Shown: positions 1 through 64,000 of the stretch, piece after piece
Layout of the letters: each line of letters opens with the position of its first letter
Position numbering within the stretch: the first letter of the stretch is position 1
NCBI GenBank assembly: GCA_963971535.1
Contig: OZ020589.1
Coordinates: forward strand, 79,778,911 to 79,842,910
Reading direction: 5' to 3'
DNA from: Notolepis coatsorum
Taxonomy: Eukaryota; Chordata; Actinopteri; Aulopiformes; Paralepididae
Length of the DNA stretch: 64,000 nt
Notes under the pieces: model-generated
The model's database searches: none
What the model saw: only the letters and a program-made list of their open reading frames with translations
What the model was told of the DNA's origin: nothing
Position numbers and translations under genes: made by a program

Positions 1-1235
1 TTTGCGACTCCAAATGATAATGTTTTCTATAATCTCCTAAAATGAGATTAGATTAGATTCAAATGTATTGTCATAATACAGCACAAGTACAATACAACGA
101 AAATAAGTTTGGCATCCAACCAGAGTGCAAATGTAAGTACAATAGTAACATACAACCAAGCCGTTTCTACACTGGCTCTTAGATGTGCGCAAGAAATGTA
201 ATAAATAAATAAAACCAACAATAAATAATATCATAATAACAAGACGGTATATAGTCTATTCTACTATACCTATATCCGTGCGATCGGTTTAGTTCTTATT
301 TATTTATTTATTTATTTTCTGACATGGTTGTTGAGTCATGACTATAAATATAAAACATAATTTTTAATGATACAAATAGTGTCGTATTTATTATCATTAT
401 AATAATTTTATTCCACGGATGTCTGTCATATCGAAGTGATATTGGCATGACATTAGCATGACATCTCATTGTAATGTCAATACTGAACGACTGCGCGGAC
501 ATGCTAATATGACATGTTCTAGAGTAGGACATACTACTATAATACCTAATAAAACAAGTCATTAGAATAATAGAAGCTTACTGCTGGAACGATTCATTTT
601 GTACGTATACACAGTATGTGTGTGTGTGCTTGTGCACTGAGGCTGCCTCACTAACGCATTTATTTCGTTTAGCAATAGAAATACATCAAACCAACAATAA
701 ATAATATCATAGAGAAGAATATATGGCATATTAATACAGTATATTCCACTATACAGTAGCTATATCTCTGGCGATCGGTTTAGTTCTTATTTATTTAGTT
801 TGCAGTGTGTGTGTGTGTAATGCTCACGATGCCTCATTGAGTCAGGACTATAAATGCAAAGCGTAATTATTAATGATAATGAAATATTGTCGTATTAATT
901 ATCATTATAATTATTTAATTCCACGGATGTCTGTAGTATCGGCAATCCCCAATGACTTGTCCCAGAGAAAGCTGTTGAAACCACGGCCGCACACCGGTCT
1001 GTCCGATTTACGACTGCCTTTTCGAGTACGTAAATCCTACAAAGAATTTACAATACGAAGCCGTTCGAGTATGCTGAATAAGTACGTAAATCAAGTTACG
1101 AAGAAATCCTTGGTAAGTTTTACGTATACTGTATGTCCGTTCGAGAATGAGGACCAATGTTAGTAAAACTAACTATCCAGAGCCATAAATGTTGATTATG
1201 ATGAAGTACAGTAGAGTATGAATATCTTTGTGGCT
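1..1235. other. AT-rich non-coding stretch with a diverged direct duplication
   Basis: No credible coding region is visible; the short open frames are AT-rich and resemble nothing I know. Two diverged copies of one segment lie in direct orientation at about 215-434 and 692-938. Both begin with CCAACAATAAATAATATCAT, share GCGATCGGTTTAGTTCTTAT, and end with ATTCCACGGATGTCTGT. The offset is about 480-500 bases. A short GT run sits near 616-627 and another near 807-818. The remainder to 1235 shows nothing I can assign. Confidence 0.6.
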
Positions 1236-1520
1236 TGATAAGAAAATTGGCTTCCTGTACCAAAATAGATCCATCTTTCCCGTGATTAGTAGAAAGACGA
1301 TTGTTGAAGCTGTTTTCTTATACATTTTGGTCTATGGTGATGTGATTTATAGGCTTCAAATCTTAAACCGCTGGACTCTCTGAATCATTCTGCCCTCATA
1401 TTTACTGTATTACTGGTGACAGATACGATACCCACCACTGTGTCCTTTATGAAAAGGTTAAATGGTCTTCTCTGGTTGAAAGGCGTAACTGTCATTGGTA
1501 TTTGTTTCAGTTAAAATTTT
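1236..1520 (+). pseudogene. LINE RT C-terminal fragment (family G)
   Basis: Broken reading frames encode the region downstream of the RT of a CR1/L2-like LINE. YGDVIYR is seen near 1330 and LYEKVKWSSLVERR near 1446-1490, separated by frame breaks. The same peptide block occurs at 10936-11358 and, on the other strand, at 32985-33300, so this is a family with at least three copies here. No start, tail or target duplication can be defined. It abuts a minus-strand LINE fragment at about 1512. Confidence 0.7.
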
Positions 1521-2224
1521 TGCAGCCTCCCGTAGGTGCTCTTTGAGAGCGGTTTTGAAGGTGGGTAGGGATTCACATTTTTTTACGGCTGTGGGTAGGG
1601 CGTTCCACATTGATGTGGCATAATTGCGAAACGTGTTTAGTCCCTTGTTTGAGCCGAATCTGGGTTGAACATGATTTGTGGAACTCCCTCTGGTGTTGTG
1701 GTCATTACCTTTGGGAAGTATTTCGACATGTACTACATGGGTACCTTAGTGGTGTAGTGTGAATGAATGAATGAATGAATGAATGAATGAATGAATGAAT
1801 GAATGAATGAATGAATGAATGAATGAATGAATGAATGAATGAATGAATGAATGAATCTTGTAGATCAGGCCCATTGCAAGTTGCTGTACTCGTCTGTACT
1901 CGTCTACTCTAAGCCATCCTAGGTTGTCAAAATGGGCAGGGGTAAGGTGGGTTTTAGGAGTAAGGTCAAGCAGTAGTCTGACCAGTTTGTTTTGTGATGT
2001 TTGTAATCTTGTTTTTAGAGCCTTTGAGGTGCTTTGATACCATGAGGTGCAAGCATAGTCGTAGTACCCTTGAATGAGTGCTCCTGTTAGAGTGTTCAGG
2101 GTATTCTTGTTTACCAGAGAGGAGATCCGGTACAAGAATCTTGTTCGTTGGTTGACTTTTTTTATGACATTGGTTGCCATTTTGTCACAGGAAAGATTTG
2201 CCTCTAGGATGGAACCCAGGTAGG
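1512..2224 (-). pseudogene. LINE ORF2 C-terminal part (family H), minus strand
   Basis: On the minus strand, 2180-1860 reads a long peptide with VIKKVNQRTRFLYR and LTGALIQGYYDYAC, typical of the segment after the RT palm in CR1-like LINEs. Beyond a GAAT microsatellite, 1700-1512 resumes with the usual C-terminal block (near ESLPTFKTALKEHLREAAK). Upstream sequence continues across a foreign piece (2225-2499) into 2500-2993. The copy is broken by the microsatellite and by insertions, so it cannot be functional. Confidence 0.75.
1763..1856. repeat. (GAAT)n tetranucleotide microsatellite
   Basis: About 23 tandem GAAT units, nearly perfect, inside the C-terminal coding part of the minus-strand LINE. 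Read on the minus strand it encodes a run of IHSF, which is an artefact of the repeat. Confidence 0.97.
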
Positions 2225-2499
2225 TATATCTTCCCCAATGCCATACAGCTGCTCAACTCCTCCTAATCTTCACCCCATGCTTGTTATGTTCTCTGGTTTT
2301 TTGTTACGTTGCACCTGATGTTTGTATTTTTTCGTACTGTACTGTTCCGTTGTGTATTTTTTAGGTGGTGTATTTCTGTACTGTACTGTTCCGTTGTGTC
2401 TTTTATGTGGTGTATTGTCGCAGCTACCACCTGCACCGTGTATGAATTCCACCGGCCTGGCCGTGTGGCAATAAAAGGAACTTGAACTTGAACATGAAT
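2225..2499 (+). mobile_element. L2 LINE 3' end inserted in the minus-strand LINE
   Basis: The start encodes FPNAIQLLN, the usual last residues of fish L2 ORF2, followed by a non-coding 3' UTR. It ends in AATAAAAGGAACTTGAACTTGAAC, the same GAACTT-type tail as the L2 copy ending at about 51570. On both sides the minus-strand LINE reading continues (LGSILEANLSCDK before, NIVTRKDEIT after). This shows that the L2 end interrupts it. Confidence 0.75.
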
Positions 2500-2993
2500 G
2501 TAATTTCATCTTTCCTTGTGACAATATTGTCACCCACTGTAACAGAGAAGCCGTTGGTCTTGCTGAGTTTGTTATTTGATCTGAAAAGAATGGACTCTGT
2601 TTTACCCAGGTGTAATGATAGTTTGTTATTAGCGAGCCATGTGCAGATTCGGCCGAGTTCTGAGCTGAGGGTTTTTTCAACCTGTAACTTGTTCTTGTCA
2701 GAGACCAGCAGGGCTGAGTCGTCCGCGAACAGGAACAAGTTGCAGTCACAAGCTGATGACATGTCATTTGCATAAATTAGGACCAGTAACAGTCCGCAAG
2801 GTACTTTTCGACCTGTTCGTAGAGTATTTTTTCAATGACTTTCGAGATGGAGGTAAGAATAGAAACAGGGCAGTAGTTGCCTGGGTCTAATTTGCTCCCT
2901 TCTCTGTGCAGGGGGGCCACTCTCGAAAGTGCGGATAAACTTACCAATTTTATTTCTGCCTTTAATAATATTATCCCAGTAAGTTGGTTCCCC
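2500..2993 (-). pseudogene. LINE RT palm and finger fragments (family H)
   Basis: Minus-strand frames hold FADDSALLVS (the [YF]xDD catalytic box) followed by the WLANNKLSLHLGKTE block at 2762-2500. Further upstream, at about 2990-2777, is the PLHREGSKLDPGNYCPVSI block of RT fingers. The two blocks adjoin directly, so the RT sequence that normally lies between them (including the QGxxLGP motif region) is deleted. Together with 1512-2224 this is one 5'-truncated, internally deleted LINE copy. Confidence 0.75.
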
Positions 2994-3590
2994 CCAGGGA
3001 TGTGTTCTGTCTTCTCTTTTGTACTTGTTGTATACCAACGACTGTATCTCTCACTCTGACAGTGTTCTGTCTTCTCTTTTGTACTCGTTGTATACCAATG
3101 ACTGTATCTCTCACTCTGACAGTGTTCTGTCTTCTCCTTTGTACTCGTTGTATACCAACAACTGTATCTCTCACTCTGACACAGTGTTCTGTCTTCTCTT
3201 TTGTACTTCTTGTATACCAACAACTGTATCTCTCACTCTGACACAGTTAAAATCTTCAGATTTGCTGATGACACCACTGATGGATCTGATCTCCTGTAAT
3301 GATGAAACTGTTTACAGAGCAGAAGTCCAAGGAGACGGTTGTGGACTTCCTCAAAAACAGAGTGGAGCTACAGCCATTGGTTATCAATGAGCACACATAG
3401 TGTCAACCACATAGTGAAGAAAACTCACCAATTACCTTTTTTTCCCTCTGCAACAACTCAGGAAGTTTGGGGTTTCTTAGAGCTGTGATAGAGTGTTCTC
3501 ACATTCTCTGACTGTCACAGTGTGGTACAGTATGTTGGCTGCTCATATGACAACAGGAAGTTAACAGGGTAGTTAAGGTAGCTTAAAGAA
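2994..3590 (+). pseudogene. L2-type RT fragment, plus strand
   Basis: This begins with the RT block PQGCVLS (about 2994-3012), runs through LYTNDCISHSDS, then FRFADDTTDGSDLL in a shifted frame near 3255-3290. It continues into QQLRKFG-like sequence to about 3590. It follows the plus-strand L2 at 49670-51064 motif by motif but is heavily frameshifted. The stretch between the QG box and the FADD box is expanded fourfold by a 60-bp tandem duplication, annotated separately. Confidence 0.75.
3003..3246 (+). repeat. 60-62-bp tandem repeat made from an RT segment
   Basis: Four head-to-tail units start near 3003, 3063, 3123 and 3185. Each begins TGTTCTGTCTTCTC and ends CACTCTGACA. The unit is 20 codons long and encodes a piece running from the VLS of the QG box to LYTNDCISHSD. 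The last two units carry an extra AC pair (ACACAG), shifting the frame. The repeat is a local amplification of LINE coding sequence, not a separate satellite. Confidence 0.95.
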
Positions 3591-3630
3591 ATCATTGGTT
3601 AAGATCAGTGATATATACAATTCCCGCTTG

Positions 3631-4683
3631 TTAACACTTTCAGTGCCAGGCCATCCACGGCCAATGTTAACGTTAATATTGCCTAATCTATTTTTAAATT
3701 ATGGCTATGTGTCTAATCTGCCCGTCGCTTATCAAAGACTCATTTTCCAGTCAACATTGGCAAGGCAGATTGTATTTTTATCGCTTCATTTCTGTTTAAT
3801 AGCATTTTGAAAATCACCCGTTTTCCGGGGAAAAACAACCCATGCCTATGATAATCGCCTTTTACTGGAATATTCCAGAACGTTGTCATTTGTCGGCCTA
3901 TTTATGAACCGTTTTCAAATAAACGCTAGATGATCGATAGTATATGTGAGCGCATGCACGCTCGTGCCGTGCGCTGATAATCGCTGGTCCTTATTTCCTC
4001 ATGGCTTTTACAGTCAAAACAGCCATATCATCATCATTAGGTGGCTTCTTCGTTCCGAAGGTTGCCTATCACTCTCCAACCCATTCTGTCCCCACTTCTT
4101 CTCTCCAACTCAGTGACTCCGCCTCTCACTCCGCTCCAATCACAGACGTCGTCTACCCAGCCATATCACATATCACATAAACGCTTATATATCAGTGAAA
4201 ACGAGTCTGATTATCCTAACACTGATAACATAGATTCCTTACCTGAGGTCAGATGGTATCCAAATGGTTTATTCCAATTTCCAATCGCCATTCGAAAAAA
4301 TCGATAAATGTATTGATCCATCGTGTGTACAGTACAGTATAACCCATATTCGCCGTGGCTCAGAGGCTCCAGAATGAACTCTGGTAGACCCCGGCTGCAT
4401 CAGTGAGAAGTAAATAATCCGAGTCAGAAATCCGTTCTCCCATTCACTTTCATTGAGTCCATTCCAAAAGGGTGATTTACCATCTGGGAGACGATAGGGG
4501 GCGCTTTTTTCACATCTGAGCGCCGGCGGTCCCTGGATCTCCAACGGTAGGCTCGCGTGATGCAATATGATTTCAGATCGCAAATAAAAAAAAATAAAAA
4601 ATACCCGAGAATACTCTGGGCGTGGCATTCAACGGTCGGGTCGTAAACCCGAGAAAAGTCGTGAGTGGCACTCAAAGTGTTAA
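3631..4683. mobile_element. TTAA-flanked non-autonomous DNA transposon, family A copy 1
   Basis: Inverted termini TTAACACTTTCAGTGCCAG (3631) and CTGGCACTCAAAGTGTTAA-like sequence (GTGGCACTCAAAGTGTTAA, ending 4683) include TTAA at both ends. This is the target duplication signature of piggyBac-like transposons. There is no transposase frame. A second copy at 60390-61322 shares both ends and most of the interior. Copy 1 carries about 120 extra bases around 4010-4190. Superfamily assignment rests only on the TTAA. Confidence 0.75.
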
Positions 4684-4867
4684 AGATGAGTCTGAAAATA
4701 ATCAGAGACCCCTCTCATCCATGTAATGCACTTTTTGTCCCCCTCCCTTCTAAAAGGTTTAAGAACAGTTCGTATTCGAAGGCAGTGAGGGCCCTTAATA
4801 AACTGTAAGGTCCCCATATAAGGGGACCCTGCTTTTATTTATCATAAATTGATCAATATAGACCGTA

Positions 4868-5063
4868 TTAGATCCCCATGTGGGGTATCATTGGAAAGCC
4901 ACACTCATTGGCTACAACTTTGTCCAAGAATTCTCGAGATCGCCAAATGATTGACGGAGCTAGAGCCCCGGGAGTCGTTTACGTGTTGTATCGACATGTA
5001 ACTCGAGAACCGCTGAATGGATTTTGTCGCCTGAAATGGCAATCAACAGGCAACAAATAGGGC

Positions 5064-5149
<86 letters not shown>

Positions 5150-5204
5150 ACTAAAATGAATGCACACCCGAGCCACTAGAGGTTGGCAGGTGGGCCCTTG
5201 GATG
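4868..5204 (-). mobile_element. Family B repeat, minus strand, nested in family X
   Basis: This matches the reverse complement of copies at 17305 and 33325. Shared blocks are CCCCATGTGGGGTATCATTGG, the CTCGAGATCGCCAAATGATT block, TAACTCGAGAACCGCTGAATGG, and TTGCCTGTTGATTGCC on the reverse strand. It ends at the GAGCCACTAGAGG motif. An AT microsatellite lies within it at 5069-5146. Only part of the family is present. It sits between two blocks that are contiguous in the other family X copy, which shows it is an insertion. Confidence 0.7.
5069..5146. repeat. (AT)n dinucleotide repeat
   Basis: About 39 uninterrupted AT units inside the family B repeat. The corresponding spot in the 17305 copy is only a short ATATATAT tract, so the array expanded in this copy. 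Confidence 0.97.
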
Positions 5205-5545
5205 TTATTAATGTTGTGTTTCTTTTTCAAATGTAGCCAAGAGTAAAGACCTTAACACTATCAAAACAGCATTCAAAGTGTATATTTATCTTTTTACCGA
5301 TGTTTTTAAGATTGAATGTGTCATGTACAAAGGTCTGATGACCATATAGAATATAGCTGGAGCGGGCTGTACATGAAACCAGCTTGTCCAGTGGGTGCAT
5401 TAAGCACAGGTCCCGGCAGGCAAGAAACAACACAAAGCGTTTTCCAAATGGTAAATGATATTTATTGAAGCGGGGATTTAAACCCACAACAATATCCAAG
5501 AAGGGAAAAGGGTAGGGGAGAACAAACAAGGTATACATACAGACA

Positions 5546-5662
5546 AACGTAAGGTTATGTATATAACCTAGTTATATGAGTACTGGCTAAGCGTCCCGCT
5601 CTTAAGCCTATCGAGATATACCTCATCTCATGTACCTATTGTACTCCATCAATGAAAAAAAC
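5546..5662 (-). repeat. DIRS right inverted terminal repeat
   Basis: Positions 5591-5662 are the near-exact reverse complement of about 9690-9760, sharing GCGTCCCGCTCTTAAGCCTA and CATCTCATGTACCTATTGTA. The outermost part, 5546-5590 (AACGTAAGGTTATGTATATA), differs from the other terminus but is repeated inverted in the internal complementary region. This is expected, because the two ends of DIRS elements differ outside the shared repeat. Confidence 0.9.
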
Positions 5663-5789
5663 ACCTACACCTGCCGGGTCCCGCCCCTATGGAGGCGTAG
5701 CCTATAAGACAGTAGGCATGGTCACCAAACACTCTTCCTCGCCAAAAATCCTGTTTCCAGTAAACGATCCCTCAAAAGGGAACTCAGGG

Positions 5790-5903
5790 CCGCTTAAGAG
5801 CGGGACGCTTAGCCAGTACTCATATAACTAGGTTATATACATAACCTTACGTTATATTATCGTACTTGGCCATCGCGTCCCGCTCTTAAGCCTATCGAGA
5901 TAT
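5790..5903 (-). repeat. DIRS internal complementary region
   Basis: The first half (5792-5853) is the reverse complement of the right end 5546-5607. The second half (5851-5903) is the reverse complement of the left end 9739-9788. The two halves meet at a shared GTT (about 5851-5853). In the accepted DIRS replication model this region templates completion of the termini and formation of a circle. Here it preserves the exact circle junction. Confidence 0.9.
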
Positions 5904-6189
5904 GGGTTAGAGCGGACGCGAGGCCCGACAGATGCACCCCCTGAGGACCCGTAAGCCCACATCAAGGGGTTTGGGGAGCCCCGTCACCCCATCCTTCCTA
6001 ATGAAGGGGGGGGCACAGTCAACTCCACCTGAGTGCGAGCAAGAGGGAACTAGAACCCCTTGAACACACAGCACAGGCGGAACCACGTGTGACCTAACAC
6101 ACTGTGGCCCATACCTGCACACACTCCTGCTACCCTACCAAAGGACGGGAAGCAGGAAAGGCCACAGACCCCAGAACCGCCTGGGAGAC

Positions 6190-7040
6190 AGAACCCCCGG
6201 TCATGTCCATGAGGTAAAAACCTTACAAAGGGGCCCGGGGAGGACCATGAAGCTGCAGCACAGATGTCCTCCACCGAGGCCCCACCCAGGAGAGGCAGCC
6301 ACCCCACGAGTGGAGTGCGCCCTGACGCCCCCAGGGGGATCCTGCCCAGCCAACGTGTAGCAGAGGGCAATGCCCTCGCACAACCAATGGGACAGGCGCT
6401 GTTTCGACAGTGCCTTACCGGCACGAGAACCACCGTGACAGACAAAAAGCTGATCGGTGACCCTGAGGTCCTGAGTACGGCTGAGGTAAATTCCCAAAGC
6501 AGAGAAGCGTGAGGAGGCGGATGAAAACGCCTGAACCACAATATCCCTGGAGCGGAAGAACTCCAGATATTTTTAGGCACGAAGGCAGGATTAGGCCGCA
6601 GAGTGACACTGCAATCGGAATGAAAGACAGGCACTCTGGTCGTACCGAGAGAGCACAAAGCACACCCACGCGTTCAGCGGAGGTGACGGCCAGCAAGAAC
6701 GCGGCCTTGAACGACAGCTGTTCCAACGGCGCTTGCTCAAGAGGCTCAAACGGGGCCAAGGACAACCGACCGAGGACCAATTGAAGATCCCAACTCGGAG
6801 CCAAAGAGTGTAGCACCGGCTTAACGCGTCGAACGCCAAGCAGGAAACGCTTCACAAGAGGGTGGCTGAACAAGACATCCCCCTCAAATCCCTCATGATA
6901 GGAGGATATAGCTGCTGCATATACCCTCACCGTCGAAGCCGACAGTCTATCAAGGAGAGACTGGAGGTAACTAAGGACAGCATCCAGGGGGCAGGAGACT
7001 GGGTCCCGGCCCCCCGCCTTACACCACACTTGGAACATAC
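6190..7040 (-). pseudogene. DIRS tyrosine recombinase (degenerate)
   Basis: The minus-strand frames 7038-6415 and the shifted frames below them encode a phage-integrase-like tyrosine recombinase, which integrates the circular DIRS cDNA. Visible parts are the core-binding block STVRVYAAAISSYHEGF, a first catalytic arginine in TSAERVGVLCALSV, and the HxxR pair in RAHSTRGVAAS. The C-terminal tyrosine region falls near 6200-6220 but only after a one-base frame change in a T run. Several frameshifts make it inactive. A long open frame on each strand here is a by-product of high GC and CpG loss. Confidence 0.85.
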
Positions 7041-7149
7041 GCCATCTGCCCGCGTAAAGCGCGACAGCGGAGGGAGCATGCGCATTCCGGATGGTATCAC
7101 CATCAGGATCAAGAACCTGCGCCCCTCAACGTACCCGTCCCAACAACTG

Positions 7150-7800
7150 ACCTAACAGATGTATGGGGAAGAATCCCAGGCGGCACGGCATCGGTCCCAG
7201 ACCTGCCTGGCTATGTCCGGACGTAATCCCCACCCGTCAGGATGAGGACCGCCCCGCGACAGTACACCTGTACCCACATTCACCCTGCCGGGGATGTGGG
7301 GAGCCCTCAGGCCACGCAGATGGAGGACGCCCATAGCCAGCCGCCCGCCGCCTGGTGCAGACGGGGGGAGCGTACTCCTCCCTGTCTGTCGATATACGAC
7401 ACTGACGTCGTATTGTCCGTCCTGATCAACACCGTTTGAGGACCAGAAGGACCGCTTTCAATACCAACACATTGAACGTAGTGCAGACCGGGCAGCATGG
7501 TTTGCCAGCTGCCCCCTACTGCGTTGGCCCGACGCGTCACCAGCGAGGGAGGCGTCGGTGAAAAACGTGACGTGAGACAGCGCTGTAACCATCCTAGGAC
7601 GGAACCTCCCGAGCGTGTCGACAACACGCTCTGAGAGGGATGCCCATAGCACTCCAACCGTTGACTGGGAAGAGGAGTACTCTACTTCCAGTCTACAGCA
7701 AACCCCAGGCTGGTAGGGACCTGCCTGGTACGAGACCCGACGATACACCTTGACCGCGAAGGACCAGAACGTCGTCAGGGCAGAATACACTTCGTAACCC
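7150..7800 (-). pseudogene. DIRS RNase H region (degenerate)
   Basis: Minus-strand frames show TFFTDASLAG (first acidic residue), VLIRTDNTTSVSYIDRQGG near 7430-7380, and APHIPGRVNVGTGVLSRGGP near 7300-7240. These are the characteristic RNase H blocks of DIRS pol, spread over at least three frames. The enzyme would degrade the RNA template during reverse transcription. It lies between RT and recombinase, the standard DIRS order. Frameshifts make it non-functional. Confidence 0.85.
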
Positions 7801-7929
7801 CTGATGACGCAGAGGCCCCAGTGCGGCCTCCACGCACTTGGTGAAGATGCGGGGAGCCAGAGAAAACCAAATGGCAGCCTCTGGTACTCATACGCTAACC
7901 CTGCAAAGGAAGCGTAGGTAAGCCCTAGG

Positions 7930-8400
7930 ATGGAAGATCGGAGATGCGAAAACGCATCCTACAGGTCTATGGAGGAGAACCAGACCCCCACCTGACAGTG
8001 TTCAACAGGTAGGAGACGATCCAAAAAATGCTGAACCTTCCCATGGGACAGGTCCAGCATGGGTCTGACACCCCCCCCTCCCGATTTCTCAGGCACCAGA
8101 GAACACCGGGAGGAGAACGCCACAACGATGGCTTGCTTCGTCCACAGAGATTGGATCTCGTTGACCAGAGCTGTCACTGCTGGTGACCCTGACAATAGGG
8201 TCTGTACCAAACCCGAAAACGGGTGGGGTTGTGTAAACACAAGTCCCCGCCTCAGCGTTCTCTCCATCCACCTCGACATATGGTACTGCCGTAGTCATAT
8301 GTGATGACACTCCCAACGCACCCGCCGCCATGTGGCGCAGGTCCGCCAGGAACTGTAGATAGTTGGCCCGGTCCCACCCGCTGTGCGTAGCCAACCCTTG
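7930..8400 (-). pseudogene. DIRS reverse transcriptase N-terminal region (degenerate)
   Basis: A minus-strand frame at 8279-7959 encodes GSPAVTALVNEIQSLW, CSLVPEKSGGGGVRPMLDL and FSSIDL, the finger and first palm blocks of DIRS RT. The palm with its catalytic DD is not readable in one frame downstream (7800-7930). Role in the intact family: copying element RNA to cDNA. Located directly upstream of RNase H on the same strand. Confidence 0.8.
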
Positions 8401-9650
8401 CGAGCAGAGCGTTCCGTGGAGTCGGGTCGGAACCTGACACTACCCACGAGGCAATCGCACCCAAGGGGGGACCCCGACAGAAAGGGCCGGTTTGATACGG
8501 GGGAAGCTGACATCAATCTAGGTGACAAAAGCCCCCCCACTGAACACCAATCCAGAACATGCTGATGAGTTGTTCTGCAGCCGGACATGCAAGGCGTGAG
8601 GACCCCATGGGTTCCTACACACCGTAGCCCTACAGTGATATTACTACCACCTAAATCACGCGCACCTCTTCATTTCAGACCACTGCCGATCTCGCGGGAG
8701 TGGGAGGTACCAACATGATACCTGGCCTGGCGAAGGCGAGGCCGGGGAAGCCTGCACTGTGTGCCTCAAAAGGTTTCGAGCCCCCCTGCTGACAACACTT
8801 ATAGTTCACAGACGTAACACCAGGCTCAACCAACACAGCTTATGGTGTGGGAGCCGCTTGACAGCACAACATTCTCACGGACAGACCCAGGCTCAGCCAT
8901 CAACTGGGTGTCAGCCCCTGTCCCCATGAGAAGCGAAAAGTGGGGCCGCCCGCGCTTCAACGAAGGCACGCGGCCCGCAGCCAAAGGAAACAATCAGAGC
9001 CCCCTTTTTCCGCTGGTGTTGGGGGAGGGAGTGATCGGAGAGCGGGCTGCTCGCGGCAGGACGGCGACGGCTTGTTGTTCAAGCCGAGCCCATCCAACAT
9101 GGCCGATCTGTCGATTCAACGCCCAGGATACCTCTGGCGGGGGAAACATGACCGCCTGTCGAGGGCCTCGTCATCACCGCTGACGAGGCCGTGCTCTCTC
9201 TTCTTCTGGCTGCGCGGTGTGAGGCAGTGTGGGGCCTAGGACAATACCGCCCGCGCTCCAGCAGAAGACCAAAATCCCCTGCGGAGAGGGGAACCCTGAA
9301 CGGTTATAGCTTACGGCTAGGTCAAAGCTAATAACGCCAACAACCTCTGATGTGTCGACGTTCGGCTGGCCCTCAAGGCCCCGCCACCAGACACCATTTT
9401 TTTGATAGAAAAAACAGCAATTCGAACACAGTTACTAATCGCTGCCAATTCCATACCATGGCGGTACAGGCTTTAGCAGCCCACCAGCCACTCGCCAGGC
9501 CGACCCACCTCATGGCGTTGGCCGGGCGGGGCACTGTTTCAATATGTCAAAAGCAAAGGACTGATGTTAACACGGAGCACCATTGGTGGTTGCAAACAGC
9601 AACCTCCACTGTGGTGTGCACCATGAAGGGGTTAAATGAATAAAATAACT
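8400..9650 (-). pseudogene. DIRS 5' region in gag position (unrecognised)
   Basis: This 1.25-kb, GC-rich part lies between the left terminal repeat and RT on the element's coding strand, where DIRS elements keep their gag-like first ORF. No single frame is open and I recognise no motif. Short frames exist on both strands. The assignment is positional only. Confidence 0.45.
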
Positions 9651-9689
9651 AACACCACAAATACTGTAGAATGAGAAGTAGTAGAATTA

Positions 9690-9788
9690 CTTGTTTTTTT
9701 CGTTGATGGAGTACAATAGGTACATGAGATGAGGTATATCTCGATAGGCTTAAGAGCGGGACGCGATGGCCAAGTACGATAATATAAC
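9690..9788 (-). repeat. DIRS left inverted terminal repeat
   Basis: The shared block runs from CGTTGATGGAGTACAATAGG to AAGAGCGGGACGC and is the reverse complement of 5591-5662. The outer part GATGGCCAAGTACGATAATA is found again, inverted, in the internal complementary region. Confidence 0.9.
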
Positions 9789-9966
9789 AAACATTAAGCA
9801 AAAATAGCAATGTGTCATAGGACACAAAAACCATTAAATGGATTAATCCACACCAAGTGGTAAATGGCACAAGGCCACACGATATCGCTCCACAGATACA
9901 GCTAGGCAAGAAGGGCAACCTCCCCACTCCACTCTGGAACATGGCAGTGATTCAATGAGGCGCCCC

Positions 9967-10114
9967 GATGTGTGTCATCTTCCAGGTTAATAACCACTCG
10001 TCTCAGACTGACTGCCTGCAGGTGCAATCAGCAGGTGCAATCAGCCCAATCAGTGAGACGAGTGGCATCTGGGAAGGAGAGAAAGAGAAAAGGGTATAGA
10101 AGATGACACACATC
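9967..10114. repeat. Small inverted repeat within family X
   Basis: Outer arms GATGTGTGTCATCTTC (9967-9982) and GAAGATGACACACATC (10099-10114) are perfect complements. A second pair, CCACTCGTCTCA (9994-10005) and TGAGACGAGTGG (10053-10064), is nested inside. The remaining loop holds a duplicated GGTGCAATCAGCA. The unit could be a short MITE or a cruciform-prone spot. No target duplication is obvious. Confidence 0.75.
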
Positions 10115-10669
10115 ACATACAAACAAAATAACACATATTACATATACTAACCTGATGTTTACATGGTGTTAAAAATATGGCAATAATGATAATGAACAAC
10201 CCACGTACGTGACAGAATGAAAATATGAATTTATCTGGAAAATGGTAATTATATCTCTTTTATCGTAAAACCAAGAGGAAAGGACTAAATCCAGATTTAA
10301 CACTGCCATTGGAAAGAGGAGCCTTTTCCCTATCCATAGATGTATGATTTGGCCATAATAAGGTCAAGGTCAAGTTCAAGGTCAAATATGAATTTATAAT
10401 TAAAATGTATTATAATTTATTACTGTATCTACAAATCCTTCTGTTTAATCATCTTCCCTTTATTCATTTGCTTTTGTGTACACTTGACCAAGCCTAGTAA
10501 CAGACACAATATTTCTGACACTGGGAATACATACATGCAGGTCCCTAGATGTTCCTAGATACCAAGAACATGCAAATTGACCTTGTAGAAGTGGAGCAAT
10601 CTTCTATTTACCTGGGCATGTACCTTTAGGCAGAATTTCTGAAAATAGGGATACAGCTTAACAGGTTAA

Positions 10670-11358
10670 CTCCTCACCATCTGTTCAGGCTATGATCGCC
10701 CAGATCAACCGTGTCCCTTAAGGACCTCTTTCAAATGCTAAAACATACTCCAGACACTCTTACTGTACATGCACCAGACACTTTATTATTATTTTAGTAT
10801 TTTGTTTATTTGCTTACTTTGTGTATTATTTCCATGTCTATGCTGATGAGTATTATACTGTACTGTTATGTGTATGATTGCTGTTTACCTGTGCACTCAA
10901 CAAGACAACTTCCAATAAATGTTTCATTGAAATGGTAATATTTCATCTTGAATCTTTATTTTTTAAAGCACTTATTGGTAAACGTCCCTCTTACATCACA
11001 GCACTGTTGGAATGGAATCTTGGAACATATTCTACACATTCAAATGACTGGTTGGTTCTTAGGGTTCCTCGAGTTTGCTCTGAACTATGAGCAACTATTT
11101 GCTCTGAAAGCATACTTTCCTTTGACGCTTCCAACACCTGGAATGCCCTCCAACTGACTCTGAAGCTGAGATTTAAACGTATGATCTCTGACCACTGTGT
11201 ATCGACTTATAACTGTCTTAGCTGATTTTGTATTGTTTATTCTCATTTATTGTGCCTATATGTAAAACTGTTAAACTGTTTTGTAATCTTGTTGCTGTAA
11301 ATGAGGGTAACCTCAGTGTCTTACAAGTTGAAATAAAGGTTTGAAATGAAATGAAGTC
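10670..11358 (+). pseudogene. LINE 3' ends (L2-like tail, then family G C-terminus and tail)
   Basis: 10670-10935 is non-coding with an AATAAATGTTTCATTGAAATG end like an L2 3' UTR. From about 10945 a frame encodes FFKALIGKRPSYITALLEWN, the family G LINE C-terminus also seen at 32985-33300, ending with a NTWNALQLTLKL-type block. A 3' UTR ends in AATAAAGGTTTGAAATGAAATGAA at about 11355, a short-repeat tail typical of CR1/RTE-like LINEs. 5'-truncated and not functional. Confidence 0.7.
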
Positions 11359-12403
11359 AGCAGGCCACAAACGACCTCTAGGAGGGCTGGGTTACACTCC
11401 CCCCCCAAATCCTGAATTAACATATTATAAATAGAGAGCCATATGCAACAGATCTACAGATGGCACCAGGAAATTAACACATGTCTTTATGCATGCGCTG
11501 GTTCCCAACTTTGTAAATCACTTTGATAAGATTGACAGACGTTGGCATATAAATACACACTCTAGAAGCAACGGATGTTTGTGGTTGTTTATGCTTCCGA
11601 AATCAAGCCTCATTGCCGGTTGCAAGGTACAATATCACACCATAAGTAATTTAGTTTAGTTTCTTTAAGATAGTATTTATTTTCAGGTGGTGATCATTAA
11701 TCATGTGGAGTACATACTTTGAAATAGGTTATTCCTTGATGCTCATCTTTGAGCCTGTTGTAAGTGGTTTCTCTGTGCTGATGGAGGTGGAAACAAAGCA
11801 GTAAAACTAGAACCACCAGTTGTCTGTAAAGATCAGTGCTAACTTTTGCATCATTCATGTCCTCATTAACTGTTTCCACCCTCACTCTGACTGTAGCTGT
11901 GCTACACCTGGACCTCATGCGTTCCTACATTTTATTCCAACTGTATGCTCCCTCCTATAGTATTCTTCACCTCCATGGATGATGTTCTATAGGCTTCAAA
12001 AGTAGGTCCATTTACATTTAGCAGATGTTTTAACCTCAATCCTATTGTGAGGAGGATGTGATAATCGGACATACCCCCCCCCCCCCCCCCCCTGAACCTG
12101 GGGGCAGCAAGGGTTATTTTTTTATGCCTAGAGGACGCTGTTTAAAAACATTACAGATTCTACCGTTAAAGCATGGACACTCTTAATCACTGAAATATGT
12201 GAATGCATAACTCTGCTTTTGATTCCTACGTACATTCACTTGACAATAGTTCTTCACTTCAACATGGGTAGGATATTTTGAATTAAGACAAGAAGTTAAC
12301 TGCATTGAAAGGAGAACTTGCACTTATAGCAGAGTATTACTATTTCTACCAGTATATTTTACTTTGTAGGATTTGTGTATTTTCTCCCACCACTTGGAGA
12401 TTC
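11359..12403. other. No recognisable gene; poly-C tract
   Basis: Apart from a (C)n run at about 12074-12092 and a (C)8 at about 11400, I see no repeat boundary, conserved peptide or RNA gene. Open frames are short and random-looking. Confidence 0.5.
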
Positions 12404-13056
12404 CAGGGCCCTCATTCATCAATGTGTGCGTAGAACATGTTCTATTTCCACACGTAAGCACGGAATGTAGAACTAGTGTACGCACAGGGAAGTCGGGATT
12501 CATCACACGTGCGTACGCAGGCTCTACGCACACCTGTCATGATGAATCCCACCTTGGCTCTGCGCCGCGGCTCGTGCACGCTTTCACGTATTTGCATACC
12601 AGAAACGCCCCGATTAACCATATACGGTAATGGAATACACCCATGAAATGTGGAAAAATGGACTAAGCCGAGGGAAGCGTGTCATGAGACAGGCTGACAG
12701 ACGTGTACACTTACGGTGATGTCGGATATGATATCTATTAACCATTGCTGCCTGGGCAGCGCAAACACTAATAAATACCGCGCTGGAATATGACTGCCTT
12801 TTCCCGTGTTGTTTGATTAATACCCAGGGATTAAAATTCTCCTCAATTTTATTCCAAATCGCGATGGATCTCCCGTCAATTTTCTACCTGCTGCATATGA
12901 TTTCTAGAGGCATACTACAATCTATTTTGATGTCAGTATTGGGTAGCAATGAATCTCACTGCATGTATGATGTAGCCTGCCTTTCAATACATGAACTTGA
13001 ATTCCATCATGTTTGTGTGCGGGACTCACAAGGCTGTTGTCACAATGGGTGGTACC

Positions 13057-13552
13057 AGGGGCGGTTAGGTGGTCGAGCGGAGATTGCGTTCATCACCAGC
13101 CCCGGAGCTGTGAGCTTGGTTCGCCTGTTCGAATCCAGCTCACAGCTCCGGGGTTGTCACCAGCTTGGCTGGCCGTCTGCACTGATACAATTGGCTGTAT
13201 CAGAGGGTGGGAGAAGCTGGCGGGGTGGGTCCGGGTCGTTGTAAACAGCGACTCCTACAGTTCGGTCGGGGCGCCTGCTAAGCGCGGATTGGACGTGAGG
13301 GGGATAGTGTGGTCCTCCCACACGCTACGCCCTCTCAATGAGAATCCGCGCTGCCAGGTGAAAAGAAGCGGTGATTGGCTGGACGTGTGTCGGAGGAAGC
13401 ACGTGGTAGCCTCCACTCTCCCAAATGATCTGACTGTGGGGGGTAAAGCGCAGCGACCAGGAAGGGACTGGGAATTGGCATACGACTAACATTGGGATGG
13501 GAGAAAAATCGGAGGAAAATGGAGGGGGAAAAAGACCAAAAAAAAAAAAAAA
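13057..13552 (+). mobile_element. tRNA-derived SINE, copy 1
   Basis: The head GGCGGTTAGGTGGTCGAGCG resembles an RNA polymerase III A box and GTTCGAATC is a perfect B box. The body (CAGCTTGGCTGGCC, ACTGATACAATTGGCTGTAT) and an A-rich tail follow. It is flanked by a perfect 15-bp target duplication ACAATGGGTGGTACC at 13042-13056 and 13553-13567. Three relatives lie at 18258-18513, 28058-28435 and 54930-55402. Transcription would depend on the internal promoter; LINE enzymes would be needed for movement. Confidence 0.92.
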
Positions 13553-13919
13553 ACAATGGGTGGTACCGGTACAGACAGTAATAATAACAGTCCACACAAT
13601 ATCACGATCCATGCCATAGCCTATGTTCTATTAGGACATGATCTGTGACGACAAATGTTCTGATATCATACTCTGACAGCATGCCTATGATCAACAAAAA
13701 CGCGAACTTGAATCCCATCATATACATAGTCTGTCCACTATCTGGTGTCATTGCAATGCGTTTTCTATTCTTTCTTATACAGTAAAAAGGGGGAAGAACA
13801 CTATATTCATATGACTTGTATTCTGCTTACAGCTTCGAAATTCCACTTGTTTCGTTTAACGTAAAGCCTTTTAAATATAATCAAAACGTTCCCGTGTTTC
13901 TGCGGTCTGCGAAAAATAA

Positions 13920-14093
13920 TAACGAGTTGAGCTTTATGATTTATGATGAATTGAAAATGGGGGACCCTGATGTAAACAAGACGAAAGTTGGTCTGCATCC
14001 CCAATTAACAATTGTATGTACTGAGCTGTACTGTACTGTACCCATTCTGCAATCTGTTAATAAACTTTTCAATCAATCAATCAATCAAGCTAC
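13920..14093 (+). mobile_element. Retroposon tail, family D copy 1
   Basis: The unit runs from GGGGGACCCTGATGTAAACA through TTGGTCTGCATCCCCAATTA to CCCATTCTGCAATCTGTTAA and ends in TAAACTTTTC(AATC)n. The same string recurs at 15600-15760 and 35527-35660 on the minus strand, and twice at 48415-48640 on the plus strand. This looks like the 3' end of a LINE or of a SINE that borrows its tail. Its coding part is not present. Confidence 0.75.
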
Positions 14094-14492
14094 GCGGAGC
14101 GCAGTCAGTCAGTAGCCTACACCCCGTATATTCCGATAACGCTATATAAACCATGCTGCATTCATTCTGAGAGAAAGATCTATTATTCCAAATGCTATTT
14201 ATAGGGTTTTGACCATAATTACACTACTGTTGCTATTTTACAATGAACTATAATGAACTACGGTTCGTACAGAACATGCCAGTGTTATTATGCACAGAAG
14301 CTCATTTCCTTGTTGTAATAATATATTCTACCACTGGGCGCCAGGTACGCCTGGTCTGACCTGTGCGTAGATGTAAGCACAGAGTCAAGTTCAAATCGAA
14401 ATTGATGAATCCCACTCTTTGCTTAGAAATGATCGTACGCACAGGGTAAGCACAGATCTGTGCGTAGAACACGTTGATGAATGAGGGCCCTG

Positions 14493-15129
14493 GTATCTGA
14501 AGCAGCATCTTGGACCCTCTCAGTCTAGTCGTCATGTGTGTTAGGATGTATGCCCCCACTTCTGCACCTGTGCCCTCTGGCTGCTCAGAAGGTATCCGTG
14601 CTGCGCCCCGGAGCCGAGGGGCCTGAGGCCGGAGGAATTCACACCGCTCTTAACAGCCGATGATAGGTCCAGATCTGAGGTCCCGCTCAGCAGCAGTGTA
14701 TGTTAGCAGTCACAGGGCGGTCACGCTTTTCACAAAAAAAGAAAGAAAAGCCACCCTTAGAAATCCTCAGCATCTCCCTCCCATCCTGGGCTGTCAGTCC
14801 ACACTCTCTCAGAACGACCCAGTTCCCTGTGCTGGCCTGTCTCGCGAGGGCCTCTTTGCAGTCCGCATTGTTGCTGTTTGCATTGTTTTTGAAAAGATCA
14901 AAGAGACATACCATAGAATTGACATATTATTTCCCTCAGCAGTGGAACCCTAGAAAGTGGACAGATTCAATAGGCCTACTGTATGTCAATGTCAAATCAG
15001 TATCTACTGTTTGATTGAATTGGTGAATTTGGTCATGAGCACAGAGACGAGAGTAAAAGTTGTAGGTGTGCGGATGACAGAGTGACATCATATAAAACTA
15101 TTTAACGTTCAGATAAAATCCTCTTTATT
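14493..15129. other. No recognisable gene
   Basis: I see no conserved peptide, RNA gene or repeat boundary in this stretch. The open frames of about 75-104 residues overlap on both strands and have no family signature. Confidence 0.5.
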
Positions 15130-15425
15130 TTAAAGGAAAACACCAACATTATGGGAACTGCGCTTACCATCTTCTCCAGAGTCAGACAAGACGATAGATA
15201 CCAATTTCCTCTCTATGTGTTAGAAAGCTATCCGGCTGCAAGCTAGCCCAGCCGAGTGCTTAAAACTCCGGGAGAGGTGTTTTTGGTCTGAAAAATATCT
15301 GCTTATATTCATTTGCGCTAAAATAGGCTAGCTTGCAGCTGGATAGCTTTTTGGTATCTATCTTCTTGTCTGACTCTGGACAAGACAGTAAGTGCATTTC
15401 CCATAATGTTGGTGTGTTCCTTTAA
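15130..15425. mobile_element. Hairpin MITE with TTAA at both ends
   Basis: 296 bp with long inverted arms. TTAAAGGAAAACACCAACAT on the left pairs with ATGTTGGTGTGTTCCTTTAA on the right. The inner arms carry CAGAGTCAGACAAGA opposite TCTTGTCTGACTCTG. TTAA at 15130-15133 and 15422-15425 fits a TTAA target duplication (piggyBac or Kolobok type). There is no coding capacity. Confidence 0.85.
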
Positions 15426-15760
<335 letters not shown>

Positions 15761-16997
15761 CATGACATACAGGTAGACAGTACTGTTGCATCTAGACATT
15801 TATGACATACCAGATCTACAAATATACAGTACTGTTTATGAGTCTAAAAAGAGAGTATATACATTTGAGTCCCTTAAGTCCCTTTACAACATAATTATTT
15901 TACTATTCCCTATTTTACTATTCACTTCATTTTGCTGCTTTTGAGGCTGTGATGGATTTCTATTTCCGCTTCAGTCTCCAGGCAGGAGGTCATTCTAGAT
16001 TAATTGGACCATATTGGAAACAGCTTAAGTTTTGTGCTCTAGTGGGTTACAGTATGTAGTGGTGAGGGGGAAGAAAGTGGTTAAACTGTGAAATCTATTC
16101 AATGAAGAGATGACGATAAAGACATCAACTACAATATAGAAAAGTGATAATGAGTCTAAAATAATGAGATTTTTCACAATACTAGAATCCAATATCTAGA
16201 GTCATGTATATCTGTCAGAAGTCCAAGTAAAGCCACTTGGTTTATTGCAATCTCGGTACGTACTGCAAAAGCATAATCTCTCTAACAGGGAAAAAGGTCT
16301 ACTGTAAGTATCTGTGCTGTTGCTGTTCAGTAAAAGTAATGAATTGAAACCAGAATTCACCAAAACGTGTGACATAGCAGTGACATACAGTAAGGTAGCC
16401 TACTGGTACATCCCTAGTATTATTTCATGTTTTATTTTCTCAAAAGAAATTTCATGTAATCAGTCAATGATGGGTCAGGGCTATGAATGTGAATATTTTG
16501 GATTTATTCTGGCCAAAAAAAAGGCAAACGCAATTTCACACAAAAAAGGTTTCTTTAAGTGAGTTTAGATGGGTTTACTCTACCACTCTCCCATCAATAC
16601 TCACCTGTGCCATCTCCCTAACCAGCCTCACTCCCTCACTCCTAGCCCCCTTATCCCCAGCCCGGGGCAGCCCCCCTCCCCTGACATTAGATTGTGGATC
16701 AGGTTGGAAGGGGTAGAGGGATTTGTCAGCGAGCCCCTGGTGCCATCCCTGTGTGAGGAATGGTCGGGTTCTGTCCAGAGTGGATTGTGTAGGGGAAGGG
16801 ATTAGCTTTGTGATGATGGGTTTGGAGGGATCAAGAGAGAAGGGGTGTAACAGCTTTAAAGACGTATAGCTAATGAACATTGTATTTAACGATGTAGCAG
16901 ACAGGAAAACATCAGAGAAAGTATTCTGACAAGGTGTGTTGGTGGTAATTACGGTAATAGTCAACAAAACCACTGTTATTTGTTCACTGTTTGGGAC
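15761..16997. other. No recognisable gene
   Basis: Non-coding appearance. Open frames such as those around 16314-16973 overlap on both strands without any family signature. No repeat boundaries are identified. Confidence 0.5.
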
Positions 16998-17221
16998 GCT
17001 ACACTCTAGGTTCAGATGGCTGCACTCTCTAGGTTCAGACGGCTACACTCTCTAGGTTCAGACGGCTACACTCTCTAGGTTCAGTCGGCTACACTCTCTA
17101 GGTTTAGACGGCTACACTCTCTAGGTTCAGACGGCTACACTCTCTAGGTTCTGACGGCTACACTCTCTAGGTTCAGACGGCTACACTCTCTAGGTTCAGA
17201 TGGCTACACTCTCTAGTACCA
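16998..17221. repeat. 23-bp minisatellite, about ten units
   Basis: Unit GGCTACACTCTCTAGGTTCAG plus AC, repeated head to tail with single-base variants (for example TTTAGACGG, TTCTGACGG, TTCAGTCGG). The edges decay at both ends, as in replication-slippage arrays. There are no spacers between units, so it is not a CRISPR. Confidence 0.95.
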
Positions 17222-17304
17222 GATGGTTCCACAAGAAGAATGAATACATTTGACTGTAAAAGCCTCACTTAGTACTGCATACACTTGGATAATATTTTAT
17301 TCCT

Positions 17305-17900
17305 CTTAAGCTGCGACAGCCCATATCAGGGCAGATTTTCAGACTTTTTGTGACCGGCACTTTGGCGACCCCTAGTGGCTCGGGTGTGCATATTTTGTAA
17401 TACAATAATATTGTTATATTATATATATCGAATTGAAGGCTTATTTGTTGCCTGTCAATAAATCCGACAAAATCCGTTCAGCGGTTCTCGAGTTACATGC
17501 CGGTATTTGAGGCTTGTGCAAAGTACACGGTATTGCGCAAAATACCACTCCCGACTCAGGCTGGAGTAGTTCCGTCAATCTAGATCCGATCTCGAAAATG
17601 ATTGTGGATCGTTGTAGCCAATGAGTGTGGCTTCCAATGATACCCCATGTGGGGATGTGTGAATCAGGGATCTAGGTGAACAACTAAATTCTTTAACAGG
17701 AAGCCAAATTAATTGAAGTCTATGAGAAAACTGAGTTTTTCTTTGTACACAGTTTACCAAAATCACTCCTAATCACTCATTTCTGAATGGATCTTTATGA
17801 AATGTGGATATGTACTACATAAGGCTTCAGGCTATGGCTCCGTCTGGATTTGTAAGCCATACCACCTTCTGGGGAAATACTACCTCTGGACTACAGTCCT
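17305..17900 (+). mobile_element. Family B repeat, copy 2
   Basis: Shares with 33325-34172 the blocks GGCACTTTGGCGACCCCTAG, TTATTTGTTGCCTGTCAATA, TCTCGAGTTACATGCC, AATGAGTGTGGCTTCCAATG, and TGTACTACATAAGGCTTCAG. The start (CTTAAGCTGCGACAGCCC) parallels CTTAACATGCAACGGCCCC in the other copy, so TTAA may mark its left end. No coding capacity; a non-autonomous DNA element is my best reading. Confidence 0.7.
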
Positions 17901-18257
17901 CAAGTTCAAGTAAAAAAAAAATTGCCACTTTTCTGCCCCAAGTTTGAGCAATAAATAATGTATGGCACATAGCTACATGTGGTATATGGCATATGGTGGA
18001 AAAATGTGTACAAACATATTTTGGATGTAATCTCTGTTTGCGCTTGTCACAGTGATTTGTGGCTTCTTATATACAGTGCATCCATGTAACATTATAGTCA
18101 ACCAGTCAGCCCTCCTATATATTATGGTGTATATGATGGTTTAGATATACTGAGCCATAATGGTGTTGTAGTATAGCTTAGTGTATAGATCAAACTGTGA
18201 AAACAAGTTGTTGAACACAGCTGCTTGATGATTGATATTGGTTTTTGAATTCTCTTT
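17901..18257. other. No recognisable gene
   Basis: AT-rich sequence without conserved peptides or recognisable repeat structure. Confidence 0.5.
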
Positions 18258-18513
18258 CTTTTTTTCTTAAAATTTTTTATCCCAATGTTTAGTCGTTATG
18301 CCAATTCCCAATCCCCTTCCTGGTCATTGCACACTCTACCCCCTACCGTCGGTCCGGGAGGGCGGAGACTATCACATGCTTCCTCCAACACATGTGTACC
18401 CAGCCCACCGCTTCTTTTCACCTGGCAGCGCGGACTCTCAGTGGGAGAGTGTAATGTGTGGAAGGTCACACTACAGTACCTCTCCCAGATCCTTCCCTTG
18501 CTGTGCAGGCGCC
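18258..18513 (-). mobile_element. tRNA-derived SINE, copy 2 (5'-truncated)
   Basis: Reverse complement of the distal half of the SINE at 54930. A T-rich start corresponds to the tail, followed by GCCAATTCCCAATCCCCTTC, CGCTTCTTTTCACCTGGCAG, and TTGCTGTGCAGGCGCC at the truncation point. The tRNA-related head with its promoter boxes is missing, so this copy cannot be transcribed from its own promoter. Confidence 0.8.
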
Positions 18514-19545
18514 AGGAAATATTAATGAAAATATAATATCATTAATTTAGCTGGAGACCCCATCCCCTGTCCTCCCTGAAAGATTTTACCCACAGTAGAT
18601 GATGAGAATACTTTTTTTCTCGCAACATTATAAGACTGTCTTCCTCGAGACACAGAGTGAACGCACCTTGTAAAACAAGGAAGGAAAGCAGTTGTTGAAA
18701 AAGGAAAGAACAGTTGAAAAAAGAAAAGTGAACCATTCATTCCCACCTGGTTTGGGTTGTGATGAGCTGCTGGAAACTGAAGTTGAAAGGCCTCTTTCAC
18801 TCTATCCCATGGTGGTGGATAATGGAGATGACCTGACGGCTCATAAAGCAGTGCAATTACAGCTGGGACTTTTCTGTTATTTTCCAGTCAGGGGGCTGAG
18901 TCATTCTACGAAACAGGTGCCATTTCCATTTAATCCACAACATGAAAGACATGTTAATTCTCCAAGAAAACATATTTCCCCACCTCAGGAATAAAATCCT
19001 TATTATTACCTTATTATCACAATATAACATGTAATGGTGGTACATTTCATCCTAAAATGGCCACAGTTCTCCAGGTGGTCAAGTTCCTGACCTTATGCAT
19101 TCAATTTGAAATATATATTTTTTGCATTAATAGTGTAAATATTTTTATAAAAAACTGTTTTCCCTATCTATTTTGCGTGACAGGGTGGGTTGAGCTTGAC
19201 AGACCTCATCTAACACGACAAAGCGACAAATCAACAATGTAAAAGAATGTCTGCTTTTGAACCTAGGTCCTCCAAAGGCATAAACAATGTAACTTCTGCT
19301 TTGTGATGTCACTTAAAGCAACAGTACATTATTTATAGACGAAACAAGTTAGTGTGACGGGGTGGTAAGTCAAACTGAGGGATTGGTTGTGAAAATGGCC
19401 ATCTACTAATGAAAAATTATAAAAAATAGTATGTTACTCTTTAAGAATAGTATTTTCTAATAATATAATGTTAACAAGAACACTGGAATGCATAGCTTTA
19501 AGCTTTGGAAACGCACATTTCTTTGCCTTATGCACCTCATCAAGA
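18514..19545. other. No recognisable gene
   Basis: Short overlapping frames on both strands near 18522-19045 show no known domain. Nothing repetitive is recognised here except AT-rich tracts. Confidence 0.5.
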
Positions 19546-20990
<1,445 letters not shown>

Positions 20991-21646
20991 GCACCTATAG
21001 AGTAAACAGCTGGTGGAGGTCGGTCCCTGCCAGGTCTGTCTCTGTCCCACCCTCCCCAGACCTCTAAACAGAAACGGTCATGTTTTGGCCAAGAAATGGG
21101 AACCTGAAACTTTGAAATTGTTGTGTGGTTTGAATCCTGATATCCCTGGCTCATGCAAGCATGTCTACACACCAGATATTAGGCAGGTTCGATACAGATA
21201 CAAAATTTATATACTGCACTGTCTGCTTACAGTACAGTAATTGCACAAGTAGTAATAGTAGTAATTGATTAGAAATCCATAAAGGATACCTTTATCACCA
21301 ATTGAAACACCACAAGACACAGAGAGCAGAACACAATCAAGACATAGAGACAGAAAATAATACGGGCTTATATTATTATCAGTATCAGTAACATATATTA
21401 CATAATACACTGTTATCATTTTAATCAAATCACAGTGTATGTTTGAATCTATAATCTACATTTAACACCAGCTCCTTGTGTATCGGGGTCCAAAGTTTCA
21501 AATGTAACGTTACTCTCATAGGCATAGTTTATTGCACAGTGAAAACGGTAGTTTTAGTATAATTCACAACATCACAGTTTTATTAATTATTGCACATGTA
21601 AAGGGCCTCAGTGTTGTCCTGCTCTGTCCCTTCCTGTAAAGGGCCT
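20991..21646. other. No gene; target region of the Copia element
   Basis: Non-coding. The last 46 bases (GGGCCTCAGTGTTGTCCTGC and the following CTCTGTCCCTTCCTGTAAAG) belong to a short tandem unit that reappears after the Copia element at 27381-27450. Copia therefore landed inside a small direct repeat. Confidence 0.6.
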
Positions 21647-21941
21647 TGTTAAAGTTAGAGGTTATATGTAGGATTGCGAGTAACTGTCTAACTGTACATA
21701 ACTGTTTCCACTAGAGGGCGCTATAGGCGGAGCCGCTAATGCTATTGCCAGGTGGAGTGTATTTAAGGAGATGTCTCCTTCCCCTCTATCTCTTCCCCAT
21801 CTACCTCTCACGGAGAGGAGACCTCATGTGCTGCTGTACTATGAACCAATGTAAATAATAAACCACGCCGATTAAGGGCTCAAGGTAGAAACCATGCCTC
21901 AAGAGTATATTATTGTCGCCCCATAGCCAATTCTGTCAACA
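21647..21941 (+). repeat. Copia 5' LTR
   Basis: Starts TGTTAAAG and ends CTGTCAACA, so TG...CA ends are kept. It contains a TATTTAAG TATA-like box (about 21760) and an AATAAA polyadenylation signal at 21857-21862. Differences from the 3' LTR are five substitutions, four of them clustered between 21745 and 21785. Confidence 0.95.
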
Positions 21942-21955
21942 GGTTATGGGCCCAG
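21942..21955 (+). promoter_or_regulatory. Copia primer binding site, anticodon-arm tRNA-iMet type
   Basis: GGTTATGGGCCCAG directly follows the LTR. It is complementary to CTGGGCCCATAACC of the anticodon stem-loop of initiator tRNA-Met, not to a tRNA 3' end. Drosophila copia uses a 5' half-tRNA-iMet at an equivalent site (established knowledge). Here first-strand synthesis would start from a tRNA fragment cut in the anticodon loop. Confidence 0.85.
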
Positions 21956-22085
21956 ATCACGCAGGGGCGAAATAATAAGGGTAGCAAGTTTAGCTGAAGT
22001 ATAGGCTATAGCGCCGGGAGCACCACGTGGCTAAAGGCTATACCAACAACAGAGCTAAAGCTACGGCCACCATCAAAAGAGCAAC

Positions 22086-22283
22086 ATGGAATCCAACACG
22101 ACGATCCTGCGCGTCAAGAGGAAGCGGGGCACCGACCCCACCGACGCGCTGCTGCTGGCGGGCAAGCGGACCCGCCCGGAGAGCAGAGCGCAGAGCCCCG
22201 GGGAGGCGGCACCGGGGGAGACGGAGCCTGCTGAGCACAACCGAGGCGAGGGGGAGAACCCCGTCTTCGAACTCGTGGCGACC
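22086..22283 (+). other. Captured host segment resembling SLC7A6OS coding start
   Basis: This GC-rich, CpG-rich block encodes a basic peptide with clusters KRKR (residues 11-14) and KRTR (27-30) separated by 12 residues, a bipartite nuclear-localisation pattern. An acidic proline-rich stretch follows, then NPVFELVAT. SLC7A6OS homologues begin with the same arrangement (recalled family knowledge). Similarity ends at the VAT/KGRSK border, where gag begins, consistent with capture of a first exon. It lies wholly inside the LTR element, so it is not the host gene in place. Confidence 0.75.
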
Positions 22284-23378
22284 AAGGGAAGGAGCAAATG
22301 GCCCTCATTCAATGGAAAGGCAGAGGACTATGAGCTCTGGGAAGAGCGCATGTTATGCTGCATGCACGGTTCAGCGGACCTGACGCTGGGAAAGTTCAAG
22401 GCCAAGTTACGAAATTTCAAGGCCTCAGAGGATATCCACCCAGCCGCCGCGGAGGCGGGAGAAAGGGTGCTGAAGGCCCGAGCGACGCCGAGGGAGAAGA
22501 CCAGGCCCACGACGGAGCTGGCGTGTTGGCGATGCGGAGAGAAAGGCCATCGGAGAGGTAACTGCACAAGGACTGTCTGGTGTGGCTTCTGCAAATCCAC
22601 GGGGCACACAGACAGAGCGTGCATGAAGAAACACGACCAGAGCGCGCAATACGCACATGGACAAGATGGCGGCCATGGACAAGATAGCGGCGATGGTCGA
22701 CGTGACACGAATCGAGGCGACGCCCGGAGAGTAGCGGGACAAGAGGGCTTCATCCCCGGGGCGCGGACAGCGTACGTCACCAGGCCAACGCAGCTGCAGC
22801 AGGCCCAAAGGAAGGGACTGATTGTGGACACAGGTGCGTCGTCCCACGTCATCAACGACAGGAGTCGGTTCAAGAACTTTGACAACACTTTCCACCCGGA
22901 GAGACACAGCATGGAGCTGGCAGACGGGAAGCGCACCTATGGGTTGGCGCAAGAGAGAGGAGACGCACAGGTATGCCTCACAGACAGTGAGGGGCGCCGG
23001 TGTACAGTGACGTTAAAGACCGCTCTCTACGTACCATCGTTCCCACAAGGACTATTCTCTGTAATAGCTGCTACTGCGAACGGTGCCAAAGTGTTCTTCA
23101 ATGAAGGTAAAAATGTTCTTGTAGAGCCTAACGGTACGCGATTTAACATAGAGGTGTACCAGAGAATGTATTATCTACAAACAGAGTGTAATGACAACGA
23201 CAAGTGTAATAATACTGATATGTGTAACGTGACTGTCAGTCACGATATTCAGACATGGCATGAGATTATGGGTCATTGTAATTACGAGGATTTACTGAAA
23301 CTGCAAGCAGTGACAGAAGGCATGCACATTGAAGGTGAAAAGCGTAGACCTGACAGAGAATGTGTAGTGTGTGCATAA
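22086..23378 (+). CDS. Copia gag-protease ORF with SLC7A6OS-like N-terminus
   Basis: A 430-residue frame starting at an ATG in good context (AACATGG). Residues 1-66 resemble the N-terminus of SLC7A6OS/Iwr1 (TTILRVKRKRGTDPTDALLL, then NPVFELVAT) and are not gag. Residues 71-90 (KWPSFNGKAEDYELWEERML) start Copia gag. The following gag core is very short, suggesting an internal deletion near residue 95. Two CCHC knuckles are at 147-160 (CWRCGEKGHRRGNC) and 166-179. Protease DTGASSH is at 248-254, and the integrase HHCC zinc-binding block lies at the C-terminus. The frame stops after a GT-run slip just before the integrase core. Gag packages RNA; protease matures the polyprotein. Confidence 0.85.
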   Translation: MESNTTILRVKRKRGTDPTDALLLAGKRTRPESRAQSPGEAAPGETEPAEHNRGEGENPVFELVATKGRSKWPSFNGKAEDYELWEERMLCCMHGSADLTLGKFKAKLRNFKASEDIHPAAAEAGERVLKARATPREKTRPTTELACWRCGEKGHRRGNCTRTVWCGFCKSTGHTDRACMKKHDQSAQYAHGQDGGHGQDSGDGRRDTNRGDARRVAGQEGFIPGARTAYVTRPTQLQQAQRKGLIVDTGASSHVINDRSRFKNFDNTFHPERHSMELADGKRTYGLAQERGDAQVCLTDSEGRRCTVTLKTALYVPSFPQGLFSVIAATANGAKVFFNEGKNVLVEPNGTRFNIEVYQRMYYLQTECNDNDKCNNTDMCNVTVSHDIQTWHEIMGHCNYEDLLKLQAVTEGMHIEGEKRRPDRECVVCA

Positions 23379-24391
23379 AGGGGAAGTTTACTCAATCGAG
23401 AAACAGAAGTCCCACAGAAAAAGTAAAGGTACCACTTGCGCTAGTTAACACAGATCTAGCCGGTTCAGTAAGAAACGAGTCCATAGGAGGCTTTAGATAT
23501 GTACAGTATTTTACAGATGTGTGCACAGGGGCAGTGTTTGTTTACTTTCTCAAAGCAAAGAGTGACACACTCCAGGCCACGGAGAAATTCCTGGCAGACG
23601 TAGCCCCTTATGGTAACATAAGATGCTTGAGGTCCGACAACGGAACCGAGTTCACAAACAAAGAGTTCCAATCACTGTTGAGAAGGAACAAGATAAGACA
23701 CGAGACGTCATGTCCATATTCCCCACACCAGAACGGAGTGGCAGAGAGGGAATGGCGCACTCTTTTCGAAATGGCTAGGTGTAAGCTAGACAGCAACTTA
23801 CCTAAGAGTCTATGGCATTATGCGGTGCAAGAAGCCGCTTACACCAGAAACAGGTGCTTTAATAAGCACACAGGCACCACCCTGTATACAGCACTGACAG
23901 GAAAGAAGTATAATCTAGCTAGAATGCACCAATTTGGATCAGTGTGTTATGCTTACCTGCAGGACAGAAGAAAGCTGGAGTCCAGATGTGAAAAAGGACT
24001 CTTTGTAGGGCACGACAAAGGAAGCCCCGCTTTCCTAGTTTATTATCCCGGTAAAGGGGGAGTGCAGAAACACAGGCTAGTCAAGTTTGTCACAAAGACA
24101 ACATGTGAGAACGAGACACAGACAGAGGAGCCAGAGCTGGACTCCAGAGTAAGGTGTAAAGAAACAGAGACACCTCAGCCTAGTGTACTTAGCACGGTCG
24201 TGCAGACAGACAGTCAGCAACCCCCAGAGGGCGATGACGAGGAGCACCCGAGGGTGACGTCACGTGCCCCAAGCAGTGGGAGGTATCCCCCAAGGGAACA
24301 CAAACCCCCAAAGTATCTGACAGACTATGCCCGGAGAGGAAGTGACGAGGATGACAGTACACTTACACCATTGATTACTGCTACAGAGTAG
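23360..24391 (+). pseudogene. Copia integrase region
   Basis: A 343-residue open stretch in a different frame from gag-protease. The catalytic triad is readable: VNTDLAGS (first Asp), LRSDNGTEF (second Asp), QNGVAEREW (Glu). The C-terminal part has the GLFVGHDKGS block of Copia integrases and a diverged linker. The zinc-binding HHCC cysteines straddle the frame break with the upstream frame; a two-base slip in GTGTGTG explains the shift. The frame closes near 24391, just after RT has begun in another frame. Role: insertion of cDNA into chromosomal DNA. Confidence 0.9.
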
Positions 24392-24531
24392 TCAGTGGGG
24401 TACCTCAGACCTTTAAAGAGGCCATATTGTCCCCTGAATCAAGTAAATGGGAGAGAGCAATGGATGAGGAGATGAGGTCCCTAGAGGACAACCACACCTT
24501 TACTCTAACCAAGTTACCAGAGGGCAGACAG
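24362..24531 (+). pseudogene. Copia RT start, upstream of the hAT insertion
   Basis: In a frame different from integrase, this encodes VPQTFKEAILSP, WERAMDEEMRSLEDNHTF and TLTKLPEGRQ, the entry blocks of the Copia RT domain. It ends exactly at the hAT target duplication GCAGACAG (24524-24531). RT continues at 25578 after the insertion. Confidence 0.85.
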
Positions 24532-25569
24532 TAGGGGTGGGACGGTTCACAAAATGGACGGTTCGGTTCGTATCACGGTTTTGGGGTCACGGTTTTCGTG
24601 ACTGTGACCGGTTTTCGGTTCGATATACGTTAATTTGTATTAAAAAAAGAAATTTAACACTCAAAAATCTAAACATGCTTCATTTATATAAAAAAATTAA
24701 AATAAAGGTTTACAGTGTTACAGTGTTTACAGCCTTAAATAATGTTTGGCACACAAAGACCGAACTGACTGAAAAATATAGGCTACATTTGTCAAAGTAT
24801 TAACTGGCAGCATACATCAAACTAACACACACACACTACTGTTTAAAAACAACACTGCTCTGTTCATTCTATTTTTAAAATACGTACATTATCTGTCTAC
24901 ATTTATTTAGACTAACATTATTTAAATATTGAGTGCAACTGTGGTGGATTACGTAATTCGGTGAGTTGGAACTATCTATGGGTTGGCGGGTCCCCATGGA
25001 CATTTTAGCATGTGGCACCTTCAGCTCCGGTAACGTTAGGATGAGTTCATAACATCAACAAGCAGCACAAAAGCGGCAATAGTCCCGGTTGGAGTTAGTA
25101 AAACACAGTTGTATGTTAGCCTTCTTGGATGTTGAATAAACGCCTATCATGGTCTTTAAACACCCCGCTTCTCAGACTCTCATTTTCTCCTCTGCTAGCT
25201 AGTAGCTATGGTAACATTTCGTTGACTGTATTAGCTGGGGCTAGTGCTACCATAGTTAAAACGTGCGTTGTGTTGTACAAACTGCTAACGCTATGGCAAG
25301 ATGTGTGTAGGCCTATGTAATGTTAATGGCTATGTTTAAGTCGTAATGAAGATTGATTTATATTGTGCTTGCCATTTTTACACAAACTGACTAGCACCTG
25401 GCTGCAGTGCTGCTGCTGCTGCTGCCTGCAGCCAGTGCTCACCTCTCCTGGCTCCGTCAAATAATTTTTTTATTTGCGCGTCATCGGAACCGTACGATAC
25501 ACAGATGCCCCGAACCGTGGGGGTCGTACCGTACGGTACACGGTTCGAATGCGTACCGTCCCACCCCTA
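24532..25569. mobile_element. Non-autonomous hAT transposon in Copia RT
   Basis: 1038 bp with termini TAGGGGTGGGACGGT and ACCGTCCCACCCCTA (perfect inverted 15-mers) and an exact 8-bp target duplication GCAGACAG (24524-24531, 25570-25577), the hAT hallmark. Subterminal CGGTTCGGTTCG-type repeats occur near both ends. No transposase frame; it depended on an element elsewhere. It inserted after Copia integration, or the Copia copy could not have been functional when it moved. Confidence 0.93.
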
Positions 25570-25577
25570 GCAGACAG

Positions 25578-26982
25578 ACAGTGGGAGGGAAATGGGTGTA
25601 CTCAATCAAGGAGGGTATTGAAGGCCACGACAAGTACAAAGCGAGATTTGTAGCTAAAGGTTACAGTCAGAGGGAGGGGATAGACTACGGTGAAACATTC
25701 TCCCCCACAGCCAATCTGACCAGTGTAAGGGTAGTGATGCAGAAAGCAGCTGAGGACAATTTGATTCTACATCAGATGGATGTGAAGACAGCCTATCTGC
25801 ACACACCCATAGATAGGGAGATATATATGGAACAACCTGAAGGTTACGAAAAGAAAGGAGAGAAGCTAGTGTGCAAGCTAGAAAAATCCATTTACGGCCA
25901 TGAAACAGTCTGGGCGAAATTGGAACGAGATGCTTCACACATGTCTCATTGAAGATGACTTCCTACAGAACCCAGTAGACCCCTGTGTTTACTCAAGGGA
26001 GTCAAAAGAGTCAGGGAAAGTGATAATCGTCATTTCGGTGGATTATTTGATCATCGCAGCAGACAACACTAGCAACCTAGAACAGGAGAAAGGTATGCTC
26101 TCCACCAGATTCAAAATGAAAGACCTTGGAAGGTTAAAACATTTTCTAGGCATGGACTTTGAACAGTCTGCCAATTGTGTAAAAATATTCCAGAAGAGAT
26201 ATGTGGAAAAGATCCTGAAACGTTTTGACATGCAAGAATGTAGATCAAGGGAAACACCATGTGATCAAAAACTAGACTACCAGGAGGATTCTCAGAAACT
26301 GACAGATGTAAAAATTTACAGAGAAACTGTGGGTAGCCTCATTTATTTGACAACATGTACTCGCCCCAACCTATGTTTTGTAGTGAGCAAATTGTCACAG
26401 CATTTTGCTGACCCCACAGAGGAGCACTGGATTACAGCAAAACATGTTTTTCGTTATCTCAAAGGTACAGCAGATAAACAGCTGTGTTTCAGAAAGAGCA
26501 GCGAGGGCTTAGGGCTTAAAGCATACAGTGATGCAGACTGGGCAGCTGACACCACAGATAGAAGAAGTACCACAGGATATTGTGTGAGTTTGAACACAAA
26601 CAGCTCACTGGTTTCGTGGAAAACAAAGAAGCAGCCCACAGTGGCACTATCAACTTGTGAAGCCGAATATATGGCTCTAGCTATGACAATACAGGAATGT
26701 ATTTATCTAGAACAACTGCTCGAAGGGATGGATACCTATGTATATAAGAAGACTATTGTTTACAAGGACAACCAGGGAACCATTGCGATTGCTAGAAACC
26801 CTGTGTGCCGACAGAGATGTAAACAGGTCGATATAAAATATAATTTCATCAGATCTGTCATCAGAGAAGAAAGAATGACACTGATTTATTGTCCAACAGA
26901 CGACATGGTAGAAGACGCTATGACAAAACCTGCTTCCAAACTGAAATTGAGAAGATTTGCAGAGGTCATGTTTGGTGTGTAA
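25578..26982 (+). pseudogene. Copia RT and RNase H region
   Basis: 25578-25900 encodes VGGKWVYSIKEG, YKARFVAKGYSQREG, FSPTANLTSVR and QMDVKTAYLH of RT fingers and palm. A one-base shift near 25900 leads to a 360-residue frame (to 26982). The usual YVDD catalytic box reads SVDY (VISVDYLII, near 26035), so a catalytic aspartate is lost. RNase H follows: YSDADWAAD, CEAEYMAL, KDNQGTIAI are kept. It ends with TKPASKLKLRRF shortly before the polypurine tract. Roles: cDNA synthesis and RNA removal. Confidence 0.9.
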
Positions 26983-27073
26983 ATATTGACTGCCATATTC
27001 TTTTTGATGTTCTGAACTGTATTATTTTCTTTGTAAATTGTTTTTGAAGAAGTTATACAGTGTGCTAGACAAC

Positions 27074-27085
27074 CCTAAGTGGGAG
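27074..27085 (+). promoter_or_regulatory. Copia polypurine tract
   Basis: The purine-rich run AAGTGGGAG lies directly before the 3' LTR, the expected priming site for plus-strand DNA. It is short and is assigned by position. Confidence 0.6.
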
Positions 27086-27380
27086 TGTTAAAGTTAGAGG
27101 TTATATGTAGGATTGCAAGTAACTGTCTAACTGTACATAACTGTTTCCACTAGAGGGCGCTATAGGCGGAGCCGCTAATGCTACCGCCAGGTGGAGGGTA
27201 TTTAAGGAGATGTCTCCTCCCCCTCTATCTCTTCCCCATCTACCTCTCACGGAGAGGAGACCTCATGTGCTGCTGTACTATGAACCAATGTAAATAATAA
27301 ACCACGCCGATTAAGGGCTCAAGGTAGAAACCATGCCTCAAGAGTATATTATTGTCGCCCCATAGCCAATTCTGTCAACA
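27086..27380 (+). repeat. Copia 3' LTR
   Basis: 295 bp with TG...CA ends, same length as the 5' LTR, no indels and five substitutions. The polyadenylation signal AATAAA is at 27296-27301. The target duplication GGCCT follows. Confidence 0.95.
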
Positions 27381-28057
27381 GGCCTCAGTGTTGTCCTGCT
27401 CTGTCTCAGTGTTGTCCTGCTCTGTCCCTTCCTGTAAAGGGCCTCAGTGTTGTTCGACCAGTCTAATCTGTTGTTCAGGTGTACTCCAGGTGCAGGTAGG
27501 CTCTATGGAGCGTGTAGATAATGGAGTGTAATAGTGAGTGTAATAGTGTTATAGGAATAATGCATGGAGATCTGCTTGGTCTATGTTTGCCCCGCCCTGG
27601 CCCCTACACCTAAGCAGGGTTATTGAGTTCTATTGCATACAATGACCATAACTCCATTTATAGGATGAGCTCCAAGCCAGAGACAATAAGGGTCATTGAA
27701 CAATGGCCCAGTAACTATATTCAGCCTGTGCAATGCAATACAATGACAGCTGCATCCACAACACACTGATATACAGTAGATATAAATTAAGCATCACGTA
27801 GTGTTAGCACTCTCAATTGCATTACTCTAACACAGCCTGTCATCTTCTGCTGTTACAATTACATGGTTAGTGCCTGTTAGGACTATACCATTTGGTGGGC
27901 ATGTGTACAGTGCCATGTCCAGTATGGGTGGCCCAAATGGGAATGAAATCCCTAGCCCTGGCAGTGTTATGCTCTACTCATTGAGCTGTGCACAGGACCA
28001 TGAAACAAACAAATAAGGTGACGATAAAAGAATTTGTGTGTTACTTAAGCATTAAGT
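27381..28057. other. No recognisable gene; short duplicated target sequence
   Basis: 27381-27450 repeats CAGTGTTGTCCTGCTCTGTC two to three times, the same unit as the left flank of the Copia element. The rest up to the SINE shows no coding or repeat signature that I recognise. Confidence 0.5.
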
Positions 28058-28435
28058 GGGCGGCTAAGTGGCGCAGTGGGCAAGGCGCTCGCCACTAACG
28101 CAGGAGATGCTGGGTTCGAGCCCAGCTCTCGGCGTTGCTACCAGCTTGGCTGGTCGTTCATACTAACACAATTGGCAGCGTTAGGGGTGGGAAAGCTGGT
28201 AGGTGGGGATTGGACGTTGTGGACAGCGACTCCTACAGGTCGGTTGGTGCGCCTGTACAGCAGAATCAGGAAGTAACGGGGGCAGCGTGAGCCTCCCACG
28301 CGTTACTCCTCGCCACTGAGAGATTGCGCTGTTCAGGTGAAAAAATGCGACAGCTGCCTCCTCGTGTACCGGAGGGGACACGTGATGCAAGGCTTGGTCC
28401 TCACTGCAGCCGACCAGTGGGAGGCATAGTCTAGC
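28058..28435 (+). mobile_element. tRNA-derived SINE, copy 3 (tail missing)
   Basis: The head GGCGGCTAAGTGGCGCAGTG (A-box-like) and GGTTCGAGCCC (B box) are followed by the family body CAGCTTGGCTGGTCGT, GACAGCGACTCCTACAGGTC, and AGGTGAAAAAATGCGACAGC. It is more diverged from the other three, probably a subfamily. Its 3' tail is absent: the sequence passes directly into the truncated Gypsy integrase at about 28432. Confidence 0.85.
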
Positions 28436-29080
28436 AACGTTCTTGTGTGTCATATTGGCGTTTCATTGTCACTGTTTTGGCTTGCTTTTGTTCAATGACA
28501 TTCCTCACCACGGTGGGCTTCATCTGCGTGTCCCTGGTGGGCAGGAGTGTCCGTGTCCTCCTGGACATGAGTTTCTGCACTGGAGAGCTCCCTAGACCCT
28601 CTATTGGAGTGTTCCTCCATGCCAGGATGGCTTTCCATGGGTCTTCTCCATCCAGGATCGTCTTCTTCAGCAGAGTTTTTGCTATTTTCACCGCCGCCTC
28701 TGCTTTGCCGTTGCTCTGACTGTGGTAGGGTGATGATGTCTTGTGGCTGAAATCTCATTCCTGCGCGAAACACTGAAACTCTATTCCTGAGAACGGTGGT
28801 CCATTGTCTGTGAACACAATATGAGGGATTCCATGTCTGCTGAAATGCTTTTTGCAGCACTCCATAATGGTAGATGATGTGTAGTCTGCCAGCTCGTCTA
28901 GTTCCCAGTAATCTGAATAGTAATCCACCATGATGAGGTATGTGGACTTGTTGACTGTGAGCAAGTCCATTCCCACCTTTGACCATGGGATGTGAGGGAT
29001 TGGTTGGGAAATCAGTGTTTCCCTTTGTTGTCTTCGTTGGACTGCGTTGCATGTGGAACAGTCATTGACAAAGCTCTTAC
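28432..29080 (-). pseudogene. Gypsy integrase (degenerate)
   Basis: The minus strand shows the zinc-binding remnant NDCSTCNAVQRRQQ, then GMDLLTVNKSTYLIMVDYYS (first Asp), HIVFTDNGPPFSG (second Asp) and, in another frame, NGKAEAAVKIAKTLL with the catalytic Glu. Stop codons near 29082 and 28752 and a frame change break it. The C-terminal part is cut at the SINE boundary. Confidence 0.88.
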
Positions 29081-29081
29081 T

Positions 29082-30986
29082 TTACGTCGTTATGCCTGGC
29101 CAGAAAACGGTCTCTCTGGCTTTGCTGAGGCTGGCTTCCACGCCTGAGTGGCCCATGTGAATCTTTGATAAGAACATGGGGTGTAATGCTGTAGGAATGA
29201 ACACTCTGTCCCCTTTAAAAATAAGTCCATTTTCTACTGTGAGTTCCTCTTTGTAGGTCCAGAATGGATGTAGTAAGTGGCCTACATCCTGTTTGTACTC
29301 TGGCCATCCCTTGATGACTCTCGCGTGTAGTGTTTGAAACACTGGGTCTTGTGCTGAATGAGTTCTGATGGTTTTCATCATCTGTGTGGAGATGTTGATG
29401 TTACATGCGTGCTCTATGTGTTCTATTTCCGTCGTCGTGAGGCCCATGGCGTAGATCGTGGTTGGTGTCTGCATCTCTGTGTGCACCGTGTTGGGTAGTG
29501 GCATCCTGGATAGGAAGTCAGACACGTGTAGGTCTTTGCCTTGTTTGTATGCCACCTGTAGTTGGTATCTCTGTATAGTCTGAGCAGCACGGAGCAGCAT
29601 CCTCCGTAGCCGTGCTGAAAGTAAAGACTTTTTAAAGATAATTTCCAGTGGTTTGTGATCAGTGTGTATTGTGATACAGTCTCTGCCATGTATGTATTGG
29701 TTGAACTTGTCGCATGCGAACACAATGGCTAGGCATTCCTTCTCTATCTGTGCATACCTTTGTTCTGTGGGCGTCAGCGTCCTGGAGGTGAATGCTACAG
29801 GTTGTCCATGTTGTAGGAGGACTGCCCCTATGCCTGCCTCGCTGGCGTCACACTGGAGGGTGACCTCTTCCTTGAGATTGTAGTATTTGAGTACTGGGTG
29901 GCGTGTGACCAAGTGTTTTATGTTCTCTAGTGCTGCGTCATGTTTCGGTAACCATGTCCATTCTATGTCTTTATCGGTCAGTCGTCGCAGTGGTTCGCAT
30001 ACGTCTGATAGACTAGGTAGGAACCTTGACAGATAGTTAACAAACCACAACAGCCGTTGGAGTGACTTGACGTCTGTCGGCGTCTGCATGTTCTGGATGG
30101 CAGTGATTTTCTCCGGATCTGGACACAAGCCTTCTGCCGTGAGACAATGACCCATGTATGTCACGCTTGGAAGCTTCAGCCTGAGTTTCTTCTTGTTGAG
30201 TTTTAAGTTTGTCTCTCTGGCTCTCTGCAGCAGGGCCCTGAAATTTCTGTCGTGGTCAGCCATCGCTTCTTCATTGGTGTTTCCACATCCGTACACCAAA
30301 ATGTCATCTGCTATCATACTCACCCCCTTTAGTCCCACCAATATTTCATGCTGCCTCCTTTGATATTCTTCTGCTGCTGGTTTTATACCAAAAGGCATCC
30401 TCAGCCACCTGTATCGTCCTTCAGGAGTCCAGAACGTGGTTAGATGACTGCTCGTTTCATCTAACTTCACCTGCCAGTATCCATCTTTGGCGTCTAGCAC
30501 CGAAAATATTTTTGCATTTGCTATGTCTGGTAACACTTCTTCTACCGTGGGCATCTTGTAATGTGACCTCATCAAAGCCTTGTTTAGTGCACCTGGGTCA
30601 AGGCATATGCGCAGTTTGTCCTTCTTCTCTGTGAGCACCATGTTGCTGATCCATGGCATCGGCTCTGTGACCTTGGTTATGATGGCTCCCTGTTCCATTG
30701 CTCTTATGGCTTTGATTACCCTTTCTCTCATTGGAATAGGCGTCCGTCGTGGCAGTTGTTGTACTGGCTGCACCTTGGGGTCTAGTTCCAGGTGTAACTC
30801 TCCTGGTAGACAGCCAAGCCCCTCAAAGACATCTTCATATTTAGAAATAATCTCTTCTGCTGTCTGGGGATTATCTGTGTTCAGCTGGTTCTGGATGTCG
30901 ACACTGTGAATTACATGTTTATGATTCACATTGATCAGGTTCAGTCTCATGCAGGTTTCTGCTGAGAGCAGTGGGTCCTGTGTCAA
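29082..30986 (-). pseudogene. Gypsy RT-RNase H polyprotein segment
   Basis: A 634-residue open stretch. RT blocks include LRICLDPGALNKAL, IFSVLDAKDGYWQV, RMPFGIKPAAEEYQRR and MIADDILVYG with the catalytic [YIV]xDD box kept as IADD. RNase H shows TLQCDASEAGIGAVLLQHG, EKECLAIVFACDKF and TDHKPLE. The end holds the H-x-H integrase zinc-binding start (HMGHSGVEA). This part is open, but the missing protease upstream and the broken integrase downstream make it non-functional. Its 5' border is a deletion joining the protease DTG to the sequence after protease. Confidence 0.92.
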
Positions 30987-31979
30987 GCTGACATTTCAGA
31001 GTCTCACTGGGATCATAACTCAATGGTTTATCAGTCTGTGTCGTTAGTTTGAGATTAATGAACCATTTGTTTGTAGCGTTTTCAAGTGAGTTCACTTGAG
31101 AGATATACCATATTTCCTCTGACTGTTCATCCGAGTCTCCCTCTTTGTCCATCATGTGTAGTTGAGGTTTGTGTTGGTCCTTCTTACATACTCGGGCAAA
31201 GTGATTTCGTTTGCCACATGCTTTACAGGTGACCCCATATGCTGGGCATTTGGCCTTCTCATGCATTGATCCACAGTAGTGACAGAGAGAGTATTTTTGT
31301 GGTCTGTGTTTGGTGTCACTAAGTATTGGACTGTCTATACATCTTCTGGGTACGTGGTTCTGACTGACGTCCTCGTGAGGTATAGCTTGATTTAAAGCTG
31401 CGTCCACGGGAAGCGTAATGTACAGCCTCCTGTTCTCCTCCTATTTTCTTAATTTGGATTTGTGTCTGTTCACTGGATCGACACGTGTCTATTGCTTTCA
31501 TTAGCGTGAGTTTTGGTTCTCTCAGCATTCGTGCTTGTGCACTGGAGTCTTTGGTGCCCATGACTATCCTGTCTCGAATGAGCTCTTCTTTTAGTGCATT
31601 AAATTCACATGTGTCTGCTAGCTTCCTCAATTTGGCTACATATTGTTCTGACGTCTCACATTGGCTTTGTTTACAGTCATTGAACAGAAATCGTTCATAC
31701 ATTCCTGTTTGGTTCTAAATGTGCCTGTAGTGCCTCTAGTATTTTCACTACATCCTCCCTCTCTGCATCTTGCATGTGCAGGTGTCGTTGTAGCTGATGG
31801 CATTCTTTACCCATGATAGTTAGTAGAGTAGCCACTCGTACCTTCATGTCCTTTTTATCTCGTCCCGTGGCTGTTTCATAGTTTTCCCATTGTGCACGAA
31901 AAAACATCCAGTTGTTGTAGACGTCTCCTTTCATGTCCATGGGTTCTGGAACTGGGATGTTGTACGTCATGTTAGCCAA
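30919..31979 (-). pseudogene. Gypsy gag and protease remnant
   Basis: Three overlapping frames (31979-31695, 31702-31319, 31407-30919) make up gag, starting at an ATG with MANMTYNIPVPEPMDMKG. The third has zinc knuckles CHYCGSMHEKAKC and CKACGKRNHFARVC. It ends at the protease start LKCQLDTG, after which almost the whole protease is missing and RT-side sequence (QDPLLSAETC) follows in another frame. Gag would form the particle and bind RNA. Two frameshifts plus the deletion inactivate it. Confidence 0.88.
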
Positions 31980-32108
31980 TTAGCTGTCCGTGTCGTTACC
32001 TTAGCGAGTTAGCTGTTCGTGCGGCTACTGGCTAGGTTATCGTTCGACGTATTTTTTATTTTTATTTTATCTTTATCTTTGTCTTACTTGTCATCTTGGC
32101 ATGGTTCT

Positions 32109-32122
32109 GACTTCTGACACCA
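32109..32122 (-). promoter_or_regulatory. Gypsy primer binding site, tRNA-Leu-like
   Basis: On the minus strand TGGTGTCAGAAGTC immediately follows the LTR. TGGTGTCAG is complementary to a ...CTGACACCA tRNA 3' end, as in many vertebrate tRNA-Leu. The following bases match less well. Confidence 0.65.
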
Positions 32123-32315
32123 TGTTTGGTGCTCGCTATCAATGATGACACTCATTGTATTCAGGTGTGTACTTTATTGAGCACTCGCATCATGTCCAGC
32201 TCAGAGCATACAATGCATACGCTCCAGTCTACTTCTACAGTCTTATCCTATGCCCAGCCTCTCTGGGGTGGAGAGCGCCCTCTCCTGACCTGGAGGTATC
32301 GTAATACACGTGACA
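32123..32315 (-). repeat. Gypsy 5' LTR
   Basis: 193 bp, starting TGTCACGTG (32315) and ending ACCAAACA (32123) on the minus strand, with TG...CA ends. AATAAA lies near the centre-right (minus strand CTCAATAAAGTACAC, about 32180). Boundaries come from the primer site and the terminal dinucleotides, since no second LTR exists for comparison. Confidence 0.8.
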
Positions 32316-32984
32316 GAATGGTTTTTGAATGATGTATCAATACATCCATTCATAAAGATTATTGTCCGCCATCTTGGTTTCATTCCTAAAACCACAAACG
32401 GCGGAGTAATTGTAATTCGGTTGTGGGCAGGTTCTGGGATCATGAGCGTGTGTTATGATAAATAACAACGTCTAACTTGAGTGTTTCAGCCAATCAGAAT
32501 CGAGAAATGTGCATGCCATTGTATAATTGCAAGCTAACTAAAGCTGCTCCTAATTGATTATTTAAGTAATCGAAAGTGTCAGCTTCATTTGGTGAAAAGT
32601 AACATAGATAATCTTTATTGTAAAACCAACATTCATTCACAGTTCATTCAGTTGTTGACTTATTCAACAAGTGTGGCAGAATCCTTTTTTTATTTGTATT
32701 GTTGTCATTGCTTAGTTCACTTTAATCCATTACGTTTTTTCATCCAATTGAACCTTTATTTAAACTCGAGGGAATAAGGTTTTCCTTATTTACAGTGACG
32801 TTGAGTATACAATTAAAAGAGATAGAATAAAAGTAATCACAGCACGATAAAAACAAGATAAAAACCAGGAAACAAGAAAGAGAAAAAACGAAAAGCAATT
32901 ACAAAATGACGTACAGTGGTTGTTAATGAAAGATTTTAAATGGCCAAAGGTTAGAAGAATATCAAACTTTAAAGTGCATTGAAG
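32316..32984. other. No recognisable gene
   Basis: AT-rich with overlapping short frames and no known domain. A weak tail-like AATAAAAGTAATC occurs near 32826. Nothing else is identified. Confidence 0.45.
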
Positions 32985-33300
32985 GGTGTTCCCTTCAAGT
33001 TTGGGGGAACCTTAATTTAAGCATGAGCAAATCACTTGAGCGAGTTTGATAAAATCCAGAATTCCAATCCAACATTGTTGCAATGTAAGGGGGTTTGCTT
33101 ACCAACAAGAGCTTTGAAAATAAACAAATACTAATGTTTATTATGCCTCTCTGCAAGAGAGGGCCAACCAACCTTATCATACAGGAAACAGTGAGCATCA
33201 TAGCTATCACCAGTAATAAATCTGAGAGCAGAATGATGTGAAGATTTAAGAGTATAAGCAGCAGCATGTCTATTGAACATTCCCATAGTCCAAAACTGCT
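32985..33300 (-). pseudogene. LINE family G C-terminal fragment, minus strand
   Basis: Minus-strand frames read SHHSALRFITGDSYDAHCFL, YDKVGWPSLAERHNKH, then KPPYIATMLDWNSGFYQTRS, matching the plus-strand fragments at 1236 and 10936. Only about 100 codons and one frameshift are present, with no 5' part and no clear tail. Confidence 0.75.
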
Positions 33301-33324
33301 TTGACACTCCTCTTACTACTACGT

Positions 33325-34172
33325 AGCCTCTTAACATGCAACGGCCCCTATACGGGCCCTCTTTAGGTTGATTTGTCCACCGGCGCGACACAGCACTTTG
33401 GCGGCCCCTAGCGGCTCAGGTCTACATTTTTTAAATACAATATATGTAGACAATTAAAGCCATATTTGTTGCCTGTCAATTGCCACCTCAGGCGTCAAAA
33501 TCCGTTCAGCAGTTCTCGAGTTACATGCCGATAATGTGAGGCGTGCGCCATTGTACATGGCAGAGTCAGATTACCACCCCGACTCCAGAGACTCTAGCTC
33601 CGTCAATCATTTGGCAATCTCGAAAATGATTGGACAGGGCTGTAGCTAATGAGTGTGGCTTTCCAATGATACCCCACGTGGGGATATGCGAATCAGGGAT
33701 CTAGGTGAAAAGTCACGAGCAAAAACCGGAAGAGAAGAAAACGCTGAATGAATTGAAGTTAATGAGGAAATGGAATCCTGGAGAGCTTTTCTTTTTGTAC
33801 ATAGTTTACCAAAATCGCTCCTAATCACTCATTTCTGAACGGATTGTTATGAGATTTGGACATGTACTACATAAGACCTCAGGCTATGGACCCAGTGTGT
33901 TTTCCAGCTTATAACTATTTTTTGGAATATACTATTTTTGGATATTGCAACTACTACAGAAAAACGTGAGTAACAGGTTTTTCTACAACTCAAGTTCAGA
34001 CCTATGTTACTCTATTTCATTTTCTTTCTTTATTGTATCAGAAACTTCAGAATGTTATCTTTCAAAAGAGACCAGGCTTATGCATGTGCTATAAGTATAA
34101 GTATAGTATTTTGGTTTGCAAAAAAAGTATGCAGTACTCAAAAACAAAAATGGCCACTTTTTGGGGCGCCTG
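33325..34172 (+). mobile_element. Family B repeat, copy 3 (longest)
   Basis: Collinear with 17305-17900 over the GCGGCCCCTAGCGGCTCAGG, TTGTTGCCTGTCAATTGCC, TTCTCGAGTTACATGCCG and TACTACATAAGACCTCAGGC blocks, and extending beyond it to the TTAA at 34173. It has no coding capacity. The left end may be the TTAA in CTCTTAACATGCAACGG (about 33329). Its right border coincides with family C. Confidence 0.65.
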
Positions 34173-34867
34173 TTAACTCTTTGGACGCCAGACCCGATGA
34201 TAGTCGGGTTATCTCGCTGACCGTTCAGCGCCAGACCCGAGTATAGTTGGGTTTTCATCATTATTTCTTTTATTCGATATTTCCATTCATTACAGGCACA
34301 CGGACGTGGGGTTAACATGGGGAATCATCCTGAGAATGCCAAAGTGCAATACCGGCTGCATCCACCTAGGTGGCAGTATTAAGCACCCTTTGAAACATTA
34401 TATCTTGGCCTGTGCGTCGATCAAATGTCTCCGGTCCCACTTTTCTTTGTCGGGCGAGGCAGGCGGGTATCCCGATCCCATTGAGAAGTGTCAAATGCCT
34501 CCGATGCATCTGTTGTGGTGGATTATGATTTGGAAATAGTAGCGTGTATAGGCGAGAAGCGGCAACGCTTTTAGTGAAAATCACATTTACTGTATATCGT
34601 CGTTTTCTGGGATTAGACAGGATCACTCTAAAACTATATTCATATTCACCACGGTATAACACGCGAACGTATTGACGATTTTCTTTAATAATTTTTCATA
34701 TATTAAACGATAGATAGGTGATGTCAAATGGGCCATAGTATTGTATCCATAACTATAATATAGAATATATATATAGCCCTGCAAACGCTGCCACTTATTC
34801 CTATCTCTTAGAGGGTTGGCCCAGTAGGAACAAAAGATGGGCTAGACCGTGGCGTCCATTGAGTTAA
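34173..34867. mobile_element. TTAA-flanked non-autonomous transposon, family C
   Basis: Inverted ends TTAACTCTTTGGACGCCAG (34173) and TGGCGTCCATTGAGTTAA (ending 34867), with TTAA at both extremities. 695 bp and no transposase. Close to the left end, GCCAGACCCGATGATAGTCG and GCCAGACCCGAGTATAGTTG are a subterminal direct repeat. The end motif TTAACnCTTTGGACGCCA is different from but reminiscent of family A (TTAACACTTTnAGTGCCA). Confidence 0.8.
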
Positions 34868-35235
34868 GAGGCTAAACATTGGAAAGCTGGTTTTGGTCAT
34901 ATACAAGAGGCCACTTTTCTGACATAATTTACTCACAATATTGTCAAAATGATACCTAACCGTACATTTCTCATCTAGCCAGATGCCAAGATATATTCAT
35001 ACTCTGTAACTCCCTCAATAATAGATCCATTGGCAGCAGTTATATGCTGAGTATTATGGTCAGTTCAAGTTCCTTGGTAGAGTTACAAGGTTGTGACAGA
35101 TTCTGGTCCTTCGTCTACACAGCAATAGCATGCTAGTGTTGCAGCAGCCTCTGCATTATGAAATGTATCTGGGACAGTCAGATAATCTATGTTGCTTTGA
35201 CAGGCAGTTCTTCCCTCCTGAATGCACGCTAATGG
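34868..35235. other. No recognisable gene
   Basis: Non-coding. I see no repeat match inside the window and no conserved peptide. Confidence 0.45.
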
Positions 35236-35660
35236 CCTAGTTGATTGATTGATTGATTGATATTTTTTATTTTTGTGTCTTACATACAGATGTATGCCCA
35301 GCCCATATAGGCTTATAAGACACATAAACAATAAGTATATATATAGTATACTTAACAATAAGTATATAGACCAAGATGGCCACAAAAAAGAAAACAAAAT
35401 AAAACATAACACGCTGTAAACAATGTACTTCAAAGAAACGAGAGGAATTCATATAAAATTATATAGGATATAAAGTGTCATGCTTTCTCCAAAAATCCTG
35501 CAAAAAAAAAAAAAAAAAAAAAAAAAAGATTGCAGAATGGGTACAATACAGTACGGCTCAATACACACAATTGTTAAGGGGATGCAGACCAGAGAAAGAC
35601 TTTCGTCTTGTTTACATCAGGGTCCCCCATTTTCAATTCATAATGAATTGTAAGTAAGGG
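35236..35660 (-). mobile_element. Retroposon tails on the minus strand (including family D copy 3)
   Basis: TTGATTGATTGATTGATATT at about 35240 looks like the tail of a minus-strand retroposon whose 3' UTR runs to about 35500. After a 27-bp poly-A run (35501-35527), ATTGCAGAATGGGTACAATA and TTAAGGGGATGCAGACCAGA mark another family D end, reading minus, to about 35655. No coding part is present for either. Confidence 0.65.
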
Positions 35661-36412
<752 letters not shown>

Positions 36413-36549
36413 CTAGCACCCAGCTGTCTCTGCCTGGCTGTTTATTAGCGTCCTGGCAGCCCCTATAATGATCAGCCATACTGTATTTTGGAACATCTAA
36501 ATATGTATGACCCCAGGGGTGCATTTACAAGGGGTCTCTTTTTAAATGT

Positions 36550-37374
<825 letters not shown>

Positions 37375-39087
37375 TGTTGTTGTATCTTGACTCAAGCTGA
37401 CTCAATGACACCCTGAACTCCCCAACGTATTATCCTTCACATGATCAGTGCAGCAAGCCACTCCCAGAGAACACAGCTGTTGGTACCCAGCAACAGAACT
37501 GCTATGGAGGACATTTATCACTTCCTGTGAGCAGAGGTCAGAGCAACTCAAAGGTCCAATTGCACTTGTTAAAACTCCAAGTAAAAAAATAAATGTTTAC
37601 TAGTTATATGAGTGGCAGTTGTATGGGGCAAATTGGCTAAACATATAGTGATGGAATAAATACACAGTTGGCTGTAGCATGTGTCCTTTGACTTCACAGG
37701 ACCATTGTTTTCAACACCTTGTCAACATCCAGTTGTGTACTAAGACAAATAGTGCAAGGAGACAACTTGATTGCTTCCCAAACCGAGTTCCCTAAGAGGT
37801 CATGGTTGCTTCTGTGAAACAAGCTGTGATGCTGACAAATGGGGTCAACTGAAAAGTAACAGATCATGTGTGTATGTGGTAAATTCCCACAGACTTTCTA
37901 CAATAATTTGAGGTTATTGTAGTACAATACAATGAGATTGATTATCTGGAAGGAGGAGGAAGGATTCATACTTGATAGAGTTGTTGGTCTCCTCATCTGA
38001 CTTAGCAGATGAGAAATAAACGTGTACGCCAGACAAACCAGAACTGTAGTTCAACTCAACTGATTTATTTGAGCCAGGGCCAAGAGTGAATAGAAGGTTG
38101 CCTTTTACATACAAAAGATTATCAGAGAACATTAACAGGGCTGTCTGTGTACAGAAATATCACAATCAGGTTTGCATCTCAAACCTCAATAATGTACATA
38201 AAACAGTCACTTGGTTAACATAATCTGAACATACATTAACCATACTGCACACATTATACATGAGTAAATCTGGTTTCAGACATTAAGCTTAAACAACAAA
38301 TGGTGTTTCCCATGATTTACTCACATAAAATGCAAACAGTACAGCAGTCTCTCGATGGTGGAGGGGTGGTGGAGCCCCCAGACCCCCTGGGGTTGGTCCG
38401 GTCTGAGAGCTCCCGAATTACCAAAATGTCCCCTCCTTTATACTACAATTTCTAGCCAAAATAGAATACAGTTCACTATTACAGTTGATCCAATCAGGCG
38501 TCTCCTGTGGGGGGTCTCCTGTGGGCGCTGGCAGCCCCCCCCCCCCCCCCCTGGGGTGTGGCGACGTGATGGGACAGAGACAGAAGGGGCCCATCGGTGG
38601 CCCACGTCCGTGTGATCTTTTGCTGAGATGAAGGGGCCTGTCTTGTCTCACGAGGGGGGGTGTGACATGATGTCCTCGGGTGGGGGGTGTGAATACGCTT
38701 TGACCCTTTGGGCCTTATTACCATACAGTACTAATCTGGCCACATAGTGGGTGTGACCTTTGTCTATTCAACTATCCCTGCCACCACTTCTGCTAAACAG
38801 TATACAAGGCTGTTTATGAAATTCAACTCAATATTACCACATGTATTAATGCATATATTGATAAATGAACATGGTGTTGCATGTGGTTATACTCTGATAT
38901 CAATGAGAATATAAATCATGCACTAAAAAGGCTAGTCTGATGTTTGAATTAAGTATGAAATATTGTAAGGTTGTTACACATTCACGCAACACCTTTACTG
39001 CTAGATACCACACACCACACACCACACTGTTCCACTTTAGAGAATCTCTCAAGTAACAACCGAAACTATTTCCTATGATCCATTATA
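37375..39087. other. No clear gene; possible minus-strand solo LTR
   Basis: No conserved coding region. Between about 37900 and 38780 the minus strand has a C/G-rich block with a 17-base C run (about 38538-38554) followed by AATAAATCAGTTGAGTTGAA near 38060-38042, an arrangement like a U3-R-U5 unit with a polyadenylation signal. Without a second copy or primer site the LTR reading is only a suggestion. Confidence 0.35.
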
Positions 39088-39345
39088 TGTCAAGTCAAGA
39101 GTTTTATTTGTCACGGCATACAAGCATACAGTGAAATGCGGGTGGTCATGCCCGCAGCGATTGTGCAATAATACAAGTAATAAGAATAAGACATAACAGG
39201 TATAATGTACATAAAGTTTACAAAAAGCATGGTAAAAGACATGCTAAGGTCCTGCGATAGTGCAATACAGTGTTAGCTACGGATGAGGCACTGGGTCTTA
39301 TGTACACTACTATACAATACTATACTATACAATACAATATACAGT
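39088..39345 (-). mobile_element. L2 3' UTR fragment, minus strand, split by the BEL element
   Basis: TCAAGAGTTTTATTTGTCAC and ACAGTGAAATGCGGGTGGTC match the L2 3' end at 19557-19640. The fragment resumes after BEL at 47969-48061 (TTTAAAGTGACCTTTTCATT, like 19838-19870). BEL therefore integrated into an older L2 end. Confidence 0.75.
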
Positions 39346-39350
39346 TATAC

Positions 39351-40713
39351 TGTTGTGAAGGATCAGATTAAACCGAATATATATATTTATTTATGGATAT
39401 ATATTTAATAGTATTTGTATATCGTTTGATATCCCTTGTATATTCCTTGTACATATACACTGAATATCCCTTTAGTCTACTAACAGCCCATAATAGTTTC
39501 ATTCTCTCATTGGACAAGAACCTGGCGCCAGCAGCCAAGCCCCTTGGTTCAAGTTCAATCGTGCCGACGAACATGTCGTTACAAGCCCGGTTCCGCGTAG
39601 GAATACGTCTGGCGAAATACGAATGGTACTATTTGTTCACAGCGCATATATATATGGCGCAAGTAAAGTAGAACTTTCTTTTAGTCCATTAGTCCTTTAC
39701 CCTCCAACCTAGAAACAGACGTGAAGCCTCACCCACGACCCACGTGTGGTGCAGTATGGCCTACTTGGCCTCAGAATAGACATTGAGACATCGTGTGGAT
39801 TAATAGTTGAATTGTCATAGTTTGGCACTATACCGTCGAGTGGGACGTATTTCTATTAAGTTAATAATAGTCTATTATGTATGGTGCATCGTTCGGTTAG
39901 AGTTATAAAGTGAGCAGTACCCCCATCGTTCCTGGCGTTATCTAGAGTCTTAACCAGGCTGGGCAGACCACGTGTGGTGCTTTCATCCGAGGAGTTCTGG
40001 GCCAGGACGAGTGGACCTGCACATTGGATTACTTTACCCGGACGACGGCGAGCCCTACACGGCTTGGATTATCTACTTGCTTTGGGTGCTTTGATTATGC
40101 CATGGATAACAGCCAACACTAGTGAGTGTTGGAACTACCCCCCGAGAGGAGTCCAGGTGAGACGGCGCTCTACCCCGAGTGAGGTCGCCTCACGTCTCTT
40201 CGTTGTGGACCGGCAGCTACCGTCTACAAGAGGGCCCAGCTGTATTCATCTGTGGACCGAGGTTCTGTGGGCACCGTGTTCAGCACTCTGAATTCTCCCA
40301 AGAAATCGTTGGCCAGATGGGATATCGCCGGCGGCTCTCCTAACCCCCCCCTTTAGTGTATCCAGCTATAATCATTTAAGTACCATCGCTATAGTTCCCT
40401 AAAGAACCAGGTTGTATACTTGCTCCCTGCGTAACCAGAGATTGGACATTCAATGTTGATTTGCCTACGAATACTCATTTGCCTTACAAGTGCATTCAAA
40501 TCATAAATGTCATTAAGTGAACGTTGTATATACCCTTTGCTATATAAAATATTCGATTTATACATTTGTGTGGACTTGGTTTCATCAGGTGGGAAAGTGT
40601 TCATCATATCTATATCATGTACTGTGTGGCCAGTAGTTAAAGTACATAATCGGTAGTGGTTTAATGATACCATACTTATCAATACAGTCAGGGAATTGTA
40701 CCCCTCAGTTACA
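39351..40713 (+). repeat. BEL 5' LTR
   Basis: 1363 bp, TGTTGTGAAGG...CTCAGTTACA, TG...CA ends. It differs from the 3' LTR by A/T near 39713, a missing A near 39818, G/T near 40441, and lacks a 29-base segment after CTAACCCCCCC near 40352. Frames of about 90-105 residues inside both LTRs are identical because the LTRs are. Confidence 0.96.
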
Positions 40714-40715
40714 AT

Positions 40716-40732
40716 TGGTCCTTCGAGCCGGA
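40716..40732 (+). promoter_or_regulatory. BEL primer binding site, tRNA-Tyr type
   Basis: TGGTCCTTCGAGCCGGA begins two bases after the LTR. It is complementary to TCCGGCTCGAAGGACCA, the 3' end of vertebrate tRNA-Tyr (T arm, acceptor stem and CCA), over 17 bases. Confidence 0.8.
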
Positions 40733-40781
40733 TGGTAACTAGTGTAATATTAATATAGTGTTATTAATATTGAAATGGCCT

Positions 40782-43700
40782 ATGATGAACACTCCACAAA
40801 ACGGCCCTCCTAACGTAGAACGCCCGCGGCGCAGACGACAGACACCTCAGTACTTAGAGGATTACGCTGTCAGTCAACTACCTAGCCTTCGACAAACGGT
40901 AAACGCGGTAAAAGTAGAAAGTAAAATTATGTCTGACCTTAACGACCAGGTTACCCCGACCACAGAGGCCCTAGTGGGTTCTAATGTAACTGACCAAGCT
41001 CCCGGTGGGGACCAGGAGGGAGCTGACATGCCTTTACCCCCCGCCAATACCGAAGAAGTAGTCCCCGACCAGCCCCGGGAGGAAGACAACCCTACAGAGA
41101 GAGAACTCTGCACGGAAGAAGAGGAGGAGAGCGCCGAGGAAATAGAGCTCCAGGACTCCCCAACGAGTACAGCCAGGAGCGGCTCACCTCTACAACCGTC
41201 TTCCCCCAGCGAAGCGGAGAGGACGCTATCACAGGCGTTCCTCGCCAGCCTGACAGCCTCTACCGAACGCGATCGACTTCAGGGTGAACGCGATCGACTT
41301 CAGGGTGAACGCGATCGACTCCAAGCACAGACGCTTAGCGAGCGCGAACAACTCCAAGCGCAGCAACGGAGCGAAGAAGAGCGCATACGCCTGGAGATGA
41401 GACGCCTTCAGACGGAAGAGAATATGGCAAGAGACCGGGCCGACGCCCAGCGCGCCGCTGCCGGTGCCCAAAGAGAAGCAGATCTCACCAAGCGCGAAGC
41501 CGAGCGCAACAGACTACAAGCGCAGCTAATGGAGCAGCTGATCCTCAAGGCAACACCCTCTCCCTCCGCCAGGGGTTCAAGGAACTCGTCGAGACAACAG
41601 TCAAGGGCAGCGTCTCCTAACCGAGCAAGCGACCCTGAACTTGACCAACAGACCAAGCCTATACCCCCCGCAGACCCCCTTCCCAGACCGGTCCAAGCGA
41701 GACCCAGCTACAAGGAAGGAGCGGCATACACTGCGGAGAAGCTAAATAAACGACTACAGGATCTAGAGGACCTGATAGAAGAAGAAGAGGGAGAGGAGGA
41801 GAACCAAGCCCGACGACAGCACAGTACTCCACCGGACCAGGAGGTCCAGTACAGCCCAGGCTATACCCCCGCGGCGCTGCGCTACAGACCCCCGACTCTA
41901 TTCACGGGTGAGCACGACGCACGACCAGCCCCGAGGAATAGCACCTGGACCAGCGGGCCATGGTACCCTGCCGGTACCAGCCCACAGAGAGGCGCAAGAG
42001 GAGACTCGCCTAGGAGGTCTCTCCCCCAACGCTCGCCGATGTATCAGCCATCCACGGCGTCATACATTGCCACACCGACGTTTCCAGACTTCACCTATGA
42101 AAATCGAGCACAGTACACGGAGCTCCGGATGTGCTTAGAGACAATGATGGTGGATGTCGCTGATGAACGCCACAAGTATGCAATATTACTGAAACACCTG
42201 AAAGTACCGCGAGCGCACAATATAGCGCTAGCCTATGCCACCTCTACGACCCCATACACCGCGGCTCTAGCAGCGCTGGACCAGAGATATGGACGTATAT
42301 GGGATTACGTAATCCAAGAGATAAGGCATATTGACCGCCTACCCCCAGCAACAGACAATCGCTCATTAGACGACCTGTCTATAAAAGTGCAGTCCCTGGT
42401 AGGGATGCTGGGAGCGCAACGGGAAAAGGGTATGCACGAGCTATACGCCAACTCTAACGTCGAGAGGATTTTAGAGAAGCTGCCACCCGCCAGACAAGAG
42501 CGCTTCAGGCGGCAGAGAGACCACCGTGATCCTAACGGTCCCGAACCATCCCTCCTCGATCTAGCCGACTTCCTGGCGAGAGAAGTCAGCAGCCTACGAC
42601 TGGATACGTTCGGGCGGAGCACACCAAGCTCCAGAGAGGGACCCAGGAGAATAAACGATGGAAGAAGATCGGTGACTGTCATGCACCAATCAGAATCAGT
42701 ACCGAGCAGTAAGAACCACAGTACCCCCTCGAGAAAAGAGAAGTGGAAGATGGTGTGCCCGTACTGCGAGAAGGAACACTGGCTGTCACAATGTGACCTG
42801 TTCACAAAGATGAATGCAGAAGAAGTGAGTCAATGGATAAAGTCCAACAGGCGCTGTTACCGATGTGCGCGCAGTCACATGGCAGCCGAATGCCGCCTAA
42901 AGAAGAGGTGCAGTCGGTGTGACGGAGCCCATCTAGATGTACTACACGACAGTAACAGAAGAAAGCCTGCACCTGCACCATCGAGCAGCACCAAGGCAAG
43001 TGTCATGTACATTGACCCCGCCAGCAGCAGCGGCGCCCAAGTGCTCTTAAAGGTAGTCCGTGTAACATTGAGCTACCAAGATAAAGTCATGGACACTTAC
43101 GCCGTCCTTGATGACGGGTCAGAGAAGACCCTTCTGATCGCGTCCGCTGCGGCCCAGCTGGGACTGCGGGGGAGCGAGAACCAAATGACGATTCGGACAA
43201 TAAGAAGAGATTTAAAGACGATAAAGGGCGAGAATGTCTCCTTCACTATCGCAGCAAGCGGGCAGCCAGAGCGACGGTATAGGATTACAAATGCTTTCAC
43301 CAGCCAAGAAATAGGACTATCACAGTACACCTACCCCATCGCCAAGCTGATGGATAAATATGTGCACCTGCGTCAACTACCTATCCCGCTCATAGACGGC
43401 GCCACCCCGAGCCTGCTGATAGGCTCCGACCATGCAGACCTCATAGTCCCGATAGACCGGGTCCATACAGGACCCCGAGGCTGTCCTGCAGCAGTCGAGA
43501 CCCGCCTAGGGTGGACACTACAAGGCCCCCTCGCTAAATCTCTCAACCGAACAGCAGCCACTAGCTGCCTCCACTCCAGAGCGACAGAAGAAGACACCAC
43601 TCTCCTGCAGCATGTCGAGAGGCTATGGACACTAGAGACAATGCCCTTTAAGAACGAAAAGAAAGACATTCGTTCTAAAGAAGACATTTACGCCATAAAC

Positions 43701-44279
43701 CTCCTCGAGCAAGGGACAAAGAGAGTCACAGTCGGCGGAGTGATGAGATACGCAACTCCACTCCTGAGGCGAGAGGGAATGCCCACCTTTCACGCCACGA
43801 AAGAAGCTACGGAGCGGTATCTATTGAACACAGAGCGGCGCCTAGCCAAAGACCCCGCTCAAGAGAGTGTGTACCGCGCTGAGATTGAGAAGCTAATCAC
43901 AGCGGGACACGTAACGAAGATTGACTGGCGACGCCGTGCGCTGCTCCGCGCCTCTCTGATCAAAGGCGGCTTTGATCTCAGGCAGTGGGCCAGCAGCGAC
44001 CCGCAAGTATTGCGCAGCCTCTCCCCCGCGGACAAGGCTGCCAGCAGCGAGACCTGGATGGCGACAATCCCAGGAGAAGCCCAAGAAATGACACTAGGAT
44101 TAGTCTGGCGCTTCAAAACAGACTCGCTCCACTATAGACACAAACCCCTGACCACGGAGCAGGGAAGGTCGACGGCGATACCGACCACCAGACGGAGTGT
44201 GTACAGAACACTCGCCAGACAATATGACCCGTTGGGATGTATTCTACCTTACACCACCAGGGCAAAGATGATTGTATGA
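40782..44279 (+). CDS. BEL gag-protease and RT remnant ORF
   Basis: 1165 codons from ATG 40782 (the frame is open from 40758). Order: an acidic N-terminus; a long charged coiled coil at about residues 150-256 with three ERDRLQG heptads; a Pao-type gag domain at about 433-593 (FPDFTYENRAQYTELR and following); CX2CX3HX4C knuckles at about 659-726 (CPYCEKEHWLSQC, CYRCARSHMAAEC, CSRCDGAHLDVLH); an aspartic protease with VLDDGSEKT near 773-782. After TERYLLNTERRLAKDP and GHVTKI the RT palm is missing: the text jumps to GGFDLRQWASSDP, which lies after the catalytic box in the family. TGA at 44277 ends it in frame with the rest. Confidence 0.93.
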   Translation: MMNTPQNGPPNVERPRRRRQTPQYLEDYAVSQLPSLRQTVNAVKVESKIMSDLNDQVTPTTEALVGSNVTDQAPGGDQEGADMPLPPANTEEVVPDQPREEDNPTERELCTEEEEESAEEIELQDSPTSTARSGSPLQPSSPSEAERTLSQAFLASLTASTERDRLQGERDRLQGERDRLQAQTLSEREQLQAQQRSEEERIRLEMRRLQTEENMARDRADAQRAAAGAQREADLTKREAERNRLQAQLMEQLILKATPSPSARGSRNSSRQQSRAASPNRASDPELDQQTKPIPPADPLPRPVQARPSYKEGAAYTAEKLNKRLQDLEDLIEEEEGEEENQARRQHSTPPDQEVQYSPGYTPAALRYRPPTLFTGEHDARPAPRNSTWTSGPWYPAGTSPQRGARGDSPRRSLPQRSPMYQPSTASYIATPTFPDFTYENRAQYTELRMCLETMMVDVADERHKYAILLKHLKVPRAHNIALAYATSTTPYTAALAALDQRYGRIWDYVIQEIRHIDRLPPATDNRSLDDLSIKVQSLVGMLGAQREKGMHELYANSNVERILEKLPPARQERFRRQRDHRDPNGPEPSLLDLADFLAREVSSLRLDTFGRSTPSSREGPRRINDGRRSVTVMHQSESVPSSKNHSTPSRKEKWKMVCPYCEKEHWLSQCDLFTKMNAEEVSQWIKSNRRCYRCARSHMAAECRLKKRCSRCDGAHLDVLHDSNRRKPAPAPSSSTKASVMYIDPASSSGAQVLLKVVRVTLSYQDKVMDTYAVLDDGSEKTLLIASAAAQLGLRGSENQMTIRTIRRDLKTIKGENVSFTIAASGQPERRYRITNAFTSQEIGLSQYTYPIAKLMDKYVHLRQLPIPLIDGATPSLLIGSDHADLIVPIDRVHTGPRGCPAAVETRLGWTLQGPLAKSLNRTAATSCLHSRATEEDTTLLQHVERLWTLETMPFKNEKKDIRSKEDIYAINLLEQGTKRVTVGGVMRYATPLLRREGMPTFHATKEATERYLLNTERRLAKDPAQESVYRAEIEKLITAGHVTKIDWRRRALLRASLIKGGFDLRQWASSDPQVLRSLSPADKAASSETWMATIPGEAQEMTLGLVWRFKTDSLHYRHKPLTTEQGRSTAIPTTRRSVYRTLARQYDPLGCILPYTTRAKMIV

Positions 44280-46478
44280 GCACTATGGGACAAGGACCAG
44301 GGCTGGGACGACCCAATACCCGCACACCTTGCCTCCACATGGAGAGAGTGGGAGACGGAACTCCGCTCACTCCCAGGCATCAATATACGCCGCAGCTACT
44401 TCCCACCCACAGTGAGGCCAGAGACATGCAAGATGGATCTACACGTCTTCAGTGACGCCTCCGAAGTAGCCTATGGATCGGTGGCCTACTTGCGTGCCCA
44501 AGAGAAGGGAGGAGAGATACACACTGCTTTCATCCTGGCTCGCTCAAGAATAGCCCCACGAAAGCAACAATCTATCCCGCGTCTAGAGCTCTGCGCAGCC
44601 CTAGCAGGAGCGCATCTAGCCACGTTAATCCAACGTGAACTCACCATTCCGGTGCACAGAACAATCTTGTGGTCAGATTCCACGACAGTACTCACATGGA
44701 TCAAGTCTGATTCATGCAGATACAAGGTCTTCGTGGGAGTCAGAGTCACCGAGATTCAAGAGTTAACAGAAGCAGCGAGCTGGCGGTATGTGGACACCAA
44801 ACACAACCCAGCTGACGTCATCACCCGGGGAATGTCCCTAGATGACCTCACCCGTCGCAACATCTACAGTGACGGACCAGAGTTCCTCAAGCTCCCGGAA
44901 GAAGAGTGGCCTACGCCCACCCCACGGGAAGCGAGTAAAGAGGAGGCTGAGAACAAGAAACCTATGTTCTGTGGACTGAGCACAGTCGCCTCCACAGACC
45001 CCAACATAGATGATTGCATTACCCTACAGAGTGCGCAGCTAAAGACATTTCTGCGGCACCACCCAGAGATTCAGCCCACTGCCGACATTTCAGCAGCTGA
45101 CTACGAAGAAGCAGAACTTCTTCTACTACAACGAGCCCAGAGAGACTCGTTCCCCGATGAGCTAGACTGTCTACAGGGAGGAAAGCCCGTCCCATCAGAC
45201 AGCAGATTGCTCCACCTGGCACCCGAGAGCGACGCCCATAATCTCATCAGAGTGGGTGGTCGTCTGCGGAGAGCCCCCAATCTACCGGATGACGTTAAGT
45301 ACCCGATAGTCTTGAACAGCCGACACAAGGTCACAGAGCTGATCATAAAGAAATACGACGAGGATGTACACCACGCAGGAGCAGAGAGAGTCTTCGCGGA
45401 GATCAGACGTCGCTATTGGATACTTCAAGGAAGAGAAGCAGTGCAACGCTTCCAGCGAACCTGTCTAGACTGCCGAAAGTGCCGCGCGCAGCCCAGCATA
45501 CCCCGGATGGCTGACCTACCTCCCTGTCGCCTCCGACTCGGCGACAAGCCATTCCACTCCACAGGCATGGACTGTTTTGGCCCGTTGTATATAAAGAAAG
45601 GAAGAGGAACCGAGAAGCGGTGGGGTATTGTATTCAAATGCATGACCACCAGAGCGATACATATCGAACTCCTTCCGACCATGAGCACAGACTCATTCCT
45701 TATGGCCTTCCGAAGATTCACATCACGGAAAGGAAAACCGTCTACATTGTTGTCTGATCACGGGACAAACTTCAAAGGCGGAGAAAGAGAGCTGAGAGAG
45801 AGCTTCCAAGCTATGGGCCCAGAACTTAAGACCCACCTCGCTCCATCCCAGATTGACTTCCAGTTTAATCCCCCGAACGCACCCCACTTCGGTGGAACCT
45901 GGGAACGAGAAGTACGTTCTATAAAGACAGCCCTGTACGCCGTGCTTGGGGCCCAGACTGTGGCGGAAGAAGTCCTAATGACAGTCCTCACGGAGATCGA
46001 GGGAGTATTGAACTCCAAGCCCCTCGGCTACGTCTCCAGTGATGTAGCAGATGTCGACCCAGTCACCCCCAACACACTCTTGATGGGGCGGCTGGACCCC
46101 GCGCTACCCCAGACAATGTACAGGCCTGAAGAAGCGAACGGCCGAAGAATGTGGAGGTACAGTCAAGTACTAGCTGACAAGTTTTGGAACAACTTTCTAC
46201 TCCACTACCTACCGTCTCTACAGACCCGCCAGAAGTGGGTAAAAGAGAGAGACAATTTGACAGAAGGAACAGTCGTCATGATTATCGACCAGTCACTACC
46301 CAGAGCTATGTGGCCGGCTGGCCGCGTAAGCAAAGTGATCACCGGTGCCGATGGCAAGGTCCGAGCAGCCGAGGTGCTCGTCCAAGGGCGAACTTACACA
46401 CGACCCGTGGCGAGGCTAATAGAACTGCCCAGACTCCCAGACACTATCGATGACGACCATGACCCCACGACTTTGTGA
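44280..46478 (+). CDS. BEL RNase H-integrase part of the polyprotein
   Basis: Same frame as the upstream ORF, separated only by TGA 44277-44279; first internal ATG at 44412. RNase H: LHVFSDASEVAYG, SIPRLELCAAL, WSDSTTVLTWI, HNPADVITRG. Integrase: zinc block HHAGAERVFAEIRRRYWIL...CLDCRKC, then HSTGMDCFGPLY (Asp), LLSDHGTNFKGG (Asp) and GGTWEREVRSIK (Glu), so all DDE residues are kept. A C-terminal domain with AMWPAGRVSKVI and TYTRPVARLIELP closes it. It would be expressed only by readthrough or from a copy without the stop. Confidence 0.93.
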   Translation, partial: ALWDKDQGWDDPIPAHLASTWREWETELRSLPGINIRRSYFPPTVRPETCKMDLHVFSDASEVAYGSVAYLRAQEKGGEIHTAFILARSRIAPRKQQSIPRLELCAALAGAHLATLIQRELTIPVHRTILWSDSTTVLTWIKSDSCRYKVFVGVRVTEIQELTEAASWRYVDTKHNPADVITRGMSLDDLTRRNIYSDGPEFLKLPEEEWPTPTPREASKEEAENKKPMFCGLSTVASTDPNIDDCITLQSAQLKTFLRHHPEIQPTADISAADYEEAELLLLQRAQRDSFPDELDCLQGGKPVPSDSRLLHLAPESDAHNLIRVGGRLRRAPNLPDDVKYPIVLNSRHKVTELIIKKYDEDVHHAGAERVFAEIRRRYWILQGREAVQRFQRTCLDCRKCRAQPSIPRMADLPPCRLRLGDKPFHSTGMDCFGPLYIKKGRGTEKRWGIVFKCMTTRAIHIELLPTMSTDSFLMAFRRFTSRKGKPSTLLSDHGTNFKGGERELRESFQAMGPELKTHLAPSQIDFQFNPPNAPHFGGTWEREVRSIKTALYAVLGAQTVAEEVLMTVLTEIEGVLNSKPLGYVSSDVADVDPVTPNTLLMGRLDPALPQTMYRPEEANGRRMWRYSQVLADKFWNNFLLHYLPSLQTRQKWVKERDNLTEGTVVMIIDQSLPRAMWPAGRVSKVITGADGKVRAAEVLVQGRTYTRPVARLIELPRLPDTIDDDHDPTTL

Positions 46479-46558
46479 GTTGACTGACCCTTACAGCGGA
46501 CCTTGAGTGGTAGACAGTGCGGTTAATCTGTCTCTGCTTAGCTAATTAGGTGGGACTA

Positions 46559-46570
46559 ATTAGGGGGCGG
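46559..46570 (+). promoter_or_regulatory. BEL polypurine tract
   Basis: TTAGGGGGCGGC ends exactly at the 3' LTR start (46571). G-rich, as expected for plus-strand priming, though interrupted by a C. Confidence 0.6.
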
Positions 46571-47963
46571 CTGTTGTGAAGGATCAGATTAAACCGAATA
46601 TATATATTTATTTATGGATATATATTTAATAGTATTTGTATATCGTTTGATATCCCTTGTATATTCCTTGTACATATACACTGAATATCCCTTTAGTCTA
46701 CTAACAGCCCATAATAGTTTCATTCTCTCATTGGACAAGAACCTGGCGCCAGCAGCCAAGCCCCTTGGTTCAAGTTCAATCGTGCCGACGAACATGTCGT
46801 TACAAGCCCGGTTCCGCGTAGGAATACGTCTGGCGAAATACGAATGGTACTATTTGTTCACAGCGCATATATATATGGCGCAAGTAAAGTAGAACTTTCT
46901 TTTAGTCCATTAGTCCTTTACCCTCCAACCTAGTAACAGACGTGAAGCCTCACCCACGACCCACGTGTGGTGCAGTATGGCCTACTTGGCCTCAGAATAG
47001 ACATTGAGACATCGTGTGGATTAATAGTTGAATTGTCAATAGTTTGGCACTATACCGTCGAGTGGGACGTATTTCTATTAAGTTAATAATAGTCTATTAT
47101 GTATGGTGCATCGTTCGGTTAGAGTTATAAAGTGAGCAGTACCCCCATCGTTCCTGGCGTTATCTAGAGTCTTAACCAGGCTGGGCAGACCACGTGTGGT
47201 GCTTTCATCCGAGGAGTTCTGGGCCAGGACGAGTGGACCTGCACATTGGATTACTTTACCCGGACGACGGCGAGCCCTACACGGCTTGGATTATCTACTT
47301 GCTTTGGGTGCTTTGATTATGCCATGGATAACAGCCAACACTAGTGAGTGTTGGAACTACCCCCCGAGAGGAGTCCAGGTGAGACGGCGCTCTACCCCGA
47401 GTGAGGTCGCCTCACGTCTCTTCGTTGTGGACCGGCAGCTACCGTCTACAAGAGGGCCCAGCTGTATTCATCTGTGGACCGAGGTTCTGTGGGCACCGTG
47501 TTCAGCACTCTGAATTCTCCCAAGAAATCGTTGGCCAGATGGGATATCGCCGGCGGCTCTCCTAACCCCCCCCTACTGACTTACAACCAGCGGGACCCCC
47601 CTTTAGTGTATCCAGCTATAATCATTTAAGTACCATCGCTATAGTTCCCTAAAGAACCAGGTTGTATACTTGCTCCCTGCGTAACCAGATATTGGACATT
47701 CAATGTTGATTTGCCTACGAATACTCATTTGCCTTACAAGTGCATTCAAATCATAAATGTCATTAAGTGAACGTTGTATATACCCTTTGCTATATAAAAT
47801 ATTCGATTTATACATTTGTGTGGACTTGGTTTCATCAGGTGGGAAAGTGTTCATCATATCTATATCATGTACTGTGTGGCCAGTAGTTAAAGTACATAAT
47901 CGGTAGTGGTTTAATGATACCATACTTATCAATACAGTCAGGGAATTGTACCCCTCAGTTACA
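46571..47963 (+). repeat. BEL 3' LTR
   Basis: 1393 bp. Same ends as the 5' LTR. It carries TACTGACTTACAACCAGCGG and the following C run near 47574-47602, absent from the 5' LTR. The segment is bordered by C runs on both sides, which suggests a slippage-type deletion in the other LTR. Confidence 0.96.
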
Positions 47964-48295
47964 TATACTATATATCCTTATGCTATCTTGCTATATCCAT
48001 CTATTTACTATACAAGAACCACTCCTGTTCTTTTTTTTTAAAGTGACCTTTTCATTGTGTAAAGTGACCGTTCAAGTTCAAGTTTCTTTATTAGTTGTCA
48101 TACAGAATACTTTTATACAAAATGCTTCTTTCTGTTACGCTCCAGAGACTGTGCTAGACAAAAGGATAAGTATAAAATAAAATAAGTATAGCAAGTATAA
48201 AATAGAAGTCACGTACGTAGACACAAGTGTTCAGTATGTACATATGTACAATGTTCAATGCAGAGTAGAAGTAACTGAGTTACCATACAATATAC

Positions 48296-49323
48296 CAGGG
48301 GTCGCCAATTAGATTTGCCCACGGGCCGGATTTTCCCCAAGCCGTTGCTTCGCGGGCCAGGATCAAAAACAATCGCTAATTTAATATACTGATATTGAAA
48401 AAAGACAAACGTTTTTCTCTGGTCTGCATCCCCCCAACAACCGTGTGCACTGCGCCGCACTGCACTGCACCCACTCTGCAATCCGCCAAACAAAGTTCTA
48501 ACTTCTCACTCATCCATTCATTCATGAACAGCTCTCAGCTGTTGCAGATCCCCTTAACAATTGTGTGTATTGCGCCGTACTGTATTGTACCCATTCTGCA
48601 ATCTGTTAAATAAAGTTTTCATTCATTCATTCATGAACAGCAGATCAGCTGTTGCAGATCACCGCGGCGGGTGATGAACAGATCAGAAGACAGAATGCAT
48701 GAAAACACGACTCACCATACCTTGTTTGTTGTTCAGTCCTCCAAAATCCCTGCTAATGTTTGAAACATGTCACATATCCACTCGCCGCCCTCCAATTCCA
48801 GATTGGCGTTGAATGCAGCTACTTTATCTGCCAACTTTAACACAGTTGTAATAACAACCATTTCCTCGTTGTTGTTGTCGCCACATATTATGCAGAGAGG
48901 ACGTCGGCTCGGCACGCAAGAATCACCGACCTGTTGCAATAAACCCGTATTTTAAGTATGGCTCCTGTTTATTAAAAGAAGCGTTATATTACCCTGTTGC
49001 ATTTCCCTATCCAAAGATGTTTGTTTTGTTTTTTAACACATTTGTTACTCGCTCCATCTCGAACGCGCAAGTGAAAGTTCGTTAGGGACTATTCCATTGG
49101 TTCTCCCAGTCCACGTGACCATTTCTAGCATTTCAATTGGCTATAGTGCTATTGATGACTACCGGTAGATAGATACAGCTTCACAATAAAAGACACCCTG
49201 GCGTCCCGAGTGAATATTTCCTGCGCGTAAAATAAATATCATATTCTCAAAATAATCTGACGGGCCAGAAATTATTGCTGGCGGGCCAATGTCGGCCCGC
49301 GGGCCGCCTATTGCCGATCCCTG
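48296..49323. mobile_element. Non-autonomous hAT transposon in L2 3' UTR
   Basis: Ends CAGGGGTCGCCAA and TTGCCGATCCCTG (imperfect inverted repeats), flanked by an exact 8-bp duplication CAATATAC (48288-48295, 49324-49331). Subterminal GGGCC-rich blocks (ACGGGCCGGA, CCCGCGGGCC) are typical of this hAT end type. 1028 bp, no transposase. It carries two family D tails (48415-48640). Confidence 0.93.
48415..48640 (+). mobile_element. Family D retroposon tails, tandem pair inside the hAT
   Basis: Two copies: GTCTGCATCCCCCCAACAAC...CACTCTGCAATCCGCCAAAC at 48421-48494 and CAGATCCCCTTAACAATTGT...CCATTCTGCAATCTGTTAAA at 48545-48610. Each ends in CATTCATTC-type repeats followed by ATGAACAGC...CAGCTGTTGCAGATC. 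The repeated ATGAACAGC/CAGATC flank points to a segmental duplication or target duplication. Confidence 0.75.
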
Positions 49324-49409
49324 CAATATACTATACAATATACTAATTACAATATACTATATAGTGGAAAGCAGAAATGGGATGAGGTACAATTTAGGTA
49401 CAATTTACA

Positions 49410-51572
49410 GTAAGGAGGACTGTGTCAGAGGCCAAACGACGCTACAGGGATAAAATTGAACTCCAGTTTGAACAAGCTGACTCTAGAGCTATGTGGCAGG
49501 GGCTCAAAACGATGACAGACTACAAAGGCGCCTCCCTCAAACTGAACAGTGACATCTCCTTAGCAAATGACCTCAATACCTTCTATGCGAGGTTTGATGC
49601 TGGTAATAACAACACCAGCTCACAAGCCTCGGCAATGGGGGGGGGGGGTCGGCTGCTGATGGAGGCGCAGTGTTCAGGGTAACAGAGCATGAGGTGAGGC
49701 GGACCTTTAAAAAAGTGAATATCAGGAAGGCAGCAGGTCCAGACGGCATCCCCGGCCGCGTCCTAAAAGTCTGTGCCGACCAACTGGCCCCAGTATTCAC
49801 TGACATATTTAACCTGTCCTTAGAACAGGCTGTCATCCCCACCTGCCTGAAGAAGTCCACTATTATCCCTGTACCCAAAAAATCCAAGCCTGCTTGCCTC
49901 AACGACTACCGCCCTGTAGCTCTCACCTCCATAGCCATGAAGTGCTTCGAGAAGCTAGTAAAGGGCTACATCTGCTCCTCCCTCCCCATCAACATGGACC
50001 CCCTGCAATTTGCATACCGCCCCAACAGGTCCACGGAGGACGCCATATCCCATGTGCTGCACACAGCAGCATCACACCTGGACAAGAGGCAGGGGAACTA
50101 TGTGAGAATGCTATTCATCGACTACAGCTCGGCATTCAATACCATAGTCCCCTCCATACTCATAGCCAAGCTCAGGGACCTGGGCTTGGGCTATGACCTC
50201 TGCCAGTGGGTCTTGGACTTCCTGACTGGCAGACCCCAGGTGGTGAGAGCAGGCAACTGCACCTCCTCATCCATCACCCTCAACATAGGGGCCCCCCAGG
50301 GCTGTGTTCTGAGTCCCCTCCTCTACTCCCTGTACACACACGACTGTGTGGCTCAGCGGAGTAGCAATACAATCGTCAAATTTGCTGACGACACAGTGGT
50401 GGTGGGCCTGATCTCTGCCAACGACGAGAGGGCCTACCTGGAAGAGGTCAAGGTCCTGGCGGGATGGTGCCAGGAAAACAGCCTCTCCCTGAACGTCAGC
50501 TAAACAAAGGAGATGATTGTGGACTTCAGGAGGTCGGGGGTCAAGGACTACAGCCCCCTCAGCATCGACGGGGCACCGGTTGAGAGAGTCAACAGCTTTA
50601 AGTACCTCGGAGCCTACATATCCGAGGACTTGACATGGACCACACACATTAACAGTGTTGTGAAGAAGGCACGACAACGCCTCTACTTCCTCAGGCGCCT
50701 AAGGAAGTTCCAAGTCAGCCAGAAGATCCTTAAGAACTTCTACTCATGTACAATAGAGAGCATCTTGACCGGCAACATCACCTCCTGGTTTGGGAATAGC
50801 ACTGCACAAGACCAAAGCAGACTACAAAGAGTGACACGTTCAGCCGAACGCACAATTGGAGGGGGGCTCCCCACCCTCCAGAACATTTACTACAAGCGTT
50901 GCAAGGGCAAGGCTAAGAGAATCATTAAAGACTCCAGTCACCCGAACAACTGCCTCTTTGAACTGCTGCGGTCAGGCAAGCGATACAGGAGTCTCAAGGC
51001 GAGCACAGAAAGACTCAGAAGAAGCTTCTATCCCCAGGCCATCAGGCTGCTAAACGAACAATGAATGAACACTACACAACAACAACCACCAAACGCACAT
51101 AGCACACACATCCACACGCACACACTCACTTTAAACAAACACACTGTAGCACCCACTCCACACACTTATAGCACACACCCACTTTAAACAAACACACTGT
51201 AGCACCCACTCCCCACACTTTATATTTATGGATGAAGGATTGCACTACAACTCGTACACCTTACTGTAAATTGTACCTAAAATTGTACCTCATCCCATTT
51301 CTGCTTTGCACTAGATAGTACTGTACATTAGTACACTGCATAGTATTGTGTATTGTATATTATATGGTAACTCAGAACATTGTACATATGTCTATACCGA
51401 ACACTGTGACCTCATTTTCTTCTTCTAAATTCATGCTATATTATGTTATTATGTTATTTGATACTATCTTGTCTAGCACAGTCTCTGGAGCGTAACAGTA
51501 AGAAGCATTTTGTATGAAAGTATTCTGTACTTCTGTATGACAACTATTAAAGAACTTGAACTTGAACTTGAA
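49410..51572 (+). mobile_element. L2 LINE, plus strand, 5'-truncated
   Basis: 2.16 kb, beginning in the linker before RT and ending in a GAACTTGAACTTGAACTTGA tail. Its two outer borders (CAGTAAGGA at 49410 and GAGGTATGGGTTGTAG at 51573) close up to the uninterrupted 3' UTR of the minus-strand L2, so it inserted there. The 3' UTR contains ACTTTAAACAAACACACTGT direct repeats (51128-51200). Confidence 0.9.
49670..51064 (+). pseudogene. L2 reverse transcriptase (plus-strand copy)
   Basis: A frame open except for one TAA at 50501-50503. RT blocks: [68 protein letters not shown] and the intact catalytic [10 protein letters not shown]. Then VNSFKYLGAYISEDLTWTTH and a C-terminal domain ending FYPQAIRLLNEQ. 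It copies LINE RNA at the nicked target. A single nonsense codon (likely AAA to TAA) and the missing 5' half disable it. Upstream, 49422-49668 is the linker, broken by a G run at 49637-49646. Confidence 0.92.
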
Positions 51573-51698
51573 CTTGAGGTATGGGTTGTAGTGCAAATTC
51601 TTTGCCAATAAATATAAAGTGTGTTTAGATGTTCTAAAGTGTGTAGAGTGGGTGCTGCAGTGAGTTGTTTGTTTAAGTGAGTGTGTGCATGTGCAGCA

Positions 51699-51828
<130 letters not shown>

Positions 51829-51889
51829 GTGCCGTGCTAAAGTGACTGTTAGTGTGTGAGCGTATACAGTATGTGTGTTGCGTGTGTGC

Positions 51890-53187
51890 TCATGTGTGCT
51901 TGTGTGTGGAGAGTTCAGTGTTCAAGACTCTGATGGCCTGGGGGAAGAAGCTGAGCCGAAGTCTCTCTGTCCTAGTTGCTGGTGTGCGCAGGCGTTTTCC
52001 TGACCGCAGCAGCTTGAACAGGCTGTTGTTGGGGTGTTGAGGGTCTTTCATTATTCTGCAGGCTCTGGATTTGCACATCTTGTTATATAAGACCTGCAGG
52101 GGTGGTAGTGCAATACCCGTAGTACGCTCAGCTGAGCGCACCACTCTCTGTAGGGCCTTCTTGTCCTGTGCCTTGCTGTTTCCATACCAGGCAGTGATGT
52201 TTCCAATCAAGATGCTCTCTACAGCTCCAGAGTAGAAGGACTGGAGTATCTTCCCCGATACTCTGAACTTCCTTAACTGTCTCAGGTGGTAGAGGCGCTG
52301 CTTCACCTTTTTTACGACTGAGTCTATGTGTGTTGTCCATGTCAGGTCCTCTGAGATGTGGACCCCCAGGTACTTAAAGCTGCTCACCCTGTCCACGGTA
52401 GCCCCGTTTATCCACAGTGGTGTGTGTGTCCCCTGCTGTGTTCTCCTAAAATCCACAATCAGCTCCTTGGTTTTACCAATGTTCAGGAGCAGGCTGTTGT
52501 CCTGACACCAGCGTGCCAGTACATCAACCTCCTCCCGGTAGGCCTTCTCGTTGTTGTCAGAGATCAGCCCCACCACCACTGTGTCGTCCGCAAACTTCAC
52601 TATGGAGTTCGAGCTGAACCTGGCCACACAGTCATGTGTGTAGAGTGAATACAGCAGGGGGCTCAGAATGCAGCCCTGGGGGGACCGGATACTCAGGGTG
52701 ATGGTGTTGGCGGTCTGACCCCCCACCCTGACCGCCTGAGGCCTTTCACTCAGAAAGTCCAGTATCCAGGCACTCAGAGCGGAGCTCAGACCCAGCTCAA
52801 TCAGCTTGTCCACCAGTCTGGTGGGGACTATGGTGTTGAATGCTGAGCTATAGTCAATGAACAACAGTCTCACATAGCCCCCCTTCTGGCTGTCTACTGT
52901 AGGTGAGAGAGGGTGTTGTGTAGTACCTGAGAGACCGCATCGTCAGTGGACCTGTTTGACCTGCATGCAAATTGCAAAGGGTCCATATCACTGGGGAGGG
53001 AGGCACAAATGTAATCCTTAACCAGCCTCTCAACACATTTCATGACCACAGAGGTGAGTGCCACCGGTCTGTAGTCATTTAGACCTGCTGGAGATGATTT
53101 CTTTGGTACCGGGATTATAGTGGACACCTTGAAGCAGGCAGGGACCAAGGACTCAGCCAGGGATAGATTGAATATGGTGGTGAACAC
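51890..53187 (-). pseudogene. L2 reverse transcriptase (minus-strand copy)
   Basis: 52873-51890 is a 327-residue open stretch: [52 protein letters not shown] (intact catalytic box), VSSFKYLGVHISEDLTW and a complete C-terminus ending SFFPQAIRVLNTEL. 53187-52894 in another frame supplies the entry blocks [20 protein letters not shown] and [17 protein letters not shown]. One frameshift lies between them near 52880 and another near 53190-53300 joins it to the linker. Confidence 0.92.
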
Positions 53188-53189
53188 TG

Positions 53190-54078
53190 GGGCTAGCTGG
53201 TTAGCACAGGACTTAAGTATCCGTCCTGTTATCCCATCTGGGCCAGCTGCTTTTCTTGGTGTTCACCCGCATAAATGCTCTTCTCACACTGTGTTCCATC
53301 AATGAGAGAGATGCCCCTCCACGATGGCCGGCGCGTCAGTGACGTCGTTAGCCGCTGAGCTAGCGTCGCCACTATTTGCACCTAACCGCGCGTAAAAGGA
53401 GTTGAGTTGATCCGCGAGAGAGGTGTCGGCACTCCCGATTGAGGGGGCGCTGACTTTGTAGTCAGTTATCGTCCGTAGTCCTCGCCATAAACCTCTTGTG
53501 TCGTTCTGGGCCATTTGTGCCTCCATCTTGCCAGCGTATGTCCTCTTAGCAAGCTTTACGGCCTTGCGCAGAGTATAGACTGTAGCCTTATACTCATCCA
53601 TATTTCCTGACGCTCTGCCCAGGTTATAAGCAGTGGTGCGAGCATTCAGGGCCACTCGGATAGTATTGTCAACCCACGGTTTCTGGTTTGGGAAGACCCG
53701 AACCATCTTCGTGGGTACAATGGTATCTGCTAGTGTTGTTATGAAACTAACAACAACATCAGCAAACTCACTGACGTCACTGGAGCTTGACTGCAACATC
53801 AGCCAGTCGACGTCATCAAGTGCGTCCTGTAGCATGGCCTCTGATTGGTCGGACCACTTCTTTACCTCACGTGACACGACAGCGTCACGTGATCTCTGCC
53901 GGTAGGCGGGGATAAGCAAGATGGCGTCGTGATCCGATGTGCTTGTTGATCCAGCTAATGGAGGGGCTGGTACTGCCTTGTAACCGGTTCTAAACGGGGT
54001 GTAACAATGATCAAGCGTATTTCCTCCCCTGGTGGTGCAAGCGATGTGCTGGAAGAAGTTTGGCATCACTTTCTTCAG
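53190..54078 (-). pseudogene. L2 endonuclease C-terminal half and linker
   Basis: Minus-strand frame 54111-53299. VMPNFFQHIACTTRGGNTLD and STSDHDAILLIPAY (the SDH catalytic motif of apurinic-type endonucleases) are followed by the linker to RT with RVFPNQKPWVDNTIR and YKATVYTLRKAVKLAKRTYA. It is severed at about 54078 from its N-terminal half (56224-56870) by the nested plus-strand LINE. Confidence 0.88.
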
Positions 54079-56223
54079 ATTCAAAACCGGCAGTGAACTG
54101 GATCCTAACAATTACAGACACATTTCCATAATCTGCTCTATAGCAAAGATTTTTGAAAAATTCATCTACAAACAACTTTCCGACTATCTCACCAAACACA
54201 ATATTTTATCTCCTTACCAGTCTGGTTTTCGTTCAGATCACTCCACAACTACTGCTTTATTAAAACTCACGAATGACATACTATATGCATCTGATAACAG
54301 CAAAATTACAGGAGCAATTTTTATTGATTTAACGAAAGCATTTGATCTAGTCGATCACTATCTTCTCTTGGACAAATTATATTCTATTGGTCTTTCCCGT
54401 AATGCTCTACTGTGGTTCAACTCCTACCTACATAACAGAAAACATTGTGTTTCAACTCAAGTTTAACTGTGCAGCAACGAGGTGTGCCACAAGGCTCAAC
54501 TTTAGGTCCACTTTTGTTTTCTATTTTCATCAATGACCTTCCTTTAATTTTTTCTGAATGTAGTGTTCAACTCTACGCAGATGATACCGTTTTTTACACA
54601 TCACAAACTAACTTGCCAAAAATACAGTAAATTTTACAATCAAACTTTAATGGTCTTCAATTCTGGCTTGCAGCTAACAAATTAATCCTCAATAAAACCA
54701 AAACCTATGCAATGCTCTTCGGTACTTCTCAAAATATTAAATCTAAAACAATAAATCGACCTTATAATATTACTTGTCATGATGGTTCATCACTGCATAG
54801 AGTAGAACACTTCAAATACCTAGGTGTATGGCTTGATCAACAACTATCTTTCAAATGTCATATAGATAACATCATCAGGAAAATTAACTTTAGCATGGGT
54901 GTTCTTTACCGCAATAGAAATAGTTTTACGGGGGGGCAGGTGGCGCACGGAGATTACGTTCATCACCAACACCGGGAGACACTGGATTCGCCTGTTCGAA
55001 TCCAGCTCCCGGCGTTGCTATCAGCTTGGCTGGCCTCTCACACTGATACAATTGGCTGTATCAGGGGGTGGGAAAGCTGAAGGGTGGGTCCTGGGCGTTG
55101 TGGACAGCGACCCCTACAGTTCGGTCGGGGCGCCTGCTCAGCAAGGGTTGGAACTAAGGAGAGATAGTGTGGCCTCCCACACGCTACACTCTCCCCGGTG
55201 AGAACCTGCGCGGCCAGGTTGGCCTGCCCCAGGCTGCACATGCGTCGGAGGAAAGCATGTGACAGTCTCCGGTCTCCCGGACCAACAGTAGGGGAAAGTA
55301 CGCAACAACCAGGAAGGGTGGGATGGGAGAAAAATCAGGAAAAAGGAGGGGAAGAAAGATTAAAAAAATTAAAAAGAAAAAGTAAAAAAAAAAGAAAAGA
55401 AAAAATAGTTTTACATTTACGGTCCGAAAAAAACTAATCTCACAACTCATACTACCCATAATGGACTATGCTGATATAGTATATATGATTGCAGCCAAAA
55501 CTACCCTTGTTCCGCTTAACACCATTTACAATCGTATATGCAGATTTGTTCTTGGCTGTTCATACAACACTCATCACTGTATCATGTATGAAAATCTCAA
55601 CTTCCCTTCTCCCACAATAAGAAGGCAACAACATTGGTTACAGTTTATTTTTAAATGTATTTACTTTAATTATCCTCATTACCTTAAACAGTATATGGTA
55701 CCTTTCACTTCTAATTATCAACTTCGTCATTGTACTCAACACTTTTTTTCTGTTCCAAAAACCTTTAAATCAGCTGGTAAAAAATCTTTTATGTTTAAAG
55801 CTCCATCCGACTGGAACAATCTACCTGTCCACATCCGATCAACATCATCTTTTAAATTGTTTAAAAATATGTTGTCCTCTCATGATGAGACTATCTGCCT
55901 ATGCTTTGGACCTCAATAGAATAATATTAGATAGATTAAACATAGCTGGTGTTACAGTTCATGTTCTTGTCGTTGTGTTGTTGTTGCTGATATACTGTTG
56001 TATGCTTTTTATCTTTGGATTACTTTATTTTGGCTGGCGTTGCTTACTCTGTTGTTTTGTTGTTTTTGTTTCTGTTTTGTTTTGTCTAGTTTTTTTGTTT
56101 GTTATTTGTTGTTTGTTGTTTTTGTTATATATTATTGTCAAATAACTCTGTATCGTCTTTGCGGACCCCCTTGAAAACGAGATGGTTTCATCTCAAGGGG
56201 TTATTCCCAATAAAGAAATTTCA
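54079..56223 (+). mobile_element. CR1-clade LINE, plus strand, nested in L2 endonuclease
   Basis: 5'-truncated at RT (ELDPNNYRHISIICSIAKIF), through [40 protein letters not shown] and [10 protein letters not shown] (catalytic box kept), to VEHFKYLGVWLDQQLSFKCH and a C-terminus with SDWNNLPVHIRSTSS. The 3' UTR ends in CCCAATAAAGAAATTTCAA. At least one frameshift (about 54450) and one stop (54628). A 4-bp repeat ATTC flanks it (54075-54078, 56224-56227), and the L2 endonuclease frame is restored across it. A SINE interrupts it. Confidence 0.9.
54930..55402 (+). mobile_element. tRNA-derived SINE, copy 4, inside the nested LINE
   Basis: Flanked by a perfect 12-bp target duplication AAATAGTTTTAC (54918-54929, 55403-55414). 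Head GGGGGGCAGGTGGCGCACGG, B box GTTCGAATCC, family body and an A-rich tail AAAAAGAAAAGAAAA. The LINE peptide is interrupted between YRNRNSF and TVRKKLISQLI. It is the youngest layer of this nest. Confidence 0.93.
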
Positions 56224-56870
56224 ACTATTCGCCTGGTTGAAATCGCCGGCTATGATCATGGCTGTGTCTGGGTGCTTGATCTGTTGCTTGTTTAAATGTC
56301 CCTGTAGATCCGCCAGGGCCCTGGCGGTATCCGCTTGTGGTGGAATGTACACCGCCGTCATGATTATGGCGGTGAATTCTCGGGGGAGGTAAAATGGGCG
56401 ACATTGTATGGACAGATGTTCCAGGTCCGGCGAGCATGAACGGGAAAGTATCTTTACCTCCTTGGGGTTGACCCAGTTGTTGTTGGTCAGGAGACAGACC
56501 CCCCCTCCGGACTCTTCTGTACGGTCCGCTCGGAAGACGGAGAAGGAATCCGACGGAGAGATGATGTGATCCGGAGTTGTTGCCTTTAGCCATGTCTCCG
56601 TGAAACACATAATGTTGCAATCCCTCACGTCCCGTTCGAAGCGGACCCTCGCTTGGAGATCGTCCATCTTGTTCTCCAGCGAACGTACATTCGCCAGCAG
56701 AATTGAAGGGATCGCCGGTCTCAGTCTCTTCCTAATTCCACTTCTGCGTCCTCAATGTTTCCGTTTGATCCCACCGTCATTGTCTTTGTTGTTGTCGTCG
56801 TCGCGTCTTATCTCCGGTGGCCAGTTTTGTCAAAAAGTGTTGTTAAAGTGTCTTTAACCCTTTCACCGCC
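56224..56870 (-). pseudogene. L2 endonuclease N-terminal half
   Basis: Minus-strand frame from about 56667: ANVRSLENKMDDLQARV, DCNIMCFTETWL (catalytic Glu), GGGVCLLTNNNW, TAVYIPPQADT and IIAGDFNQAN (GDFN motif). It ends at the LINE insertion; the next codons are at 54078. Role in the family: nicking genomic DNA to prime reverse transcription. The upstream end fades at about 56870, with no 5' UTR or ORF1 recognised. Confidence 0.88.
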
Positions 56871-56884
56871 ACACTACCAAACGG

Positions 56885-57003
56885 TTAACCCTTTCACTGC
56901 AACAATACACAGAAGGTTAACCCTTTACTATCACACAACCGACAGTCGGTTGTGTGATAGTAAAGGGTTAACCTTCTGTGTCGTGTGGCAGTGAAAGGGT
57001 TAA
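56885..57003. repeat. 119-bp near-perfect palindrome with TTAA ends
   Basis: Symmetric about 56944. The inner arms are perfect: AGAAGGTTAACCCTTTACTA and TCACACAACCGAC against their complements. The outer arms (TTAACCCTTTCACTGC / GCAGTGAAAGGGTTAA) are near-perfect with a small mismatch zone. TTAA at both tips suggests a minimal TTAA-target MITE. A third TTAACCCTTTCACCGCC lies just outside at 56855. Confidence 0.9.
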
Positions 57004-57139
57004 GGCCGGAGTTTAAGTCCATGAGTACTTTCTATAAAGAAAGTACTATATAAAGAAAGTACTAAAAAATAAATACAATAACAAAAAGTATGCACAATCA
57101 TCGCGGAGCTGACCAGATGGCGAATAGCCTTGACCTCGC

Positions 57140-57364
57140 CATCATCATCTATGATCATCTCATCTGATCATTTCAATTTATATGATCATCTCATCAAATA
57201 TGATTATCTCATATCATCCTCTCATCTCATCTGATCATCTCAATTTATATGATCATCTCATCTAATATGATCATCTTGTATCATTCTCTCATCTCATCTG
57301 ATCATCACAATTTATATAATCATCTAATGATCTAATCTAATATGATAATCTAATCTAATATGAT
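57140..57364. repeat. Degenerate GATCATC-type tandem array, part 1
   Basis: Imperfect repeats of TATGATCATCTCATC and TAATATGATAATCTAATC, roughly 18-35-bp higher-order units. The array is interrupted at 57365 by a hAT and resumes at 58553-58802, then again at 62404-62580. It is thus one array pushed apart. Confidence 0.85.
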
Positions 57365-58552
57365 TAGGGATGCCCCGATCACGTTTTTTGCCACCGATAC
57401 CGATCACCGATCGTCTACGAGTCATATCGGCCGATACACTGCCGATACCGATAGTTTTTGGTTTTCTTATAGCAGCTGGCAGTATTATACTGTAGGTCTA
57501 ACACAGGCATTTTCAAAGTCCTGTCTAAATGATCTAATCTAATCTTAAAAATTAAGTAAAGTGAATAGTACTGGGTGTTGAGCATAACAGTATCTAAGTG
57601 AATTTACTTCTGACCATTATAGTCAAAGTATTTTCCTATGCACTGAAACTTATAAGATGTTCTCAGTGTTAAGTTACAGCTATGAAACACGATAGCTAAT
57701 TAGCCAACAGCTGCAAAAACGAATGATGTTATAAGACATTGATATCAGGAGCTATCTGTAGCTACTGCTAGCCAGCTAGATAATGTTAGACAATGCCTCG
57801 TGTATTAAACAAAAGTGAATAGTTGACTGGGTCATTTTGTTTAAACAGTAACGTTAGCTAGGTAGCTAACGTTAGCTCACGGAACAACGATAGCTAGTTA
57901 GCCAACACTAGCCAACTACTGCGAAAACTATTGCCGAAATGATGATATCAGACGTTGATATCAGGAGATATCAGTAGCTAGCCAGCTAGATAACGTTAGA
58001 TAATGCCTCATGTATTAAACTAAAGTGAATAGTTGACTGGGTAATTTAGTTTAAACAGTAACGTTAGCTAGGTAGCTAACGTTAGCTCACGGAACAACGA
58101 TAGCTAGTTAGCCAACACTAGCCAACTACTGTGAAAACTATTGCCAAAATGATGATATCACTAGACGTTGATATCAGGAGCTATCAGTAGCTAGCCAGCT
58201 AGATAACGTTAGACAATGCCTCATGTATTAAACTAAAGTGAATAGTTGACTGGGTAATTTTGTTTAAACAGTAACGTTAGCTAGTATCACTCGAGGTGCA
58301 CTCGACTCTGCCGGAGCATTTGTTGACATGGGTCTGTGAGGGGGAGGGGGGGGCAAGGCGTGCAGCAGCAGCTGTGAGCAAGAGAGACAGCGAGTGAGAA
58401 CTCCGCTGAGAATTGGATCATGTTTTCCGCGTGTGTCATCGATCGGTTTTCACGATCGGTGAAAATAAAGCATTATCGGAATTCACAGATCTCATATTTA
58501 TACTGAATATCGGCCGATACCGATCGCTGGCCGATCGATCGGGGCATCCCTA
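57365..58552. mobile_element. Non-autonomous hAT transposon with internal 210-bp tandem repeats
   Basis: Ends TAGGGATGCCCCGATC and GATCGGGGCATCCCTA (perfect inverted 16-mers) with an exact 8-bp duplication AATATGAT (57357-57364, 58553-58560). Subterminal CGATACCGATCACCGATCG-type motifs occur at both ends. The interior has about 2.5 units of 210-213 bp (ATGCCTCATGTATTAAAC at about 57793, 58003 and 58216), each with TAACGTTAGCTAGGTAGCTA palindromes. No transposase. Confidence 0.95.
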
Positions 58553-58802
58553 AATATGATAATCTCGTATCATCCTCTCATCTCGTATGATCATCTCATC
58601 AACTCTCGTATAGTCACCTCATCTAATATCATGATCATCTCAATTTATATGATCATCTAATATAATATGATAATCTCATCTAATATGATCATCTCATTTA
58701 ATATGATCATCTCGTATCATCCTCTCATCTCGTATGGTCACCTCATCAAATAATGATCATCTAATCTAATATGATTATCTAACCTAATGTGATCATCTCA
58801 TC
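58553..58802. repeat. Degenerate GATCATC-type tandem array, part 2
   Basis: Continuation of the array after the hAT, with the same ATATGATCATCTCAT and AATATGATAATCTC units, ending at the family X insertion point CTAA (58803). Confidence 0.85.
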
Positions 58803-59173
58803 TAACCTGACTCCAGTGTTAATTTTGGCAGCTATTTTCATTTTAGTTTTAGTCTTAGTCATGTGTCAAGTGCTCCTTTTTTGTTTTCATCATATTTAGT
58901 CATCTTCATTTATTTTTCGTTTAGTCAGTTTTAGTCAACTAAATGTCTGAGCATTTTAGTCTTAGTCAGTTTTTGTCAAAATTTTGTCTTTTTTGTTTTA
59001 GTCTAGATTTAGTCGACGAAAACGGATGACATTTTTCTCTATTTTTTGTTAATGGAAAAAAACTTGTCAGAAGTCAGAAATAGTCAACATGGAAAATTGT
59101 CTGATTTAATTTGCGTATTTATTTTTTAAGTGGAATCTGAGTCGGCGGCACAAGTGATACACAGGAAGTATAG

Positions 59174-59383
59174 ATGTTGGTGTAGACGGTCCAATGTATT
59201 GTTGCTCCTACAGTATATGTTGGTGTAGACATGGTCCAATGTATTGTTGCTCCTACAGTATATGTTGGTGTAGACATGGTCCAATGTATTGTTGCTCCTA
59301 TAGTATATGTTGGTGTAGACATGGTCCAATGTATTGTTGCTCCTACAGTATATATGTTGGTGTATACATGGTCCAATGTATGC
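59174..59383. repeat. 45-bp minisatellite, about 4.5 units
   Basis: Unit TGTTGGTGTAGACATGGTCC followed by AATGTATTGTTGCTCCTACA and GTATA. The length is a multiple of three, which produces repetitive open frames on both strands; these are not genes. A CT-rich degenerate repeat (CTGTGTCTGTCC type) follows at 59440-59575. Confidence 0.95.
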
Positions 59384-60389
59384 ATCAAAGAGAGCATTAC
59401 GGATGTGGTGACGTTGTTTCTGACCAGAGAGACGACGCTGAACTCTGTCTGTCTTCTGTCTGCTGTGTCTTTCCTTTCTCTCTGCCATGTCTGTCCTCAC
59501 TCTGCTGTGTCTGTCCCCTCTCTCTGCTGTGTCTGTCCTTTCTGTCATGTCTGTCCTCTCTCTCTCTCTGCTGTGTTTGGCAGCGGTTTATTCTATAACA
59601 ACAGGATACTGTAAACTAAGTAAACAGAACACACAGTACTACTAGTAGTAGTACACACTGATTGAAATCTGCTTGCATAAAAACATTATATAAAATCACA
59701 TTCTGAGGTCAGTGTTAAAGTGCCACATGGAAGAGGTCTGGTTAGTGGTTAGAGTTAGAGGTGGTCTAGGTCTGGTTAGGGTAACTTAGGGATAGTTAAG
59801 CATTCATTATAATTTATTATTATTATTTAGATAGATGGATGTAAAGGGCTAGACCAACTCTTAACCCCTATCCGGACCTAGACCACCTCTAAGTCACAAC
59901 CCTAACATAGGGGTTAGAGTTAGAGGTGGTCTAGGTCTGGTTATACTGATCCGATACCAGTGCATACATTAAAAAAAATATATATATATATATTATATAA
60001 ATTATAAAACCTTTTTTTCCTTTTCTTTTTTACAGCTACTGTTTTATATATACTGTTTTTTAGTAATAACTAGAAAGTAATGGTATTTATTCAACAACAG
60101 GTGATTGTATAGATTAGTATTAGTATCATTAATTGACAACTATGCTCAATGAGTTCACGGAAAGGTTGTTGGCACATTGGTTCCACACGGACGTTATATG
60201 TTGTTGCACTTGCTACCAGAAGCCTCTGTTTAGGTTAGCTACAGTACTGTAGTAGCAGAGGCTCTGTTTTGTGATTTTTTTATGCAAAATAAATATTCAA
60301 CATTCTCTTTTGAGACTCCGCCTCAGACTCTTATCATTTGGCACTAAAAGCTATACATTGTCACCGGTATGGCTGTCCGCATTATGTCA

Positions 60390-61322
60390 TTAACACTTTC
60401 TATGCCGGCCGTGTTTTCCTTTTTACCCCCTTGAATACCGCCACCCACTTCAATGTTAGCGTTAAAAACGCATAATCTATGTTTTAAATTATGGCTATGT
60501 GTCTAATCTGCCTGTCGCTTATCAATGACTTGTTTGCAGTCAACATTGTCGAAACGGATTGTTTTTTAATCGGTTTATATCCTTTTTATAGCATTTCGAA
60601 AAGCTATCGTTCTCCAGAAAATTTAAAAATAGAAAGATTCCCTCATAAACGGCATTTATTGGAATATTCTCGAATACACTAGACACGTTGTCATTTGTCG
60701 GCCTATTTATGAATCGTTTTCAAATAAACGCTAGATTATCGATAGTATATGTGTACTTATGCACGCTATAGAAGCGAGCTGAGAAATCGATTCTCTCATT
60801 TCCTCAACATCACACACACACACACCCACACACACACACATACGGGACACGCTGTTATCTCAGTGAATACAGCTCTGATTATCCTAAAACTGGTAACATA
60901 GACTCCTTACCTTAGATCAGATGTTCTCCAAAAAGATTATTCCAATTCCTGATCGCCATTCCAAATATCGATCGCGTTTATTGATTGATTATTGGCTGCT
61001 GTAAATATTCCACGCTGCTTTCCAACTCGCGATCACTTCCCTCATCATCAGATCCCTCGCCAGCATAATGGAGCCAGTTGGCTCCCCCCACACAGATCCA
61101 CCAGTCTAATCGAATGGCCTGCAGTTACACAGGGATAGACGATAGGGGGCGGTATTTCCCCATCTGAGCTCCTAGAGGGGCTGCTGTACCAACGGGAGAT
61201 TCGGTTGATGAAATATGAATTCAGATCGCTAATAAAAAAATAAAATGACAATTCGCGTCGTCGGCACTCAACGGGGGGCATGACAAGACGGCAATACGCA
61301 TTGCTGGCACTCAAAGTGTTAA
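60390..61322. mobile_element. TTAA-flanked non-autonomous DNA transposon, family A copy 2
   Basis: TTAACACTTTCTATGCCGGC at the left and GCTGGCACTCAAAGTGTTAA at the right, TTAA at both tips, 933 bp. Collinear with 3631-4683: ATTATGGCTATGTGTCTAAT, GTCATTTGTCGGCCTATTTA, CGATAGGGGGCG blocks. Nested inside the hAT 58814-61889. No coding capacity. Confidence 0.85.
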
Positions 61323-62403
61323 TTGCGTGCATGTGTAGGAGAGGTCGATCAGTTAGCCACGTTAGCGTGAGCTAGCAGTTAACGCGAGCTAGATGGAAAG
61401 ACAAACAATGTAACGTTACTGGTGAAAAAGTGATTTACCTTGGAATACTCCTTTGCCAACTTGCTGTACTTTGCTTGCAGGTCTGCAGCTGGATTATGAA
61501 TAGTCACAACTTTAGCCAAGGTAACGTTAAGCTAAAACTAGCTTTTCAGATAGCTCTTCAGCTAATGCTAATAACAGAGCTCCCCGTCACACTGCTCTGT
61601 CGGGACGATGGCATAATAATAATGTGAATTATTCGAAAAGTTATAATTATTTTGTCTCGTCTTGTTTTAGTCAACAATATCAACATACATGAAGAGAAAT
61701 TTCGTCCTGGTTTTTGTAAATTACATTTTTGTGTCCTCAGTTGTGGTCAACGATATTTAATTAACTATTTAGTCACATTTAGCGCCACATGGTCTTCAAT
61801 AACGTGACGTCACGTCTCGTTGTCGTCATGAAAAAACCTTCGTTGACGAACATATTTCGTCATCATTTTCGTTGACAAAATTAACACTGCCTGACTCTAG
61901 CCCTATTTTTTGAAAATCCGCCTGAAAGTACATGCCCAAGTAAATGGAAGATTGCTCCACTTCTACAAGGTCAATTAGCATGTTCTTGGTATCTAGGAAC
62001 ATCTACGGACCTCATGGAATGTATTCCCAGTGTCAGAAATATTGTGTATGTTACTATGCTTCAGTGAATTGTGATGAAAAAGAGGAGAATATAAATCATA
62101 ATTTTTCTTTGCATCTTAGATGGTGAATAACACCATGCTAACATTGAGGTAGGAGGAATTTCCTCGCGTTTTTCCGATAAAATTCAAATCGTTGAAAATA
62201 ATAAAAAAAAAAAAAAAAACATCTGTAAACAAACGTAGTGCTGAAAATATACACTTTGACTGCTGTTTTGATAGGGTTAGGGTCTTTATACTTGGCTACA
62301 TTTGAAAAAGAAACACAACATTAATTAATATGGTCTGTATTGATTGATTTATGAGAAAACAGCAGGGGGACCAATTGGGGGACCCTAGGGCTTAACAGGC
62401 TAA

Positions 62404-62580
62404 TGTGATCATCTAATCTAATATGATTATATCATTTTATATGATAATCTAATCTAATGTGATTATCTCATCTAATATGATCATCTCTTCTATTATGATA
62501 ATCTACTCGTATATGATCATCTCATCTGATCATCTCATCAACTCTCATATGGTCATATCTAATATTATCTGTTGGTCTGT
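62404..62580. repeat. Degenerate GATCATC-type tandem array, part 3
   Basis: TGTGATCATCTAATCTAATA, TGATTATCTCATCTAATATG and related units, the remainder of the array beyond family X. Confidence 0.85.
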
Positions 62581-63209
<629 letters not shown>

Positions 63210-63210
<1 letters not shown>

Positions 63211-64000
63211 CACACAAACACACACTTAATTGCTTTATGTGTATTGTGATGATCCATCAGCCACTCATCGCTTGTCTTATCCTGCCTGAGGAAATGCAAA
63301 AGATCTAACAGATAGTAATTCACATGTTTAAAATGCTGGGAATAAAGAGGTGCTTCCTTCTTCAGTTTTTCCTCACACCCCAGTCTTCCTCATCTTTGTT
63401 CTTTGAGAGAAGCCTGCGTGTGCTTAACCCTTTACCCTTAAGTGTGTATGTGTTCGACAGGTCGCATAAGAGCTCTGTCAAAACTGTCATGTATCCTACC
63501 GCATGTCCCTCCCTTGTACTTCACGCCAACCATTTGGCAGCTGTCTGCCACATGGCCCCCAAAAGACATTTATAGGGTTAAATGTATGCAGTAGCATACT
63601 TTACTTGTCTTTTAACAAAGGACAAAAAGAGTGGCAGGAAGTAACACAGTAAAAATATATCCCGGTGGTGTAGTTCAGGCTAATATGGAATACGGAAATG
63701 GTATCAGTGCCAAGCGTGCCTCTCAGCAGATAGGCACATTCTCTCTAAATACAGTCCCGTTGTGCAGCGCAGGCTTTGTGGAAGGCTCTGGTCTTAGTTG
63801 TCACATCCATGGACATTTTGGGATGTGTGGCGTAACACTGTGCTGTTTGGAGTCTAGTTACTACTGCCGTGCTCCTATGTTTTTACTGCAAGGTTCTGTC
63901 ACAAAGTGGAAATGACTGCATATGGAGGTTGCAATAATGCATGGTAGCTAAAAGCCCCGCTCCAGATAGCATTAGCATTACTGGTGTAGGTCAGTCATTT
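63210..64000. other. No recognisable gene to the window end
   Basis: Short frames only (for example 63324-63575 and 63631-63915), with no known domain, splice-supported structure or repeat boundary that I can identify. Confidence 0.45.

Follow-up and report, generated by a model that had tools for sequence, protein, structure and literature searches.

A Copia retrotransposon family of Notolepis coatsorum with an N-terminal Gag tail of host SLC7A6OS origin

Capture of host genes by LTR elements has been described in plants, where Bs1 of maize carries segments of three plant genes (PMC13317346), and LTR elements of bdelloids have likewise gained outside genes, which form third ORFs (ORF3; PMC5408684). 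The family reported here resembles both in carrying outside sequence; it differs from Bs1 in that one piece of one gene starts the Gag of a vertebrate Copia element, and from the bdelloid elements in that the acquired piece is an N-terminal extension of Gag.

Tf1 of fission yeast belongs to a different LTR family from Copia. Its Gag has an N-terminal import signal, and the first ten residues are critical for import and retrotransposition; the passages of PMC7175516 on this signal do not describe it as captured from a host, and the nuclear localization signal (NLS) of the fused Copia Gag is, for its part, a prediction. The basic bipartite NLS of Ty1 and Ty3 lies outside Gag, towards the C-terminus of integrase (PMC7175516), so a Gag needs no NLS a priori. 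As to the parent gene, SLC7A6OS/Iwr1, a bipartite NLS near the N-terminus of its product has been predicted in zebrafish Slc7a6os and described in yeast Iwr1 (PMC4372478); the Iwr1 Pfam stretch and the central export signal of this product lie outside the captured piece.

Host gene capture by LTR elements and an N-terminal NLS in Gag are already known; the capture of an SLC7A6OS/Iwr1 piece is genuine and clean. No report of an SLC7A6OS/Iwr1-retroelement fusion was found among the open-licence papers listed, in agreement with the original prediction, which knew of none. Since the parent exon, the unfused sites, the joins and many fused copies are found in one genome, this is an unusually clean animal case of an LTR retrotransposon taking host coding sequence into Gag. 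Unfused and fused Gag form a natural before/after pair for asking whether a Gag can gain nuclear import in one step, and the case bears on the path of vertebrate Copia cDNA into the nucleus and on the spread of captured modules among subfamilies.

The element in the window

The window is a stretch of 64,000 nt (G000:C13:79778911-79842910) from a 3.42-Gb assembly, and an LTR-bounded Copia element lies at 21647-27380 of it. This element has the TG..CA LTR ends, the 5-bp target-site duplication, the integrase placed before the reverse transcriptase and the RVT_2-type reverse transcriptase of Ty1/Copia elements, and the fused Copia ORF (22086-23378, 430 aa) is present between the LTRs as originally stated. 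Its features, in window coordinates, are:

21642..21646, no strand: left target-site duplication, GGCCT, 5-bp, from the sequence at the element flank
21647..21941, + strand: 5′ LTR, 295 nt, TGTT...CAACA, differing from the 3′ LTR at 5/295 positions
21942..21957, + strand: LTR-adjoining region starting GGTTATGGGCCCAG, from sequence
22078..22081, + strand: probable 5′ junction microhomology AGAG, common to the host 5′UTR and the unfused leaders of the L039/L073 forms
22082..22275, + strand: host-only 194 nt, comprising 4 nt of 5′UTR, the host ATG and SLC7A6OS exon 1 codons through residue 64
22116..22127, + strand: first basic cluster of the predicted bipartite NLS, KRKR, residues 11-14, from the ORF translation
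22164..22175, + strand: second basic cluster, KRTR (host: KRIR), residues 27-30, from the ORF translation
22276..22283, + strand: 3′ junction microhomology TGGCGACC; native gag ATGGCGACC reads GTGGCGACC here
22284..23378, + strand: native gag from codon 4 (KGRSKWPSFNG) and the start of pol, until the stop, from the ORF and sister copies
22821-23084, + strand: Pol_BBD, within the preceding feature, from Pfam
23360..24391, + strand: integrase part of pol in a shifted frame (rve, SH3_retrovirus), from Pfam
24532..25569, no strand: nested hAT-like insert interrupting pol, ending in inverted repeats of 20 nt and flanked by the 8-bp duplication GCAGACAG
25570..26982, + strand: reverse transcriptase (RVT_2) portion of pol, split over two overlapping frames, plus the downstream part, from Pfam
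27086..27380, + strand: 3′ LTR, from the LTR comparison
27381..27385, no strand: right target-site duplication, GGCCT, 5-bp, from the sequence at the element flank

The exact residues given for the NLS (11-14 and 27-30) are a reading made in the original prediction and by us. The region adjoining the 5′ LTR (21942..21957) presumably resembles a primer-binding site for initiator tRNA-Met, with the match in the anticodon region of this tRNA. A tRNA scan of the window returned no genes. By Pfam, the pol domains stand in Copia order (Pol_BBD, gag_pre-integrs under the cut-off, integrase, RVT_2), with the RVT_2 match in 25407-26982 lying 3′ of rve and SH3_retrovirus in 23360-24391.

The Copia gag core PF14223 was not found by Pfam in the window copy and was found in both sister fused copies checked (L019 and L025), so that the window copy is a defective member of a family having this core. 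Judged by the distance to gag in sister copies, about 139 residues of the core are gone after about 22370, and zf-CCHC in the window gag scores 14.9 bits (cut-off 20.8). Because of the gag core deletion, the frames broken at 23378 and near 25900, and the 1,038-nt insert in pol, the window copy is dead and unable to make normal Gag. The insert at 24532-25569 is a nested non-autonomous hAT-like element, whose inverted repeats begin TAGGGGTGGGACGG and which is flanked by the duplication listed above.

The description of the captured piece as markedly GC- and CpG-rich holds toward the leader: its 198 nt (22086-22283) have a GC content of 0.71 and a CpG observed/expected ratio of 0.97, against 0.51 and 0.65 in the preceding leader. 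The contrast is sharp at the 5′ side only, since the gag stretch 3′ of the piece is also fairly rich (0.60 and 0.88).

Several other elements in the window were noted by eye: two long ORFs (1173 and 688 aa) at 40758-46478 (+) with a BEL/Pao-type gag-pol look; a 634-aa ORF at 28492-30986 (-) with a Gypsy-type reverse transcriptase look and a broken part adjoining; ORFs at 6050-7038 (-) resembling a tyrosine-recombinase (DIRS/Ngaro-type) relic; and several LINE-like reverse transcriptase ORFs on both strands at 49670-54111.

Parent exon and joins

The N-terminus of the fused ORF was originally recognised as SLC7A6OS-like from its pattern, and its counterpart is exon 1 of SLC7A6OS in the same genome (L010, C35:11451614), to which the window piece is 93.9% identical in DNA and 83% in protein. 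When the genome was searched at the protein level with residues 1-66, 762 first-look candidates emerged and 150 matches were scored; the gag part gave 7908 candidates, of which 150 were likewise scored, and these numbers are not copy counts. The host coding sequence continues via GTAGCGACACAG to a GTGAGC donor, and the sole Iwr1 Pfam match of the genome search, which exceeds the cut-off, lies 13.6 kb 3′ of exon 1 on the same strand. Between them on that strand is a further stretch similar to the gene; in order, exon 1, this middle part and the part with the Iwr1 match resemble about residues 1-63, 175-243 and 243-287 of fish SLC7A6OS. Pfam assigned no family to the 66 captured amino acids, the Iwr1 domain sitting in a later SLC7A6OS exon, and a PDB sequence search with them returned one match, unrelated (E 0.63).

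Comparison of residues 1-66 with teleost SLC7A6OS, a check proposed at the outset, agrees with this: among the matches to the captured residues are fish proteins annotated as 'RNA polymerase II nuclear localization protein SLC7A6OS', and the lack of significant SLC7A6OS similarity that had been named beforehand as a refutation does not apply. For the fused piece of L019, identity is 56-70% with the captured-part matches, which make up 118 of the best 120 of 164 hits and are mostly named SLC7A6OS, the remaining two of the 120 being gag. The exon of the own genome is far closer. The first 20 fused copies, which were ordered by how similar their protein is to that of the window copy and are therefore biased to conserved N-termini, agree with it at 55-61 of 66 residues (83-92%) and at 93.4-96.0% of DNA letters; the 32 fused copies chosen by gag share 90.9-95.9% of DNA, and the range over the fused copies compared is 90.9-96.0%. 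These identities make it most likely that the capture happened in the lineage of Notolepis coatsorum itself, and, judging from the sequences compared, it is near certain that residues 1-64 are of host origin, taken up by a Copia gag. The reverse, acquisition of the exon by SLC7A6OS from the element, was rejected, the exon being present in SLC7A6OS of many fishes.

With the gag region of the 941-aa fused frame, we found 23 related proteins from elsewhere, and the captured N-terminal motif is present in none of the 23; its occurrence in all distant Copia gags had been named beforehand as the sign that it is ancestral gag sequence. Ten of these relatives begin MA and have WPxF at residues 8-12, and four begin within gag; the remaining nine, which are more distant (34-42% identity), start differently. 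Copia elements of other fishes (hits named Synaphobranchus, Oryzias, Metynnis and Mugilogobius) are 43-67% identical over gag and, unlike the fused family, have no captured N-terminus. When residues 1-140 of the 352-aa fused Gag of L019 were used as query, no match among the best 120 of 164 spanned gag and SLC7A6OS; each was either gag or SLC7A6OS, with a coverage of at most 55%. A first protein search gave 47 hits, the 14 examined all looking like host exon 1, and both motifs together occur in 0 of 189 proteins gathered from three protein searches, in databases that may lack close relatives of Notolepis coatsorum. Two Oryzias melastigma 'PHLDB1' proteins (P0050 and P0051) begin with Copia gag (MATRTKIKWPTFDG...), either an annotation artefact or a fusion in the reverse direction.

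The unfused site is found in the same genome. The 5′ regions of 80 loci chosen by similarity to the window gag were compared, and 38 are unfused, 21 fused and 21 uninformative (19 without the gag-start anchor and two others); 20 of the 80 had been picked for lying away from the listed captured-piece matches, and seven high-ranking loci with the captured piece were fetched apart from the 80. The ratio of 21:38 understates the fused copies among gag hits and is not a genome-wide ratio. The native start ATGGCGAC is present in 38 of the 80, the sister gag beginning ATG GCG ACC. Unfused copies read ...CATCAAAAAGGAGG ATG GCG ACC AAG GGA... (form A) or ...CATCAACAAGAGG ATG GCG ACA AAA... (form B), with close variants, and fused copies read ...CATCAAAAGAG CAAC ATG GAA TCC ... 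CTC GTG GCG ACC AAG GGA...

The 3′ join is the 8-nt microhomology TGGCGACC, and the 5′ join is probably a 4-nt microhomology, AGAG. With an AAGAGG-form leader as parent, 194 host-only nt replace 2 nt between AGAG and TGGCGACC; with an AGGAGG-form leader (the L040 form, which is without the AGAG of the 5′ join) the position of this join is more ambiguous. When the host exon region and the unfused L040 leader are joined at random, at least 8 nt are shared in 0.036% of cases and at least 4 nt in 2.1%. Both joins recur among the gag-chosen fused copies, the 3′ join GTGGCGAC in 27 of 32 and the 5′ join AGAGCAAC in 24 of 27 readable ones; the other five and three, respectively, are one letter off.

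The capture is in frame, as proposed, and takes in somewhat less than the coding part of the first exon (198 of 210 nt) plus about 8 nt of 5′UTR. Comparison with the parent gene corrects the idea that exon 1 ends at 22283: the 3′ join sits 12 nt 5′ of the splice donor. Exon capture by splicing was rejected, because the join lies 12 nt inside the exon. Of the roughly 66 codons first said not to look like gag, residues 1-64 are host-only, and residues 65-66 (A-T) are common to the host piece and native gag.

The start codon of native gag, ATG, is GTG in fused copies; translation of a full-length fused Gag should therefore begin at the host ATG and include the tail. In one of the 32 fused copies (L055, G000:C13:44210467-44211387) the join reads ATGGCGACC again, GTG having changed to ATG, which puts a native-like start codon back inside the fused frame and counts against the view that fused Gag always carries the tail.

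A tail with a predicted nuclear import signal

The captured piece holds KRKR and KRTR, twelve residues apart, and the fused copies thus have, like Tf1, basic clusters at the N-terminus of Gag. Of the 32 gag-chosen fused copies, 29 are readable at KRKR, which 26 of them keep intact, and 30 are readable at K-R-x-R, which 24 keep; C26R, by which a basic residue is gained beside the second cluster, is found in 23 of 29 readable copies. The frame is open to the join in 21 of 29 readable copies, and 19 read on into gag. The tail keeps both clusters of the predicted NLS and may add importin-dependent nuclear targeting to Gag or Gag-Pol, a plausible gain, and the likeliest role for the tail, that we put forward tentatively. 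Similarly tentative is the wider proposal that the Copia family hijacked the signal of the Pol II import factor, Gag and packaged cDNA entering via importin-alpha, and that the module spread between subfamilies by recombination; if true, the Gag of a vertebrate Copia family would use a host import signal from an RNA polymerase II import factor.

Approaching an even chance, though still short of it, is the reading in which the same capture left a tail that is a passenger, Gag tolerating an unstructured extension that spread by chance or along with other parts of the element. We counted nonsynonymous (N) and synonymous (S) variants in the 32 gag-chosen fused copies, a sample biased to window-like gag in which seven copies have only about 230 of 450 gag letters. 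For variants present in at least four copies, the captured part has 8 N and 3 S (7.7 N expected), and gag of these copies, over 150 codons, has 0 N and 10 S (7.1 N expected; Fisher p 0.001), which speaks against a selected import role; the ratios are 10:4 against 5:16 at three or more copies (p 0.013) and 24:12 against 20:25 at two or more (p 0.07), and singletons are near neutral in both parts (captured 37:15, gag 86:35). Many of the shared variants in the captured part are at CpG sites, where an identical change can recur. With CpG columns taken out, the ratios are 2:0 against 0:4 for at least four copies (p 0.07), 2:0 against 2:7 for at least three (p 0.11) and 5:1 against 10:9 for at least two (p 0.34); the contrast rests largely on CpG columns and is weakened by this, which counts against the passenger reading. 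These comparisons are suggestive of a constrained gag and of a captured part that carries no sign of amino-acid constraint, in a contrast that is not firm.

The fixed differences from the host exon also favour a passenger, being 6 N to 1 S where about 2.9:1 is expected under neutrality. So does the structure model (13 sequences, pTM 0.33, mean pLDDT 50, thus weak), in which residues 1-73 have a pLDDT under 50 and no predicted structure, helices begin at residue 79, and the tail gives no sign of being folded. On the other side, none of the eight older replacements falls on the seven basic residues, yet by a hand calculation this has a chance of about 0.4 without constraint, which is too weak for claiming constraint at those residues, and the gain at residue 26 adds a basic residue near the second cluster.

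Route of capture and later spread

As an overall explanation, we consider it likely that a Copia element captured a piece of host SLC7A6OS by template switching and bears it as the N-terminus of Gag. A Ty1/Copia element would have captured a piece of the host transcript (or exon), most likely once, by two template switches in reverse transcription, from gag to host RNA at TGGCGACC and then to the element leader at AGAG; the product would be an otherwise native Gag with a 64-residue host-derived N-terminal tail, and the fused elements would have transposed again and seem to exchange parts with unfused sisters. The parent gene, the unfused sister site, the junction microhomology and the independent fused insertions support capture in frame, and template switching is the route that we infer from the joins.

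Copy-choice during reverse transcription is the commoner route to such chimaeras in LTR elements, and it speaks against capture at the DNA level, by which microhomology-mediated repair would have copied host exon 1 into an integrated element. We think that this is unlikely, although the microhomology fits it, the same joins would be expected, and a piece from within one exon gives splicing no means of separating an RNA from a DNA source. Template switching between packaged RNAs has been described (PMC13317346).

The capture replaced the start codon and the adjoining 5′UTR, and any benefit could instead lie at the level of translation or of the RNA, where the start context and the CpG-rich 5′ sequence of the host would stand in for the native start region. 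The open frame to the join, kept in most readable copies without visible amino-acid constraint, would fit this; nothing indicates a weak native start, however, and unfused copies are no rarer than fused ones among the loci sampled, so that we hold such a benefit to be quite improbable.

Whatever the tail does, the fused elements transposed again after the capture. Target-site duplications were compared in 10 LTR pairs and match in five fused copies (the window copy, L023, L025, L026 and L031); four of five letters match in L014, and L017, L019, L024 and L030 have LTRs truncated in the data or duplications without a match. The LTR distance is 0.014-0.036 in five near-full-length pairs (L013, L014, L023, L025 and L026) and 0 to 0.030 in shorter pairs.

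A tree was built from 450 nt of gag for 84 rows (46 of them fused and 38 unfused, two gap-rich fused rows having been dropped). Fused and unfused copies are intermingled on it, with five changes in the best tree, whose bootstrap is not settled, and at least three forced by well-supported branches; forcing the fused copies together is rejected (p-AU 0.02). Their failure to hold together on this tree speaks against a single event. On the other hand, nearly all of the fused copies have the joins in common, as well as six derived residues, D2E, A3S, A19T, I29T, V56G and S59P (exceptions among the first 20 are L026, which keeps V56, and L024, which has T59); this points to one capture followed by recombination between subfamilies, not to repeated capture. 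Recombination of fused elements with unfused sisters, as we infer it, also fits the finding that the fused copies comprise two types of leader and at least three of gag.

That the unfused copies instead derive from fused ones by precise deletion between short repeats is very improbable: the mixture on the gag tree would allow it, tree counts being blind to gain versus loss, but in the ten closer gag relatives from elsewhere the native site is where the protein begins, the unfused leaders show several forms there, and the unfused ATG would need to be recreated from GTG. An origin of the piece as ancestral gag or by chance resemblance was rejected and deserves next to no credence, with nothing found in its favour and with unfused sisters, piece-free gag relatives and a near-identity to the host exon far beyond chance against it.

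Some individual copies are worth recording. L026 (G000:C8:20075105-20082605) has the host valine at residue 56 together with a different gag type (TCGTTCAAC), and is either an early form or a recombinant. Four unfused copies (L075, L076, L090 and L098) have other start-site forms, with CAACCAAGAGG or CAAACAAGAGG before ATGGCGACC; their gag adjoins or falls among the fused copies on the tree, and they are possibly recombinants. Three captured-piece matches at G000:C21:70549178-70554241 are spaced 2433 nt and two at G000:C45:65025227-65028827 are spaced 3403 nt; from this regular spacing, some fused copies seem to have been locally duplicated.
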